Part shown: piece by piece, positions 1 to 64,000 of the stretch
Numbering within the stretch: position 1 is the first letter of the stretch
How the letters are laid out: each line of letters begins with the position of its first letter
Assembly: GCF_045679555.1 (NCBI RefSeq)
Contig: NC_092091.1
Location: 73,056,287-73,120,286 of the forward strand
DNA from: Salvelinus alpinus
Lineage: Eukaryota; Chordata; Actinopteri; Salmoniformes; Salmonidae
Direction: 5' to 3'
DNA: 64,000 bases
Made by a program: the position numbers and the translations under genes
The notes under the pieces: model-generated
What the model was told of the DNA's origin: nothing
Databases searched by the model: none
What the model saw: only the letters and a program-made list of their open reading frames with translations

Positions 1-117
1 GATGTCTATCCCCAGAAGTAAGTAAATATATTAATGTTGTATGTACTGTGTAATGTTGTATGCAACATTTATATGTGCTGTGTGATGCCATGACACTTTT
101 CCTACAAGGGAGGTCAT

Positions 118-574
118 GTACACTGAGTATACTAAGCATTAGGAACACCTTCCTAATCTAATATTGAGTGGTGTCGAAAGCATTCCACAGGGATGGTGGC
201 CCATGTTGACTCCAATGCTTCCCACAGTTGTGTCAAGTTGGCTGGATGTCCATTGGGTTGTGGACTATTCTTGGAACTGTTGAGCGTGAAAAACCTAGGA
301 GCGTTGCAGTTCTTGACACAAGCTGGTGTGCCTGGCACCTACTACTATACCCCGTTCAAAGGCAATTCAATGTTTTGTCTTGCCCATTCACCATTTAAAT
401 GGCACACACATGGTCCCAGTGCTTAAAAATCCTTCTTTAACCTGTCTCCTCCCCTTCATCTACACTGATTTGAAGTGGAATTAACAGGTGATATCCATAA
501 GGGATCATAGCTTTCACCTGGATTCACCTGGTCAGTCTATGTCATAGAAAGAGCAGGTGTTCTTAATGTATTTG
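118..574. mobile_element. Non-autonomous DNA transposon, salmonid type
   Basis: The left end reads cactgagtatactaagcatt followed by aggaacacct. The right end, reverse-complemented, reads ACATTAAGAACACCTGCTCT, so the ends are imperfect inverted repeats sharing the CATTARGAACACCT core. The body has no coding potential beyond chance short frames (for example 193-426 and 153-338). I recognise it as a high-copy salmonid interspersed repeat but cannot name its superfamily from the termini. Confidence 0.6.
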
Positions 575-682
575 TGTTGATGTTTTATCTGTGTTGATGG
601 TGATCTGATTGATTGTTGATGTGATTGTTGATGGGGATGCTTCTATTTGCAACACCAAGATAAATTCCTAGTATCATTTGTT

Positions 683-1213
683 CAGTGGTGGAAAAAGTAC
701 CCAATTGTCATATTTGAGTAAAAGTGAAGATACCTTAATAGAAAATGACTCAAGTAAAAATGAGTCACCCAGTAAGATACTACTTAAGTAAAAGTATAAA
801 AGTATTTGGTTTTAAATATATCTAAGAATCAAAAGTAAAAGTATAAATCATTTCAAATTCCTTATATTAAGCAAACCAGACAGCACCATTTTTTTTGTAA
901 TTTTAAATTACAGATAGCCAGGAGCACACTCCAACACTTACAAATGAAGCATGTGTATTTAGTGAGTCTGCCAGGGATGTTCTCTTGATAAATGTGTGAA
1001 TTGGACTATTTTCCTGTCCTGCTAAGCATTCAAAATGTAATGAGTACTTTTGGATGACAGAGAAAATGTATGGAGTAAAAAGTACTTTATTTTCATGAGG
1101 AATGTAGTGAAGTAAAAGTTGTCAAAAATATATAAATAGTGAAGTACAGATACCCAAATAAACTACTGAAGTAGTACTTTAAAGTATTTTTACTTAAGTA
1201 CTTTACACCACTG
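683..1213. mobile_element. hAT-type non-autonomous element (531 bp)
   Basis: It starts CAGTGGTG and ends CACCACTG. It is flanked by a perfect 8-bp target duplication, catttgtt, at 675-682 and 1214-1221, the hallmark of hAT transposition. The AT-rich body is full of agtaaaag/acttaagta motifs and has no transposase, so it must have moved with help from an autonomous relative. Its right end lies 36 bp (after the duplication) from the probable splice acceptor of the next exon. Confidence 0.85.
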
Positions 1214-1257
1214 CATTTGTTGCATGGCGATAAATTATTCTGATTCTATCTCCAAAG

Positions 1258-3081
1258 GTAAGCCGAACAGCCATCAATGCTGTGAGCAGTCTTCTGGGTG
1301 ACATGGAGACAACTGTGATGGCCAGTGTTCCATGTTCTTGTACTACTTCCAGAGCAGATATGGAAGGAATGCTGTCTGAGGCAACAGGCGAGCACCCAGC
1401 GAAATCAATGGCCTCTGCAAAAGTTGAGTTGATCGCTGATGATTTAGTGGAAGATGCCATCGATATGTGCAGTGAAATGATTTTAGACGACCAGCCACTA
1501 GCCCTACTACATGACGATCCTGAACAAGGTACATCAAATGTTGTTGTTCCTGGACCAATTCAGAGCAGCCTGTCTGGATTTGATGAACGCCACACAAAAT
1601 CACAGGTCCTCGCAGTAAAGATTGAAGACCATGAGGTAAAGCCAATTTTGATCCAAGACACAGCGCTCATATCTCCAGGTGAGAAGAATACGGATGAAAA
1701 AAGAGTCATTAGAGTAAGTTATGTCTTTAACTCATCCCCTAGAAGGAAAGCTCACCAGGCCACCAGAAGCACCTCTTTCCCTAACCTCTATGTCACCCTT
1801 GTGGATGGAGTTCTGGACCAAATTAGCACAGAACCTTTCAAAGAAACCCTGGCCCAATCTGTGAGGAATGAGGTAAGACATTCTGTCTCTTTGCCTCAAT
1901 TTGGATCGGTGAACCTCAAAAGTGAGGACTGCTCAGAGAAAGAAATTATTGAGGATATGTTGAAAAGTGTATCCAGAAAACTCAGTAAAGACCAGGCTTG
2001 TCAGCTGACCGGGAAAGCCAGTGAGATGATGACTGCCAACGTAGATGCCATTTCACTTACCCCCAAACTACAGTCTACTGCCAAAGACCAAATCATCAAA
2101 GTTCTGGAGCAGGTCAACACTAAAATAATCAATATGATTAGACAAGATTCTCCCAACAGGATGATTTCCCCCAAGGCAAGCCAGACTGCCATCAATGCTG
2201 TCAGCAACATTTTGGGTGGTATGGGAACCTCTCTCAAGGCAAGCAACACACCATTTGTTCCTAATGTGGCTGGACTCCAGCCTGACCTAGATGATGTAGC
2301 ATCTTACTCAACTGAAGCTTTTGAGGGATATCCAGGGATCTGGATGTCATCCCTGAAGATAAAATATATTGCCTCAGGCCTCATGGACACTGTCTGTGAT
2401 GACCTACTGGATGAGGATGGTTTCCTCAGACGGAGCGCTGGTGCAATATCCTCACAGGAAGACCTTGATCTTCAGAAGGTAATTACTTCAAAACCAGCAT
2501 CCCCAGTCAATTGCATGCCCGTCAAAGGATGCCTGTCAATGTCCTACCTTGATGCTTTGAAGAATCCTGAAGACATTGAAAATGCTACTCACCTCAGTAG
2601 AAGCATTGACTCTCTCGCCGTAATTGGTGTGCCTACTTCAACCTCAAAGGAAGTTTCATACGGCACAGAATTGAAACTGACACAGTTGCAAAAGGATGTC
2701 TCTGCATCATCCTCACTTTATGCCATGAGCAACTGTCGGAGCTCATTGGAGTTTCCCTCCAGTCGATCCGATATCCCTATTGACAAAGAGGCCCAAAGGA
2801 TTTCCTCCACAGACGAAGAAGACAGTCTGTCCAAATCCCTCCTGACCTCTTCCAAATCAGTCTTCAATGTCTCTGGCCTCGTCCCTACTCCTCCAGAGGG
2901 AAAGCCAAAGGTGAGGCTGCCACGGCGCCCAGTGCTTCGCCTTAGGAAGGTTCCAGAGGAGCCCCCCAAAAAGATGCACATTTACACAGTTTGCAGGGAT
3001 GCTTTTCATTTCCCAACTGAGACAATGCGATCGACCAGTCCATCATCATTCGAGGGAGAATTCTCAACTCCAGAGTCCCAG
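1258..3081 (+). CDS. Large internal coding exon of an unrecognised repetitive gene
   Basis: A 608-codon open frame on the plus strand, phase 0 at both ends. I place the acceptor at 1256-1257 after a pyrimidine-rich run (ttattctgattctatctcc) and the donor at 3082 (CCAG|GTAATA). An in-frame TAA lies at 1231-1233, so no long upstream extension is possible, and there is no credible start codon. The exon therefore belongs to a longer gene whose 5' part is outside the window or in unrecognised exons. The protein is Ser/Thr-rich, acidic to neutral and has no membrane segment. A short repeat opens the exon (SRTAINAVSSLLG) and recurs near 2176-2216 (SQTAINAVSNILG). A helical stretch (KDQIIKVLEQVNTK) lies between them and a basic proline-rich patch (RLPRRPVLRLRK) near the end. 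The repeat pattern recalls giant sperm-tail scaffolds of the FSIP2 type, but that is only a guess. Confidence 0.6.
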
Positions 3082-3279
3082 GTAATACTGTCTTTCTCAT
3101 AGTCCTAATCTGAAAAGCTTTTTAACACCTAGCCCACTGTTGATATTTGAACAGCCTTGATTCAATTTTTTTTTATTTTTGTAGAGCTTTCGTAGAGCTT
3201 TGAGAACTCTGTTATGAAAAGCGCTGCACAAATTAAATGTATTTTTTATTCATTAAGAGCGGTGGACAGCTCAGACAAG

Positions 3280-3459
3280 GAGTCTATCTTTAATATAGAC
3301 TCATCCAAAAGACTCGTCGCAGAGATAATGCTGTCTGTTCGGGAGGACGTTGTTGAGGCAAAGCAGAGAGAGTTGGCCGCACATCTGGCTGCGCTGTCGT
3401 CTGACAATGAGATGCTCAGCACTTTGGCTCAGAGTGGGACACCCCGCGCCGATTCATGA
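3280..3459 (+). CDS. Probable terminal coding exon of the same gene
   Basis: A coherent reading frame ending in TGA at 3457-3459, encoding a charged, helical, Leu/Ala-rich tail (VAEIMLSVREDVVEAKQREL then AAHLAALSSDNEMLS). The frame is open from 3214. An acceptor at 3278-3279 (cagacaag|GAG) keeps phase 0 with the donor at 3081. The AG at 3258-3259 would need phase 2 and does not fit. The polypyrimidine tract before 3280 is weak and part of the intron (about 3180-3250) looks like repeat DNA. An ATTAAA polyadenylation signal lies at 3557-3562, about 100 bp past the stop. Confidence 0.5.
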   Translation, partial: ESIFNIDSSKRLVAEIMLSVREDVVEAKQRELAAHLAALSSDNEMLSTLAQSGTPRADS

Positions 3460-5400
3460 ACTGCCTCCAACACCTCTCCTCACAGCGAGAGTGATAACTG
3501 ACTTGGACATACATGGTAGAAGCATTTGCTTACATTATTTTGAATCACATTGAGCTATTAAAGAATGCATTTATTTTCTAAAAAAGACAAAAGCATTTAT
3601 TTACAATGTGTAGTTTTTCTTAGATGTAAGTGTTAAGTTAGGAATATTAAATAGAAAATTAGGAGAGAGTAATTATATATCTTTGGTGACATTGTTTAAT
3701 TGTACGTTTTATATCCAATTGAACTCATCTCATGCAATTATTTAGGCTACCGACTCCCCGACAGTTCCTCTACTTCAGCCAGTGATTCTATACCGTCTCT
3801 TGGCTCTGTTCCAGCATCTTCCATTTGATACCCGTTACAGAAAAGTGTGTAGCTCGCCTCTGCCACCTACCAGGCTTGAATGGTTTATGAGAGCGTGAGG
3901 GGGCAAAGCAGAGTGTTTGTTATACTGGTACTCTCTGCAATCTATTCTGATTTATCAACCACAGATTTATGAATTGCATGCCAATTTTTAAAAGGGAAAT
4001 CCGCAGTTGCTACATCCATTTTGGACGTATAAATGAATATGTACTCATTGATTCTTGAAGAATATAACCTATAAATGCCTCATGAGCTAGATTCAACTGT
4101 CATACCTCATCAGAACCCAAAATAAACACTTTTTTTTACCCCAAGAACACCAAATAGATGCTTTTTTTATCACAATGTTTGTAAACAAAGTAAATGTAAA
4201 CAACCACTACATAGCCTCAAAACATGGTTAAAACTATAATTTTGATATCATGGTTGGTCAGTCCTTGCAACCATAGCTCTGTCTTTGTATTTGAGAGTTG
4301 GTACATTACTTCAGCCCCCTCCTTATGCTTTGTTACCAAAAACAGGGGTGGCTAGGACACTTTGTTATTGTTTCAACTGCTGATTGCCGCTTTAAGATGA
4401 AAGTGAAATAAATAAAAAAGTTCTTCTAGCAATACTTAATACCCAGACCAAGTAAAATACGTATTGTCAAGAATTGTTTTCTCAATGAAATACAACAGTA
4501 TATGTTATGCTATATATGTGGACAGACTCAGGACAGAATAAAATATTTTATCATTACAACATAGAAGCATGGATTGGATATAATGTACACAGTGAATACC
4601 AGCTGCTTTGTCGAAATTACATTTGTTAAAACAAACAAATAAAATATATGTAGGCTAATATTTGTAGTACAGTAAAAAGGGTCAGTAGAGAAAACGACCT
4701 TGATCAGAATAAACTTTGTTTTCACTAGCCACAAAGTCAAAACGGGCTCTATCGTAAAAATGTATTTTCATTTTTGCTCTTCATGTTAAGGTTAGGGTTA
4801 GGCATAAGAATAGCAGTGTGGTTAGGTTTAAAATCAAAACGTAAGAAGAGAAATTGTAGAAACTGGCGGGTTTGTAGCTGTGGAAGCTAGTGACGACCAA
4901 TAAACTTTGAGAGAAACCTAACTCAACAGGGGGAGATCTATTTCTGTTCAATCAGAATGTGAAGGGGTGATTTGGCTTTGTGTGTCAATCCCCTCACACT
5001 ATTGTTACCGCCACAGTAATGATAGAAGTTGTAGTAGTAACAGTCAATGTACTTCGTAATCGTTCAAATTAAAATGTCAGCTAAAATTGAACTAATACAT
5101 TGATCAAATTACCTAAAATAACAATGTGATATAAGAAAAAACAATAAATGTATGCACAGGTCAATCTGTCCCACACACATGTAGACGCTTTACTCGAGAC
5201 ACTTAAGTCTCCTCAACAAAGCAATAGAATTCGCAGAGTTCAACAAACTTGGTTTTAGGTTTAGAATTTCCCCCATGACAGCACAAGACCACTAGCATGG
5301 CTACCAGTCTGTTTAGCTAACATACCACTCCTTGTACTCTGTGCCATTGCCAAACAATAACCTTATTTCCAACAACAAATCAGCAACTCCTCGCAAAATC
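3460..5400. other. Gene-free AT-rich intergenic stretch
   Basis: No convincing coding frame or RNA gene. It contains possible polyadenylation signals (AATAAA at 4121). At about 4785-4915 there is a fragment I recognise as a common fish interspersed repeat (gttagggttaggcataag through agtgacgacc). The 70-aa minus-strand frame at 4528-4740 has no supporting features. Confidence 0.5.
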
Positions 5401-5439
5401 CAGCTGCATATTAAACGCTGAGATTGAAGAAAGGCCAGT

Positions 5440-5905
5440 CTCTATGGCCCATAGCACAAGGAGTGGAACGTTAGGAGTGGTGCTTCTGTGAGGGGAACGG
5501 CACCTCCGTACCTTCAGGCTCTGATCAGGCCCTACACCCAAACAAGGGCACTGCGTTCATCCACCTCTGGCCTGCTCGCCTCCCTACCTCTGAGGAAGTA
5601 CAGTTCCCGCTCAGCCCAGTCAAAACTGTTCGCTGCTCTGGCACCCCAATGGTGGAACAAACTCCCTCACGACGCCAGGTCAGCGGAGTCAATCACCACC
5701 TTCCGGAGACACCTGAAACCCCACCTCTTTAAGGAATACCTAGGATAGGATAAAGTAATCCTTCTAACCCCCCCCCCTTAAAAGAGTTAGATGCACTATT
5801 GTAAAGTGGTTGTTCCACTGGATATCATAAGGTGAATGCACCAATTTGTAAGTCGCTCTGGATAAGAGCGTCTGCTAAATGACTTAAATGTAAATGTAAA
5901 TAAAA
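5440..5905 (+). mobile_element. L2-clade LINE, 3' end (5'-truncated)
   Basis: The frame 5488-5748 encodes the extreme C-terminus of a non-LTR reverse transcriptase polyprotein. It shows the usual order PPYLQALIRPYTQTRALRSS, then APQWWNKLPHDARSAES, then a terminal FRRHLKPHLF motif. The 3' untranslated tail follows, with the stem-loop GCTC-tggataa-GAGC at about 5853-5870 and a short taaatg repeat. This is the conserved tail of eel/fish L2 elements (UnaL2 type), recognised by the cognate reverse transcriptase. It is strongly 5'-truncated, so it is a dead copy. Confidence 0.8.
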
Positions 5906-6004
5906 GCACATATTCAAACAGAGAAGGGACAGTAAACACAGGTAGAAAAAGTGCAGTTCACACAACAGAACACTGTCAACATGATCACAGTGTTAGTAGT
6001 ATTG

Positions 6005-7051
6005 TCAGATATAACTACCAATTCCTTCTCCACCGATAATGATGTACTCTGCTTCCTCCGGGTGACTAGCCTCCACAACCTCCTCTGGCCTGTCCTCGCC
6101 TTTAGGGTCTGGTTGTAAAATGATCTGTTTCACGTCAGGACACTGCAACAAATAGGACGTTTAAACGTTTAAACTAACATTATACCACTTCTATAACATA
6201 CAAGCCATTGCACTCCAAAGCTAACGTTGTATGTGGACACAAACTGAACAACATGGGCGAGTGACTGCCACTGACCGACAGGTACTTCGTATTTTAGATC
6301 AATAATTTTCTCTCTGACACAGGGCGGTTTCTAATGTGATATGAAAACATGTACTGCTACACTCGCTATTCAATGGTTGTCAATATACCGTTAATGCTAA
6401 AAAGTGGTCAATTTGGTAAAACAAGAACATCATGAGAGGCGTTGTACCATCCTAGTCTTATAATTAATTTATACAATACTCCATCCATGTAGCTAGGCCA
6501 ACATTGACATGCAGCAGTTCAAGGACCAGACACCATAAATATGAGTGTTAACCAACTTCCTTCTTCGCTGCGATGCATTGGTTTCTCCCACTTCGATGGC
6601 AGCATCCACTCCATAGTGCCTCTCACTCACAACCAACTGCTTGTCCGGAAACCACTGGTCCCCCACAGCTTTATTATTCTCTGCACACAACAATAAAAGG
6701 GTGATGTAGGCTACTTATAGTGACTTTTTACATGCATGATTACACAGAGCTAGCTAAATCGCTATAAGAGAACATCGTCACACTCAACGTACGGATCACG
6801 TCGCAAAGCTGAACTTCTAAAGATATATCAACAGAAGAGGTGCCCCGCTTTGGTCTCTCGGTCCCGAGCTCGATTTGCATACAGTGCAATGCCTTCCGAA
6901 GAGCGTCGTTCTCTCCCTGTTGTCGGGATATCTCCGAGAATAGAAGGGCAGAACTGTAATCGAACAGTTTTATAATCTCTGCAACGGCAGACGTCGTCAG
7001 CGTCTCCATAATTGTAGAAAGTTGTGCCTGGAAAGACCCGTTTGTAGACAT
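6005..7051 (-). CDS. Three-exon gene, 174 aa, N-terminus like fish C2H2 zinc-finger proteins
   Basis: The model is exon 1 7051-6793 (donor GTACGT), exon 2 6680-6553 (acceptor TTGTTGTGTGCAG, donor GTTAAC) and exon 3 6142-6005 (acceptor TTTGTTGCAG, stop TGA). Lengths of 259, 128 and 138 nt sum to 525 nt in a consistent frame. Exon 1 starts MSTNGSFQAQLSTIMETL and continues with AVAEI and a coiled-coil-like EISRQQGENDALRKAL. I know this layout from the first exons of many fish C2H2 zinc-finger genes, where it probably mediates protein contacts. Exon 2 carries DQWFPDKQLVVSERHYG, and exon 3 is acidic and ends GGEGIGSYI. No C2H2 finger is encoded here. It may be a finger-less member, a decayed member, or one spliced to exons I did not see. 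The GTTAAC donor is weak. The gene lies head-to-head with the tRNA-Tyr at 7192, and pieces of exon 1 were copied into the 36-49 kb array. Confidence 0.6.
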
Positions 7052-7191
7052 TTCGGCAGTTCTGACGAGCGCTCAATACACGGAAATCTCACGATGGCTG
7101 AATGGTCAACGTTGATCAACATCCGGTAGAAAAGATTAAACTCAATGCTACGGTACAATCATGAACCTTATGCTCCAAATTCCTCCATGTC

Positions 7192-7280
7192 CCTTCGATA
7201 GCTCAGTTGGTAGAGCGGAGGACTGTAGAACGCTAAATACTGAAATCCTTAGGTCGCTGGTTCAAATCCGGCTCGAAGGA
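7192..7280 (+). tRNA. tRNA-Tyr(GTA), intron-containing
   Basis: The 7-bp acceptor stem CCTTCGA/TCGAAGG plus discriminator A, the D arm GCTC-AGTTGGTA-GAGC and anticodon loop CTGTAGA are intact, followed by a 16-nt intron before TCCTT. The T arm is GCTGG-TTCAAAT-CCGGC. A TTTTT polymerase III terminator follows within 10 bp (ggacacttttt). It decodes UAC and is the only fully intact tyrosine copy outside the 36-49 kb array. Confidence 0.93.
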
Positions 7281-7459
7281 GGACACTTTTTCTACCTCAT
7301 CAATGGGCCCCAAACAATATTTTTTGCTGTTCGCACATCCCCCTATAGAGAATAATATGTGCATTTCCAGTTTCCTTAAAGAATAGTCTAGGTGTACGAA
7401 TCCAATCATACAGAAGAAAACAAAACACTTCAAGTTTATCCAAAAATATTCTCCACATT

Positions 7460-7530
7460 CAATAGCTCAGTTGGTAGAGCAGCGGACTGTAGAATACTAC
7501 ATGCTGAAATCCGACTTGAGGAGGACTCTT
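7460..7530 (+). pseudogene. tRNA-Tyr relic, T arm lost
   Basis: The 5' half is well kept (aatagctcagttggtagagc, then ggactgtaga with an intron-like stretch). After the intron it jumps to ccgacttgaggagga, so the T arm and B box are missing and the acceptor stem cannot close. The same relic recurs in each 1.44-kb unit. Confidence 0.8.
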
Positions 7531-7710
7531 TTCCTACCTCATAAATGCCCCTAAAAGATATACATTTGCCTGTTGTTCGCACATTCCCCTATAGAGAATA
7601 AAACGTGCATTTCCAGTTTTCTAATTAGGAAAGATTCCAAGTTAACTCACAAAATATTAAAGAAGGATTCAGAACGCATAGGATAATCCACATTTCCAAA
7701 TCATCGTAGT

Positions 7711-7801
7711 CCTTCGATATCTCAGTTGCTAGAGCGGTGGACTGTAGGATAGTAAATAATTAAATTTTTAGGTCGCTGGTTCAAATCCTGCTCCCGGAGG
7801 A
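7711..7801 (+). pseudogene. tRNA-Tyr-like relic with mutated stems
   Basis: The order of arms is complete, including ctgtagg and ggtcgctggttcaaatcc. The 3' acceptor side is tcccggagga instead of tcgaagga, and the D arm and intron region carry further changes (ttgctagagc). It has A- and B-box-like sequence but a poor acceptor stem, so it is probably not a functional tRNA. Confidence 0.75.
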
Positions 7802-7976
7802 TGTTTTTGTATTCATGTCATAAATGTAGCATGAGTCATCAAGATATTAAAATGTTCACAATGACTTATAATATATTATTATAGTGGTATGGATAGAGTT
7901 GCAATGTAAAATCGTACGTATGTGCGATAACCTACTAAATTCATTGTGACAGGTTGCACAAGTCGCAAAAGTCTAG

Positions 7977-8048
7977 TTCCCTGACCGGGAATCGAACCCG
8001 GGCCGCGGCGGTGAGAGCGCCGAATCCTAACCACTAGACCACCAGGGA
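7977..8048 (-). tRNA. tRNA-Glu(CTC), probable founder-type copy
   Basis: On the minus strand it has acceptor TCCCTGG/TCAGGGA with discriminator A, D arm with GTCTAGTGGTTAGGAT, anticodon stem CGGCG/CGCCG around CTCTCAC (anticodon CTC, codon GAG), and T arm CCGGG-TTCGATT-CCCGG. It keeps G at position 9. A TTTT terminator lies 12 nt past the 3' end (tctagacttttgcg). Of the copies here this best fits a functional vertebrate tRNA-Glu. Confidence 0.95.
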
Positions 8049-8092
8049 AGGATACTCTGTGTAAAAAGGCCCACAATTTGAAATGGTACATA

Positions 8093-8574
8093 CAGTTGAC
8101 GTCAGAAGTTTACATACACTTAGGTTGGAGTCATTAAAACTCGTTTGTCAACCATTCCACACATTTCTTGTTAACAAACTATAGTTTTGGCAAGTCGGTT
8201 AGGACATCTACTTTGTGCATGACACAAGTAATTTTTCCAAAAATTGTTTACAGACAGATTATTTCACTTATGATTCAGTGTATCACAAATCCAGTGGGTC
8301 AGAAGTTTACAAACACTAGGTTGGCTGTGCCTTTAAACAACTTGGACAATGACCAAAAATGATGTCCTGGCTTTAGAATCTTCTGATAGGCTAATTGACA
8401 TAATTTGAGTCAATTGGAGGTGTACCTGTAGATGCATTTCATGGCCTGCCTTCAAACTCAGTGCCTCTTTGCTTGAGATCATGGGATTTTCAAAAGAAAT
8501 CAGCCAAGACCTCAGAAATAAAATGTAGACCTCGGAAGGACACTGCAGGGAAAATCATTTTGTAATTTGAAGAG
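8093..8574 (+). mobile_element. Truncated Tc1-like element, 5' end
   Basis: It begins at the Tc1 terminal repeat (TA followed by CAGTTGACGTCAGAAGTTTA) and runs through the usual untranslated leader (aactatagttttggcaagtc, then gggtcagaagtttacaaaca) to the first codons of the transposase near 8480-8530. It then breaks off into ggaaggacactgcaggg. The 3' two thirds, including the catalytic domain, are missing. The short frame at 8168-8362 is an untranslated-leader artefact that recurs in every copy. Confidence 0.85.
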
Positions 8575-9453
8575 GTACAGTGCATAGGCGGAAATCCCAG
8601 GGGGGACGGGGGGGACACGACCCCCCCATCTTGGGAAAAATATGATTTGTCCCCCCCAATATATCACTGTAAACATAACTATGTAATTTCAATAATATTA
8701 ATAATACGCAATGAAAGCACTTGTGCTGGTTATAGACACTTAATAGCGCGTTTTTAAGTTTCAAAAGATTGCGACCCCCCCCGCCCTTTGCCTCACAATG
8801 GTTTGATCCACTGCCAGTTCTTTAGCTGGCAAGGTAATAGAGGGTTCGTAACTACTGTCCGAAAGGGACATGTACGTAGCTGACGTGAGGTTAATCCAGT
8901 CAATCCATAGCAGGTCCATAGCAATGTTATTTATTTATTTTTATGTTGGCAGGGTTCGCACACTAGCTGAATTTGCAGAGCTAGCGCGCAAACTAAAGCA
9001 ACATTAACTATCAAGCTAGCTAGTACCTATTCCATTTATGTGGCGTCGTCAAAGATGGAATCTTTGCTATCGTCAATTTAATCCAAGATCAGCATGCAGC
9101 TGTAGTGCTTCGACGTCCCTGTGATAAGGTTAGCGATAAACTGAAGTCCAAACTGAACAGAACAGAACTACACTCTCTTCTACCATTGTCTTAAATATAT
9201 ATAATGGTCTCGTTGCAAAAGATAAATTGTCGCTAGTGAACTTTTGTATTTATTTTTATTTCACCTTTATTTAACCAGGTAGCAAAGATTATAGCAAACA
9301 CACAGAAACGGAATTGGTGCTCGCTAGCTTTACAAATTCAGCTATTGTTGGAAGCCAGCCAATATGAAACAAACTATTAAAATTACAAAAGGTTGCAGCA
9401 TGTGTTGTGTAAATGTGTGTGTGTGCAGCTAGGCCAGCCAGCCAGGTAGAAAA

Positions 9454-10892
9454 ATGGCAGAAAAAAGTAAGAAGACGGACATCAGAGTATTTGTCAGTAC
9501 ACCAAAACGCATAGTAAGAACTCTAGTAGCCTAATATCTCAAAGACTAGTTGATAAAATGTTCATAAGAAATAAGTGAAATGCTAATGGGAATGTTTCAC
9601 AATGATGTCATTAGGCAGAGCAGGCAACAGATGGCACACAGACAGCAGAGTTGGGGACAGATATGCAGGGACAGATTGGCAGAGACAGGGAGTCTCAGGT
9701 AAGTTTGTTGAGTCTTTGTTTGGCAACATTATGAAAGGTTCTCAATTTTTTTGACTTGTAAAATAGGGACATAATTGGAAAATGCCATGGATACCCCCAC
9801 TCTCAACTTAAACTGGTGACTAAACTAAGATTTGTTTACGGCAATGGTATTGCTGTTGTGATTAATTGTGTAGTTTTGGGTACCGGTAGTTAGGAGTACG
9901 GCAAACACCTTATTTCTTTTCTAGGAGACAGACTGTGAGTCAGTTAGGGTGATGAAAGGGAAAGAGCCAAGGAGAGAGACTTCAGAGGACAGTGTCACAG
10001 CCACGGCAGGACCAGGTGTCACCCTTGTTGCCAGCAGCACCAGTATAGGGGACAGTGGCACAGCATTGTCCAGTTACCTCAGTGATGGCACAAAACCATA
10101 TCAGCCACACCCACAATTTATAGAACCGCAAACTCTTGCCAACAGAGTGTTGACGTTTCAAGAGAGATGGTTTCGCGATTTCCCCTGGCTACATTATAAT
10201 CCATCAGTAAAAGGAGTGTTGTGTTTTCACTGGAGCCAAGGGTTTTCAAGCCAGCCATCTTTTGGCCAAAGAGCAGATGCTGCCTTCTTTAGTGCAGGAT
10301 TTAGGAACTGGAGAAAAGCCATTGAAAAATTCACAGCACATCAAAACTGCCAAACCCACCGCCACTTTGTAATTGTAACAGCACACCAGCTAAATCCAAT
10401 CAGTGTCCAGTTATCCAGCGCGTGGGGTAAACAGCAGGAGGACGCAAGGCATTGCTTGATGAAAATTGTTAGTTCGGTGCGGCATGTAGTAAGACAGGGA
10501 CAAGCCTTTAGAGGCCACACGGATGACAGTGGGAATTTATACCAGCTTTTGAAACTTAGGGCAGAAGAGGATGATCCCATTTTACTGAAGTGGTTAACAG
10601 AGCGTACCACAATGTACACAGGCCCCAAAGCACAGAATGAAATTCTGAACATCATGGCCAATAGTCATTCGAGGCATTGCAGCTGAGATTAGGTCTCTTC
10701 CGATTGTACAATTTTCATTAATTGTTGATGGTACTCAAGATGTCTCTGGTGCTGAACAGGAGAATGTCTGTCTGCGTTATGTTGACCATGACCATGTCCC
10801 TCACAAGGAGTTTATTGGGCTATACAGGGTGTCGGAGACAACAGGCGAGGGCATTGCGAAAGTGGCAACTGATGTGTTGTTGAGGAAACCCG
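9454..10892 (+). pseudogene. hAT transposase relic (ZMYM/TTF-type), frameshifted
   Basis: Exon 1 is 9454-9513 (MAEKSKKTDIRVFVSTPKRI, donor GTAAGA). Exon 2 is 9615-9698 (donor GTAAGT). Exon 3 starts at 9925 after TTTCTTTTCTAG. All junctions are phase 0. Exon 3 encodes a TTF-type zinc-finger region (WFRDFPWLHYNPSVKGVLCF, in which an expected Cys reads Trp: CFHW) and the FRNWRKAIEKFTAHQN motif. A 1-2-nt frameshift near 10661-10664 ends this frame at 10686. The following frame continues the same protein (VIRGIAAEIRSLPIVQF, then the LIVDGTQDVSG stretch with the first catalytic Asp) to about 10892. The rest of the catalytic core and the C-terminal dimerisation domain are absent. Confidence 0.85.
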
Positions 10893-10932
10893 CAAACATA
10901 TGCTCGGTTCTTTTGTTCAGTAGTGTGTATAG

Positions 10933-11142
10933 CAGTGGTTCTCAACCTTTTTGGTGTACTGGAACCCCTGCATATTTTGAGGCAAGGCAGGCAAGGTTTT
11001 GAGCGGTCCTCAGGGACCTCCACCCCCTCTATATTATATGTAAACTTACTGGAAACCTTGTGGTACTGACTACATTCATTACACTTTTTTATTTCACGGA
11101 CCCCTTGCAATTAGTCCATGGACCCCTGTTTGAGAACCCCTG
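10933..11142. mobile_element. Small hAT-type (MER5/Charlie-like) insertion
   Basis: It starts CAGTGGTTCTCAACC and ends GAGAACCCCTG, which is the MER5/Charlie style of terminus. The 8-bp flanks gtgtatag (10925-10932) and gtgtaatt (11143-11150) agree at the first five bases, suggesting an old, decayed target duplication. It is 210 bp long, non-coding, and nested inside the larger hAT element. Confidence 0.7.
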
Positions 11143-11908
11143 GTGTAATTGATATTTGTTCTTTTGTTTAGTAATTTTCAGTACACTTACAAATTATTTA
11201 TTTCATGTTATTTTATTTAAAATAGCATACTTTGTGCGACATACTTGTCCATAGCTGCTGTTTGAAGAGTTGAGACACTGACTGAAGGATATTTTGTTTG
11301 ATTTATTTGGGTTTTTCATTGAAGTAGTTATTTTGCTTTTAGAACTGTACTTATTTTAAGCTTTTTGTTCTTGCAAAGATATTGTAGTAGACTCAGGCCA
11401 GGTGCACATATTTAATGACTATATAAATGTATCAGAAAAAGTCAAATTAAAAGGTCAATTCAATACGGAGACCAACTTTGTGATGGTTCTCAATGGAGAT
11501 TCTTTTAGATGTGATCACACCATGTTCATTGTATTTATGAAAACTACACCCATACAGTGTACAGTACCATTGTCACCTACTGACCTTTCTTGATATTGCT
11601 GGTTGTAAGTACGAATACCTGCATACATACTGGACTGGTAAGGAGCACTGCTATAACTATTATTAGTAGTAGAATTATAATGATTTAAACATTTGAACAA
11701 GTTGGGAAAACCCTTCAGTTAACTACTGTACCTATCAATTATCCAGTTGTAGGAATTATGGTTCCTCAATATACATTTAACATATAACAACGTATACTAT
11801 GTGTTACAGCACTACTTTTGGTGTCCCCCTCAGGAATTGCTCTTGAGAAAATGTAATGTAATTGTCCCCTCCAAGGTTGATATCAGATTTCCGCCCCTGG
11901 TACAGTGA

Positions 11909-11980
11909 TTCCGTGACCGGGAATCGAACCCGGGCCGCGGCGGTGAGAGCACCGAACCCTAACCACTAGACAACCAGGGA
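11909..11980 (-). pseudogene. tRNA-Glu(CTC) copy with acceptor-stem mismatch
   Basis: Its 3' end reads GTCACGGAA instead of GTCAGGGAA, which breaks one acceptor pair. The stretch before the anticodon arm reads AGGGTTCGGTG instead of AGGATTCGGCG. It lies immediately right of the hAT insertion. Confidence 0.75.
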
Positions 11981-12001
11981 AGGATATTGAAATGGTACAT
12001 A

Positions 12002-12491
12002 CAGTTGAAGTCTGAAGTTTACATACACTTAGGTTGGAGTCATTAAAACTCGTTTGTCAACCATTCCACACATTTCTTGTTAACAAACTATAGTTTTGGC
12101 AAGTCGGTTAGGACATCTACTTTGTGCATGACACAAGTAATTTTCCAAAAATTGTTTACAGACAGATTATTTCACTTATAATTCAGTGTATCACAAATCC
12201 AGTGGGTCAGAAGTTTACAAACACTAGGTTGGCTGTGACTTTAAACAACTTGGACAATGACCAAAAATGATGTCCTGGCTTTAGAATCTTCTGATAGGCT
12301 AATTGACATAATTTGAGTCAATTGGAGGTGTACCTGTAGATGTATTTCATGGCCTGCCTTCAAACTCAGTGCCTCTTTGCTTGAGATCATGGGATTTTCA
12401 AAAGAAATCAGCCAAGACCTCAGAAATAAAATGTAGACCTCGGAAGGACACTGCAGGGAAAATCATTTTGTAATTTGAAGAGGTACAGTGA
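12002..12491 (+). mobile_element. Truncated Tc1-like 5' end
   Basis: Starts at the terminal repeat and breaks at the same internal point as the 8093 copy (gtagacctc|ggaaggacactgcaggg), so the two are duplicates rather than independent insertions. It is followed by a tRNA-Glu. Confidence 0.85.
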
Positions 12492-12563
12492 TTCCCTGAC
12501 CGGGAATCGAACCCGGGCCGCGGCGGTGAGAGCGCCGAATCCTAACCACTAGACAACCAGGGA
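12492..12563 (-). tRNA. tRNA-Glu(CTC), T9 variant
   Basis: All stems pair and the anticodon is CTC. Position 9 is T (TCCCTGGTTGTCTAG). There is no TTTT run within 40 bp of the 3' end. Confidence 0.85.
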
Positions 12564-12607
12564 AGGATACTGCAATTCAAATTGCTTCACAATTTGAAAT
12601 GGTACAT

Positions 12608-13666
12608 ACAGTTGAAGTCTGAAGTTTACATACACTTAGGTTGGAGTCATTAAAACTCGTTTGTCAACCATTCCACAGATTTCTTGTTAACAAACTATAG
12701 TTTTGGCAAGTCGGTTAGGACATCTACTTTGTGCATGACACAAGTAATTTTCCAAAAATTGTTTACAGACAGATTATTTCACTTATAATTCAGTGTATCA
12801 CAAATCCAGTGGGTCAGAAGTTTACAAACACTAGGTTGGCTGTGCCTTTAAACAACTTGGACAATGACCAAAAATGATGTCCTGGCTTTAGAATCTTCTG
12901 ATAGGCTAATTGACATAATTTGAGTCAATTGGAGGTGTACCTGTAGATGTATTTCATGGCCTGCCTTCAAACTCAGTGCCTCTTTGCTTGAGATCATGGG
13001 ATTTTCAAAAGAAATCAGCCAAGACCTCAGAAATAAAATGTAGACCTCCACAAGTCTGGTTCATCCTTGGGAGCAATTTCCAAACGCCTGAAGGTACCAC
13101 GTTCCTCTGTACAAGCAATAGTATGCAAAACAACAGCAAAGGACCTTGTGAAGATGCTGGAGGAAACAGGTACAAAAGTATAAGTCTGGTTCATCCTTGG
13201 GAGCAATTTCCAAACGCCTGAAGGTACCACGTTCCTCTGTACAAGCAATAGTATGCAAAACAACAGCAAAGGACCTTGTGAAGATGCTGGAGGAAACAGG
13301 TACAAAAGTATCTACAGTGAAACGAGTCCTATATCGACATAACCTGAAAGGCCGCTGAGCAAGGAAGAAGCTACTGCTCGAAAACCGCCATAAAAATGCC
13401 AGACTACAGTTTGGGGACAAAGATCCTACTTTTTGGAGAAATGTCCTCTGGTCTGATGAAACAAAAATAGAAGTGTTTGGCCATATTGACCATTGTTATG
13501 TTTGGAGGAGAAAGGGGGTGTCTTGCAAGCCGAAGAACACCATCCCAACCGTGAAGCACAGGAGTGGCAGCATCATGTTGTGGGGGTGCAGGAGAGACTG
13601 GTGCACCACTAGAACACCAGGGAAGGACACTGCAGGGCAAATGGTTTTGTAATTTGAAGTGGTACA
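12608..13666 (+). mobile_element. Tc1-like element with transposase relic and 130-bp internal duplication
   Basis: It has the same 5' end as its neighbours, but continues from about 13052 into transposase sequence (LGAI-KRLKVP region, then NLKGR, then the WRNVLWSDE region near 13434-13461, then the CYVWRRKG region). A roughly 130-bp block (13054-13183) is repeated in tandem at 13184-13313. Premature stop: the codon after NLKGR is TGA (about 13357). The rest of the catalytic domain and the right terminal repeat are absent. Confidence 0.85.
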
Positions 13667-13732
13667 TATGTGCGATAACCTACTAAATTCATGGTGACAG
13701 GTTGCACAAGTAAACAAGTCGCAAAAGACTAG

Positions 13733-13804
13733 TTCCCTGACCGGGAATCGAACCCGGGCCGCGGCGGTGAGAGCACCGAATCCTAACCACTAGACCACCA
13801 GGGA
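13733..13804 (-). tRNA. tRNA-Glu(CTC), G9, with terminator
   Basis: G9 form. One change in the anticodon stem (CGGTG/CGCCG) leaves a G-U pair. The 3' flank is tagtcttttgcgac, so a TTTT terminator is present, as at 7977. Confidence 0.88.
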
Positions 13805-13849
13805 AGGATACTGCAGTGCAAATTGGTCCACAATTTGAAATGGTACATA

Positions 13850-14340
13850 CAGTTGAAGTCTGAAGTTTACATAAACTTAGGTTGGAGTCATTAAAACTCG
13901 TTTGTCAACCATTCTACACATTTCTTGTAAACAAACTATAGTTTTGGCCAATCGGGTCGGACATCTACTTTGTGCATGACACAAGTAATTTTTCCAAAAA
14001 TTGTTTACAGACAGATTATTTCACTTATGATTCAGTGTATCACAAATCCAGTGGGTCAGAAGTTTACAAACACTAGGTTGGCTGTGCCTTTAAACAACTT
14101 GGAAAATGACCAAAAATGATGTCCTGGCTTTAGAATCTTCTGATAGGCTAATTGACATAATTTGAGTCAATTGGAGGTGTACCTGTAGATGTATTTCATG
14201 GCCTGCCTTCAAACTCAGTGCCTCTTTGCTTGAGATCATGGGATTTTCAAAAGAAATCAGCCAAGACCTCAGAAATAAAATGTAGACCTCGGAAGGACAC
14301 TGCAGGGAAAATCATTTTGTAATTTGAAGAGGTACAGTGA
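13850..14340 (+). mobile_element. Truncated Tc1-like 5' end
   Basis: Same left end and break point as the other copies. It carries private changes (ttggccaatcgggtcggaca) shared only with the copy starting at 14458. Confidence 0.85.
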
Positions 14341-14412
14341 TTCCCTGACCGGGAATCGAACCCGGGCCGCGGCGGTGAGAGCGCCGAATCCTAACCACTA
14401 GACAACCAGGGA
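14341..14412 (-). tRNA. tRNA-Glu(CTC), T9 variant
   Basis: Consensus T9 copy with no stem mismatch. The 3' flank on its own strand (cactgtacctcttc) lacks a T run. Confidence 0.85.
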
Positions 14413-14457
14413 AGGATACTGCAATTCAAATTGATTCACAATTTGAAATGGTACATA

Positions 14458-14947
14458 CAGTTGAAGTCTGAAGTTTACATACACTTAGGTTGGAGTCATT
14501 AAAACTCGTTTGTCAACCATTCTACACATTTCTTGTAAACAAACTATAGTTTTGGCCAATCGGGTCGGACATCTACTTTGTGCATGACACAAGTAATTTT
14601 TCCAAAATTTTTTACAGACAGATTATTTCACTTATGATTCAGTGTATCACAAATCCAGTGGGTCAGAAGTTTACAAACACTAGGTTGGCTGTGCCTTTAA
14701 ACAACTTGGAAAATGACCAAAAATGATGTCCTGGCCTTAGAATCTTCTGATAGGCTAATTGACATAATTTGAGTCAATTGGAGGTGTACCTGTAGATGTA
14801 TTTCATGGCCTGCCTTCAAACTCAGTGCCTCTTTGCTTGAGATCATGGGATTTTCAAAAGAAATCAGCCAAGACCTCAGAAATAAAATGTAGACCTCGGA
14901 AGGACACTGCAGGGAAAATCATTTTGTAATTTGAAGAGGTACAGTGA
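14458..14947 (+). mobile_element. Truncated Tc1-like 5' end
   Basis: Sister of the 13850 copy (shared ccaatcgggtcgg). The leader reads ccaaaattttttacag instead of ccaaaaattgtttacag. Confidence 0.85.
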
Positions 14948-15019
14948 TTCCCTGACCGGGAATCGAACCCGGGCCACGGCGGTGAGAGCACCGAATCCTA
15001 ACCACTAGACAACCAGGGA
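14948..15019 (-). tRNA. tRNA-Glu(CTC), T9, two substitutions
   Basis: Differs by G-U in the anticodon stem (CGGTG) and by C to T at the start of the variable region (CCGTGGCCC). It could still fold. Confidence 0.75.
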
Positions 15020-15064
15020 AGGATACTGCAATTCAAATTGCTTCACAATTTGAAATGGTACATA

Positions 15065-15990
15065 CAGTTGAAGTCTGAAGTTTACATACACTTAGGTTGG
15101 AGTCATTAAAACTCGTTTGTCAACCATTCCACACATTTCTTGTTAACAAACTATAGTTTTGGCAAGTCGGTTAGGACATCTACTTTGTGCATGACACAAG
15201 TAATTTTCCAAAAATTGTTTACAGACAGATTATTTCACTTATAATTCAGTGTATCACAAATCCAGTGGGTCAGAAGTTTACAAACACTAGGTTGGCTGTG
15301 CCTTTAAACAACTTGGACAATGACCAAAAATGATGTCCTGGCTTTAGAATCTTCTGATAGGCTAATTGACATAATTTGAGTCAATTGGAGGTGTACCTGT
15401 AGATGTATTTCATGGCCTGCCTTCAAACTCAGTGCCTCTTTGCTTGAGATCATGGGATTTTCAAAAGAAATCAGCCAAGACCTCAGAAATAAAATGTAGA
15501 CCTCCACAAGTCTGGTTCATCCTTGGGAGCAATTTCCAAACGCCTGAAGGTACCACGTTCCTCTGTACAAGCAATAGTATGCAAAACAACAGCAAAGGAC
15601 CTTGTGAAGATGCTGGAGGAAACAGGTACAAAAGTATCTACAGTGAAACGAGTCCTATATCGACATAACCTGAAAGGCCGCTGAGCAAGGAAGAAGCTAC
15701 TGCTCGAAAACCGCCATAAAAATGCCAGACTACAGTTTGGGGACAAAGATCCTACTTTTTGGAGAAATGTCCTCTGGTCTGATGAAACAAAAATAGAAGT
15801 GTTTGGCCATATTGACCATTGTTATGTTTGGAGGAGAAAGGGGGTGTCTTGCAAGCCGAAGAACACCATCCCAACCGTGAAGCACAGGAGTGGCAGCATC
15901 ATGTTGTGGGGGTGCAGGAGAGACTGGTGCACCACTAGAACACCAGGGAAGGACACTGCAGGGCAAATGGTTTTGTAATTTGAAGTGGTA
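15065..15990 (+). mobile_element. Tc1-like element with transposase relic
   Basis: A duplicate of the 12608-13666 element but with only one copy of the 130-bp block. The transposase relic runs about 15508-15950 and contains the same TGA stop after NLKGR, so the duplication post-dates inactivation. Confidence 0.85.
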
Positions 15991-16058
15991 CATATGTGCG
16001 ATAACCTACTAAATTCATGGTGACAGGTTGCACAAGTAAACAAGTCGCAAAAGACTAG

Positions 16059-16130
16059 TTCCCTGACCGGGAATCGAACCCGGGCCGCGGCGGTGAGAGC
16101 GCCGAATCCTAACCACTAGACCACCAGGGA
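16059..16130 (-). tRNA. tRNA-Glu(CTC), G9, with terminator
   Basis: Identical to the 7977 gene over the 72 bases, with the same cgcaaaag flank giving a TTTT terminator on its strand. Together with 7977 it is the best candidate for an expressed copy. Confidence 0.93.
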
Positions 16131-16175
16131 AGGATACTGCAGTGCAAATTGGTCCACAATTTGAAATGGTACATA

Positions 16176-16666
16176 CAGTTGAAGTCTGAAGTTTACATAA
16201 ACTTAGGTTGGAGTCATTAAAACTCGTTTGTCAACCATTCTACACATTTCTTGTAAACAAACTATAGTTTTGGCAAATCGGTTAGGACATCTACTTTGTG
16301 CATGACACAAGTAATTTTTCCAAAAAATGTTTACAGACAGATTATTTCACTTATGATTCAGTGTATCACAAATCCAGTGGGTCAGAAGTTTACAAACACT
16401 AGGTTGGCTGTGACTTTAAACAACTTGGACAATGACCAAAAATGATGTCCTGGCTTTAGAATCTTCTGATAGGCTAATTGACATAATTTGAGTCAATTGG
16501 AGGTGTACCTGTAGATGTATTTCATGGCCTGCCTTCAAACTCAGTGCCTCTTTGCTTGAGATCATGGGATTTTCAAAAGAAATCAGCCAAGACCTCAGAA
16601 ATAAAATGTAGACCTCGGAAGGACACTGCAGGGGAAATCATTTTGTAATTTGAAGAGGTACAGTGA
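16176..16666 (+). mobile_element. Truncated Tc1-like 5' end
   Basis: Same architecture as its neighbours, with one change in the leader (ccaaaaaatgtttacag). Confidence 0.85.
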
Positions 16667-16738
16667 TTCCCTGACCGGGAATCGAATCCGGGCCGCGGCG
16701 GTGAGAGCGCCGAATCCTAACCACTAGACAACCAGGGA
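16667..16738 (-). tRNA. tRNA-Glu(CTC), T9, T-stem mutation
   Basis: The T arm reads CCGGATTCGATTCCCGG, so the normally invariant G53-C61 pair is lost. That may impair both B-box binding and folding. Confidence 0.65.
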
Positions 16739-16836
16739 AGGATACTGCAATTCAAATTGCTTCACAATTTGAAATGGTACATACAGTTGAAGTCTGAAGT
16801 TTACATACACTTAGGTTGGAGTCATTAAAACTCGTT

Positions 16837-16936
16837 NNNNNNNNNNNNNNNNNNNNNNNNNNNNNNNNNNNNNNNNNNNNNNNNNNNNNNNNNNNNNNNN
16901 NNNNNNNNNNNNNNNNNNNNNNNNNNNNNNNNNNNN
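16837..16936. other. Assembly gap (100 N)
   Basis: Exactly 100 N, the convention for a gap of unknown size. It interrupts a Tc1 5' end (starting 16784) and a tRNA-Glu gene whose last 26 bases remain at 16937-16962, so at least one repeat boundary, and possibly many units, is missing. Confidence 1.
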
Positions 16937-16962
16937 AATCCTAACCACTAGACAACCAGGGA
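16937..16962 (-). tRNA. tRNA-Glu(CTC), cut by the gap
   Basis: Only the acceptor 5' strand, D arm and start of the anticodon stem are present (T9 type). The rest is in the gap. Confidence 0.8.
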
Positions 16963-17498
16963 AGGATACTGCAATTCAAATTGTTTCACAATTTGAAATG
17001 GTACATACAGTTGAAGTCTGAAGTTTACATACACTTAGGTTGGAGTCATTAAAACTCGTTTGTCAACCATTCCACACATTTCTTGTTAACAAACTATAGT
17101 TTTGGCAAGTCGGTTAGGACATCGACTTTGTGCATGACACAAGTCATTTTTCCAAAAATTGTTTACAGACAGATTATTTCACTTATAATTCAGTGTATCA
17201 CAAATCCAGTGGGTCAGAAGTTTAAAAACACTAGGTTGGCTGTGCCTTTAAACAACTTGGACAATGACCAAAAATGATGTCCTGGCTTTAGAATCTTCTG
17301 ATAGGCTAATTGACATAATTTGAGTCAATTGGAGGTGTACCTGTAGATGTATTTCATGGCCTGCCTTCAAACTCGGTGCCTCTTTGCTTGAGATCGTGGG
17401 ATTTTCAAAAGGAATCAGCCAAGACCTCAGAAATAAAATGTAGACCTCGGAAGGACACTGCAGGGCAAATCATTTTGTAATTTGAAGAGGTACAGATA

Positions 17499-17570
17499 TT
17501 CCCTGACCGGGAATCGAACCCGGGCCGCGGCGGTGAGAGCGCCGAATCCTAACCACTAGACAACCAGGGA
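17499..17570 (-). tRNA. tRNA-Glu(CTC), T9, unit 1 first gene
   Basis: Consensus array sequence with all stems paired. The 3' flank on its strand is tatctgtacctcttc, without a T run. Confidence 0.87.
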
Positions 17571-17711
17571 AGGATACTGCAATTCAAATTGCTTCACAAT
17601 TTGAAATGGTACATACAGTTGAAGAAATCAGCCAAGACCTCAGAAATAAAATGTAGACCTCGGAAGGACACTGCAGGGCAAATCATTTTGTAATTTGAAG
17701 AGGTACAGATA

Positions 17712-17783
17712 TTCCCTGACCGGGAATCGAACCCGGGCCGCGGCGGTGAGAGCGCCGAATCCTAACCACTAGACCACCAGGGA
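17712..17783 (-). tRNA. tRNA-Glu(CTC), G9, unit 1 second gene
   Basis: Carries the founder-type G9 (GGTGGTCTAG) inside the array, but with the array's terminator-less flank. Confidence 0.88.
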
Positions 17784-18320
17784 AGGATACTACAATTCAA
17801 ATTGTTTCACAATTTGAAATGGTACATACAGTTGAAGTCTGAAGCTTACATACACTTAGGTTGGAGTCATTAAAACTCGTTTGTCAACCATTCCACACAT
17901 TTCTTGTTAACAAACTATAGTTTTGGCAAGTCGGTTAGGACATCTACTTTGTGCATGACACAAGTCATTTCTCCAAAAATTGTTTACAGACAGATTATTT
18001 CACTTAAAATTCAGTGTATCACAAATCCAGTGGGTCAGAAGTTTACAAACACTAGGTTGGCTGTGCCTTTAAACAACTTGGACAATGACCAAAAATGATG
18101 TCCTGGCTTTAGAATCTTCTGATAGGCTAATTGACATAATTTGAGTCAATTGGAGGTGTACCTGTAGATGTATTTCATGGCCTGCCTTCAAACTCAGTGC
18201 CTCTTTGCTTGAGATCATGGGATTTTCAAAAGAAATCAGCCAAGACCTCAGAAATAAAATGTACGCCTCGGAAGGACACTGCAGGGCAAATCATTTTGTA
18301 ATTTATAAGAGGTACAGATA

Positions 18321-18392
18321 TTCCCTGACCGGGAATCGAACCCGGGCCGCGGCGGTGAGAGCGCCGAATCCTAACCACTAGACAACCAGGGA
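18321..18392 (-). tRNA. tRNA-Glu(CTC), T9, unit 2 first gene
   Basis: Consensus array copy, preceded on the plus strand by the atttataagaggtacagata flank. Confidence 0.87.
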
Positions 18393-18533
18393 AGGATACT
18401 GCAATCCAAATTGCTTCACAATTTGAAATGGTACATACAGTTGAAGAAATCAGCCAAGACCTCAGAAATAAAATGTAGACCTCGGAAGGACACTGCAGGG
18501 CAAATCGTTTCGTACTTTGAAGTTGTACAGATA

Positions 18534-18605
18534 TTCCCTGACCGGGAATCGAACCCGGGCCGCGGCGGTGAGAGCGCCGAATCCTAACCACTAGACAACC
18601 AGGGA
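18534..18605 (-). tRNA. tRNA-Glu(CTC), T9, unit 2 second gene
   Basis: Consensus array copy with the divergent flank cgtttcgtactttgaagttg. Confidence 0.87.
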
Positions 18606-19142
18606 AGGATACTGCAATTCAAATTGCTTCACAATTTGAAATGGTACATACAGTTGAAGTCTGAAGCTTACATACACTTAGGTTGGAGTCATTAAAACTC
18701 GTTTGTCAACCATTCCACACATTTCTTGTTAACAAACTATAGTTTTGGCAAGTCGGTTAGGACATCTACTTTGTGCATGACACAAGTCATTTCTCCAAAA
18801 ATTGTTTACAGACAGATTATTTCACTTATAATTCAGTGTATCACAAATCCAGTGGGTCAGAAGTTTACAAACACTAGGTTGGCTGTGCCTTTAAACAACT
18901 TGGACAATGACCAAAAATGATGTCCTGGCTTTAGAATCTTCTGATAGGCTAATTGACATAATTTGAGTCAATTGGAGGTGTACCTGTAGATGTATTTCAT
19001 GGCCTGCCTTCAAACTCGGTGCCTCTTTGCTTGAGATCGTGGGATTTTCAAAAGGAATCAGCCAAGACCTCAGAAATAAAATGTAGACCTCGGAAGGACA
19101 CTGCAGGGCAAATCATTTTGTAATTTATAAGAGGTACAGATA

Positions 19143-19214
19143 TTCCCTGACCGGGAATCGAACCCGGGCCGCGGCGGTGAGAGCGCCGAATCCTAACCAC
19201 TAGACAACCAGGGA
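19143..19214 (-). tRNA. tRNA-Glu(CTC), T9, unit 3 first gene
   Basis: Consensus array copy. The 5' flank has the private ggattctgcaattc. Confidence 0.87.
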
Positions 19215-19355
19215 AGGATTCTGCAATTCAAATTGCTTCACAATTTGAAATGGTACATACAGTTGAAGAAATCAGCCAAGACCTCAGAAATAAAATGTAG
19301 ACCTCGGAAGGACACTGCAGGGAAAATCGTTTCGTACTTTGAAGTTGTACAGATA

Positions 19356-19427
19356 TTCCCTGACCGGGAATCGAACCCGGGCCGCGGCGGTGAGAGCGCC
19401 GAATCCTAACCACTAGACAACCAGGGA
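19356..19427 (-). tRNA. tRNA-Glu(CTC), T9, unit 3 second gene
   Basis: Consensus array copy with the cgtttcgtactttgaagttg flank. Confidence 0.87.
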
Positions 19428-19964
19428 AGGATACTGCAATTCAAATTGTTTCACAATTTGAAATGGTACATACAGTTGAAGTCTGAAGTTTACATACACT
19501 TAGGTTGGAGTCATTAAAACTCGTTTGTCAACCATTCCACACATTTCTTGTTAACAAACTATAGTTTTGGCAAGTCGGTTAGGACATCGACTTTGTGCAT
19601 GACACAAGTCATTTTTCCAAAAATTGTTTACAGACAGATTATTTCACTTATAATTCAGTGTATCACAAATCCAGTGGGTCAGAAGTTTAAAAACACTAGG
19701 TTGGCTGTGCCTTTAAACAACTTGGACAATGACCAAAAATGATGTCCTGGCTTTAGAATCTTCTGATAGGCTAATTGACATAATTTGAGTCAATTGGAGG
19801 TGTACCTGTAGATGTATTTCATGGCCTGCCTTCAAACTCGGTGCCTCTTTGCTTGAGATCGTGGGATTTTCAAAAGGAATCAGCCAAGACCTCAGAAATA
19901 AAATGTACGCCTCGGAAGGACACTGCAGGGCAAATCATTTTGTAATTTATAAGAGGTACAGATA

Positions 19965-20036
19965 TTCCCTGACCGGGAATCGAACCCGGGCCGCGGCGGT
20001 GAGAGCGCCGAATCCTAACCACTAGACAACCAGGGA
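19965..20036 (-). tRNA. tRNA-Glu(CTC), T9, unit 4 first gene
   Basis: Consensus array copy. The 5' flank reads ggattgtgcaatcc, shared with units 6 and 8. Confidence 0.87.
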
Positions 20037-20177
20037 AGGATTGTGCAATCCAAATTGCTTCACAATTTGAAATGGTACATACAGTTGAAGAAATCAGCCA
20101 AGACCTCAGAAATAAAATGTAGACCTCGGAAGGACACTGCAGGGCAAATCATTTTGTAATTTGAAGAGGTACAGATA

Positions 20178-20249
20178 TTCCCTGACCGGGAATCGAACCC
20201 GGGCCGCGGCGGTGAGAGCGCCGAATCCTAACCACTAGACCACCAGGGA
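20178..20249 (-). tRNA. tRNA-Glu(CTC), G9, unit 4 second gene
   Basis: G9 form and flanks (ggatactacaattc) identical to the 17712 copy, so units 1 and 4 share a recent ancestor or conversion tract. Confidence 0.88.
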
Positions 20250-20786
20250 AGGATACTACAATTCAAATTGTTTCACAATTTGAAATGGTACATACAGTTG
20301 AAGTCTGAAGCTTACATACACTTAGGTTGGAGTCATTAAAACTCGTTTGTCAACCATTCCACACATTTCTTGTTAACAAACTATAGTTTTGGCAAGTCGG
20401 TTAGGACATCTACTTTGTGCATGACACAAGTCATTTCTCCAAAAATTGTTTACAGACAGATTATTTCACTTAAAATTCAGTGTATCACAAATCCAGTGGG
20501 TCAGAAGTTTACAAACACTAGGTTGGCTGTGCCTTTAAACAACTTGGACAATGACCAAAAATGATGTCCTGGCTTTAGAATCTTCTGATAGGCTAATTGA
20601 CATAATTTGAGTCAATTGGAGGTGTACCTGTAGATGTATTTCATGGCCTGCCTTCAAACTCGGTGCCTCTTTGCTTGAGATCGTGGGATTTTCAAAAGGA
20701 ATCAGCCAAGACCTCAGAAATAAAATGTAGACCTCGGAAGGACACTGCAGGGCAAATCATTTTGTAATTTATAAGAGGTACAGATA

Positions 20787-20858
20787 TTCCCTGACCGGGA
20801 ATCGAACCCGGGCCGCGGCGGTGAGAGCGCCGAATCCTAACCACTAGACAACCAGGGA
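20787..20858 (-). tRNA. tRNA-Glu(CTC), T9, unit 5 first gene
   Basis: Consensus array copy with the atttataag flank. Confidence 0.87.
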
Positions 20859-20999
20859 AGGATACTGCAATTCAAATTGCTTCACAATTTGAAATGGTAC
20901 ATACAGTTGAAGAAATCAGCCAAGACCTCAGAAATAAAATGTAGACCTCGGAAGGACACTGCAGGGCAAATCGTTTCGTACTTTGAAGTTGTACAGATA

Positions 21000-21071
21000 T
21001 TCCCTGACCGGGAATCGAACCCGGGCCGCGGCGGTGAGAGCGCCGAATCCTAACCACTAGACAACCAGGGA
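21000..21071 (-). tRNA. tRNA-Glu(CTC), T9, unit 5 second gene
   Basis: Consensus array copy with the cgtttcgtac flank. Confidence 0.87.
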
Positions 21072-21608
21072 AGGATACTGCAATTCAAATTGTTTCACAA
21101 TTTGAAATGGTACATACAGTTGAAGTCTGAAGTTTACATACACTTAGGTTGGAGTCATTAAAACTCGTTTGTCAACCATTCCACACATTTCTTGTTAACA
21201 AACTATAGTTTTGGCAAGTCGGTTAGGACATCGACTTTGTGCATGACACAAGTCATTTTTCCAAAAATTGTTTACAGACAGATTATTTCACTTATAATTC
21301 AGTGTATCACAAATCCAGTGGGTCAGAAGTTTAAAAACACTAGGTTGGCTGTGCCTTTAAACAACTTGGACAATGACCAAAAATGATGTCCTGGCTTTAG
21401 AATCTTCTGATAGGCTAATTGACATAATTTGAGTCAATTGGAGGTGTACCTGTAGATGTATTTCATGGCCTGCCTTCAAACTCGGTGCCTCTTTGCTTGA
21501 GATCGTGGGATTTTCAAAAGGAATCAGCCAAGACCTCAGAAATAAAATGTAGACCTCGGAAGGACACTGCAGGGCAAATCATTTTGTAATTTATAAGAGG
21601 TACAGATA

Positions 21609-21680
21609 TTCCCTGACCGGGAATCGAACCCGGGCCGCGGCGGTGAGAGCGCCGAATCCTAACCACTAGACAACCAGGGA
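21609..21680 (-). tRNA. tRNA-Glu(CTC), T9, unit 6 first gene
   Basis: Consensus array copy with the ggattgtgcaatcc 5' flank. Confidence 0.87.
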
Positions 21681-21821
21681 AGGATTGTGCAATCCAAATT
21701 GCTTCACAATTTGAAATGGTACATACAGTTGAAGAAATCAGCCAAGACCTCAGAAATAAAATGTAGACCTCGGAAGGACACTGCAGGGCAAATCATTTTG
21801 TAATTTGAAGAGGTACAGATA

Positions 21822-21893
21822 TTCCCTGACCGGGAATCGAACCCGGGCCGCGGCGGTGAGAGCGCCGAATCCTAACCACTAGACAACCAGGGA
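21822..21893 (-). tRNA. tRNA-Glu(CTC), T9, unit 6 second gene
   Basis: Sits in the same tttgaagaggtacagata flank as the G9 genes at 17712 and 20178 but is T9, so position 9 and flank type have recombined. Confidence 0.87.
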
Positions 21894-22430
21894 AGGATAC
21901 TGCAATTCAAATTGTTTCACAATTTGAAATGGTACATACAGTTGAAGTCTGAAGTTTACATACACTTAGGTTGGAGTCATTAAAACTCGTTTGTCAACCA
22001 TTCCACACATTTCTTGTTAACAAACTATAGTTTTGGCAAGTCGGTTAGGACATCGACTTTGTGCATGACACAAGTCATTTTTCCAAAAATTGTTTACAGA
22101 CAGATTATTTCACTTATAATTCAGTGTATCACAAATCCAGTGGGTCAGAAGTTTAAAAACACTAGGTTGGCTGTGCCTTTAAACAACTTGGACAATGACC
22201 AAAAATGATGTCCTGGCTTTAGAATCTTCTGATAGGCTAATTGACATAATTTGAGTCAATTGGAGGTGTACCTGTAGATGTATTTCATGGCCTGCCTTCA
22301 AACTCGGTGCCTCTTTGCTTGAGATCGTGGGATTTTCAAAAGAAATCAGCCAAGACCTCAGAAATAAAATGTACGCCTCGGAAGGACACTGCAGGGCAAA
22401 TCATTTTGTAATTTATAAGAGGTACAGATA

Positions 22431-22502
22431 TTCCCTGACCGGGAATCGAACCCGGGCCGCGGCGGTGAGAGCGCCGAATCCTAACCACTAGACAACCAGG
22501 GA
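22431..22502 (-). tRNA. tRNA-Glu(CTC), T9, unit 7 first gene
   Basis: Consensus array copy. The 3' side lies next to gtacgcctcgg, a variant shared with units 2 and 4. Confidence 0.87.
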
Positions 22503-22643
22503 AGGATACTGCAATTCAAATTGCTTCACAATTTGAAATGGTACATACAGTTGAAGAAATCAGCCAAGACCTCAGAAATAAAATGTAGACCTCGGAAGGA
22601 CACTGCAGGGCAAATCGTTTCGTACTTTGAAGTTGTACAGATA

Positions 22644-22715
22644 TTCCCTGACCGGGAATCGAACCCGGGCCGCGGCGGTGAGAGCGCCGAATCCTAACCA
22701 CTAGACAACCAGGGA
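22644..22715 (-). tRNA. tRNA-Glu(CTC), T9, unit 7 second gene
   Basis: Consensus array copy with the cgtttcgtac flank. Confidence 0.87.
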
Positions 22716-23252
22716 AGGATACTGCAATTCAAATTGTTTCACAATTTGAAATGGTACATACAGTTGAAGTCTGAAGTTTACATACACTTAGGTTGGAGTC
22801 ATTAAAACTCGTTTGTCAACCATTCCACACATTTCTTGTTAACAAACTATAGTTTTGGCAAGTCGGTTAGGACATCGACTTTGTGCATGACACAAGTCAT
22901 TTCTCCAAAAATTGTTTACAGACAGATTATTTCACTTATAATTCAGTGTATCACAAATCCAGTGGGTCAGAAGTTTAAAAACACTAGGTTGGCTGTGCCT
23001 TTAAACAACTTGGACAATGACCAAAAATGATGTCCTGGCTTTAGAATCTTCTGATAGGCTAATTGACATAATTTGAGTCAATTGGAGGTGTACCTGTAGA
23101 TGTATTTCATGGCCTGCCTTCAAACTCGGTGCCTCTTTGCTTGAGATCGTGGGATTTTCAAAAGGAATCAGCCAAGACCTCAGAAATAAAATGTAGACCT
23201 CGGAAGGACACTGCAGGGCAAATCATTTTGTAATTTATAAGAGGTACAGATA

Positions 23253-23324
23253 TTCCCTGACCGGGAATCGAACCCGGGCCGCGGCGGTGAGAGCGCCGAA
23301 TCCTAACCACTAGACAACCAGGGA
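23253..23324 (-). tRNA. tRNA-Glu(CTC), T9, unit 8 first gene
   Basis: Consensus array copy with the ggattgtgcaatcc 5' flank. Confidence 0.87.
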
Positions 23325-23465
23325 AGGATTGTGCAATCCAAATTGCTTCACAATTTGAAATGGTACATACAGTTGAAGAAATCAGCCAAGACCTCAGAAA
23401 TAAAATGTAGACCTCGGAAGGACACTGCAGGGCAAATCATTTTGTAATTTGAAGAGGTACAGATA

Positions 23466-23537
23466 TTCCCTGACCGGGAATCGAACCCGGGCCGCGGCGG
23501 TGAGAGCGCCGAATCCTAACCACTAGACAACCAGGGA
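23466..23537 (-). tRNA. tRNA-Glu(CTC), T9, unit 8 second gene
   Basis: Consensus array copy with the tttgaagaggtac flank. Confidence 0.87.
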
Positions 23538-24074
23538 AGGATACTGCAATTCAAATTGCTTCACAATTTGAAATGGTACATACAGTTGAAGTCTGAAGCT
23601 TACATACACTTAGGTTGGAGTCATTAAAACTCGTTTGTCAACCATTCCACACATTTCTTGTTAACAAACTATAGTTTTGGCAAGTCGGTTAGGACATCGA
23701 CTTTGTGCATGACACAAGTCATTTTTCCAAAAATTGTTTACAGACAGATTATTTCACTTATAATTCAGTGTATCACAAATCCAGTGGGTCAGAAGTTTAA
23801 AAACACTAGGTTGGCTGTGCCTTTAAACAACTTGGACAATGACCAAAAATGATGTCCTGGCTTTAGAATCTTCTGATAGGCTAATTGACATAATTTGAGT
23901 CAATTGGAGGTGTACCTGTAGATGTATTTCATGGCCTGCCTTCAAACTCGGTGCCTCTTTGCTTGAGATCGTGGGATTTTCAAAAGGAATCAGCCAAGAC
24001 CTCAGAAATAAAATGTAGACCTCGGAAGGACACTGCAGGGCAAATCATTTTGTAATTTATAAGAGGTACAGATA

Positions 24075-24146
24075 TTCCCTGACCGGGAATCGAACCCGGG
24101 CCGCGGCGGTGAGAGCGCCGAATCCTAACCACTAGACAACCAGGGA
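24075..24146 (-). tRNA. tRNA-Glu(CTC), T9, unit 9 first gene
   Basis: Consensus array copy with the atttataag flank. Confidence 0.87.
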
Positions 24147-24287
24147 AGGATACTGCAATCCAAATTGCTTCACAATTTGAAATGGTACATACAGTTGAAG
24201 AAATCAGCCAAGACCTCAGAAATAAAATGTAGACCTCGGAAGGACACTGCAGGGCAAATCGTTTCGTACTTTGAAGTTGTACAGATA

Positions 24288-24359
24288 TTCCCTGACCGGG
24301 AATCGAACCCGGGCCGCGGCGGTGAGAGCGCCGAATCCTAACCACTAGACAACCAGGGA
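24288..24359 (-). tRNA. tRNA-Glu(CTC), T9, unit 9 second gene (last of the array)
   Basis: Consensus array copy with the cgtttcgtac flank. The next unit is cut short by the minisatellite before reaching another tRNA. Confidence 0.87.
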
Positions 24360-24859
24360 AGGATACTACAATTCAAATTGTTTCACAATTTGAAATGGTA
24401 CATACAGTTGAAGTCTGAAGCTTACATACACTTAGGTTGGAGTCATTAAAACTCGTTTGTCAACCATTCCACACATTTCTTGTTAACAAACTATAGTTTT
24501 GGCAAGTCGGTTAGGACATCTACTTTGTGCATAACACAAGTCATTTCTCCAAAAATTGTTTACAGACAGATTATTTCACTTATAATTCAGTGTATCACAA
24601 ATCCAGTGGGTCAGAAGTTTACAAACACTAGGTTGGCTGTGCCTTTAAACAACTTGGACAATGACCAAAAATGATGTCCTGGCTTTAGAATCTTCTGATA
24701 GGCTAATTGACATAATTTGAGTCAATTGGAGGTGTACCTGTAGATGTATTTCATGGCCTGCCTTCAAACTCGGTGCCTCTTTGCTTGAGATCGTGGGATT
24801 TTCAAAAGGAATCAGCCAAGACCTCAGAAATAAAATGTAGACCTCGGAAGGACACTGCA

Positions 24860-27800
24860 CCCTAACGACAGGACGCACCCTGACGCACCCTAACGACGCA
24901 CCCTGACACACCCTAACAACGCACCCTGACGACACAACGCACCCTGACGAAACCTAACGATGCACCCTGACGCACCCTAACGACGCACTCTGACGAACCC
25001 TAACGACGCACCCTAACGACAGGACGCACCCTGACGCACCCTAACGACGCACCCTGACGCACCCTAACAACGCACCCTAACGACAGGACGCACCCTGACG
25101 CACCCTAACGACGCATCCTGACGACACAACGCACCCTGACGAACCCTAACGACGCACCCTGACGCACCCTAACGACGCACCCTGACGCACCCTAACGACG
25201 CACTCTGACGAACCCTAACGACGCACCCTAACGACAGGACGCACCCTGACGCACCCTAACGACGCACCCTGACGCACCCTAACAACGCACCCTAACGACA
25301 GGACGCACCCTGACGCACCCTGACGCACCCTGACGCACCCTAACGACGCACCCTGACGAACCCTAACGACGCACCCTGACGAACCTTAACGACGCAACCT
25401 GACGCACCCTAACGACGCAACCTGACTCACCCTAACAACGCACCCTGACGACACAACACACCCTGACGAACCCTAACGACGCACCCTATCGCACCCTAAC
25501 GACGCACCCTGACACACCCTAACAACGCACCCTGACGACACAACGCACCCTGACGAACCCTAACGACGCACCCTGACGCACCCTAACGACGCACCCTGAC
25601 GCACCCTAACTACGCACTCTGACGAACCCTAACGACGCACCCTAACGACAGGACGCACCCTGACGCACCCTAACGACGCACCCTGACGCACCCTAACAAC
25701 GCACCCTAACGACAGGACGCACCCTGACGCACCCTAACGACGCACCCTGACGACACAACGCACCCTGACGAACCCTAACGATGCACCCTGACGCACCCTA
25801 ACGACGCACCCTGACGTACCCTAACGACGCACTCTGACGAACCCTAACGACGCACCCTAACGACAGGACGCACCCTGACGCACCCTAACGACGCACCCTG
25901 ACGCACCCTAACAACGCACCCTAACGACAGGACGCACCCTGACGCACCCTGACGCACCCTGACGCACCCTAACGACGCACCCTGACGAACCCTAACGACG
26001 CACCCTGACGAACCTTAACGACGCACCCTGACGCACCCTAACGACGCAACCTGACTCACCCTAACAACGCACCCTGACGACACAACGCACCCTGACGAAC
26101 CCTAACGACGCACCCTATCGCACCCTAACGACGCACCCTGACACACCTTAACAACGCACCCTGACGACACAACGCACCCTGACGAACCCTAAAGACGCAC
26201 CCTGACGCACCCTAACGACGCACCCTGACGCACCCTAACGACGCACCCTGACGAACCCTAACGACGCACCCTGACGAACCTTAACGACGCACCCTGACGC
26301 ACCCTAACGACGCACCCTGACCCACCCTAACAACGCACCCTGACGACACAACGCACCCTGACGCACCCTAACGACGCACCCTGACGCACCATAACGACGC
26401 ACCCTGACACACCCTAACGACGCACCCTGACGAACCCTAACAACGCACCCTGACGACACAACGCACCCTAACGACGCACCCTAACGACGCACCCTAACAA
26501 CGCACCCTGACGACACAACGCACCCTGACGAACCCTAACGACGCACCCTGACGCACCCTAACGACGCACCCTGACGCACCCTAACGACGCACTCTGACGA
26601 ACCCTAACGACGCACCCTGACGCACCCTAACAACGCACCCTAACGACAGGACGCACCCTGACGCACCCTGACGCACCCTGACGCACCCTAACTGACGCAC
26701 CCTAACGACCCTAACGAGGACGCACCCTGACGCACCCTGACGCACCCTGACGCACCCTGACGCACCCTAACGACGCACCCTGACGCACCCTAACGACGCA
26801 CCCTGACGCACCCTAACAACGCACCCTGACGACACAACGCACCCTGACGAACCCTAACGACGCACCCTGACGCACCCTAACAACGCACCCTGACACACCT
26901 TAACAACGCACCCTGACGACACAACGCACCCTGACGAACCCTAACGACGCACCCTGACGCACCCTAACGACGCACCCTGACGCACCCTAACGACGCACCC
27001 TGACGAACCCTAACGACGCACCCTGATGAACCTTAACGACGCACCCTGACGCACCCTAACGACGCACCCTGACGCACCCTAACAACGCACCCTGACGACA
27101 CAACGCACCCTGCCGCACCCTAACGACGCACCCTGACGCACCATAACGACGCACCCTGACACACCCTAACGACGCACCCTGACGAACCCTAACAACGCAC
27201 CCTGACGACACAACGCACCCTAACGACGCACCCTAACGACGCACCCTAACAACGCACCCTGACGACACAACGCACCCTGACGAACCCTAACGACGCACCC
27301 TAACGACGCAACCTATCGCACCCTAACGACGCACCCTGACACACCCTAACGACGCACCCTGACGCACCCTAACAACGCATCCTGACGACACAACGCACCC
27401 TGACGAACCCTAACGACGCACCCTGACGCACCCTAACGACGCACCCTGACGCACCCTAACGACGCACCCTGACGCACCCTAACGACGCACCCTGACACAC
27501 CCTAACAACGCACCCTGAGGACACAACGCACCCTGACGAACCCTAACGACGCACCCTGACGCACCCTAACGACGCACCCTGACGCACCCTAACGACGCAC
27601 CCTGACGAACCCTAACGACGCACCCTAACGACGCACCCTGACGCACCCTAACAACGCACCCTAACGACAGGACGCAACCTGACGCACCCTAACGACGCAC
27701 CCTGACACACCCTAACAACGCACCCTGACGACACAACGCACCCTGACGAAACCTAACGACGCACCCTGACGCACCCTAACGACGCACCCTGACGCACCCT

Positions 27801-30800
27801 AACGACGCACTCGGACGAACCCTAACGACGCACCCTAACGACCCTAAGGACGCACCCTGACGCACCCTAACGACGCACCCTGACACACTCTAACAACGCA
27901 CCCTGACGACACAACGCACCCTGACGAAACCTAACGATGCACCCTGACGCACTCTAACGACGCACCCTGACGCACCCTAACGACGCACTCTGACGAACCC
28001 TAACGACGCACCCTAACGACAGCACGCACCCTGACGCACCCTAACGACGCACCCTGACGCACCCTAACAACGCACCCTAACGACAGGACGCACCCTGACG
28101 CACCCTGACGCACCCTGACGCACCCTGACGCACCCTAACAACGCACCCTAACGACACAACGCACCCTGACGCACCCTAACGACGCACCCTGACGCACCCT
28201 AACGACGCACCCTGACGCACCCTAACGACGCACCCTGACGAACCCTAACAACGCACCCTGACGACACAACGCACCCTAACGACGCACCCTATCGCACCCT
28301 AACGACACACCCTGACACACCCTAACGACGCACCCTGACACACCCTAACGACGCACCCTGACGACACAACGCACCCTGACGAACCCTAACGACGCACCCT
28401 GACGCACCCTAACGACGCACCCTGACGCACCCTAACGACGCACCCTGACGCACCCTAACGAAGCACCCTGACACACCCTAACAACGCACCCTGACGACAC
28501 AACGCACCCTGACGAACCCTAACGACGCACCCTGACGCACCCTAACGACGCACCCTGATGCACCCTAACGACGCACCCTGACGAACCCTAACAACGCACC
28601 CTGACGACACAACGCACCCTAACGACGCACCCTAACGACGCACCCTAACAACGCACCCTGACGACACAACGCACCCTGACGAACCCTAACGACGCACCCT
28701 GACGCACCCTAACGACGCACCCTGACGCACCCTAACGACGCACTCTGACGAACCCTAACGACGCACCCTAACGACAGGACGCATCCTGACGCACCCTAAC
28801 GACGCACCCTGACGCACCCTAACAACGCACCCTAACGACAGGACGCACCCTGACGCACCCTAACGACGCACCCTGACGCACCCTAACGACGCACCCTGAC
28901 GCACCCTAACGACGCACCCTGCCGCACCCTAACGACGCACCCTGACGCACCCTAACGACGCACCCTGACACACCCTAACGACGCACCCTGACGAACCCTA
29001 ACAACGCACCCTGACGACACAACGCACCCTAACGACGCACCCTAACGACGCACCCTAACAACGCACCCTGACGACACAACGCACCCTGACGAACCCTAAC
29101 GACGCAACCTAACGACGCAACCTATCGCACCCTAACGACGCACCCTAACGACGCACCCTATCGCACCCTAACGCACCCTAACGCACCCTAACGACGCACC
29201 CTGACACACCCTAACGACGCACCCTGACGCACCCTAACAACGCACGACGCACCCTGACGAACCCTAACGACGCACCCTGACGAACCTAACAACGCACCCT
29301 AACGACAGGACGCACCCTGACGCACCCTAACGACGCACCCTGACACACCCTAACAACGCACCCTGACGACACAACGCACCCTGACGAAACCTAACGACGC
29401 ACCCTGACGCACCCTAACGACGCACCCTGACGAACCCTAACGACGCACCCTAACGACAGGACGCACACTGACGCACCCTAACGACGCACCCTGACGCACC
29501 CTAACAACGCACCCTAACGACAGGACGCACCCTGACGCACCCTAACGACGCACCCTGACGACACAACGCACCCTGACGCACCCTAACGACGCACCCTGAC
29601 GCACCCTAACGACGCACCCTGACGCACCCTAACGACGCACTCTGACGAACCCTAACGACGCACCCTAACGACAGGACGCACCCTGACGCACCCTAACGAC
29701 GCACCCTGACGCACCCTAACAACGCACCCTAACGACAGGACGCACCCTGAAGCACCCTGACGCACCCTGACGCACCCTAACGACGCACCCTGACGAACCC
29801 TAACGACGCACCCTGACGAACCTTAACGACGCACCCTGACGCACCCTAACGACGCAACCTGACTCACCCTAACAACGCACCCTGACGACACAACACACCC
29901 TGACGAACCCTAACGACGCACCCTATCGCACCCTAACGACGCACCCTGACACACCTTAACAACGCACCCTGACGACACAACGCACCCTGACGAACCCTAA
30001 CGACGCACCCTGACGCACCCTAACGACGCACCCTGACGCACCCTAACGACGCACTCTGACGAACCCTAACGACGCACCCTAACGACAGGACGCACCCTGA
30101 CGCACCCTAACGACGCACCCTGACGCACCCTAACAACGCACCCTAACGACAGGACGCACCCTGACGCACCCTAACGACGCACCCTGACGACACAACGCAC
30201 CCTGACGAACCCTAACGATGCACCCTGACGCACCCTAACGACGCACCCTGACGTACCCTAACGACGCACTCTGACGAACCCTAACGACGCACCCTAACGA
30301 CAGGACGCACCCTGACGCACCCTAACGACGCACCCTGACGCACCCTAACAACGCACCCTAACGACAGGACGCACCCTGACGCACCCTGACGCACCCTGAC
30401 GCACCCTAACGACGCACCCTGACGAACCCTAACGACGCACCCTGACGAACCTTAACGACGCACCCTGACGCACCCTAACGACGCAACCTGACTCACCCTA
30501 ACAACGCACCCTGACGACACAACGCACCCTGACGAACCCTAACGACGCACCCTATCGCACCCTAACGACGCACCCTGACACACCTTAACAACGCACCCTG
30601 ACGACACAACGCACCCTGACGAACCCTAAAGACGCACCCTGACGCACCCTAACGACGCACCCTGACGCACCCTAACGACGCACCCTGACGAACCCTAACG
30701 ACGCACCCTGACGAACCTTAACGACGCACCCTGACGCACCCTAACGACGCACCCTGACGCACCCTAACAACGCACCCTGACGACACAACGCACCCTGCCG

Positions 30801-32145
30801 CACCCTAACGACGCACCCTGACGCACCCTAACGACGCACCCTGACGCACCCTAACGACGCACCCTGACGAACCCTAACAACGCACCCTGACGACACAACG
30901 CACCCTAACGACGCACCCTGACACACCCTAACAACGCACCCTGACGACACAACGCACCCTGACGAACCCTAACGACGCAACCTGACGCACCCTAACGACG
31001 CACCCTGACGCACCCTAACGACGCACCCTGACGAACCCTAACGACGCACCCTAACGACAGGACGCACCCTGACGCACCCTAACGACGCACCCTGACGCAC
31101 CCTAACAACGCACCCTAACGACAGGACGCACCCTGACGCACCCTGACGCACCCTGACGCACCCTAACGACGCACCCTGACGCACCCTAACAACGCACCCT
31201 AACGACAGCGCACCCTGACGCACCCTGACGCACCCTGACGCACCCTGACGCACCCTAACGACGCACCCTGACGCACCCTATCGACGCAACCTGACTCACC
31301 CTAACAACGCACCCTGACGACACAACGCACCCTGACGAACCCTAACGACGCACCCTATCGCACCCTAACAACGCACCCTGACACACCTTAACAACGCACC
31401 CTGACGGCACAACGCACCCTGACGAACCCTAACGACGCACCCTGACGCACCCTAACGACGCACCCTGACGCACCCTAACGACGCACCCTGACGAACCCTA
31501 ACGACGCACCCTGACGAACCTTAACGACGCACCCTGACGCACCCTAACGACGCACCCTGACGCACCCTAACAACGCACCCTGACGACACAACGCACCCTG
31601 CCGCACCCTAACGACGCACCCTGACGCACCATAACGACGCACCCTGACACACCCTAACGACGCACCCTGACGAACCCTAACAACGCACCCTGACGACACA
31701 ACGCACCCTAACGACGCACCCTAACGACGCACCCTAACAACGCACCCTGACGACACAACGCACCCTGACGAACCCTAACGACGCACCCTAACGACGCAAC
31801 CTATCGCACCCTAACGACCACACCCTAACGACGCACCCTGACGCACCCTAACAACGCACCCTGACGACACAACGCACCCTGACGAACCCTAACGACGCAC
31901 CCTGACGCACCCTAACGACGCACCCTGACGCACCCTAACGACGCACCCTTACGCACCCTAACGACGCACCCTGACGCACCCTAACAACGCACCCTGACGA
32001 CACAACGCACCCTGACGCACCCTAACGACGCACCCTGACGCACCCTAACGACGCACTATGACGCACCCTAACGACGCACCCTGACGAACCCTAACGACGC
32101 ACCCTAACGACGCACCCTGACGCACCCTAACAACGCACCCTAACG
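24860..32145. repeat. CCCTAAC-containing 10/13-bp minisatellite, 7.3 kb
   Basis: Built from two related monomers, cgcaccctga (10 bp) and cgcaccctaacga (13 bp), with variants such as cgacaca, cgacagga and gaaccct. The minus strand therefore carries TTAGGG once per 13-mer, separated by TGCGTC-type spacers. It is CpG-rich. Longer periods are visible: the marker gcaacctgactcacc occurs with its cctg at 25421, 26050, 29858 and 30487, giving exact repeats of 629 bp and 4,437 bp. Other markers agree (acacaacaca at 25451/29888, cgatgcaccctg at about 25780/30217). The few open frames are chance products of the repeat. Confidence 0.95.
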
Positions 32146-35100
32146 TGGGTGCGTTGATGTTCATACGGCCGGTACGTTGTCAGGGTGCGTCGAGGGTCCA
32201 TCGTTAGGGTGTGGGGTCTAGGTCCGATAGGTAACGTCAATACGGGCGAGCCGTAGAGTGCAGTCGTTAAAATGGCCGTAGGTCCTGGTGGGGGTTGCGA
32301 TCGTTGATTCCATGGGGTTCGTAGAGGTTCGTCGTTCTCCATCAGGGTCCGTCGTTTAGGGTCGTACGTACGTAGGTACGTGCGGTCCACCTGCCAGTCG
32401 TTGGTCTGGTGGGTACGATCGTCAAATGGCCGTGCGTCGTTTAGGGTATCGTCAGGGGTCGCAGTCGTTAGGGTACGGGTCCCGGTCGTGTAGTGAGGTA
32501 CGTCAGGGTGCGTCGTTAGGGGTACGGCAGGGTGCGGTCGTTAGGGGTACGGAGGGGTGCCCATCCGTAGGTGTACGTGGGTGCATTCGTGGGCCGGTAC
32601 GTGTGGGTGCGTCGTAGGTTCGTCAGGGTGCGTTGTTGGTACGTGGGGGTGCGTCGTTAGGGTGCGTAGGTGTATACATGCGTATGTTAGAGTGCATCGT
32701 TGATACGTGGGTACGATCGCTCGTAGGTGCTAGGGTGCCATCCGTTAGGGTGCGTCGTGTCGTAGGGGCTCCAATTGTAGGTACGTACCGTCTGCATCGG
32801 ATTTCCGTGGGGGCTCGTCGATTAGGGTTCGTCGGGGTCCAGTCGTCTGATGGTGCATGCGTAGGATCAGTAGGCACGAGTCCGTTCGTGTGGGTGCAGT
32901 CGCCGTCGCAGGTCGCGTAGTGGGTGCGTGGGGGTACTCGTTGATCGATCGTGAGAGTGCGTGCGTAGGTACGTGCGGGTGCGATCGTTAGGGGTACGTG
33001 GGGCGTCTCCCGTTGTCGGGTGCAGTCGTTGGTGCGCGGGTAGCGTGCGTCGTTGGTGCGTGGGTAGATACGTTAGGGGTGCGTAGAGGCTGCGATCCGT
33101 GATGAGGGTGCGTTGTGTCGTGACGGGTGCGTTGTCAGGGTGCGTGGGGGTCACATCAGTAGGGTGTGTCACGGTACGTCTGGTCCATGCGTAACCAAGA
33201 TAGTCCGTCGTAGGGGTACGTAGGGTACTGTGATCGTTCGTCTGCAGATACGTTAGGGGTCAGGTAGTGGGTACGTAGAGGTACGTCGTAGGTTTCGTGG
33301 GTGTCGTTAGTGTGCGTAGGGGTCCATCGGTCGGTGGGTGCGTCGTTAGGGTGCGTGGGGGTCCATGCTGTCGTTAGGGGTACGTAGGGTGCGTCGTTAG
33401 GGTCCGTAGGTGCGGTCGTTAGAGTCCCGTAGCGGTGCATTCGTTAGGTCTATGGTTGAGGTGCGTGGGGTCGTCACGTGGTTGAGAGTCGGGTGCGCCG
33501 GTCACCGTCACATGAGGGTGCGTCGCTAGGGTTCGTGGGTGCGCCGTGTCGTGGGTACGTGTGGGTCCGATCGGATACCCTCCGTCGGGGTGCGTGGGGG
33601 TTCGTCGGTGCTGGTGGGTCCGTCGGTAGCTTCGATGGGCTCCGATCGTGTCGTCGGGGTCCATACGTGTCTAGGGTGTGTCAGGGTGCGTCGTTAGGGT
33701 ACGTAGGTACGCATGCTGTCGTTAGGGCTCGCAGGATACGTTAGGTACGTAGGCCGGTCCAGTCGTAGGTACGTGGGGCTCGGATGACGTTTGGCTGAGG
33801 GTGCGTTGTGCAGGCTGAGGGTGCGTTGTTAGGGTGTGTGGGGGTCCATCGTTAGGGGTACGTGGGTGCCTGTCGTTCGGGTGCGTCGTTAGGGTGCGAT
33901 AGGGAAGGTCGTCAGGGCTACGTGGGGTTGCGGATCGTTCAGGGTACGTATGGGTGCGCCGGCCTAGGCACCACGATCCAGGGTTCGGTAGGGTACATGG
34001 TTGGGGTGCGGTAGGGTACCCATCGTTAAGTTTGGTGGGTCCATACAATTCGCACATTGCAGTCGTTGAGGCTTCGTAGGTCCGTCGTCCGTCATGGGTG
34101 TCGTCGTCCGTACGTGCGGGTCCGTCGTCCTCATGAGGGTGCGCTAGGGTACGTCGGGGTCCTGCGTGGATTTAGAGTTGGTGAGAGTACCGTCCTCGTC
34201 AGGGTACCATCCTGGTGCGGTTGCGTTGGGCGCGTAGGGTCGGATCGTCGTCATGGTCGCAGTCGCTGAGGGTGCGTCAGGCCATTCGTTTAGGGTACCG
34301 TGGGTGCGTCGATCGTGTGCCGTCAAGGTACGTGTAGGTTGCGGTACGTGTGGTAGCGTCGTCAGGGTGCATCGTGAGGTCGTAGTACCATCGTTGGACC
34401 ATAGTGCGTTGTCGTTAGGTGTCGGTGGGGTGCCGTCGTTAGTGGTAAGGCGTTGGTGGGTAACCTGGTAGTCATACGGTCCGGTTCGTGGTGGCTACGT
34501 GGTCCGGCCCGTAGGTAGCATGTGTCGTAGAGTCCATTGTTAGGGTGCATGCACCATCGTTGCCGTCCAGTAGGGGTACGTCCTAAGTCGTGCCACTCGT
34601 CCGATTAGGGTGCGATGCAGGGTGCAGTCGTCCTTCAGGGTTCGTGAGCATGCGGGTACGTTTGTACGTGGGGTGCAGTCGTTAGGGCTCGCGGGTTAGG
34701 ATCGTTAGTACTTATGGTCTAGGTTTCTAGGTGAGCACCGTGCGTTCGTCGTTAGTCATAGGTGCGTCGTTAATCCGGTACCGGCCTGCATGCAAGTACG
34801 TCGTTAGGTTGCGTGCGAGGTCCGTCGTTGTTCGTGAGGTCCATCGTAGGTCCGGCGTGCGTTCGTGGGTCCGTCGCGAGTCCATGGAAGCACCAGGTGC
34901 GTCAGGGGTGCGTGAGGGTGCGTGAGGGTACGTGGGTGCGTCGTTGGTCATGGTGCGTCGTTAGGGTGCGTGCATGTGTGTCGTTAGGGTTCGTCAGGGT
35001 GCGTCGGTACGGTTACGTGTGCAATCGTAGGTACGTGGGGTGCGTCGTTAGGGTGCGTAGAGTGCCGTTCGTTAGGGGTGCTGTAGAGCCGGTACGTTGG

Positions 35101-36400
35101 GGTTCGTAGTAGGGTTGCGTGGGGTGCCATGCATTAGGGTGCGTCAGGGGTAGCCATCAGGGGGTGCGTGGTGTAAGTGTACGTTAGGGTACGTGGTTGG
35201 GTACGTCGGGTAGCCGTTAGGGTTGCGCTGTGGTACGTCGTGTCGTAGAGTTGGGTTGTGTCGTTCTTAGGGTGCGTGGGGGTCCGTGGTTAAGGGTCCG
35301 TCCAGGTGCGTTGTGTTGTAAGGAGCTGCGTTGCTAGGGTGCGTGAGGAGTCCGGTCGTAAGGGTACGTAGGGGTTGTCGATCGTTCAGTGGGGCTCAAT
35401 CGTAACCAGATGGGCGCAGGTCAGCGTAGGTTTCGTGAGGGTGCGTGGTGTCGTAGTGGCCATGGTGTCGTCGGCGTCCGTGTAGGGTGCGTCGTTAGGT
35501 ACGTAGGTGCGGTCCTGTCGTTGACTCATGCGTAGAGGTTCGTGGGGTCCGTCGTTAGGGTTCGGATAGAGTTGGTTGTGCCGTAGGTGCGTTGTTAGGG
35601 TGCGTAGGGGTAGGGCATTCGCAGGTCGTCGTTGAGCTGCGTGGGTGCTGGTGTCGTTCGGCCCATCGGTAACCGCAATGGGATAGGTCGGTAACTTCGT
35701 GACTGAGGGTGAGGATACGTTGGGTGTCGTAAGTGCCATCGTCAGTCCGTCAAGTGCGTGGTGGGGGTTCGTAGGGGTCCAATCGTAGGCTACGTGAGGT
35801 GCAGTCGTTAAGTCCCCATCATTACGTCGGGCACGTCGTCGTTAGGGGTGCGTGGGGTTAGGACTCGCAAGGTAACAGGGTGCCGTCCTAGGTGCATCAG
35901 GGTGCGTTGTTAGGGGTGCGTCAGGGTGCAATCGTTTAGGCACAGGATGGTCGCAGGTACTGTCGTTGAGTGCATCGTTAGGGGTCGCCAAGTACGGTGG
36001 GTTAACTTGGTAGGGTGCGTCGGTCCTGGGGTAGGTAGCGTCGTTAGGGTTCGATGAGGGTGCGTTGTGTCGTCACGGGTGTTCGTTAGTACGTGGGGTA
36101 GCGTAGTGGGGTCCGTACCGTTAGGGGTGCGATGAGCCCATCATCGTCCTCAGTGGTGTCCGTTGTGTCGTCGAGCGTGCGGATTGCTTAGGGTGTGCTC
36201 CACGGTCGCGTCGTTAGCACGATGAGGGTGCGTCCGTTAAGGTTCGTTAGAGGGGGCACGCACGTCAAGTTAGGGTTCGTGGGTGCGTTCGCCGTCCAGT
36301 GGATGAGGGTACGTAGGGTGCTTCAGGGTGCGTATCTCGTTAGGGTTGACTGTTAAGGTGCGTCGTGTGGTTAGAGGTGCAGTGCGCTGAGCGTTAGGGT
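32146..36400. repeat. Degraded reverse-complement of the minisatellite (probable low-quality sequence)
   Basis: At 32146 the repeat switches strand. Motifs such as gggtgcgtcgttagggtgcg recur, but with frequent substitutions, insertions and deletions (gtacgt for gtgcgt, ggtcgtt, ccatcgtt) that are almost absent on the left side. The stretch ends in a 100-N gap. The abrupt change in error rate fits unpolished long-read sequence better than biological decay. Frames here are artefacts. Confidence 0.8.
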
Positions 36401-36500
36401 NNNNNNNNNNNNNNNNNNNNNNNNNNNNNNNNNNNNNNNNNNNNNNNNNNNNNNNNNNNNNNNNNNNNNNNNNNNNNNNNNNNNNNNNNNNNNNNNNNNN
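36401..36500. other. Assembly gap (100 N)
   Basis: Exactly 100 N between the degraded minisatellite and the 1.44-kb array. The true distance is unknown. Confidence 1.
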
Positions 36501-36719
36501 GAATTAGAAGTGATATAATCTGTCTGTAAAACAATTTTGGGAAAAATGACTTCAGGGAACTTGGTGTTCTGAATTGTTCTTTACTATTTTCTGAGTTAAC
36601 TTGGATTCTTTCTTAATTAGGAAACTGGAAATGCACGTTTTATTCTCTATAGGGGAATGTGCGAACAACAGGCAAATGTATATCTTATAGGCGCATTTAT
36701 GAAGTAGGAAAAGGGTCCT

Positions 36720-36780
36720 CCTCAAGTCGGATTTCAGTCCTCTGCTACGGTCCTCTGCTATACCAACTGAGCTATTGAAT
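36720..36780 (-). pseudogene. tRNA-Tyr relic of unit 1 (repeated in every unit)
   Basis: The reverse complement of the 7460 relic: aatagctcagttggtatagc followed by a duplicated agaggac-like segment (tcctctgctacggtcctctgc), with no T arm. Equivalent relics lie about 1,440 bp apart through the array. Confidence 0.7.
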
Positions 36781-36956
36781 GTGGTGAATTGCGGATAAAA
36801 TTGAAGTGTTTTGAATTCTTCTGTATGATTGGATACGTACACCTAGACTATTCTTTAAGGAAACGTGAAATGCACATTTTATTCTCTATAGGGGGATGTG
36901 CGAACGACAGGTAAAAACATTGTTTGGGGTGCATTGATGAGGCAGAAAAATGGTCC

Positions 36957-37045
36957 TCCTTCGAGCCGGATTTGAACCAGCGACCTAAGGATTGCAGCAT
37001 TTAGCATTCTACAGTCCTCCGCTCTAACAACTGAGCTATCGAAGG
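36957..37045 (-). tRNA. tRNA-Tyr(GTA), unit 1, D-loop variant
   Basis: Full set of arms and a 16-nt intron. The D loop reads AGTTGTTA instead of AGTTGGTA (one conserved G lost). TTTTT follows the 3' end on its strand. Confidence 0.8.
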
Positions 37046-37187
37046 GACATGGAAAAACCATTGGAGCAAAAGGTACATGTTTGAACCGTAGCATTGAGTT
37101 GAATCTTTTCTATCAGATGTTGATCAACGTTGACCATTCAGCCATGGTAAGATTTCCGTGTATTGAGCGCTCGTCAGAACTGCCGAA

Positions 37188-37275
37188 ATGTCCACAAACG
37201 GGTCTTTCCAGGCACAACTTTCTTCAATTATGGAGACGCTGATGACGTCTGCCGTTGCAGAGATTACAAAACGGG
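37188..37275 (+). pseudogene. Captured exon-1 start of the 174-aa gene, unit 1
   Basis: It encodes MSTNGSFQAQLSSIMETL then MTSAVAEITK, nearly the same as the first 30 residues of the gene at 7051. It then breaks into the tRNA-Glu flank (aatttagtaggttatcgcac). The roughly 140 bp upstream, up to the tRNA-Tyr, are also conserved. Copies start at 38629, 40069, 41509, 42949, 44389, 45830, 47259 and 48699. None has a splice donor or further exons. Confidence 0.85.
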
Positions 37276-37356
37276 GTTACCAGTTTTGTGAATTTAGTAG
37301 GTTATCGCACATATATACCATTTCAAATTGTGTACAGATTTGCACTGCAGTATCCT

Positions 37357-37445
37357 TCCCTGGTTGTCTAGTGGTTAGGATTCGGCGCTCTCACCGCCTC
37401 GGCGCTCTCACCGCTGCGGCCTGGGTTTGATTACTGGTCAGGGAA
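37357..37445 (+). pseudogene. tRNA-Glu(CTC) with duplicated anticodon arm, unit 1
   Basis: The segment cggcgctctcaccgc occurs twice, separated by ct, a 17-nt tandem insertion that makes the gene 89 rather than 72 nt. The T loop is TTTGATT with a weakened stem (tgggtttgattactgg). It cannot fold as a normal tRNA. Confidence 0.85.
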
Positions 37446-37489
37446 CTAGTCTTTGAACATTGTTTACTTGTGCAAAATGTCTCAACAAA

Positions 37490-37940
37490 TTTAGTAGGTT
37501 ATCGCACATATGTACCAGGTCAAATTACAAACTGATTTACCCTGCAGTGTCCTTCCCTGGTGTTCTATTGGTACACCAATCCCTCCTGCAGCAAAGCACC
37601 CCAACAACATGATGCTGCCAACCCCGTACTTCACGGTTGGGATGGTGTTCTTCGGCTTGCAAGCCACCCCTTTTTTCCTCCAAACATAACAATGGTCATT
37701 ATGGCCAAACAGTTCTGATTTCTTTTGATTTTCCCATGATGTCAAGCAAAGAGGCACTGAGTTTGAAGGTAGGCCATGAAATACATCTACAGGTACACTG
37801 ACCAATTGACTCAAATGATGTCAATTAGCCTATCAGAAGCTTCTAAAGCCATGACATCATTTTCGGGATATTTCCAAGCTGTTTAAAGGCACAGCCAACT
37901 TAGTGTATGTAAACTTCTGACCCACTGGATTTGTTATACA
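37490..37940 (-). pseudogene. Tc1 transposase fragment of unit 1
   Basis: The minus-strand frame 37814-37491 encodes the catalytic-domain stretch [20 protein letters not shown] and then [19 protein letters not shown]. It is joined to the 5' coding start and leader, so the middle of the transposase is deleted, and the later catalytic acids and right terminus are absent. Equivalent fragments lie in each unit (for example 38932-39264, 40372-40704, 41812-42144, 43252-43584, 44692-45024, 46133-46465, 47562-47894). Confidence 0.85.
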
Positions 37941-38397
37941 GTGAATTAGAAGTGATATAATCTGTCTGTAAACAATTTTGGGAAAAATGACTTCAGGGAA
38001 CTTGGTGTTCTGAATTGTTCTTTACTATTTTCTGAGTTAACTTGGATTCTTTCTTAATTAGGAAACTGGAAATGCACGTTTTATTCTCTATAGGGGAATG
38101 TGCGAACAACAGGCAAATGTATATCTTATAGGCGCATTTATGAGGTAGGAAAAGGGTCCTCCTCAAGTCGGATTTCAGTCCTCTGCTACGGTCCTCTGCT
38201 ATACCAACTGAGCTATTGAATGTGGTGAATTGCGGATAAAATTGAAGTGTGTTAAATTCTTCTGTATGATTGGATACGTACACCTAGACTATTCTTTCAG
38301 GAAACGTGAAATGCACATTTTATTCTCTATAGGGGGATGTGCGAACAACAGGTAAAAATACTGTTTGGGGCGCATTGATGAGGCAGAAAAATGGTCC

Positions 38398-38486
38398 TCC
38401 TTCGAGCCGGATTTGAACCAGCGACCTAAGGATTGCAGCATTTAGCATTCTACAGTCCTCCGCTCTAACAACTGAGCTATCGAAGG
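38398..38486 (-). tRNA. tRNA-Tyr(GTA), unit 2, D-loop variant
   Basis: Same AGTTGTTA D-loop change as unit 1, so the variant was copied between neighbours. Confidence 0.8.
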
Positions 38487-38797
38487 GACATGGAAAAACC
38501 ATTGGAGCAAAAGGTACATGTTTGAACCGTAGCATTGAGTTGAATCTTTTCTATCAGATGTTGATCAACGTTGACCATTCAGCCATGGTAAGATTTCCGT
38601 GTATTGAGCGCTCGTCAGAACTGCCGAAATGTCCACAAACGGGTCTTTCCAGGCACAACTTTCTTCAATTATGGAGACGCTGATGACGTCTGCCGTTGCA
38701 GAGATTACAAAACGGGGTTACCAGTTTTGTGAATTTAGTAGGTTATCGCACATATATACCATTTCAAATTGTGTACAGATTTGCACTGCAGTATCCT

Positions 38798-38886
38798 TCC
38801 CTGGTTGTCTAGTGGTTAGGATTCGGCGCTCTCACCGCCTCGGCGCTCTCACCGCTGCGGCCTGGGTTTGATTACTGGTCAGGGAA
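38798..38886 (+). pseudogene. tRNA-Glu with duplicated anticodon arm, unit 2
   Basis: Identical duplication to unit 1. Confidence 0.85.
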
Positions 38887-39837
38887 CTAGTCTTTGAACA
38901 TTGTTTACTTGTGCAAAATGTCTCAACAAATTTAGTAGGTTATCGCACATATGTACCAGGTCAAATTACAAACTGATTTACCCTGCAGTGTCCTTCCCTG
39001 GTGTTCTATTGGTACACCAATCCCTCCTGCAGCAAAGCACCCCCACAACATGATGCTGCCAACCCCGTACTTCACGGTTGGGATGGTGTTCTTCGGCTTG
39101 CAAGCCACCCCTTTTTTCCTCCAAACATAACAATGGTCATTATGGCCAAACAGTTCTGATTTCTTTTGATTTTCCCATGATGTCAAGCAAAGAGGCACTG
39201 AGTTTGAAGGTAGGCCATGAAATACATCTACAGGTACACCTCCAATTGACTCAAATGATGTCAATTAGCCTATCAGAAGCTTCTAAAGCCATGACATCAT
39301 TTTCGGGATATTTCCAAGCTGTTTAAAGGCACAGCCAACTTAGTGTATGTAAACTTCTGACCCACTGGATTTGTTATACAGTGAATTAGAAGTGATATAA
39401 TCTGTCTGTAAACAATTTTGGGAAAAATGACTTCAGGGAACTTGGTGTTCTGAATTGTTCTTTACTATTTTCTGAGTTAACTTGGATTCTTTCTTAATTA
39501 GGAAACTGGAAATGCACGTTTTATTCTCTATAGGGGAATGTGCGAACAACAGGCAAATGTATATCTTATAGGCGCATTTATGAAGTAGGAAAAGGGTCCT
39601 CCTCAAGTCCGATTTCAGTCCTCTGCTAGGGTCCTCTGCTATACCAACTGAGCTATTGAATGTGGTGAATTGCGGATAAAATTGAAGTGTTTTGAATTCT
39701 TCTGTATGATTGGATACGTACACCTAGACTATTCTTTAAGGAAACGTGAAATGCACATTTTATTCTCTATAGGGGGATGTGCGAACAACAGGTAAAAATA
39801 CTGTTTGGGGCGCATTGATGAGGCAGAAAAATGGTCC

Positions 39838-39926
39838 TCCTTCGAGCCGGATTTGAACCATCGACCTAAGGATTTCAGCATTTAGCATTCTACAGTCCTC
39901 CGCTCTACCAACTGAGCTATCGAAGG
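39838..39926 (-). tRNA. tRNA-Tyr(GTA), unit 3
   Basis: Canonical D loop. One change in the T stem (GTCGATGG for GTCGCTGG) removes a pair. Confidence 0.8.
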
Positions 39927-40237
39927 GACATGGAAAAACCATTGGAGCAAAAGGTACATGTTTGAACCGTAGCATTGAGTTGAATCTTTTCTATCAGATG
40001 TTGATCAACGTTGACCATTCAGCCATGGTGAGATTTCCGTGTATTGAGCGCTCGTCAGAACTGCCGAAATGTCCACAAACGGGTCTTTCCAGGCACAACT
40101 TTCTTCAATTATGGAGACGCTGATGACGTCTGCCGTTGCAGAGATTACAAAACGGGGTTACCAGTTTTGTGAATTTAGTAGGTTATCGCACATATATACC
40201 ATTTCAAATTGTGTACAGATTTGCACTGCAGTATCCT

Positions 40238-40326
40238 TCCCTGGTTGTCTAGTGGTTAGGATTCGGCGCTCTCACCGCCTCGGCGCTCTCACCGCTGCGG
40301 CCTGGGTTTGATTACTGGTCAGGGAA
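40238..40326 (+). pseudogene. tRNA-Glu with duplicated anticodon arm, unit 3
   Basis: Same 17-nt duplication. Confidence 0.85.
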
Positions 40327-41277
40327 CTAGTCTTTGAACATTGTTTACTTGTGCAAAATGTCTCAACAAATTTAGTAGGTTATCGCACATATGTACCAGG
40401 TCAAATTACAAACTGATTTACCCTGCAGTGTCCTTCCCTGGTGTTCTATTGGTACACCAATCCCTCCTGCAGCAAAGCACCCCCACAACATGATGCTGCC
40501 AACCCCGTACTTCACGGTTGGGATGGTGTTCTTCGGCTTGCAAGCCACCCCTTTTTTCCTCCAAACATAACAATGGTCATTATGGCCAAACAGTTCTGAT
40601 TTCTTTTGATTTTCCCATGATGTCAAGCAAAGAGGCACTGAGTTTGAAGGTAGGCCATGAAATACATCTACAGGTACACCTCCAATTGACTCAAATGATG
40701 TCAATTAGCCTATCAGAAGCTTCTAAAGCCATGACATCATTTTCGGGATATTTCCAAGCTGTTTAAAGGCACAGCCAACTTAGTGTATGTAAACTTCTGA
40801 CCCACTGGATTTGTTATACAGTGAATTAGAAGTGATATAATCTGTCTGTAAACAATTTTGGGAAAAATGACTTCAGGGAACTTGGTGTTCTGAATTGTTC
40901 TTTACTATTTTCTGAGTTAACTTGGATTCTTTCTTAATTAGGAAACTGGAAATGCACGTTTTATTCTCTATAGGGGAATGTGCGAACAACAGGCAAATGT
41001 ATATCTTATAGGCGCATTTATGAAGTAGGAAAAGGGTCCTCCTCAAGTCCGATTTCAGTCCTCTGCTAGGGTCCTCTGCTATACCAACTGAGCTATTGAA
41101 TGTGGTGAATTGCGGATAAAATTGAAGTGTTTTGAATTCTTCTGTATGATTGGATACGTACACCTAGACTATTCTTTAAGGAAACGTGAAATGCACATTT
41201 TATTCTCTATAGGGGGATGTGCGAACAACAGGTAAAAATACTGTTTGGGGCGCATTGATGAGGCAGAAAAATGGTCC

Positions 41278-41366
41278 TCCTTCGAGCCGGATTTGAACCA
41301 GCGACCTAAGGATTTCAGCATTTAGCATTCTACAGTCCTCCGCTCTACCAACTGAGCTATCGAAGG
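41278..41366 (-). tRNA. tRNA-Tyr(GTA), unit 4, intact
   Basis: All stems and conserved loop bases match the 7192 gene; only the intron differs (ATGCTAAATGCTGAAA). A TTTTT terminator is present. Confidence 0.9.
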
Positions 41367-41677
41367 GACATGGAAAAACCATTGGAGCAAAAGGTACATG
41401 TTTGAACCGTAGCATTGAGTTGAATCTTTTCTATCAGATGTTGATCAACGTTGACCATTCAGCCATGGTGAGATTTCCGTGTATTGAGCGCTCGTCAGAA
41501 CTGCCGAAATGTCCACAAACGGGTCTTTCCAGGCACAACTTTCTTCAATTATGGAGACGCTGATGACGTCTGCCGTTGCAGAGATTACAAAACGGGGTTA
41601 CCAGTTTTGTGAATTTAGTAGGTTATCGCACATATATACCATTTCAAATTGTGTACAGATTTGCACTGCAGTATCCT

Positions 41678-41766
41678 TCCCTGGTTGTCTAGTGGTTAGG
41701 ATTCGGCGCTCTCACCGCCTCGGCGCTCTCACCGCTGCGGCCTGGGTTTGATTACTGGTCAGGGAA
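41678..41766 (+). pseudogene. tRNA-Glu with duplicated anticodon arm, unit 4
   Basis: Same 17-nt duplication. Confidence 0.85.
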
Positions 41767-42717
41767 CTAGTCTTTGAACATTGTTTACTTGTGCAAAATG
41801 TCTCAACAAATTTAGTAGGTTATCGCACATATGTACCAGGTCAAATTACAAACTGATTTACCCTGCAGTGTCCTTCCCTGGTGTTCTATTGGTACACCAA
41901 TCCCTCCTGCAGCAAAGCACCCCCACAACATGATGCTGCCAACCCCGTACTTCACGGTTGGGATGGTGTTCTTCGGCTTGCAAGCCACCCCTTTTTTCCT
42001 CCAAACATAACAATGGTCATTATGGCCAAACAGTTCTGATTTCTTTTGATTTTCCCATGATGTCAAGCAAAGAGGCACTGAGTTTGAAGGTAGGCCATGA
42101 AATACATCTACAGGTACACCTCCAATTGACTCAAATGATGTCAATTAGCCTATCAGAAGCTTCTAAAGCCATGACATCATTTTCGGGATATTTCCAAGCT
42201 GTTTAAAGGCACAGCCAACTTAGTGTATGTAAACTTCTGACCCACTGGATTTGTTATACAGTGAATTAGAAGTGATATAATCTGTCTGTAAACAATTTTG
42301 GGAAAAATGACTTCAGGGAACTTGGTGTTCTGAATTGTTCTTTACTATTTTCTGAGTTAACTTGGATTCTTTCTTAATTAGGAAACTGGAAATGCACGTT
42401 TTATTCTCTATAGGGGAATGTGCGAACAACAGGCAAATGTATATCTTATAGGCGCATTTATGAGGTAGGAAAAGGGTCCTCCTCAAGTCGGATTTCAGTC
42501 CTCTGCTACGGTCCTCTGCTATACCAACTGAGCTATTGAATGTGGTGAATTGCGGATAAAATTGAAGTGTTTTGAATTCTTCTGTATGATTGGATACGTA
42601 CACCTAGACTATTCTTTAAGGAAACGTGAAATGCACATTTTATTCTCTATAGGGGGATGTGCGAACAACAGGTAAAAATACTGTTTGGGGCGCATTGATG
42701 AGGCAGAAAAATGGTCC

Positions 42718-42806
42718 TCCTTCGAGCCGGATTTGAACCAGCGACCTAAGGATTTCAGCATTTAGCATTCTACAGTCCTCCGCTCTACCAACTGAGCTAT
42801 CGAAGG
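42718..42806 (-). tRNA. tRNA-Tyr(GTA), unit 5, intact
   Basis: Identical to the unit 4 gene. Confidence 0.9.
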
Positions 42807-43117
42807 GACATGGAAAAACCATTGGAGCAAAAGGTACATGTTTGAACCGTAGCATTGAGTTGAATCTTTTCTATCAGATGTTGATCAACGTTGACCATTC
42901 AGCCATGGTGAGATTTCCGTGTATTGAGCGCTCGTCAGAACTGCCGAAATGTCCACAAACGGGTCTTTCCAGGCACAACTTTCTTCAATTATGGAGACGC
43001 TGATGACGTCTGCCGTTGCAGAGATTACAAAACGGGGTTACCAGTTTTGTGAATTTAGTAGGTTATCGCACATATATACCATTTCAAATTGTGTACAGAT
43101 TTGCACTGCAGTATCCT

Positions 43118-43206
43118 TCCCTGGTTGTCTAGTGGTTAGGATTCGGCGCTCTCACCGCCTCGGCGCTCTCACCGCTGCGGCCTGGGTTTGATTACTGGTC
43201 AGGGAA
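43118..43206 (+). pseudogene. tRNA-Glu with duplicated anticodon arm, unit 5
   Basis: Same 17-nt duplication. Confidence 0.85.
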
Positions 43207-44157
43207 CTAGTCTTTGAACATTGTTTACTTGTGCAAAATGTCTCAACAAATTTAGTAGGTTATCGCACATATGTACCAGGTCAAATTACAAACTGATTTA
43301 CCCTGCAGTGTCCTTCCCTGGTGTTCTATTGGTACACCAATCCCTCCTGCAGCAAAGCACCCCCACAACATGATGCTGCCAACCCCGTACTTCACGGTTG
43401 GGATGGTGTTCTTCGGCTTGCAAGCCACCCCTTTTTTCCTCCAAACATAACAATGGTCATTATGGCCAAACAGTTCTGATTTCTTTTGATTTTCCCATGA
43501 TGTCAAGCAAAGAGGCACTGAGTTTGAAGGTAGGCCATGAAATACATCTACAGGTACACCTCCAATTGACTCAAATGATGTCAATTAGCCTATCAGAAGC
43601 TTCTAAAGCCATGACATCATTTTCGGGATATTTCCAAGCTGTTTAAAGGCACAGCCAACTTAGTGTATGTAAACTTCTGACCCACTGGATTTGTTATACA
43701 GTGAATTAGAAGTGATATAATCTGTCTGTAAACAATTTTGGGAAAAATGACTTCAGGGAACTTGGTGTTCTGAATTGTTCTTTACTATTTTCTGAGTTAA
43801 CTTGGATTCTTTCTTTATTAGGAAACTGGAAATGCACGTTTTATTCTCTATAGGGGAATGTGCGAACAACAGGCAAATGTATATCTTATAGGCGCATTTA
43901 TGAGGTAGGAAAAGGGTCCTCCTCAAGTCGGATTTCAGTCCTCTGCTACGGTCCTCTGCTATACCAACTGAGCTATTGAATGTGGTGAATTGTGGATAAA
44001 CTTGAAGTGTTTTGAATTCTTCTGTATGATTGGATACGTACACCTAGACTATTCTTTAAGGAAACGTGAAATGCACATTTTATTCTCTATAGGGGGATGT
44101 GCGAACAACAGGTAAAAATACTGTTTGGGATGCATTGATGAGGCAGAAAAATGGTCC

Positions 44158-44246
44158 TCCTTCGAGCCGGATTTGAACCAGCGACCTAAGGATTTCAGCA
44201 TTTAGCATTCTACAGTCCTCCGCTCTACCAACTGAGCTATCGAAGG
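44158..44246 (-). tRNA. tRNA-Tyr(GTA), unit 6, intact
   Basis: Identical to unit 4 over the gene; the flank differs (gggatgcattg). Confidence 0.9.
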
Positions 44247-44557
44247 GACATGGAAAAACCATTGGAGCAAAAGGTACATGTTTGAACCGTAGCATTGAGT
44301 TGAATCTTTTCTACCAGATGTTGATCAACGTTGACCATTCAGCCATGGTGAGATTTCCGTGTATTGAGCGCTCGTCAGAACTGCCGAAATGTCCACAAAC
44401 GGGTCTTTCCAGGCACAACTTTCTTCAATTATGGAGACGCTGATGACGTCTGCCGTTGCAGAGATTACAAAACGGGGTTACCAGTTTTGTGAATTTAGTA
44501 GGTTATCGCACATATATACCATTTCAAATTGTGTACAGATTTGCACTGCAGTATCCT

Positions 44558-44646
44558 TCCCTGGTTGTCTAGTGGTTAGGATTCGGCGCTCTCACCGCCT
44601 CGGCGCTCTCACCGCTGCGGCCTGGGTTTGATTACTGGTCAGGGAA
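44558..44646 (+). pseudogene. tRNA-Glu with duplicated anticodon arm, unit 6
   Basis: Same 17-nt duplication. Confidence 0.85.
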
Positions 44647-45598
44647 CTAGTCTTTGAACATTGTTTACTTGTGCAAAATGTCTCAACAAATTTAGTAGGT
44701 TATCGCACATATGTACCAGGTCAAATTACAAACTGATTTACCCTGCAGTGTCCTTCCCTGGTGTTCTATTGGTACACCAATCCCTCCTGCAGCAAAGCAC
44801 CCCAACAACATGATGCTGCCAACCCCGTACTTCACGGTTGGGATGTTGTTCTTCGGCTTGCAAGCCACCTCTTTTTTCCTCCAAACATAACAATGGTCAT
44901 TATGGCCAAACAGTTCTGATTTCTTTTGATTTTCCCATGATGTCAAGCAAAGAGGCACTGAGTTTGAAGGTAGGCCATGAAATACATCTACAGGTACACC
45001 TCCAATTGACTCAAATGATGTCAATTAGCCTATCAGAAGCTTCTAAAGCCATGACATCATTTTCGGGATATTTCCAAGCTGTTTAAAGGCACAGCCAACT
45101 TAGTGTATGTAAACTTCTGACCCACTGGATTTGTTATACAGTGAATTAGAAGTGATATAATCTGTCTGCAAAACAATTTTGGGAAAAATGACTTCAGGGA
45201 ACTTGGTGTTCTGAATTGTTCTTTACTATTTTCTGAGTTAACTTGGATTCTTTCTTAATTAGGAAACTGGAAATGCACGTTTTATTCTCTATAGGGGAAT
45301 GTGCGAACAACAGGCAAATGTATATCTTATAGGCGCATTTATGAGGTAGGAAAAGGGTCCTCCTCAAGTCGGATTTCAGTCCTCTGCTACGGTCCTCTGC
45401 TATACCAACTGAGCTATTGAATGTGGTGAATTGCGGATAAAATTGAAGTGTTTTGAATTCTTCTGTATGATTGGATACGTACACCTAGACTATTCTTTAA
45501 GGAAACGTGAAATGCACATTTTATTCTCTATAGGGGGATGTGCGAACAACAGGTAAAAATACTGTTTGGGGCGCATTGATGAGGCAGAAAAATGGTCC

Positions 45599-45687
45599 TC
45601 CTTCGAGCCAGATTTGAACCAGCGACCTAAGGATTTCAGCATTTAGCATTCTACAGTCCTCCGCTCTACCAACTGAGCTATCGAAGG
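45599..45687 (-). tRNA. tRNA-Tyr(GTA), unit 7, T-stem wobble
   Basis: The T arm 3' strand reads CTGGC for CCGGC, giving a G-U pair. Otherwise intact. Confidence 0.85.
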
Positions 45688-45998
45688 GACATGGAAAAAC
45701 AATTGGAGCAAAAGGTACATGTTTGAACCGTAGCATTGAGTTGAATCTTTTCTATCAGATGTTGATCAACGTTGACCATTCAGCCATGGTGAGATTTCCG
45801 TGTATTGAGCGCTCGTCAGAACTGCCGAAATGTCCACAAACGGGTCTTTCCAGGCACAACTTTCTTCAATTATGGAGACGCTGATGACGTCTGCCGTTGC
45901 AGAGATTACAAAACGGGGTTACCAGTTTTGTGAATTTAGTAGGTTATCGCACATATATACCATTTCAAATTGTGTACAGATTTGCACTGCAGTATCCT

Positions 45999-46087
45999 TC
46001 CCTGGTTGTCTAGTGGTTAGGATTCGGCGCTCTCACCGCCTCGGCGCTCTCACCGCTGCGGCCTGGGTTTGATTACTGGTCAGGGAA
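45999..46087 (+). pseudogene. tRNA-Glu with duplicated anticodon arm, unit 7
   Basis: Same 17-nt duplication. Confidence 0.85.
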
Positions 46088-47038
46088 CTAGTCTTTGAAC
46101 ATTGTTTACCTGTGCAAAATGTCTCAACAAATTTAGTAGGTTATCGCACATATGTACCAGGTCAAATTACAAACTGATTTACCCTGCAGTGTCCTTCCCT
46201 GGTGTTCTATTGGTACACCAATCCCTCCTGCAGCAAAGCACCCCAACAACTTGATGCTGCCAACCCCGTACTTCACGGTTGGGATGGTGTTCTTCAGCTT
46301 GCAAGCCACCCCTTTTTTCCTCCAAACATAACAATGGTCATTATGGCCAAACAGTTCTGATTTCTTTTGATTTTCCCATGATGTCAAGCAAAGAGGCACT
46401 GAGTTTGAAGGTAGTCCATGAAATACATCTACAGGTACACCTCCAATTGACTCAAATGATGTCAATTAGCCTATCAGAAGCTTCTAAAGCCATGACATCA
46501 TTTTCGGGAAATTTCCAAGCTGTTTAAAGGCACAGCCAACTTAGTGTATGTAAACTTCTGACCCACTGGATTTGTTATACAGTGAATTAGAAGTGATATA
46601 ATCTGTCTGTAAACAATTTTGGGAAAAATGACTTCAGGGAACTTGGTGTTCTGAATTGTTCTTTACTATTTTCTGAGTTAACTTGGATTCTTTCTTAATT
46701 AGGAAACTGGAAATGCACGTTTTATTCTCTATAGGGGAATGTGCGAACAACAGGCAAATGTATATCTTATAGGCGCATTTATGAGGTAGGAAAAGGGTCC
46801 TCCTCATGTCGGATTTCAGTCCTCTGCTACGGTCCTCTGCTATACCAACTGAGCTATTGAATGTGGTGAATTGGGGATAAAATTGAAGTGTTTTGAATTC
46901 TTCTGTATGATTGGATACGTACACCTAGACTATTCTTTAAGGAAACGTGAAATGCACATTTTATTCTCTATAGGGGGATGTGCGAACAACAGGTAAAAAT
47001 ACTGTTTGGGATGCATTGATGAGGCAGAAAAATGGTCC

Positions 47039-47116
47039 TCCTTCGAGCCAGAAACCTAAGGATTTCAGCATTTAGCATTCTACAGTCCTCTGCTCTACCA
47101 ACTGAGCTATCGAAGG
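47039..47116 (-). pseudogene. tRNA-Tyr, unit 8, T arm deleted
   Basis: An 11-nt deletion removes the T loop and most of the B box (gagccagaaacctaagg). This accounts for the shorter 1,429-bp unit. Confidence 0.88.
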
Positions 47117-47427
47117 GACATGGAAAAACCATTGGAGCAAAAGGTACATGTTTGAACCGTAGCATTGAGTTGAATCTTTTCTACCAGATGTTGATCAACG
47201 TTGACCATTCAGCCATGGTGAGATTTCCGTGTATTGAGCGCTCGTCAGAACTGCCGAAATGTCCACAAACGGGTCTTTCCAGGCACAACTTTCTTCAATT
47301 ATGGAGACGCTGATGACGTCTGCCGTTGCAGAGATTACAAAACGGGGTTACCAGTTTTGTGAATTTAGTAGGTTATCGCACATATATACCATTTCAAATT
47401 GTGTACAGATTTGCACTGCAGTATCCT

Positions 47428-47516
47428 TCCCTGGTTGTCTAGTGGTTAGGATTCGGCGCTCTCACCGCCTCGGCGCTCTCACCGCTGCGGCCTGGGTTTG
47501 ATTACTGGTCAGGGAA
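47428..47516 (+). pseudogene. tRNA-Glu with duplicated anticodon arm, unit 8
   Basis: Same 17-nt duplication. Confidence 0.85.
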
Positions 47517-48467
47517 CTAGTCTTTGAACATTGTTTACCTGTGCAAAATGTCTCAACAAATTTAGTAGGTTATCGCACATATGTACCAGGTCAAATTACA
47601 AACTGATTTACCCTGCAGTGTCCTTCCCTGGTGTTCTATTGGTACACCAATCCCTCCTGCAGCAAAGCACCCCAACAACTTGATGCTGCCAACCCCGTAC
47701 TTCACGGTTGGGATGGTGTTCTTCAGCTTGCAAGCCACCCCTTTTTTCCTCCAAACATAACAATGGTCATTATGGCCAAACAGTTCTGATTTCTTTTGAT
47801 TTTCCCATGATGTCAAGCAAAGAGGCACTGAGTTTGAAGGTAGGCCATGAAATACATCTACAGGTACACCTCCAATTGACTCAAATGATGTCAATTAGCC
47901 TATCAGAAGCTTCTAAAGCCATGACATAATTTTCGGGAAATTTCCAAGCTGTTTAAAGGCACAGCCAACTTAGTGTATGTAAACTTCTGACCCACTGGAT
48001 TTGTTATACAGTGAATTAGAAGTGATATAATCTGTCTGTAAACAATTTTGGGAAAAATGACTTCAGGGAACTTGGTGTTCTGAATTGTTCTTTACTATTT
48101 TCTGAGTTAACTTGGATTCTTTCTTAATTAGGAAACTGGAAATGCACGTTTTATTCTCTATAGGGGAATGTGCGAACAACAGGCAAATGTATATCTTATA
48201 GGCGCATTTATGAGGTAGGAAAAGGGTCCTCCTCATGTCGGATTTCAGTCCTCTGCTACGGTCCTCTGCTATACCAACTGAGCTATTGAATGTGGTGAAT
48301 TGCGGATAAAATTGAAGTGTTTTGAATTCTTCTGTATGATTGGATACGTACACCTAGACTATTCTTTAAGGAAACGTGAAATGCACATTTTATTCTCTAT
48401 AGGGGGATGTGCGAACAACAGGTAAAAATACTGTTTGGGGCGCATTGATGAGGCAGAAAAATAGTCC

Positions 48468-48556
48468 TCCTTCAAGCCAGATTTGAACCAGCGACCTAAG
48501 GATTTCAGCATTTAGCATTCTACAGTCCTCCGCTCTACCAACTGAGCTATCGAAGG
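48468..48556 (-). tRNA. tRNA-Tyr(GTA), unit 9, acceptor mismatch
   Basis: The 3' acceptor strand reads TTGAAGG for TCGAAGG and the T stem carries the CTGGC change. Function is doubtful. Confidence 0.65.
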
Positions 48557-48867
48557 GACATGGAAAAAAAATTGGAGCAAAAGGTACATGTTTGAACCGT
48601 AGCATTGAGTTGAATCTTTTCTATCAGATGTTGATCAACGTTGACCATTCAGCCATGGGGAGATTTCCGTGTATTGAGCGCTCGTCAGAACTGCCGAAAT
48701 GTCCACAAACGGGTCTTTCCAGGCACAACTTTCTTCAATTATGGAGACGCTGATGACGTCTGCCGTTGCAGAGATTACAAAACGGGGTTACCAGTTTTGT
48801 GAATTTAGTAGGTTATCGCACATATATACCATTTCAAATTGTGTACAGATTTGCACTGCAGTATCCT

Positions 48868-48956
48868 TCCCGGGTTGTCTAGTGGTTAGGATTCGGCGCT
48901 CTCACCGCCTTGGCGCTCTCACCGCTGCGGCCTGGGTTTGATTACTGGTCAGGGAA
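48868..48956 (+). pseudogene. tRNA-Glu with duplicated anticodon arm, unit 9
   Basis: Same duplication plus private changes (tcccgggttg, cgccttggcgctc). Confidence 0.85.
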
Positions 48957-49151
48957 CTAGTCTTTGAACATTGTTTACTTGTGCAAAATGTCTCAACAAA
49001 TTTAGTAGGTTATCGCACATATGTACCAGGTCAAATTACAAACTGATTTACCCTGCAGTGTCCTTCCCTGGTGTTCTATTGGTACACCAATCCCTCCTGC
49101 AGCAAAGCACCCCAACAACATGATGCTGCCAACCCCGTACTTCACGGTTGG

Positions 49152-49312
49152 AATAATATTTTGACAGTTTTGGAAACTTTAGAGTGTTTTCTATCCTAAT
49201 ATGTAAATTATATGCATATTCTAGCATCTGGGCCTGAGAAATAGGCCGTTTACATTGGGAACGTTATTTATCCAAATATAAAAATTCTGCCTCCTAGCGT
49301 CAAGAAGATAAT
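49152..49312. mobile_element. Fragment of the fold-back element's terminus
   Basis: About 160 bp matching the right end of the 49471-51985 element (gttttggaaactttagagtg, then catctgggcctgagaaatag, ending gcctcctagcgtcaagaaga). It terminates the 1.44-kb array in mid-unit. Confidence 0.65.
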
Positions 49313-49470
49313 GGCACAGCCAACTTAGTGTATGTAAACTTCTGACACACTCCATTTGTGAATGGAGTGAAATTTAAGTGAAATAATCTGTCTGTAAACA
49401 ATTGTTGGAAAAATGACTTGTATCATGCACAAAGTAAATGTCCTAACCGACTTGCCAAAACTATAGTTTG
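49313..49470 (-). mobile_element. Tc1-like leader fragment, inverted
   Basis: Reverse complement of the Tc1 leader: gcacagccaacttagtgtat through gtcctaaccgacttgccaaa to aactatagttt. The right flank of the fold-back element at 51986 is the same leader in plus orientation. Confidence 0.8.
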
Positions 49471-51985
49471 AACTTCTTATAGCTGAAGGGGCAGTATTGA
49501 GTAGCTTGGATGAAAGGTGCACAGAGATGCCCAGAGTAAACGGCCTGCTCCTATGTCATAGTTGCTAATATATGCAAATTATTATTAGTATTGGATAGAA
49601 AACTCTCTGAAGTTTCTAAAACTGTTTGAATTATGTCTGTGAGTATAACAGAACTCATATGGCAGGCAAAAATCTGAGAAGTTCCACTTTCTGTTTGGAT
49701 TTCTTCTGGGGATGGCAGATTTTCAACCAAGCTCTCATTGAAATTACAGCGAGATATGGATGAGTTTTCACTTCCTACGGCTTCCACTAGATGTCAACAG
49801 TCAATAGAACTTTGTTTGTTGACTCTAATGTGAAGGGGGGGGCCGAAGGAGACAGGAATGAGTAATCACTGCCATTTGGTGACCACGCATTGAACTGGCG
49901 CGTTCACGTGAGATGGAGCTCCGTTCCATTGGTCAACTGAAGTCAAGGTAATTCTCCGGTTGGAACGTTATTCAAGATGTATGTTAACAACATTCTAAAG
50001 ATTGATTCAGTACATCGTTTGACATGTTTCTACTGACTGTTACAGAACTTTTGGACATTTCGTCACGTTATAGTGGACGCGCTTTGTGACTTTGGTTAGC
50101 GCGTTTGGTAAACAATTTCAAAGTAGCTAATTGGACATAATTAACGGACATTATCGAAGAAATCAAGCATTTATTGTGGACCTGGGATTCCTAGGACTGC
50201 ATTCTGATGAAGTTCATCAAAGGTAAGGAAACATTTATCATGTATTTTCTGGTTTATGTTGACTCCAACATGGCGGCTAATTTGGCTATTGTTCTGAGCT
50301 CCGTCTCAGATTATTGCATGGTTTGTTTTTTCCGTAAATTGTTTTTGAAATCTGACACAGCGGTTGCATTAAGGAGAGGTATATCTATAATTCAATGTGT
50401 ATAACTTGTATTATCATCTACATTTATGATGAGTATTTCTGTTGAAATGATATGGCTATGCACTATCACTGGATGTTTTTGGAACTAGTGAATGTAACGT
50501 GCCAATGTAAACCTAGATTTTTTAATATAAATATTAACTTTATCAAACAAAACATGCATGTATTGTGTAACATGAAGTCCTATGAGTGTCATCTGATGAA
50601 GATTATCAAAGGTTAGCCTTTCTAGGACACACGTTCCGCTAGCGGAACCCCCCCCAACATTCCGCCGAAAAGGCAGCACGCGAAATTAAAAAGAAAAATT
50701 CAGAAATATTTCACTTTCACACATTAACAAGTCCAAAACAGCAAATGAAAAATAAACATCTTGTTAACCTACCCATCGTGTCCGATTTTTTAAATATTTT
50801 ACAGCGAAAACACAACATATATTTATGTTAGCTCACCACCAAATTCAAAAAACACACAGCCATTTTTCCCAGTCAAAGATAGCTTTCACAAAACCCAGAA
50901 ATAGAGATAAAATTAATCACTAACCTTTGAACATCTTCATCAGATGACACTCATATGACATCATGTTACACAATACATTTATGTTTTGTTTGATAATGTG
51001 CATATTTATATCCACAAATCTCGGTTTACATTGGCGCCATGTTCAGAAATGCCTCCAAAATATCCGGAGTAATTACAGAGAGCCACGTCATATAACAGAA
51101 ATACTCATCATAAACTTTGATGAAAGATACATGTTTTACATATAATTAAAGATACACTGGTTCTTAATGCAACCGCTGTGTCAGATTTAAAAAAAACTTT
51201 ATTAAAAAGCACACCATGCAATAATCTGAGACGGCGCTCAAATATAAATAACATTTCTCCGCCCTGTTGGAGTCAACAGAAATACAAAATTACATCATAA
51301 ATATTCCCTTACCTTTGATTATCTTCATCAGAATGCAATGCGAGGAATCCTATTTCCACAATAAATATTTTTTTTTGTTCGATAATGTCCATTACTTATG
51401 TAAAATTAGCAATTTAGCTAGCATGTTTAGTGCACATGTCCAAACGCTCGCGCAGATGCAGGCAAACTCGGCCGAAAATGTCAAAAAGTTATATAACAGG
51501 TCGAATAAACTGGTCAAACTAAGTAGATAATCAATCTTCAGGATGTTGTTATCATATATATCCAATAACGTTCCAACTTGAGCATTCCTTCTTGTCTGTA
51601 GAAGTTATGGAACGCAAGGTGATATCATGAGGAAAGCGATGGACCAGGAACTGGCATTCTGCCAGACCAATGACTGAAACACATCCCATCTGGCCTCACA
51701 TCACACTAGAGGCTTCATTCCACGTTCTACAGACTGTTGACATCTAGTGGAAGGCGTAGGAATTCTCACTTCCTGTTTGGATTTTTCTCAGGCTTTTGTC
51801 TTCCATATGAGTTCGGCTATACTCACAGACATCATTAAAACAGTTTTAGAAACTTCAGAGTGTTTTATATCCAATAGTAATAATAATATGCATATATTAG
51901 CATCTGGGACAGAGTAGGAGGCAGTTCACTATGGGCACGCAAATCATCCAAAAGTGAAAATGCTGCCCCCTATTATAAAGAAGTT
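49471..51985. mobile_element. Long inverted-repeat (fold-back) non-autonomous element, 2.5 kb
   Basis: The left terminus is aacttcttatagctgaaggg; the right terminus reverse-complemented is AACTTCTTTATAATAGGGGG. Subterminal blocks correspond in inverted order: gtttctaaaactgtttgaat with its mate near 51835, and a second pair at about 50490-50620 and 50925-51050 (tgagtgtcatctgatgaaga and its complement). The arms together span over 1 kb each, with a roughly 250-bp centre containing gttccgctagcggaac. No transposase is encoded. I recognise it as a high-copy salmonid repeat but not its superfamily. Confidence 0.7.
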
Positions 51986-52990
51986 AACAAACTATAGTTT
52001 TGGCAAGTCGGTTAGGACATCTACTTTGTGCATGACAGAAGTCATTTTTCTAACAATTGTTTACAGACAGATTATTTCACTTATAATTCAGTGTATCACA
52101 AATCCAGTGGGTCAGAAGTTTACAAACACTAAGTTGGCTGTGCCTTTAAACAGCTGGGGAAATTCCCAAAAATGATGTCATGGCTTTAGAAGCTTCTGAT
52201 AGGCTAATTGACATCAATTGAGTCAACTGGAGGTGTAGCTGTAGATGTATTTCAAGGCCTACCTTCAAACTCAGTGACTCTTTGCTTGACATCATGGGAA
52301 AATCAAAAGAAATCAGCCAAGACCTCAGATAAAAATTGTCTGTTTCATCCTTGGGAGCAATTTTCAAACGCCTGAAGGTACCACGTTCATCTGTACAGAC
52401 AATAGTACGCAAGTATAAACACCATGGGACCACGCAGCCTTCATACCGCTCAGGAAGGAGAAGCGTTCTGTCTCCTAGAGATGAACGTACTTTTGTGCGA
52501 AAAGTGCAAATCAATCCCAGAACAACAGCAAAGGACCTTGTGAAGATGCTGGAGGAAGCACGTACAAAAGTATCTATTTCCACAGTCAAACGAGTCCTAT
52601 ATCGACATAACCTGAAAGGCCGCTCAGCAAGGAAGAAGCTACTGCTCCAAAACCGCCATAAAAAAGCCAGACTACAGTTTGGAGACAAAGATCCTACTTT
52701 TTGGAGAAATGTCCTCTGGTCTGATGAAAGAAAAATAGAACTGTTTGGCCATAATGACCATTGTTATGTTTGGAGGAAAAAGGGGGAGGGTTGCAAGCCG
52801 AAGAACACCATCCCAACCGTGAAGCACGGGGGTGGCAGCATCATTTTGTGGGAGTACTTTACTGCAGGAGGGACTGGTGCACCACTCGAACACCAGGGAA
52901 GGATACTGCAGGGCAAATCCGTTCTCAATTTGAAATGGTACATATGTGCGATAACCTACTAAATTCATTGTGACAGGTTGCACAAGTAAA
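51986..52990 (+). mobile_element. Tc1-like element, partial, with best-preserved transposase here
   Basis: The leader resumes at aacaaactatagttttggca and runs into coding sequence at about 52289 (atgggaaaatcaaaagaaat). It lacks its left terminal repeat because of the fold-back element. After about 52890 it jumps to the tRNA-Glu-type flank (tgcgataacctactaaattc), so the right half is missing as well. Confidence 0.85.
52336..52962 (+). pseudogene. Tc1/mariner transposase, truncated
   Basis: In order, it has the end of the first helix-turn-helix (LGAIFKRLKVPRSSVQTIVR), the basic hook (SGRRSVLSPRDERT), the second DNA-binding domain (TTAKDLVKMLEEARTKVS, then STVKRVLYRHNLKGRSARKK) and the start of the DDE domain with the first catalytic Asp in [20 protein letters not shown]. 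It ends after EYFTAGGTGAPLEHQGR, so the second Asp and third acid are absent. The N-terminal start lies in another frame (about 52289), which implies an indel near 52330. The protein is about 208 aa against roughly 340 aa for intact family members, so it is catalytically dead. Confidence 0.88.
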
Positions 52991-53008
52991 CAAGGCGCAA
53001 AAGACTCG

Positions 53009-53074
53009 TTTCCTGATTGGGAATCAAACCCTGTCGGTGAGAGCGACAAAGCCTAACCACTTGACCACCAGGGA
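53009..53074 (-). pseudogene. tRNA-Glu relic
   Basis: 66 nt. It keeps TCCCTGGTGGTCAAGTGGTTAGG and the anticodon loop CTCTCACC, but the variable and T regions are shortened and altered (GACAGGGTTTGATTCCCAATC). The cgcaaaagact flank is the same as next to the 13733 and 16059 genes. Confidence 0.8.
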
Positions 53075-53255
53075 AGGATAAAGTTAACTAATCGGTTCAC
53101 AATTTGAAACGGTTTAATAACCTGCAAAAATAATTTTCAAAGCTAGATGGAATCTATGGGCCCCATCCCAAAAACAGGCCCTAGCCCTTACTCCGTAGCC
53201 AACACATTTGAGTAGATCTTAAAGGATAGTTCTGGCGCTAGTGGTTGTTTTAAAT

Positions 53256-53408
53256 CAGTGTTATTCAAAAATGTTCAGGGGGGACCGACACATTTCTGCT
53301 GCTAGAATTTCGAGCAGCAGAAACAAGTACGCCAACTTTTTCCCCAATAATTTATTGCGGCCCCATCCCACCCCACTGGGGTCACGACACCAACTTTGAA
53401 TACCACTG
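53256..53408. mobile_element. Short hAT-type element (153 bp)
   Basis: Starts CAGTGTTATTCAAA and ends TTTGAATACCACTG (inverted repeats, 13 of 14). The flanks ttttaaat (53248-53255) and ttttaaag (53409-53416) are an 8-bp target duplication with one mismatch. Confidence 0.8.
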
Positions 53409-53731
53409 TTTTAAAGGATACATATGGTGCTATGGGTTGTTTCTGGACTGGCTGGGCATATTGACTAGTACAAACAAGTATTGCTATAGGGCACAAAAGT
53501 AATGCTATTTTATGAGTCATCAATATCATCATTGATATGCAGTACTCACTCTTTGAAGAAGCATTATCAATATCCAGATTAGTGTACATTAGTAAGTAAT
53601 TCTTTATCCTTTGTATATCTAACGCAAAGAACACTGGTAATAATGCCAGCAGCCAAACGAGTTCTACACACTGAACATGTGGGTTTAATTCAAAACTGCA
53701 AATAGTTAGGTTTCCATAAAACCAAACAGAG

Positions 53732-53804
53732 CACCCAACGTGGGGCTCGAAACCACGACCCTGCGATTAAGAGTCTCATGCTCTACCGACTGCGTTAGCC
53801 AGGC
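53732..53804 (-). tRNA. tRNA-Lys(CTT)-like gene, possibly decayed
   Basis: It contains AGTCGGTAGAGCATGAGACT followed by CTTAATC (anticodon CTT) and the T arm GTCGTGGTTTCGAGCCCCAC. The D arm 5' strand reads AACGC where AGCTC is expected, one anticodon-stem pair is altered (ATCGCAGG for ATCTCAGG), and the acceptor stem has several G-U pairs. It is either a weak gene or a pseudogene. No SINE body follows it. Confidence 0.65.
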
Positions 53805-53809
53805 TGATG

Positions 53810-54840
53810 CCTGAATGGATCTAAATTTAAAATCAATTCATATTGGGGATCTTATAAAATAGAAAGAAACACCAAAATATTGCTAGTTTTACTTTACTAT
53901 ATGTAAGGCTTGATAGAATGTTCCTGGTGGAATGGGAGTGTAAATCCCGCAATAGGTAATATTGAGCAATTAAACTGATCCATCGCAAGTTCCATTTTTA
54001 GATGTTACCACAAAATGTATTAGACAAAAGTATTTTGTATCTACATCATTTTTGTAGCTCATATATAACCATTGTCAGTTGTTTTTGTCAGCTATTTGCA
54101 ACCAGTCTCGTTTTATTGCAATAGTAAGCTCTCTGGAACTAATGTCAGCTACTATAGCTGGCTACAGCTTTGACATCTGACCGCCGGCCTGCTGCTAGCT
54201 AGATACTGTAGCTATCAACCACGTTAGCTCTACTATTTCGCAATAAAGTACTAGGGCTTGATATGGCACCAACTACATTGCAATACACAGTAAATATATT
54301 AGATCAATTTTGAGCTTCATACCGTGAAAGTAAAGAGGTCAACTTCTAGGTTTAAAAGACATTCGGCAGTTGAACGCGAGGCTTTGAGCGGGAGTTCACA
54401 CATGGAGGGAAGTAGAACAATCCACTTTCAATTTTGGGGTGCAGCCAGTTCATACTACCTAATGTGGCAAATAGAGGGGTTCTCTGTCTGATCAAATCAG
54501 TGCAATCAGTCAGCCAATATTTCAGAACAGGAAATCAAATCAAAAACAAGCTACTCTTCATTCGATTCTTTATTTGTATTAATCATTCGTATTCCAGCAA
54601 TTGTTTTTGGTGTATGTACATATTTCTTTAATGCATCACTTATTATTCACTACACCCAGCACCCTTCCCAACCTCCTCACCAAGAATGAGGTAAAACACC
54701 TTTCATGTTCCCCTCAAACAAACAATTGGACAACGATGAAGGGATGCTGTGTCAAGACTGTACACATCAAAAGACACTTGAGGTTGTAGTAGAGGATGAA
54801 CTGGGTCATCTGAATGGGGAAAGGGGACATAGGGAAAGGG
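53810..54840. other. Intergenic stretch without recognisable features
   Basis: AT-rich, with no supported coding frame, RNA gene or clear transposon termini. Short frames at 54434-54789 look random. Confidence 0.5.
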
Positions 54841-54845
54841 TGGCA

Positions 54846-55145
54846 AACCCTCGCCCTGAAAGGCTGGGGGCGCAGGCTTTTGTTCCAGCCCTGCTATACC
54901 ACACCTGATTCCGCTAATCAAGGTTCCCCGATGAGCAGACTGTTAGTAGATTGAGATGGGTTGGGCCTAGAGCAGCATTTCCCAAACTCCAGACCCCAAG
55001 GGGTGCACGTTTTGGTTTCCGCCCAGCTAACACAGTCCAAAAAGCCACAAATAATTCATCTTCAGTTTACATCGCAATTAGCTCAATCAGTTGTGTTTGC
55101 GAGGGATGGCCCCAGAGGACTGGAGTTGCCCATCCCTACCCTATG
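54846..55145. repeat. Fragments of hAT-like salmonid repeats
   Basis: aggcttttgttccagccctg then cacacctgattccgctaatc is a familiar fish repeat core. The following block starts cagcatttcccaaactccag and ends ggactggagttgcccatccc, a pair of imperfect inverted ends (about 54974-55137). Confidence 0.5.
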
Positions 55146-55149
55146 GAGT

Positions 55150-57450
55150 GATCGATAGAGAAGCATAATTAAATTCAGGATGAGTCGTCAGGCAACGGTA
55201 AAGCAGAGCTGGAACAAAAGCCTCCACATGCGGTAGGTCTCCAGGAGGGATGGCCACCCTTAGCGGCTTGGTATAAAAGTACATTACATTATACAGTCAG
55301 AAAAAGTCTGCCTTCAAATTCCTTTGCACAATGAAAATAGACTTAGTATACAGACCTTCTGTACACCGTTGAGAAAAGTACTATCTCTGGTCAACTCAAC
55401 CGCAAGAAAGATTTGACAAAACAATGACAGACACTAACGCTTATGTACAAAATGAGAAAGAGCTGAATATACCATTTGATCAAGACAACTGTTAACACTT
55501 TTTTATTGTTCTTTTTTAAAAAGTTAACTAACAGACAACGTAAAAGAAAGAACAGAAAAGTGGATCATGATATTAATGGGATAAAAGCGACAAAGTGTGC
55601 TGTTAAGTAACAGAATCATACCTCAAAACACGTTGGTGTACAAACAGTACACATTAAAACGCATGTCATGTATAAAGGCATGCATACGTTATATGCATGA
55701 GCTCACACACACAACATCCTTATAAATAGGTCCTTCATAGACCCAACTCTGAGACCGGACAGGCGTAGTGGCTGGTGATGCACAGGGCCTCCATAAGGAG
55801 CAAGACCAAAGACACTGTTCGCCCGCAGGAGGTAGACGCGTTCTAACGACATTCTACACAAGAATGTCAATACACTGCCCACCCAATCAGTTGCTTTGAA
55901 GCCAATCCAGCCAATGAAATGGAGGCAGACATTTTGTATATCCTTTACAGTGTGGATATGCTACGGATGTTGTTTCTATAATAGTGAGGTATTTATTGGT
56001 TTTAGTCTGATGATTAATGCAATGGTAAAACTCAGTTCTTCTTCACAGGCTATTATGTTCCTTCTCGGACTCCCTCCTCACCCACCAACACACCACGACC
56101 TGTCCAATCTTTAAGCACTGGGTTCCTGGTGTCTTCTCACCTGGTTTCAAACACTAGCGGCTCGTATCATGGCCCATTTCTCAAGTGCGTCTTCCCAGGG
56201 AATCTCAAATGCTCGTCTCCTTTATAAAAGTCAGCAGCACTCCTTTTATTGACATGTCCCCCTTTCCATACATACAACGGGTACATACAGTACAAACAGC
56301 AAGACAGGAAAAGGAAGGGAAAGAAGTCATTTCCAGTAGCCATCAAGGTTGTTTTATGGATAGTACCATATATATCTTCTGGGCTAACTGCCATCGTATC
56401 GTAGCAGTAACATTCAACATCCACAACTTCAAATCATTCAGAGTATAAAATAAAACGTTGAAATATATGTAAAGAGGTATGACGCGTGGAATGATGTTAC
56501 ATGAAAATAATAATGACAAATATAAGTGGAGTATCACTATAAAAATAAATGGCTGATTTGTTTGTTTTGTTCTTCACATTCAGTGTTTTGAATGTATTTT
56601 CAGTAGAGTGGACACTAGGTGGCGTCTGACTACACATACAAACAGTCAGAACGGGCACAAGCCACTTGATAATCAAATTCAAGCAGGTGGTTACTATAGG
56701 CACGTCTGTCTCTCTCCCCTTTCTCTCCCTCCCCCCCCTCTCTCTCTCTCCCTCTTTCTTTCTCTCACTCTCTTCCTGTGTCTCTGCTAAAGTAGTACCA
56801 TTTTTAAGTTAATTTACCCTACTCCTATTTAATACTAGCTACATTCTCTTGCCATCTTCTCTCTCTTGTTTGCTCGCTCTATTCTCTTCCTCCTTTCTTA
56901 AGGCCCTTCCCCCTCCCTTTCACATCTCTCAATCTCCCTCCCTTTCACATCTCTCAATCTCCCTCCCTTTCACATCTCTCAATCTCCCTCCCTTTCACAT
57001 CTCTCAATCTTTGTCCTTTCTCTCCCTCAGTCTCTTGATCTCTTCTATCCTTTTCTTTCTCTCTCTCTCCTCTCTCTCTTTCTTTTAGTAGTGTAAATTA
57101 GTTAGTAAATAACTTAGTACCGCGTCTCAACTCTTTGTATTTTATTTAGCTAGTACCTAACTATACCAGTGTAGTCATCATTTTGACCACAGTCAAATCT
57201 AAACAAAGCCTGAGCCTATCTCTCTCTCTCGTTCCCTCTCTCCTGTGCCATCACTCAAACAAACACCCTAACACTCCGCTGTGTGCTTGTGTGATTTATC
57301 AAACCTCTAGGACCCTCCAATCAATCAGCATCTTCAGAAAATCTTCCAAAATGTAATTGGACCTTTCCCCTCTACACCAAACCGCCACCCCATTTAAGTG
57401 CTGGTAGAGTCTGAATTAATTAATCGTCCTGTCTCCTCCTCTTCCTCCTA
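55150..57450 (-). other. Probable dtx4 3' untranslated region and downstream DNA
   Basis: There is no coding frame with support. It lies directly downstream (minus strand) of the dtx4 stop at 57451. An AATAAA signal on that strand lies at 57146-57141, about 300 nt past the stop. Where the transcript really ends cannot be told. The stretch includes CT-rich runs (56710-57080). Confidence 0.4.
56911..57010. repeat. 25-bp CT-rich minisatellite, about four copies
   Basis: Unit ctccctccctttcacatctc followed by tcaat, in four near-perfect tandem copies, with looser CT-rich sequence on both sides (56710-56780, 57011-57080). Confidence 0.9.
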
Positions 57451-59680
57451 TCATTGCTCCTCTTCCTCGATGATGCCCTGTGCTTTCAGTTCATCCAGGA
57501 CGTTGTCTAGGTGGCTAGGGTCGGGGTAGCCGTGGCCCGTGAGGTTGGAGCCGAATTCCGTCTTGTGGTGCACCTCGTTCCAGATGACCGTGTCCGACTC
57601 GCCCGTGGTGCTGGACGTGCCCACCGAGAAGACCAGGCGCCGGTCCCACGCAGTCAGCAGGAGTCTGAGTACCTGGGAGAGCGAGAGAGAGGACGTGGAG
57701 GGAGAGGAGGTGGAGGGAGAGAGAGAGAGGACGTGGAGGGAGAGGAGGTGGGGGGAGAGAGGGAGAGGACGTGGAGGTAGAGGAGGTGGAGGGAGAGAGG
57801 GAGAGGACGTGGAGGGAGAGGAGGTGGAGGGAGAGAGGGAGAGGACATGGAGGGAGAGGAGGTGGAGGGAGAGAGGGAGAGGACGTGGAGGGAGAGGAGG
57901 TGGAGGGAGAGAGGGAGAGGACGTGGAGGGAGAGGAGGTGGAGGGAGAGAGGGAGAGGACATGGAGGGAGAGGAGGTGGAGGGAGAGAGGGAGAGGACAT
58001 GGAGGGAGAGGAGGTGGAGGGAGAGAGGGAGAGGACGTGGAGGGAAAGAAGGTGGAGGGAGAGAGGGAGAGGACATGGAGGGAGAGGAGGTGGAGGGAGA
58101 GAGGGAGAGGACGTGGAGGGAAAGAAGGTGGAGGGAGAGAGGACGTGGAGGGAGAGGAGGTGGGGGGAGAGAGGGAGAGGACGTGGAGGGAGAGGACATG
58201 GAGGAAGAGAGGGAAAAGGAGGTGATAAAGAAGGAGGTGAGATGGTTAGAGACGGATCCATAACTTCAACTTTCAGAGTTCTCCCGATACTGACACAAAT
58301 TCAAGGGAAAACGTCCCGGATTTTAAAAGGGCAAAGATTGGGCTAAAATCCAGAAAGCTTTGAGTTGTACTGGACAACAGTATCTGCTACAATGGAATAT
58401 GTCAAAGCGTAGGTTCTTACCTTGCGTCCCTTCTCGCTGTCTGGGAGGTAACAGTGGCGCGGGAACCCTCTGGCTGTAAAGGGCTTGCCTGGGTTGGGGT
58501 GCTCTGGGCCCTGGATGCCAGGCAGGACGTTGTAGATGACGCGGATGGTCTTGCAGTCGGGGTGGCCGGGCAGCGAGTGGGGGATGACGTGGTACTCCAT
58601 CTTCCCGGGCGGCTGGTTGCCCGTCTTCACGCCGTAGATGGTTTTGCAGGTAGGGCACTGCAGGCTGCCATCTTTATTGCCGTTGTTGTACATGGCCACC
58701 AGACACTGGAGGTGGTACTGGTGCCCACACTGGGCCAGGCGACCTATGAAGTCACCACCCTTGTAGCCTGACGGCCCCCCGAGGGCCTCCATACAGATGG
58801 TACAGTCCTGAGGAGAGGAGGAGAGGAGAGGAGGAGATAGGAGGGATCCTTAGCCAATCTATAAGTAGCTATCCAAAATAGGAAAAGCACCCACACAGCT
58901 GAGTCAGCCTGTTGCAGGTGAGTGGGAATCATTCAATACAATTCTTGAAAGCGCTGACGAAGGCTAACTGGCCAATAGGTAATGTTAATCAATGAAAGTA
59001 TTACAGGCCAGAGCAGTGTGCAGGTCTTTCTTTAAATATGTACTTGGCTATCCCATTTCCTTCAACAGATAATGTGTTGTGATGATAATGGCTGCGTCCC
59101 AAATGACATCCTATTGTCTGATCCCTATGGGCCCTGGTCAAACGTATGACACTTTATAGGGCATAGGGTGTCATTTCAGACTTAACCAATGAGTGGAGAG
59201 AACAGGTCTCACCTCCTCTGGTGCTATCCTGACTTTCTGAAGATACTGCTTCACCACCTCCTCTGTTGTCGTACCTGGTGAGAGAGAGAAGGAGAGAGAA
59301 CATATGAGTGTGTTGAGCAGAAATCTTCCACACAATGTAATCAAGTTGTGTATAGGGGTGTCTGTCTGTGTGTTCATATGTGTGTGTGTGACCGGTACAG
59401 GTGTGTGTGTATAGGCCTATATATTAGTGCTGGTTTTATAGTGTGTCCCATCGTACCTTTGCGGGCCTGTTTCTTGGTGGTCTTGCGGCAGCAGTGGCCC
59501 AGGCCGGGGACGGGCTTGATGTCCCTCTTGCTGACGGGCGGGGGGTGCAGCACCAGTTTGGGGGGGCGGGTGAGACACACAGGGAACCCCGCAGCGCTCA
59601 TCAGGATCCCCGTGATACCGGCCAGCGCTGGGTGGACCGGGCTGTTCCCACTGAGGTTCTTCACTGGGACAGTGGGCACG
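57451..59680 (-). CDS. dtx4: Deltex-family RING E3 ubiquitin ligase, C-terminal four exons (dtx4-like)
   Basis: Exons in coding order are 59680-59457 (acceptor GTTGTGTTTCAG, donor AAAG|GTACGA), 59274-59213 (62 nt, donor GAG|GTGAGA), 58807-58421 (387 nt, donor CAAG|GTAAGA) and 57672-57451 (222 nt, stop TGA). All phases agree. Exon one holds the proline-rich linker ([20 protein letters not shown], then [14 protein letters not shown]). Exon three holds the RING ([32 protein letters not shown] and TC) and the start of the Deltex C-terminal domain ([20 protein letters not shown]). Exon four completes it ([20 protein letters not shown]) and ends IIEEEEQ. Deltex proteins bind Notch intracellular ankyrin repeats through N-terminal WWE domains and ubiquitinate targets through the RING. 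The C-terminal domain binds ADP-ribose/NAD. The WWE exons are not in the window and should lie upstream, beyond 64 kb or in a large intron. The linker and RING wording fit DTX4 better than DTX1 or DTX2, from memory of the families. Confidence 0.9.
57680..58222. repeat. 38-bp GA/CT minisatellite in the last dtx4 intron
   Basis: About 14 copies of a 38-bp unit (gaggacgtggagggagagga, then ggtggagggagagaggga). On the gene's strand it is pure pyrimidine-rich CT sequence ending 8 nt from the acceptor of the last exon (57673-57675). Because 38 is not a multiple of 3 and the unit has no stops, long frames appear on both strands; they are artefacts. Confidence 0.95.
59094..59180. repeat. Palindromic short repeat in dtx4 intron
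   Basis: The arms cccaaatgacatcctatt and atagggtgtcatttcaga are inverted repeats around ccctatgggccctggtcaaa. This is a common salmonid palindromic element. Confidence 0.6.
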
Positions 59681-59936
59681 CTGAAACACAACGGGAACCA
59701 CACGCTGGTTACACACTAACATCTCACCAAACATGCGCCTGGGAAGACTCTGGGAGTTGCAGCGCTAACCTAGGATCAGCTGTTACAGAACCTGCAGTAA
59801 ACAAACCTTCCCTGACACTAACAGACAGAAATAAGGCAGGCTTACTGCTGACCCCCACACAGGGTTGGGACGAGCCTAGTCCGTGTGATTACAAGACGTA
59901 AACCAAGCCACCTACAGTATAGACAGGTAGAGAAGT

Positions 59937-60030
59937 CTGTCCCAAATGTCACCCCACCATAGATAGCGCACTACGTATAGGGCTCTGGTCCAAAGTAGTG
60001 CACTATGTAGGGAATAGGGTGCCATTTGGG
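59937..60030. repeat. Palindromic short repeat upstream of the dtx4 exons
   Basis: Same family: gtcccaaatgtcacccc and gggtgccatttggg as arms, with gtagtgcactatgtaggg inside. Confidence 0.65.
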
Positions 60031-60197
60031 AAGCAGACGTTCAGGAGGTGTACATGGGCCAGATGTAATCTCTATTGGCAACAACACCTCACCTACTACG
60101 ACCAGCTGCTGCATGTGACCAATTCAAAAAATGTCCAGGAGCCAATGACCTGTGTGTGTGTGCCCAGAAAATTAGAATAATCTATTTCTATGTGTGG

Positions 60198-60330
<133 letters not shown>

Positions 60331-60835
60331 CCTGTGGTGTCTCTCTCTGTGTGTGTGTGGCCCCGAGGCCAGTCTCCTGATCTGGGTCAAAGACTCATAC
60401 CATAGATGGTACTGCCAGATATCCTCTGTCTAGCCGGTACGTTTCAGAGAACACTGGTTGGGTCTAAGTGGCGCCCTATTCCATACACAGCGAGCTACGC
60501 CTGACCAGAGCCCACGTAGGATGCCTCCAGCTATATACGGCTCTGACGGTGTCATTCAGACAATCACCTATTGTTTGTCCTTTGACATATTTCTGGATGA
60601 TTCTAGAACGCGCCAATAGCTACTCTACCATTCTAGAGTCCAGGTAGAGCGTCTGTGTCATTCACACCAAAGATATTGTACTATACTCAAGTTCCCCAGA
60701 TCATCTACTTTTACCACAGACAACACAGCCTTTGAGTGTCAACGATATCGGAGCAGTGAGATATGATGATCTGATCACGCCCGGAGTGTGTTGTCCTTGG
60801 GTATCCTACATTGTCGATGTAGGATAAAAAAGCAG

Positions 60836-61023
<188 letters not shown>

Positions 61024-61245
61024 AAAGCGCATACAAAAACACTCGAGCACACAGTTTTTCCTAGGGATGGATACTCACATAAAGGACGTGAGGATTGTCA
61101 TTCTCCCACAGAGGTCAGTCCCGGCACAATCAGTTAAGTAATAAACGACAAGAAAACGAATCACGGAGGAATCGATTTCCTTTCTCTTCACCAGGGGAAC
61201 AGAGAAACTCTTGGGATGTGTCAATGAGAAGCTAAAGAAGGTTCC

Positions 61246-61435
61246 ACTCTCGCTCTCTCTTTATTTATTTCTCTCTCTCTCTCGTTATTTCTCTCTCTCT
61301 CTCTATTTCTTTCTCTCTCTCTCTATTTCTTTCTCTCTCTCTCTCTCTATTTCTTTCTCTCTCTCTATTTCTTTCTTTCTCTCTCTCGTTGTTTCTTTCT
61401 CTCTCTCTCTCTATTTCTTTCTCTCTCTCTCTATT

Positions 61436-61466
<31 letters not shown>

Positions 61467-61632
61467 ATTTCTTTCTCTCTCTCTCTCTCTATTTCTTTCT
61501 CTCTCTCTCTCTCGTTATTTCTTTCTCTCTCTCTCTATTTCTTTCTCTCTCTCTCTCTCTCTTTCTTTCTCTCTCTCTCTCTCTCTCTATTTCTTTCTCT
61601 CTCTCTCTCTCTATTTCTTTCTCTCTCTCTCA
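61246..61632. repeat. CT-rich (tctctctatttctt)n compound repeat
   Basis: About 390 bp of (CT)n blocks of varying length punctuated by atttcttt or gttatttc. Confidence 0.95.
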
Positions 61633-61951
61633 CAGCTTGACTTGGCTGCTACGCAAACCTTTTCTGTCTCTCTGAGCTGGACTCAGTTTCTGTTCTTTCT
61701 CTCAACAGACCTCCTCCTCTCCCTCTGTCCTAGAAGCAGTGTGTGAATCGGACCGAGAGTGTGTGTGTCTCCTGTCTTATATATGTAATCCATGAGTTTC
61801 CATCTGCTGGCCAGTGACCTCAGAGAGAGGAGACGTCACAGAACTGACAGTGAGCATCACATCACACACACACACACACCCAGGATCATGGATTACCTTC
61901 ACCACGTCACCGGCTCTATTGACTAATACCACCCTGACAAACCACTTACGG

Positions 61952-62610
<659 letters not shown>

Positions 62611-63127
62611 TAGTATAGTAATAATATTTATAGATGGTATGTAGTGATGGTAGTATAGTAATAATAGTTATAGATGGTATGTAGTGATGGTAGTATAGTA
62701 ATAATAGTTATAGATGGTATGTAGTGATGGTAGTATAGTAATAATAGTTATAGATGGTATGTAGTGATGGTAGTATAGTAATAATAGTTATAGATGGTAT
62801 GTAGTGATGGTAGTATAGTAATAATAGTTATAGATGGTATGTAGTGATGGCAGTATAGTAATAATAGTTATAGATGGTATGTAGTGATGGTAGTATAGTA
62901 ATAATAGTTATAGATGGTATGTAGTGATGGTAGTATAGTAATAATAGTTATAGATGGTATGTAGTGATGGTAGTATAGTAATAATAGTTATAGATGGTAT
63001 GTAGTGATGGTATTATAGTAATAACAGTTATAGATGGTATGTAGTGATGGTAGTATAGTAATAACAGTTATAGATGGTATGTAGTGATGGTAGTATAGTA
63101 ATAATAGTTATAGATGGTATGTAGTGA
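62611..63127. repeat. 40-bp minisatellite, 13 copies
   Basis: Unit tagtatagtaataatagtta then tagatggtatgtagtgatgg, starting every 40 bp from 62611 to 63091. Only isolated substitutions are present (atattta in the first copy; tattatag and aataacag in late copies). Confidence 0.97.
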
Positions 63128-63258
63128 CTACACCACAGCTCAGTTCATGGTCACCACACACAGCAGTTTAATAATGTCTCCTATTAACCAGTCAGTCGGC
63201 TAGTAAACACTATGATAACATGCTATTATATCTCTAGCCTTAACCCAGTTTAAAAGCT

Positions 63259-63955
63259 CCACAAGCCACTACCTAACGGGTCCACAAGCCACTACCTAAC
63301 AGGTCCACAAGCCACTACCTAACAGGTCCACAAGCCACTACCTAACGGGTCCACAAGCCACTACCTAACAGGTCCACAAGCCACTACCTAACAGGTCCAC
63401 AAGCCACTACCTAACAGGTCCACAAGCCACTACCTAACAGGTCCACAAGCCACTACCTAACAGGTCCACAAGCCACTACCTAACAGGTCCACAAGCCACT
63501 ACCTAACAGGTCCACAAGCCACTACCTAACAGGTCCACAAGCCACTACCTAACAGGTCCACAAGCCACTACCTAACAGGTCCACAAGCCACTACCTAACA
63601 GGTCCACAAGCCACTACCTAACAGGTCCACAAGCCACTACCTTACAGATCCACAAGCCACTACCTAACAGGTCCACAAGCCACTACCTAACAGGTCCACA
63701 AGCCACTACCTAACAGGTCCACAAGCCACTACCTAACAGGTCCACAAGCCACTACCTAACAGGTCCACAAGCCACTACCTAACAGGTCCACAAACCACTA
63801 CCTAACAGATCCACAAGCCACTACCTAACAGGTCCACAAGCCACTACCTAACAGGTCCACAAGCCACTACCTAACAGGTCCACAAGCCACTACCTAACAG
63901 ATCCACAAGCCACTACCTAACAGCCACTACCTAACAGGTCCACAAGCCACTACCT
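63259..63955. repeat. 23-bp minisatellite, about 30 copies
   Basis: Unit ccacaagccactacctaaca plus ggt. Sporadic variants (acgggt, acagat, aaaccact) and one partial unit near 63922. Confidence 0.97.
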
Positions 63956-63956
63956 A

Positions 63957-64000
63957 GGACAGACAGACAGACAGGAAGACAGACAGGAAGACAGGAGGAC
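63957..64000. repeat. (GACA)n-type short tandem repeat at the window edge
   Basis: gacagacagacagacaggaa with gaag and gagg variants, running off the right edge. Confidence 0.85.

Follow-up and report, generated by a model that had tools for sequence, protein, structure and literature searches.

A tandem tRNA-Glu gene array joined to Tc1 remnants in Salvelinus alpinus, a probable composite satellite

Architecture of the tRNA-Glu arrays

The window analysed here is a 64,000-nucleotide stretch of the Salvelinus alpinus genome (assembly GCF_045679555.1; NC_092091.1, positions 73,056,287 to 73,120,286 of the forward strand), in which a strictly regular tandem array of tRNA-Glu genes lies between an irregular array of the same genes and a telomere-like minisatellite, with a second, inverted array further to the right. 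The features are given below in window coordinates.

7192..7280, plus strand: tRNA-Tyr gene with an intron and TTTTT 6 nt downstream, a left-hand relative of the tRNA-Tyr genes of the right array
7977..8048, minus strand: tRNA-Glu(CTC) gene with a canonical body, followed by TTTT at 6 nt; a candidate working gene
11909..16836, minus strand: irregular array of seven complete tRNA-Glu genes with Tc1 leaders, ending at a gap
13600..13690, plus strand: fusion of Tc1 transposase to a tRNA-Glu stub, followed by the stub gene's own 5′ flank without Tc1 (an empty site)
16837..16936: 100-N assembly gap, cutting the regular array at its left
17499..24359, minus strand: regular array, 18 tRNA-Glu(CTC) genes in nine 822-bp units with 213/609-bp spacing
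17616..17661, plus strand: Tc1 remnant in the first short (213-type) spacer
17829..18320, plus strand: first long (609-type) spacer within the regular array
24861..32145: minisatellite with a 23-bp repeat, in which CCCTAA occurs 268 times
32146..36400: the minisatellite on the other strand and in very irregular form, with 43 occurrences of TTAGGG, reaching the second gap
36401..36500: second 100-N gap
36501..49154: second array, in inverted orientation to the left side and built of 1,440-bp units (tRNA-Tyr on the minus strand, tRNA-Glu on the plus strand)
51983..53074, plus strand: more diverged composite with Tc1 transposase, the same fusion junction and an empty site
53009..53074, minus strand: decayed tRNA-Glu of the diverged composite

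In the regular array, genes begin at 17499+822k and 17712+822k (k = 0 to 8; minus strand, positions from Rfam RF00005), giving start-to-start distances that alternate strictly between 213 and 609 bp from 17499 to 24288. ARAGORN assigned the anticodon CTC and called all 18 genes tRNA-Glu, and RF00005 scored 16 of them at 53.6 bits and two at 56.9 bits, above the gathering score of 29 in every case. Both programs thus confirm the nine two-gene units with 213/609-bp spacing proposed in the initial annotation, and neither called most copies pseudogenes. Judged from the sequence, exact spacing across nine units is plainly not a product of chance; the 18 tRNA-like copies, head to tail on one strand at a fixed unit length, form a tandem tDNA array. 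Eight more complete tRNA-Glu copies lie to the left, as had also been claimed (7977, 11909, 12492, 13733, 14341, 14948, 16059 and 16667), the first of which has a Tc1 leader on its 5′ side and is set 3.9 kb apart from the other seven. Two stretches of the irregular array retain much of the transposase frame.

Units 1–8 of the regular array share 97.96–99.88% identity with one another. Over columns 1–780, the comparison being limited to these because the minisatellite at 24861..32145 intrudes into the ninth unit and terminates the array, the nine units differ pairwise at 1–17 of 780 positions, with mixed variant patterns. Where the irregular array (from 13733 onward) matches them over 735–825 bp, identity is 95.5–96.6%, and shorter shared pieces (512–648 bp) reach 98.4%; the units are closer to each other than to their outside relatives, as in a satellite, by a margin that these pieces make small. 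A 1,644-bp dimer was considered as the true unit, units two steps apart being more alike, and was rejected on an order test (p = 0.138). The proposed start of the array at 16937 is the right edge of the gap rather than a biological boundary: a 19th tRNA-Glu gene is interrupted by the gap, with 26 nt left at 16937–16962. Because the gap cuts the left edge, the copy number is a claim about the scaffold.

Gene bodies, terminators and uniformity

The claim that nearly all copies keep both internal promoter boxes stands for box B and fails for box A. Of the 26 complete tRNA-Glu copies, 25 have an intact box B, including all 18 of the regular array (the sole exception, 16667, carries G52A), but position 9, which we take to be the purine position of the A-box consensus TRGYNNARNNG, has changed from G to T in 21. 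A canonical body is common to four copies. The nearest downstream TTTT lies at 6 nt in three complete copies (7977, 13733 and 16059), at 29 nt in four and at 57–61 nt in 19; copies with the older spacer have it at 6 nt, and in the regular array it lies 29–61 nt away throughout. No gene of the regular array combines intact A and B boxes with a close T-run. The likeliest working genes would be those at 7977 and 16059, which have both the canonical body and a close TTTT.

A gene whose terminator is displaced need not be silent: read-through by Pol III is reported to be quite common in human cells and, in yeast, to extend typically over 50–200 nt (PMC5356446). The array copies probably add little or nothing to the tRNA-Glu supply, since the polymerase would have to pass the gene by at least 29 and mostly 60–61 nt and most of them have an altered box A. 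An altered glutamate tRNA pool, as had been suggested, is weakened as a reading by the lack of any TTTT closer than 29 nt in all 18 copies and by the position-9 change in 16.

The second array offers an internal comparison. Its tRNA-Glu copies have a 17-bp duplicated anticodon arm and an altered box B reading GGTTTGATTAC in nine of nine cases, with no TTTT within 40 bases after the gene. They look like pseudogenes on account of the altered box and missing T-run, and for the same reasons we rejected the duplication as a newborn tRNA intron, even though its removal would nearly restore the arm. Of the ten listed tRNA-Tyr genes, the one at 7192 and eight of the nine in the right array are followed by TTTT at 6 nt; the remaining gene, at 47028, is shortened. 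The tRNA-Glu pseudogene is identical in eight of its nine copies and has no variable site among 90 positions in the seven aligned units, an alignment from which the eighth, rearranged unit (47028) was left out; with that unit included, variable sites number 19/89 in tRNA-Tyr, 0/90 in tRNA-Glu and 27/1250 in the rest.

Uniformity of the tRNA copies was accordingly set aside as proof of selection: a broken tRNA-Glu pseudogene is as uniform in the right array, so sameness needs no function, and tRNA sequence varies about as often as Tc1 sequence. Across the 16 of 26 complete copies that have a long Tc1 leader (gap columns excluded), 5 of 72 tRNA sites and 28 of 437 Tc1 sites are variable (Fisher p = 0.80), and in the seven irregular-array copies alone the counts are 5/72 and 17/437 (p = 0.22). 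Within the regular array, the tRNA parts vary less (1/144 versus 22/636 elsewhere, p = 0.099), and of the consensus CpG sites none of 16 within the tRNAs is variable, as against five of nine in the flanks. Fewer tRNA variants and invariant CpG sites point weakly towards protection or use. The CpG contrast is weak evidence because the flank sites are partly linked (two change together and two others vary only in unit 1), and, as the seven CpG sites of the right-array pseudogene are unchanged in eight of nine copies, CpG invariance was dropped as proof in either direction.

Tc1 remnants and a likely order of events

The Tc1 leaders reported in the initial annotation are real. Longer copies pass the cut-off for the Tc1-type transposase family PF01498 (HTH_Tnp_Tc3_2; 62.1 bits versus 31.5, E = 6.3e-17), and PF25787 (HTH_SB) falls just under its cut-off of 43 at 41.5 and 42.8 bits; a third transposase piece (13359–13649) matched no Pfam family, and nor did four long frames without stops in other parts of the window. 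The closest known element is the salmonid Sleeping Beauty-type Tc1, whose transposase matches in its N-terminal part and whose published primer differs from the left end here by one base over its 38-base Tc1 part (PMC6446368). Unlike that element, the window has broken pieces only, and no right end was found beside the array copies.

Three occupied and four empty sites could be aligned; they match up to a TA and diverge immediately after it. In the 5′ flank of tRNA-Glu genes the Tc1 end occupies the TA of GTACATA, which is TA insertion as in Tc1/Sleeping Beauty elements, with empty sites surviving nearby. The right inverted repeat and the target duplication are absent from the aligned copies, which have the left end only. 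A tRNA-Glu stub replaces the right side, so the Tc1 pieces are remnants, and with the right end gone the second TA is invisible. The Tc1/tRNA-Glu fusion junction recurs in both aligned copies of the irregular array, at 52820 and, with base changes, in all five aligned units of the right array (of nine tRNA-Glu copies there); because the same junction occurs in each, both arrays derive from one composite.

The joints of the 607- and 213-bp units can be read against the longer copies. In the first short spacer (17616..17661), an internal deletion has brought the Tc1 end CAGTTGAAG up against the start region of the transposase, with AAG common to both sides. In the first long spacer (17829..18320), the region of the Tc1 left end and the opening codons of the transposase extend to about 18269; a remnant of the tRNA-Glu stub's 5′ flank follows, and the terminator-bearing stretch seen in older copies is absent.

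We consider it likely that the array is a composite satellite, in which a broken Tc1 element was combined with a tRNA-Glu gene and the composite spread locally through deletions and amplification in tandem. The stages are observed side by side in the window; their sequence in time is what we infer. The starting point would have been tRNA-Glu copies whose spacer held a close TTTT terminator. A Sleeping Beauty-type Tc1 end would then have entered the 5′ flank of such genes, at the TA of GTACATA, leaving empty sites elsewhere, and a deletion would have fused the transposase frame to roughly the first 18 bases of an adjacent tRNA-Glu gene. Further deletions may have produced units of about 607 bp without the rest of the transposase and without the terminator-bearing spacer, an internal Tc1 deletion would have given the 213-bp unit, and the 213+609 pair would finally have been repeated as 822 bp, presumably through unequal crossing-over accompanied by homogenisation. 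Among the readings given in the initial annotation (an altered tRNA pool, boundary DNA or unequal exchange), unequal exchange is the one that best matches the sequence.

Alternative readings and comparable systems

Retention of the copies as a working, perhaps oocyte-type, gene bank, in which copy number is kept for a burst of tRNA-Glu (and of tRNA-Tyr from the right array) in eggs or early embryos, would suit the tRNA-grade Rfam scores of all 18 copies, the close terminators of nearly all listed tRNA-Tyr genes and the invariant CpG sites. It sits poorly with the displaced terminators, with the equally uniform pseudogene of the sister array and with the G9T change in 16 of 18 copies, which removes a G that in zebrafish tRNA-Glu is reported to be m1G9, and we regard it as unlikely. 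There is a very slight chance that this change is itself the point: amplification with Tc1 debris may have made an oocyte-type isodecoder, a germline bank of variant tRNA-Glu with U replacing the m1G-modified G at position 9, whose long 3′ trailers into antisense Tc1 would be processed or feed anti-Tc1 small RNAs.

A role as chromatin boundary or spacer, with a barrier of TFIIIC on many B boxes, or of CTCF, separating the flanking DNA from the minisatellite, draws on the intact box B of every array copy, on the adjoining telomere-like repeat and on the human 1q23.3 tRNA tandem repeat, which includes tRNA-Glu and has been implicated as a boundary (PMC4041453). Box A, however, is altered in 16 of 18 copies. 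A scan for the CTCF core motif, in the form we assume for it and with up to two mismatches, gave no match in 16937–24859 and 13 in the whole window, against 21.24 expected by chance. A boundary of the 1q23.3 type, with a CTCF site in each unit, was rejected on this basis; the earlier boundary suggestion has no sequence support, and we hold any such role to be very improbable. That the assembly has misled us, in copy number or in the juxtaposition of the two arrays, seems quite improbable. The two gaps lend it some weight, as does the strand flip of the minisatellite at 32146, after which the repeat is very irregular as far as the second gap and its 8-mers in common with the left minisatellite drop from 96–100% (12 left stretches) to 14–22% (nine stretches, reverse strand); the segment 32146..36400 is possibly a contig-end artefact. 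Against it, the regular and irregular arrays each lie inside a gap-free stretch, and the nine units, with their mixed variants, do not resemble one unit pasted nine times.

The composite-satellite reading can be set beside several known systems. The 1q23.3 repeat also has tandem tRNA-gene units that include tRNA-Glu, there adjoined by ERV LTR remnants, but its units are described as 7.3 kb, GC-rich and CTCF-binding with a mouse counterpart (PMC4041453), whereas here 822-bp units surround a broken Tc1, no CTCF-like core was found and the TTTT is displaced. Zebrafish repetitive clusters, mainly on the chromosome 4 long arm, likewise hold many tRNA genes in transposon-rich repetitive fish DNA and are linked to egg expression (PMC11417395); the regular array in the window has one isoacceptor, joined to Tc1 with its TTTT displaced. 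Pike (Esox), of a group placed near the salmonids, has 5S rDNA in which a Pol III gene likewise lies in higher-order tandem blocks and is more uniform than its spacers; those arrays are reported to exceed 20,000 copies, heavily methylated, with the amplified uniform genes judged potentially functional (PMC5437419), in contrast to tens of tRNA-Glu copies with signs of decay in this one window. The Arabidopsis tRNA-Ser/Tyr-Tyr (SYY) cluster, a plant case of tandem tRNA genes including tRNA-Tyr, is described as silent in most tissues and reactivated in root cap cells (PMC12308677).

The initial annotation called the locus unusual, which is fair for homogeneous tandem tRNA repeats, reported as uncommon outside Entamoeba (PMC4041453), and less so for fish tRNA clusters: clustered tRNA genes and pseudogenes are put at 65% in zebrafish and 87% in stickleback, and as rare in three other teleosts (PMC2888827). 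Titles and abstract openings in the open-licence literature yielded no published description of this array, which may still be in print.

The array is most likely a selfish composite satellite, a further member of the known tandem tDNA array kind. Since its well-preserved-looking copies have lost the nearby stop signal, it probably does not serve as a tRNA factory but is by-product DNA. A single window shows the passage from tRNA locus to satellite, with empty, occupied, fused and shortened copies together with the final array, and the co-occurrence of all these states allows a likely succession of steps to be read off. The locus also counsels caution: 18 of 18 such copies pass tRNA scanners although none has a terminator close by, a point relevant to the very large tRNA gene counts published for some fish.

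Extent and gene content of the arrays

All 18 tRNA-Glu(CTC) genes that the initial annotation assigned to the regular array were recovered as minus-strand genes with starts at 17499+822k and 17712+822k, each exceeding the Rfam gathering score, and the 213/609 spacing claimed for them alternates strictly, with zero exceptions. The eight further complete copies it described are present to the left. In the whole window, ARAGORN reported 41 tRNA-like genes and Rfam 37 tRNA matches. At its left side the array meets a 100-N gap (16837–16936), at the edge of which a 19th tRNA-Glu gene is reduced to 26 nt; at its right side, near 24860, it gives way to a 23-bp minisatellite that takes the place of the end of the ninth unit. 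Between the tRNA-Tyr gene that begins at 7192 and the 7977 copy of tRNA-Glu are two decayed tRNA-Tyr copies (7458–7512 and 7711–7793); a weak tRNA match at 53732–53804 (minus strand; 30.0 bits) barely exceeds the Rfam gathering score of 29. A second array, the right array, is as follows:

36501–49154, inverted: tRNA-Tyr/tRNA-Glu units, starting after the second gap

Its units of about 1,440 bp (1429–1441) combine an intron-bearing tRNA-Tyr with a tRNA-Glu in which 17 bp of the anticodon arm are duplicated in tandem. The Tyr-containing part matches 6967–7675 at 89–91% in inverted orientation. Box B is changed in all nine Glu copies, eight of which are identical, and no TTTT was found close behind these duplicated genes. 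An intron-like excision would nearly rebuild the anticodon arm.

The intervening minisatellite (24861–36400), telomere-like and of CCCTAAC type, switches strand at 32146; 8-mers past this point match the left part at 14–22% versus 96–100%, and the repeat is very irregular up to the assembly gap, an end that looks like an uncorrected contig end. This change, together with the gap at 36401, makes the junction between the two arrays uncertain. Two more minisatellites, with units of 40 bp (98% matches) and 23 bp (97% matches), occupy 62610–63923.

Condition of the tRNA-Glu genes

Relative to the body shared by the copies starting at 7977, 16059, 17712 and 20178 (4 of the 26 complete copies), position 9, which we take to be the purine of the A-box consensus, is changed from G to T in 21 of 26 copies, including 16 of 18 in the regular array. 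PMC11417395 reports m1G9 at this position in zebrafish tRNA-Glu. T9 also occurs in 9/9 right-array Glu copies; the variant may therefore predate the split of the arrays, have been spread by conversion or have arisen twice.

Box B is unaltered in 25 of the 26 copies. The first downstream TTTT lies at 6 nt in three (7977, 13733 and 16059), at 29 nt in four (one, 19356, in the regular array) and at 57–61 nt in 19 (17 in the regular array). Four thymidines are enough for termination in human, and terminator read-through does happen, according to PMC5356446. Only two copies (7977 and 16059) combine the canonical body with a close TTTT.

The Tc1 leader and the proposed origin of the units

By sequence, the leaders (Tc1 remnants beside the Glu copies) are assignable to the Sleeping Beauty type. 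In the copy at 52333–52959, Pfam HTH_Tnp_Tc3_2 scores above the cut-off (6.3e-17), and HTH_SB falls slightly under its model's cut-off both there (1.1e-10) and in the piece at 13152–13355 (4.3e-11); the Pfam search of a third piece returned no family. A published Sleeping Beauty primer (PMC6446368) starts with an end nearly identical to that of the leaders. Glu 5′ flanks with and without Tc1 align through ...GGTACATA (right-array version, GGTATATA), past which one group continues into TGTGCGATAACC and the other into CAGTTGA, the divergence of an empty and an occupied TA site. An UnaL2 LINE 3′ element lies at 5835–5888 (Rfam, 73.3 bits).

The longer copies have their transposase frame joined to a Glu-gene stub about 18 bases long (GGTGCACCACTAGAACACCAGGG). 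This joint is present at 13540, 15866 and 52820 and, with base changes, in 5/5 aligned right-array units; the left-hand copies and the right array therefore have a single ancestor. The joint is gone from the regular array, where the spacer retains the stub's 5′ flank. At a second joint, GTAGACCTC|GGAAGGACACTG, the remainder of the transposase is lost, and the TTTT-terminator-bearing spacer is absent beyond it; a third joint, CAGTTGAAG|AAATCAGCC, yields the 213-bp spacer. We infer that stub fusion would have been followed by loss of the transposase remainder and of the terminator spacer, and then by formation of the 213-bp spacer.

Uniformity of the copies and known relatives

Among 16 long-leader copies, 5/72 tRNA sites and 28/437 Tc1 sites vary (p 0.80); in the regular array, the counts are 1/144 for tRNAs and 22/636 for other sites (p 0.099). 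Consensus CpGs in the regular array vary at 0/16 sites in the tRNAs versus 5/9 outside, and this array retains weak signs of protection. In seven of eight right-array units, variable sites number 0/90 in the duplicated Glu, 4/89 in Tyr and 26/1250 in the rest, from which neither Glu (p 0.41) nor Tyr (p 0.13) differs significantly. Given these comparisons, including the uniform right-array Glu, uniformity of the tRNA copies by itself does not indicate function here.

Tandem tRNA arrays are described for the human genome (PMC4041453) and Arabidopsis (PMC12308677), repetitive tRNA clusters for zebrafish (PMC11417395) and higher-order arrays of 5S rDNA, another Pol III gene, for pike (PMC5437419). 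The case described here belongs with these known arrays; its interest lies in the legible history of its making.
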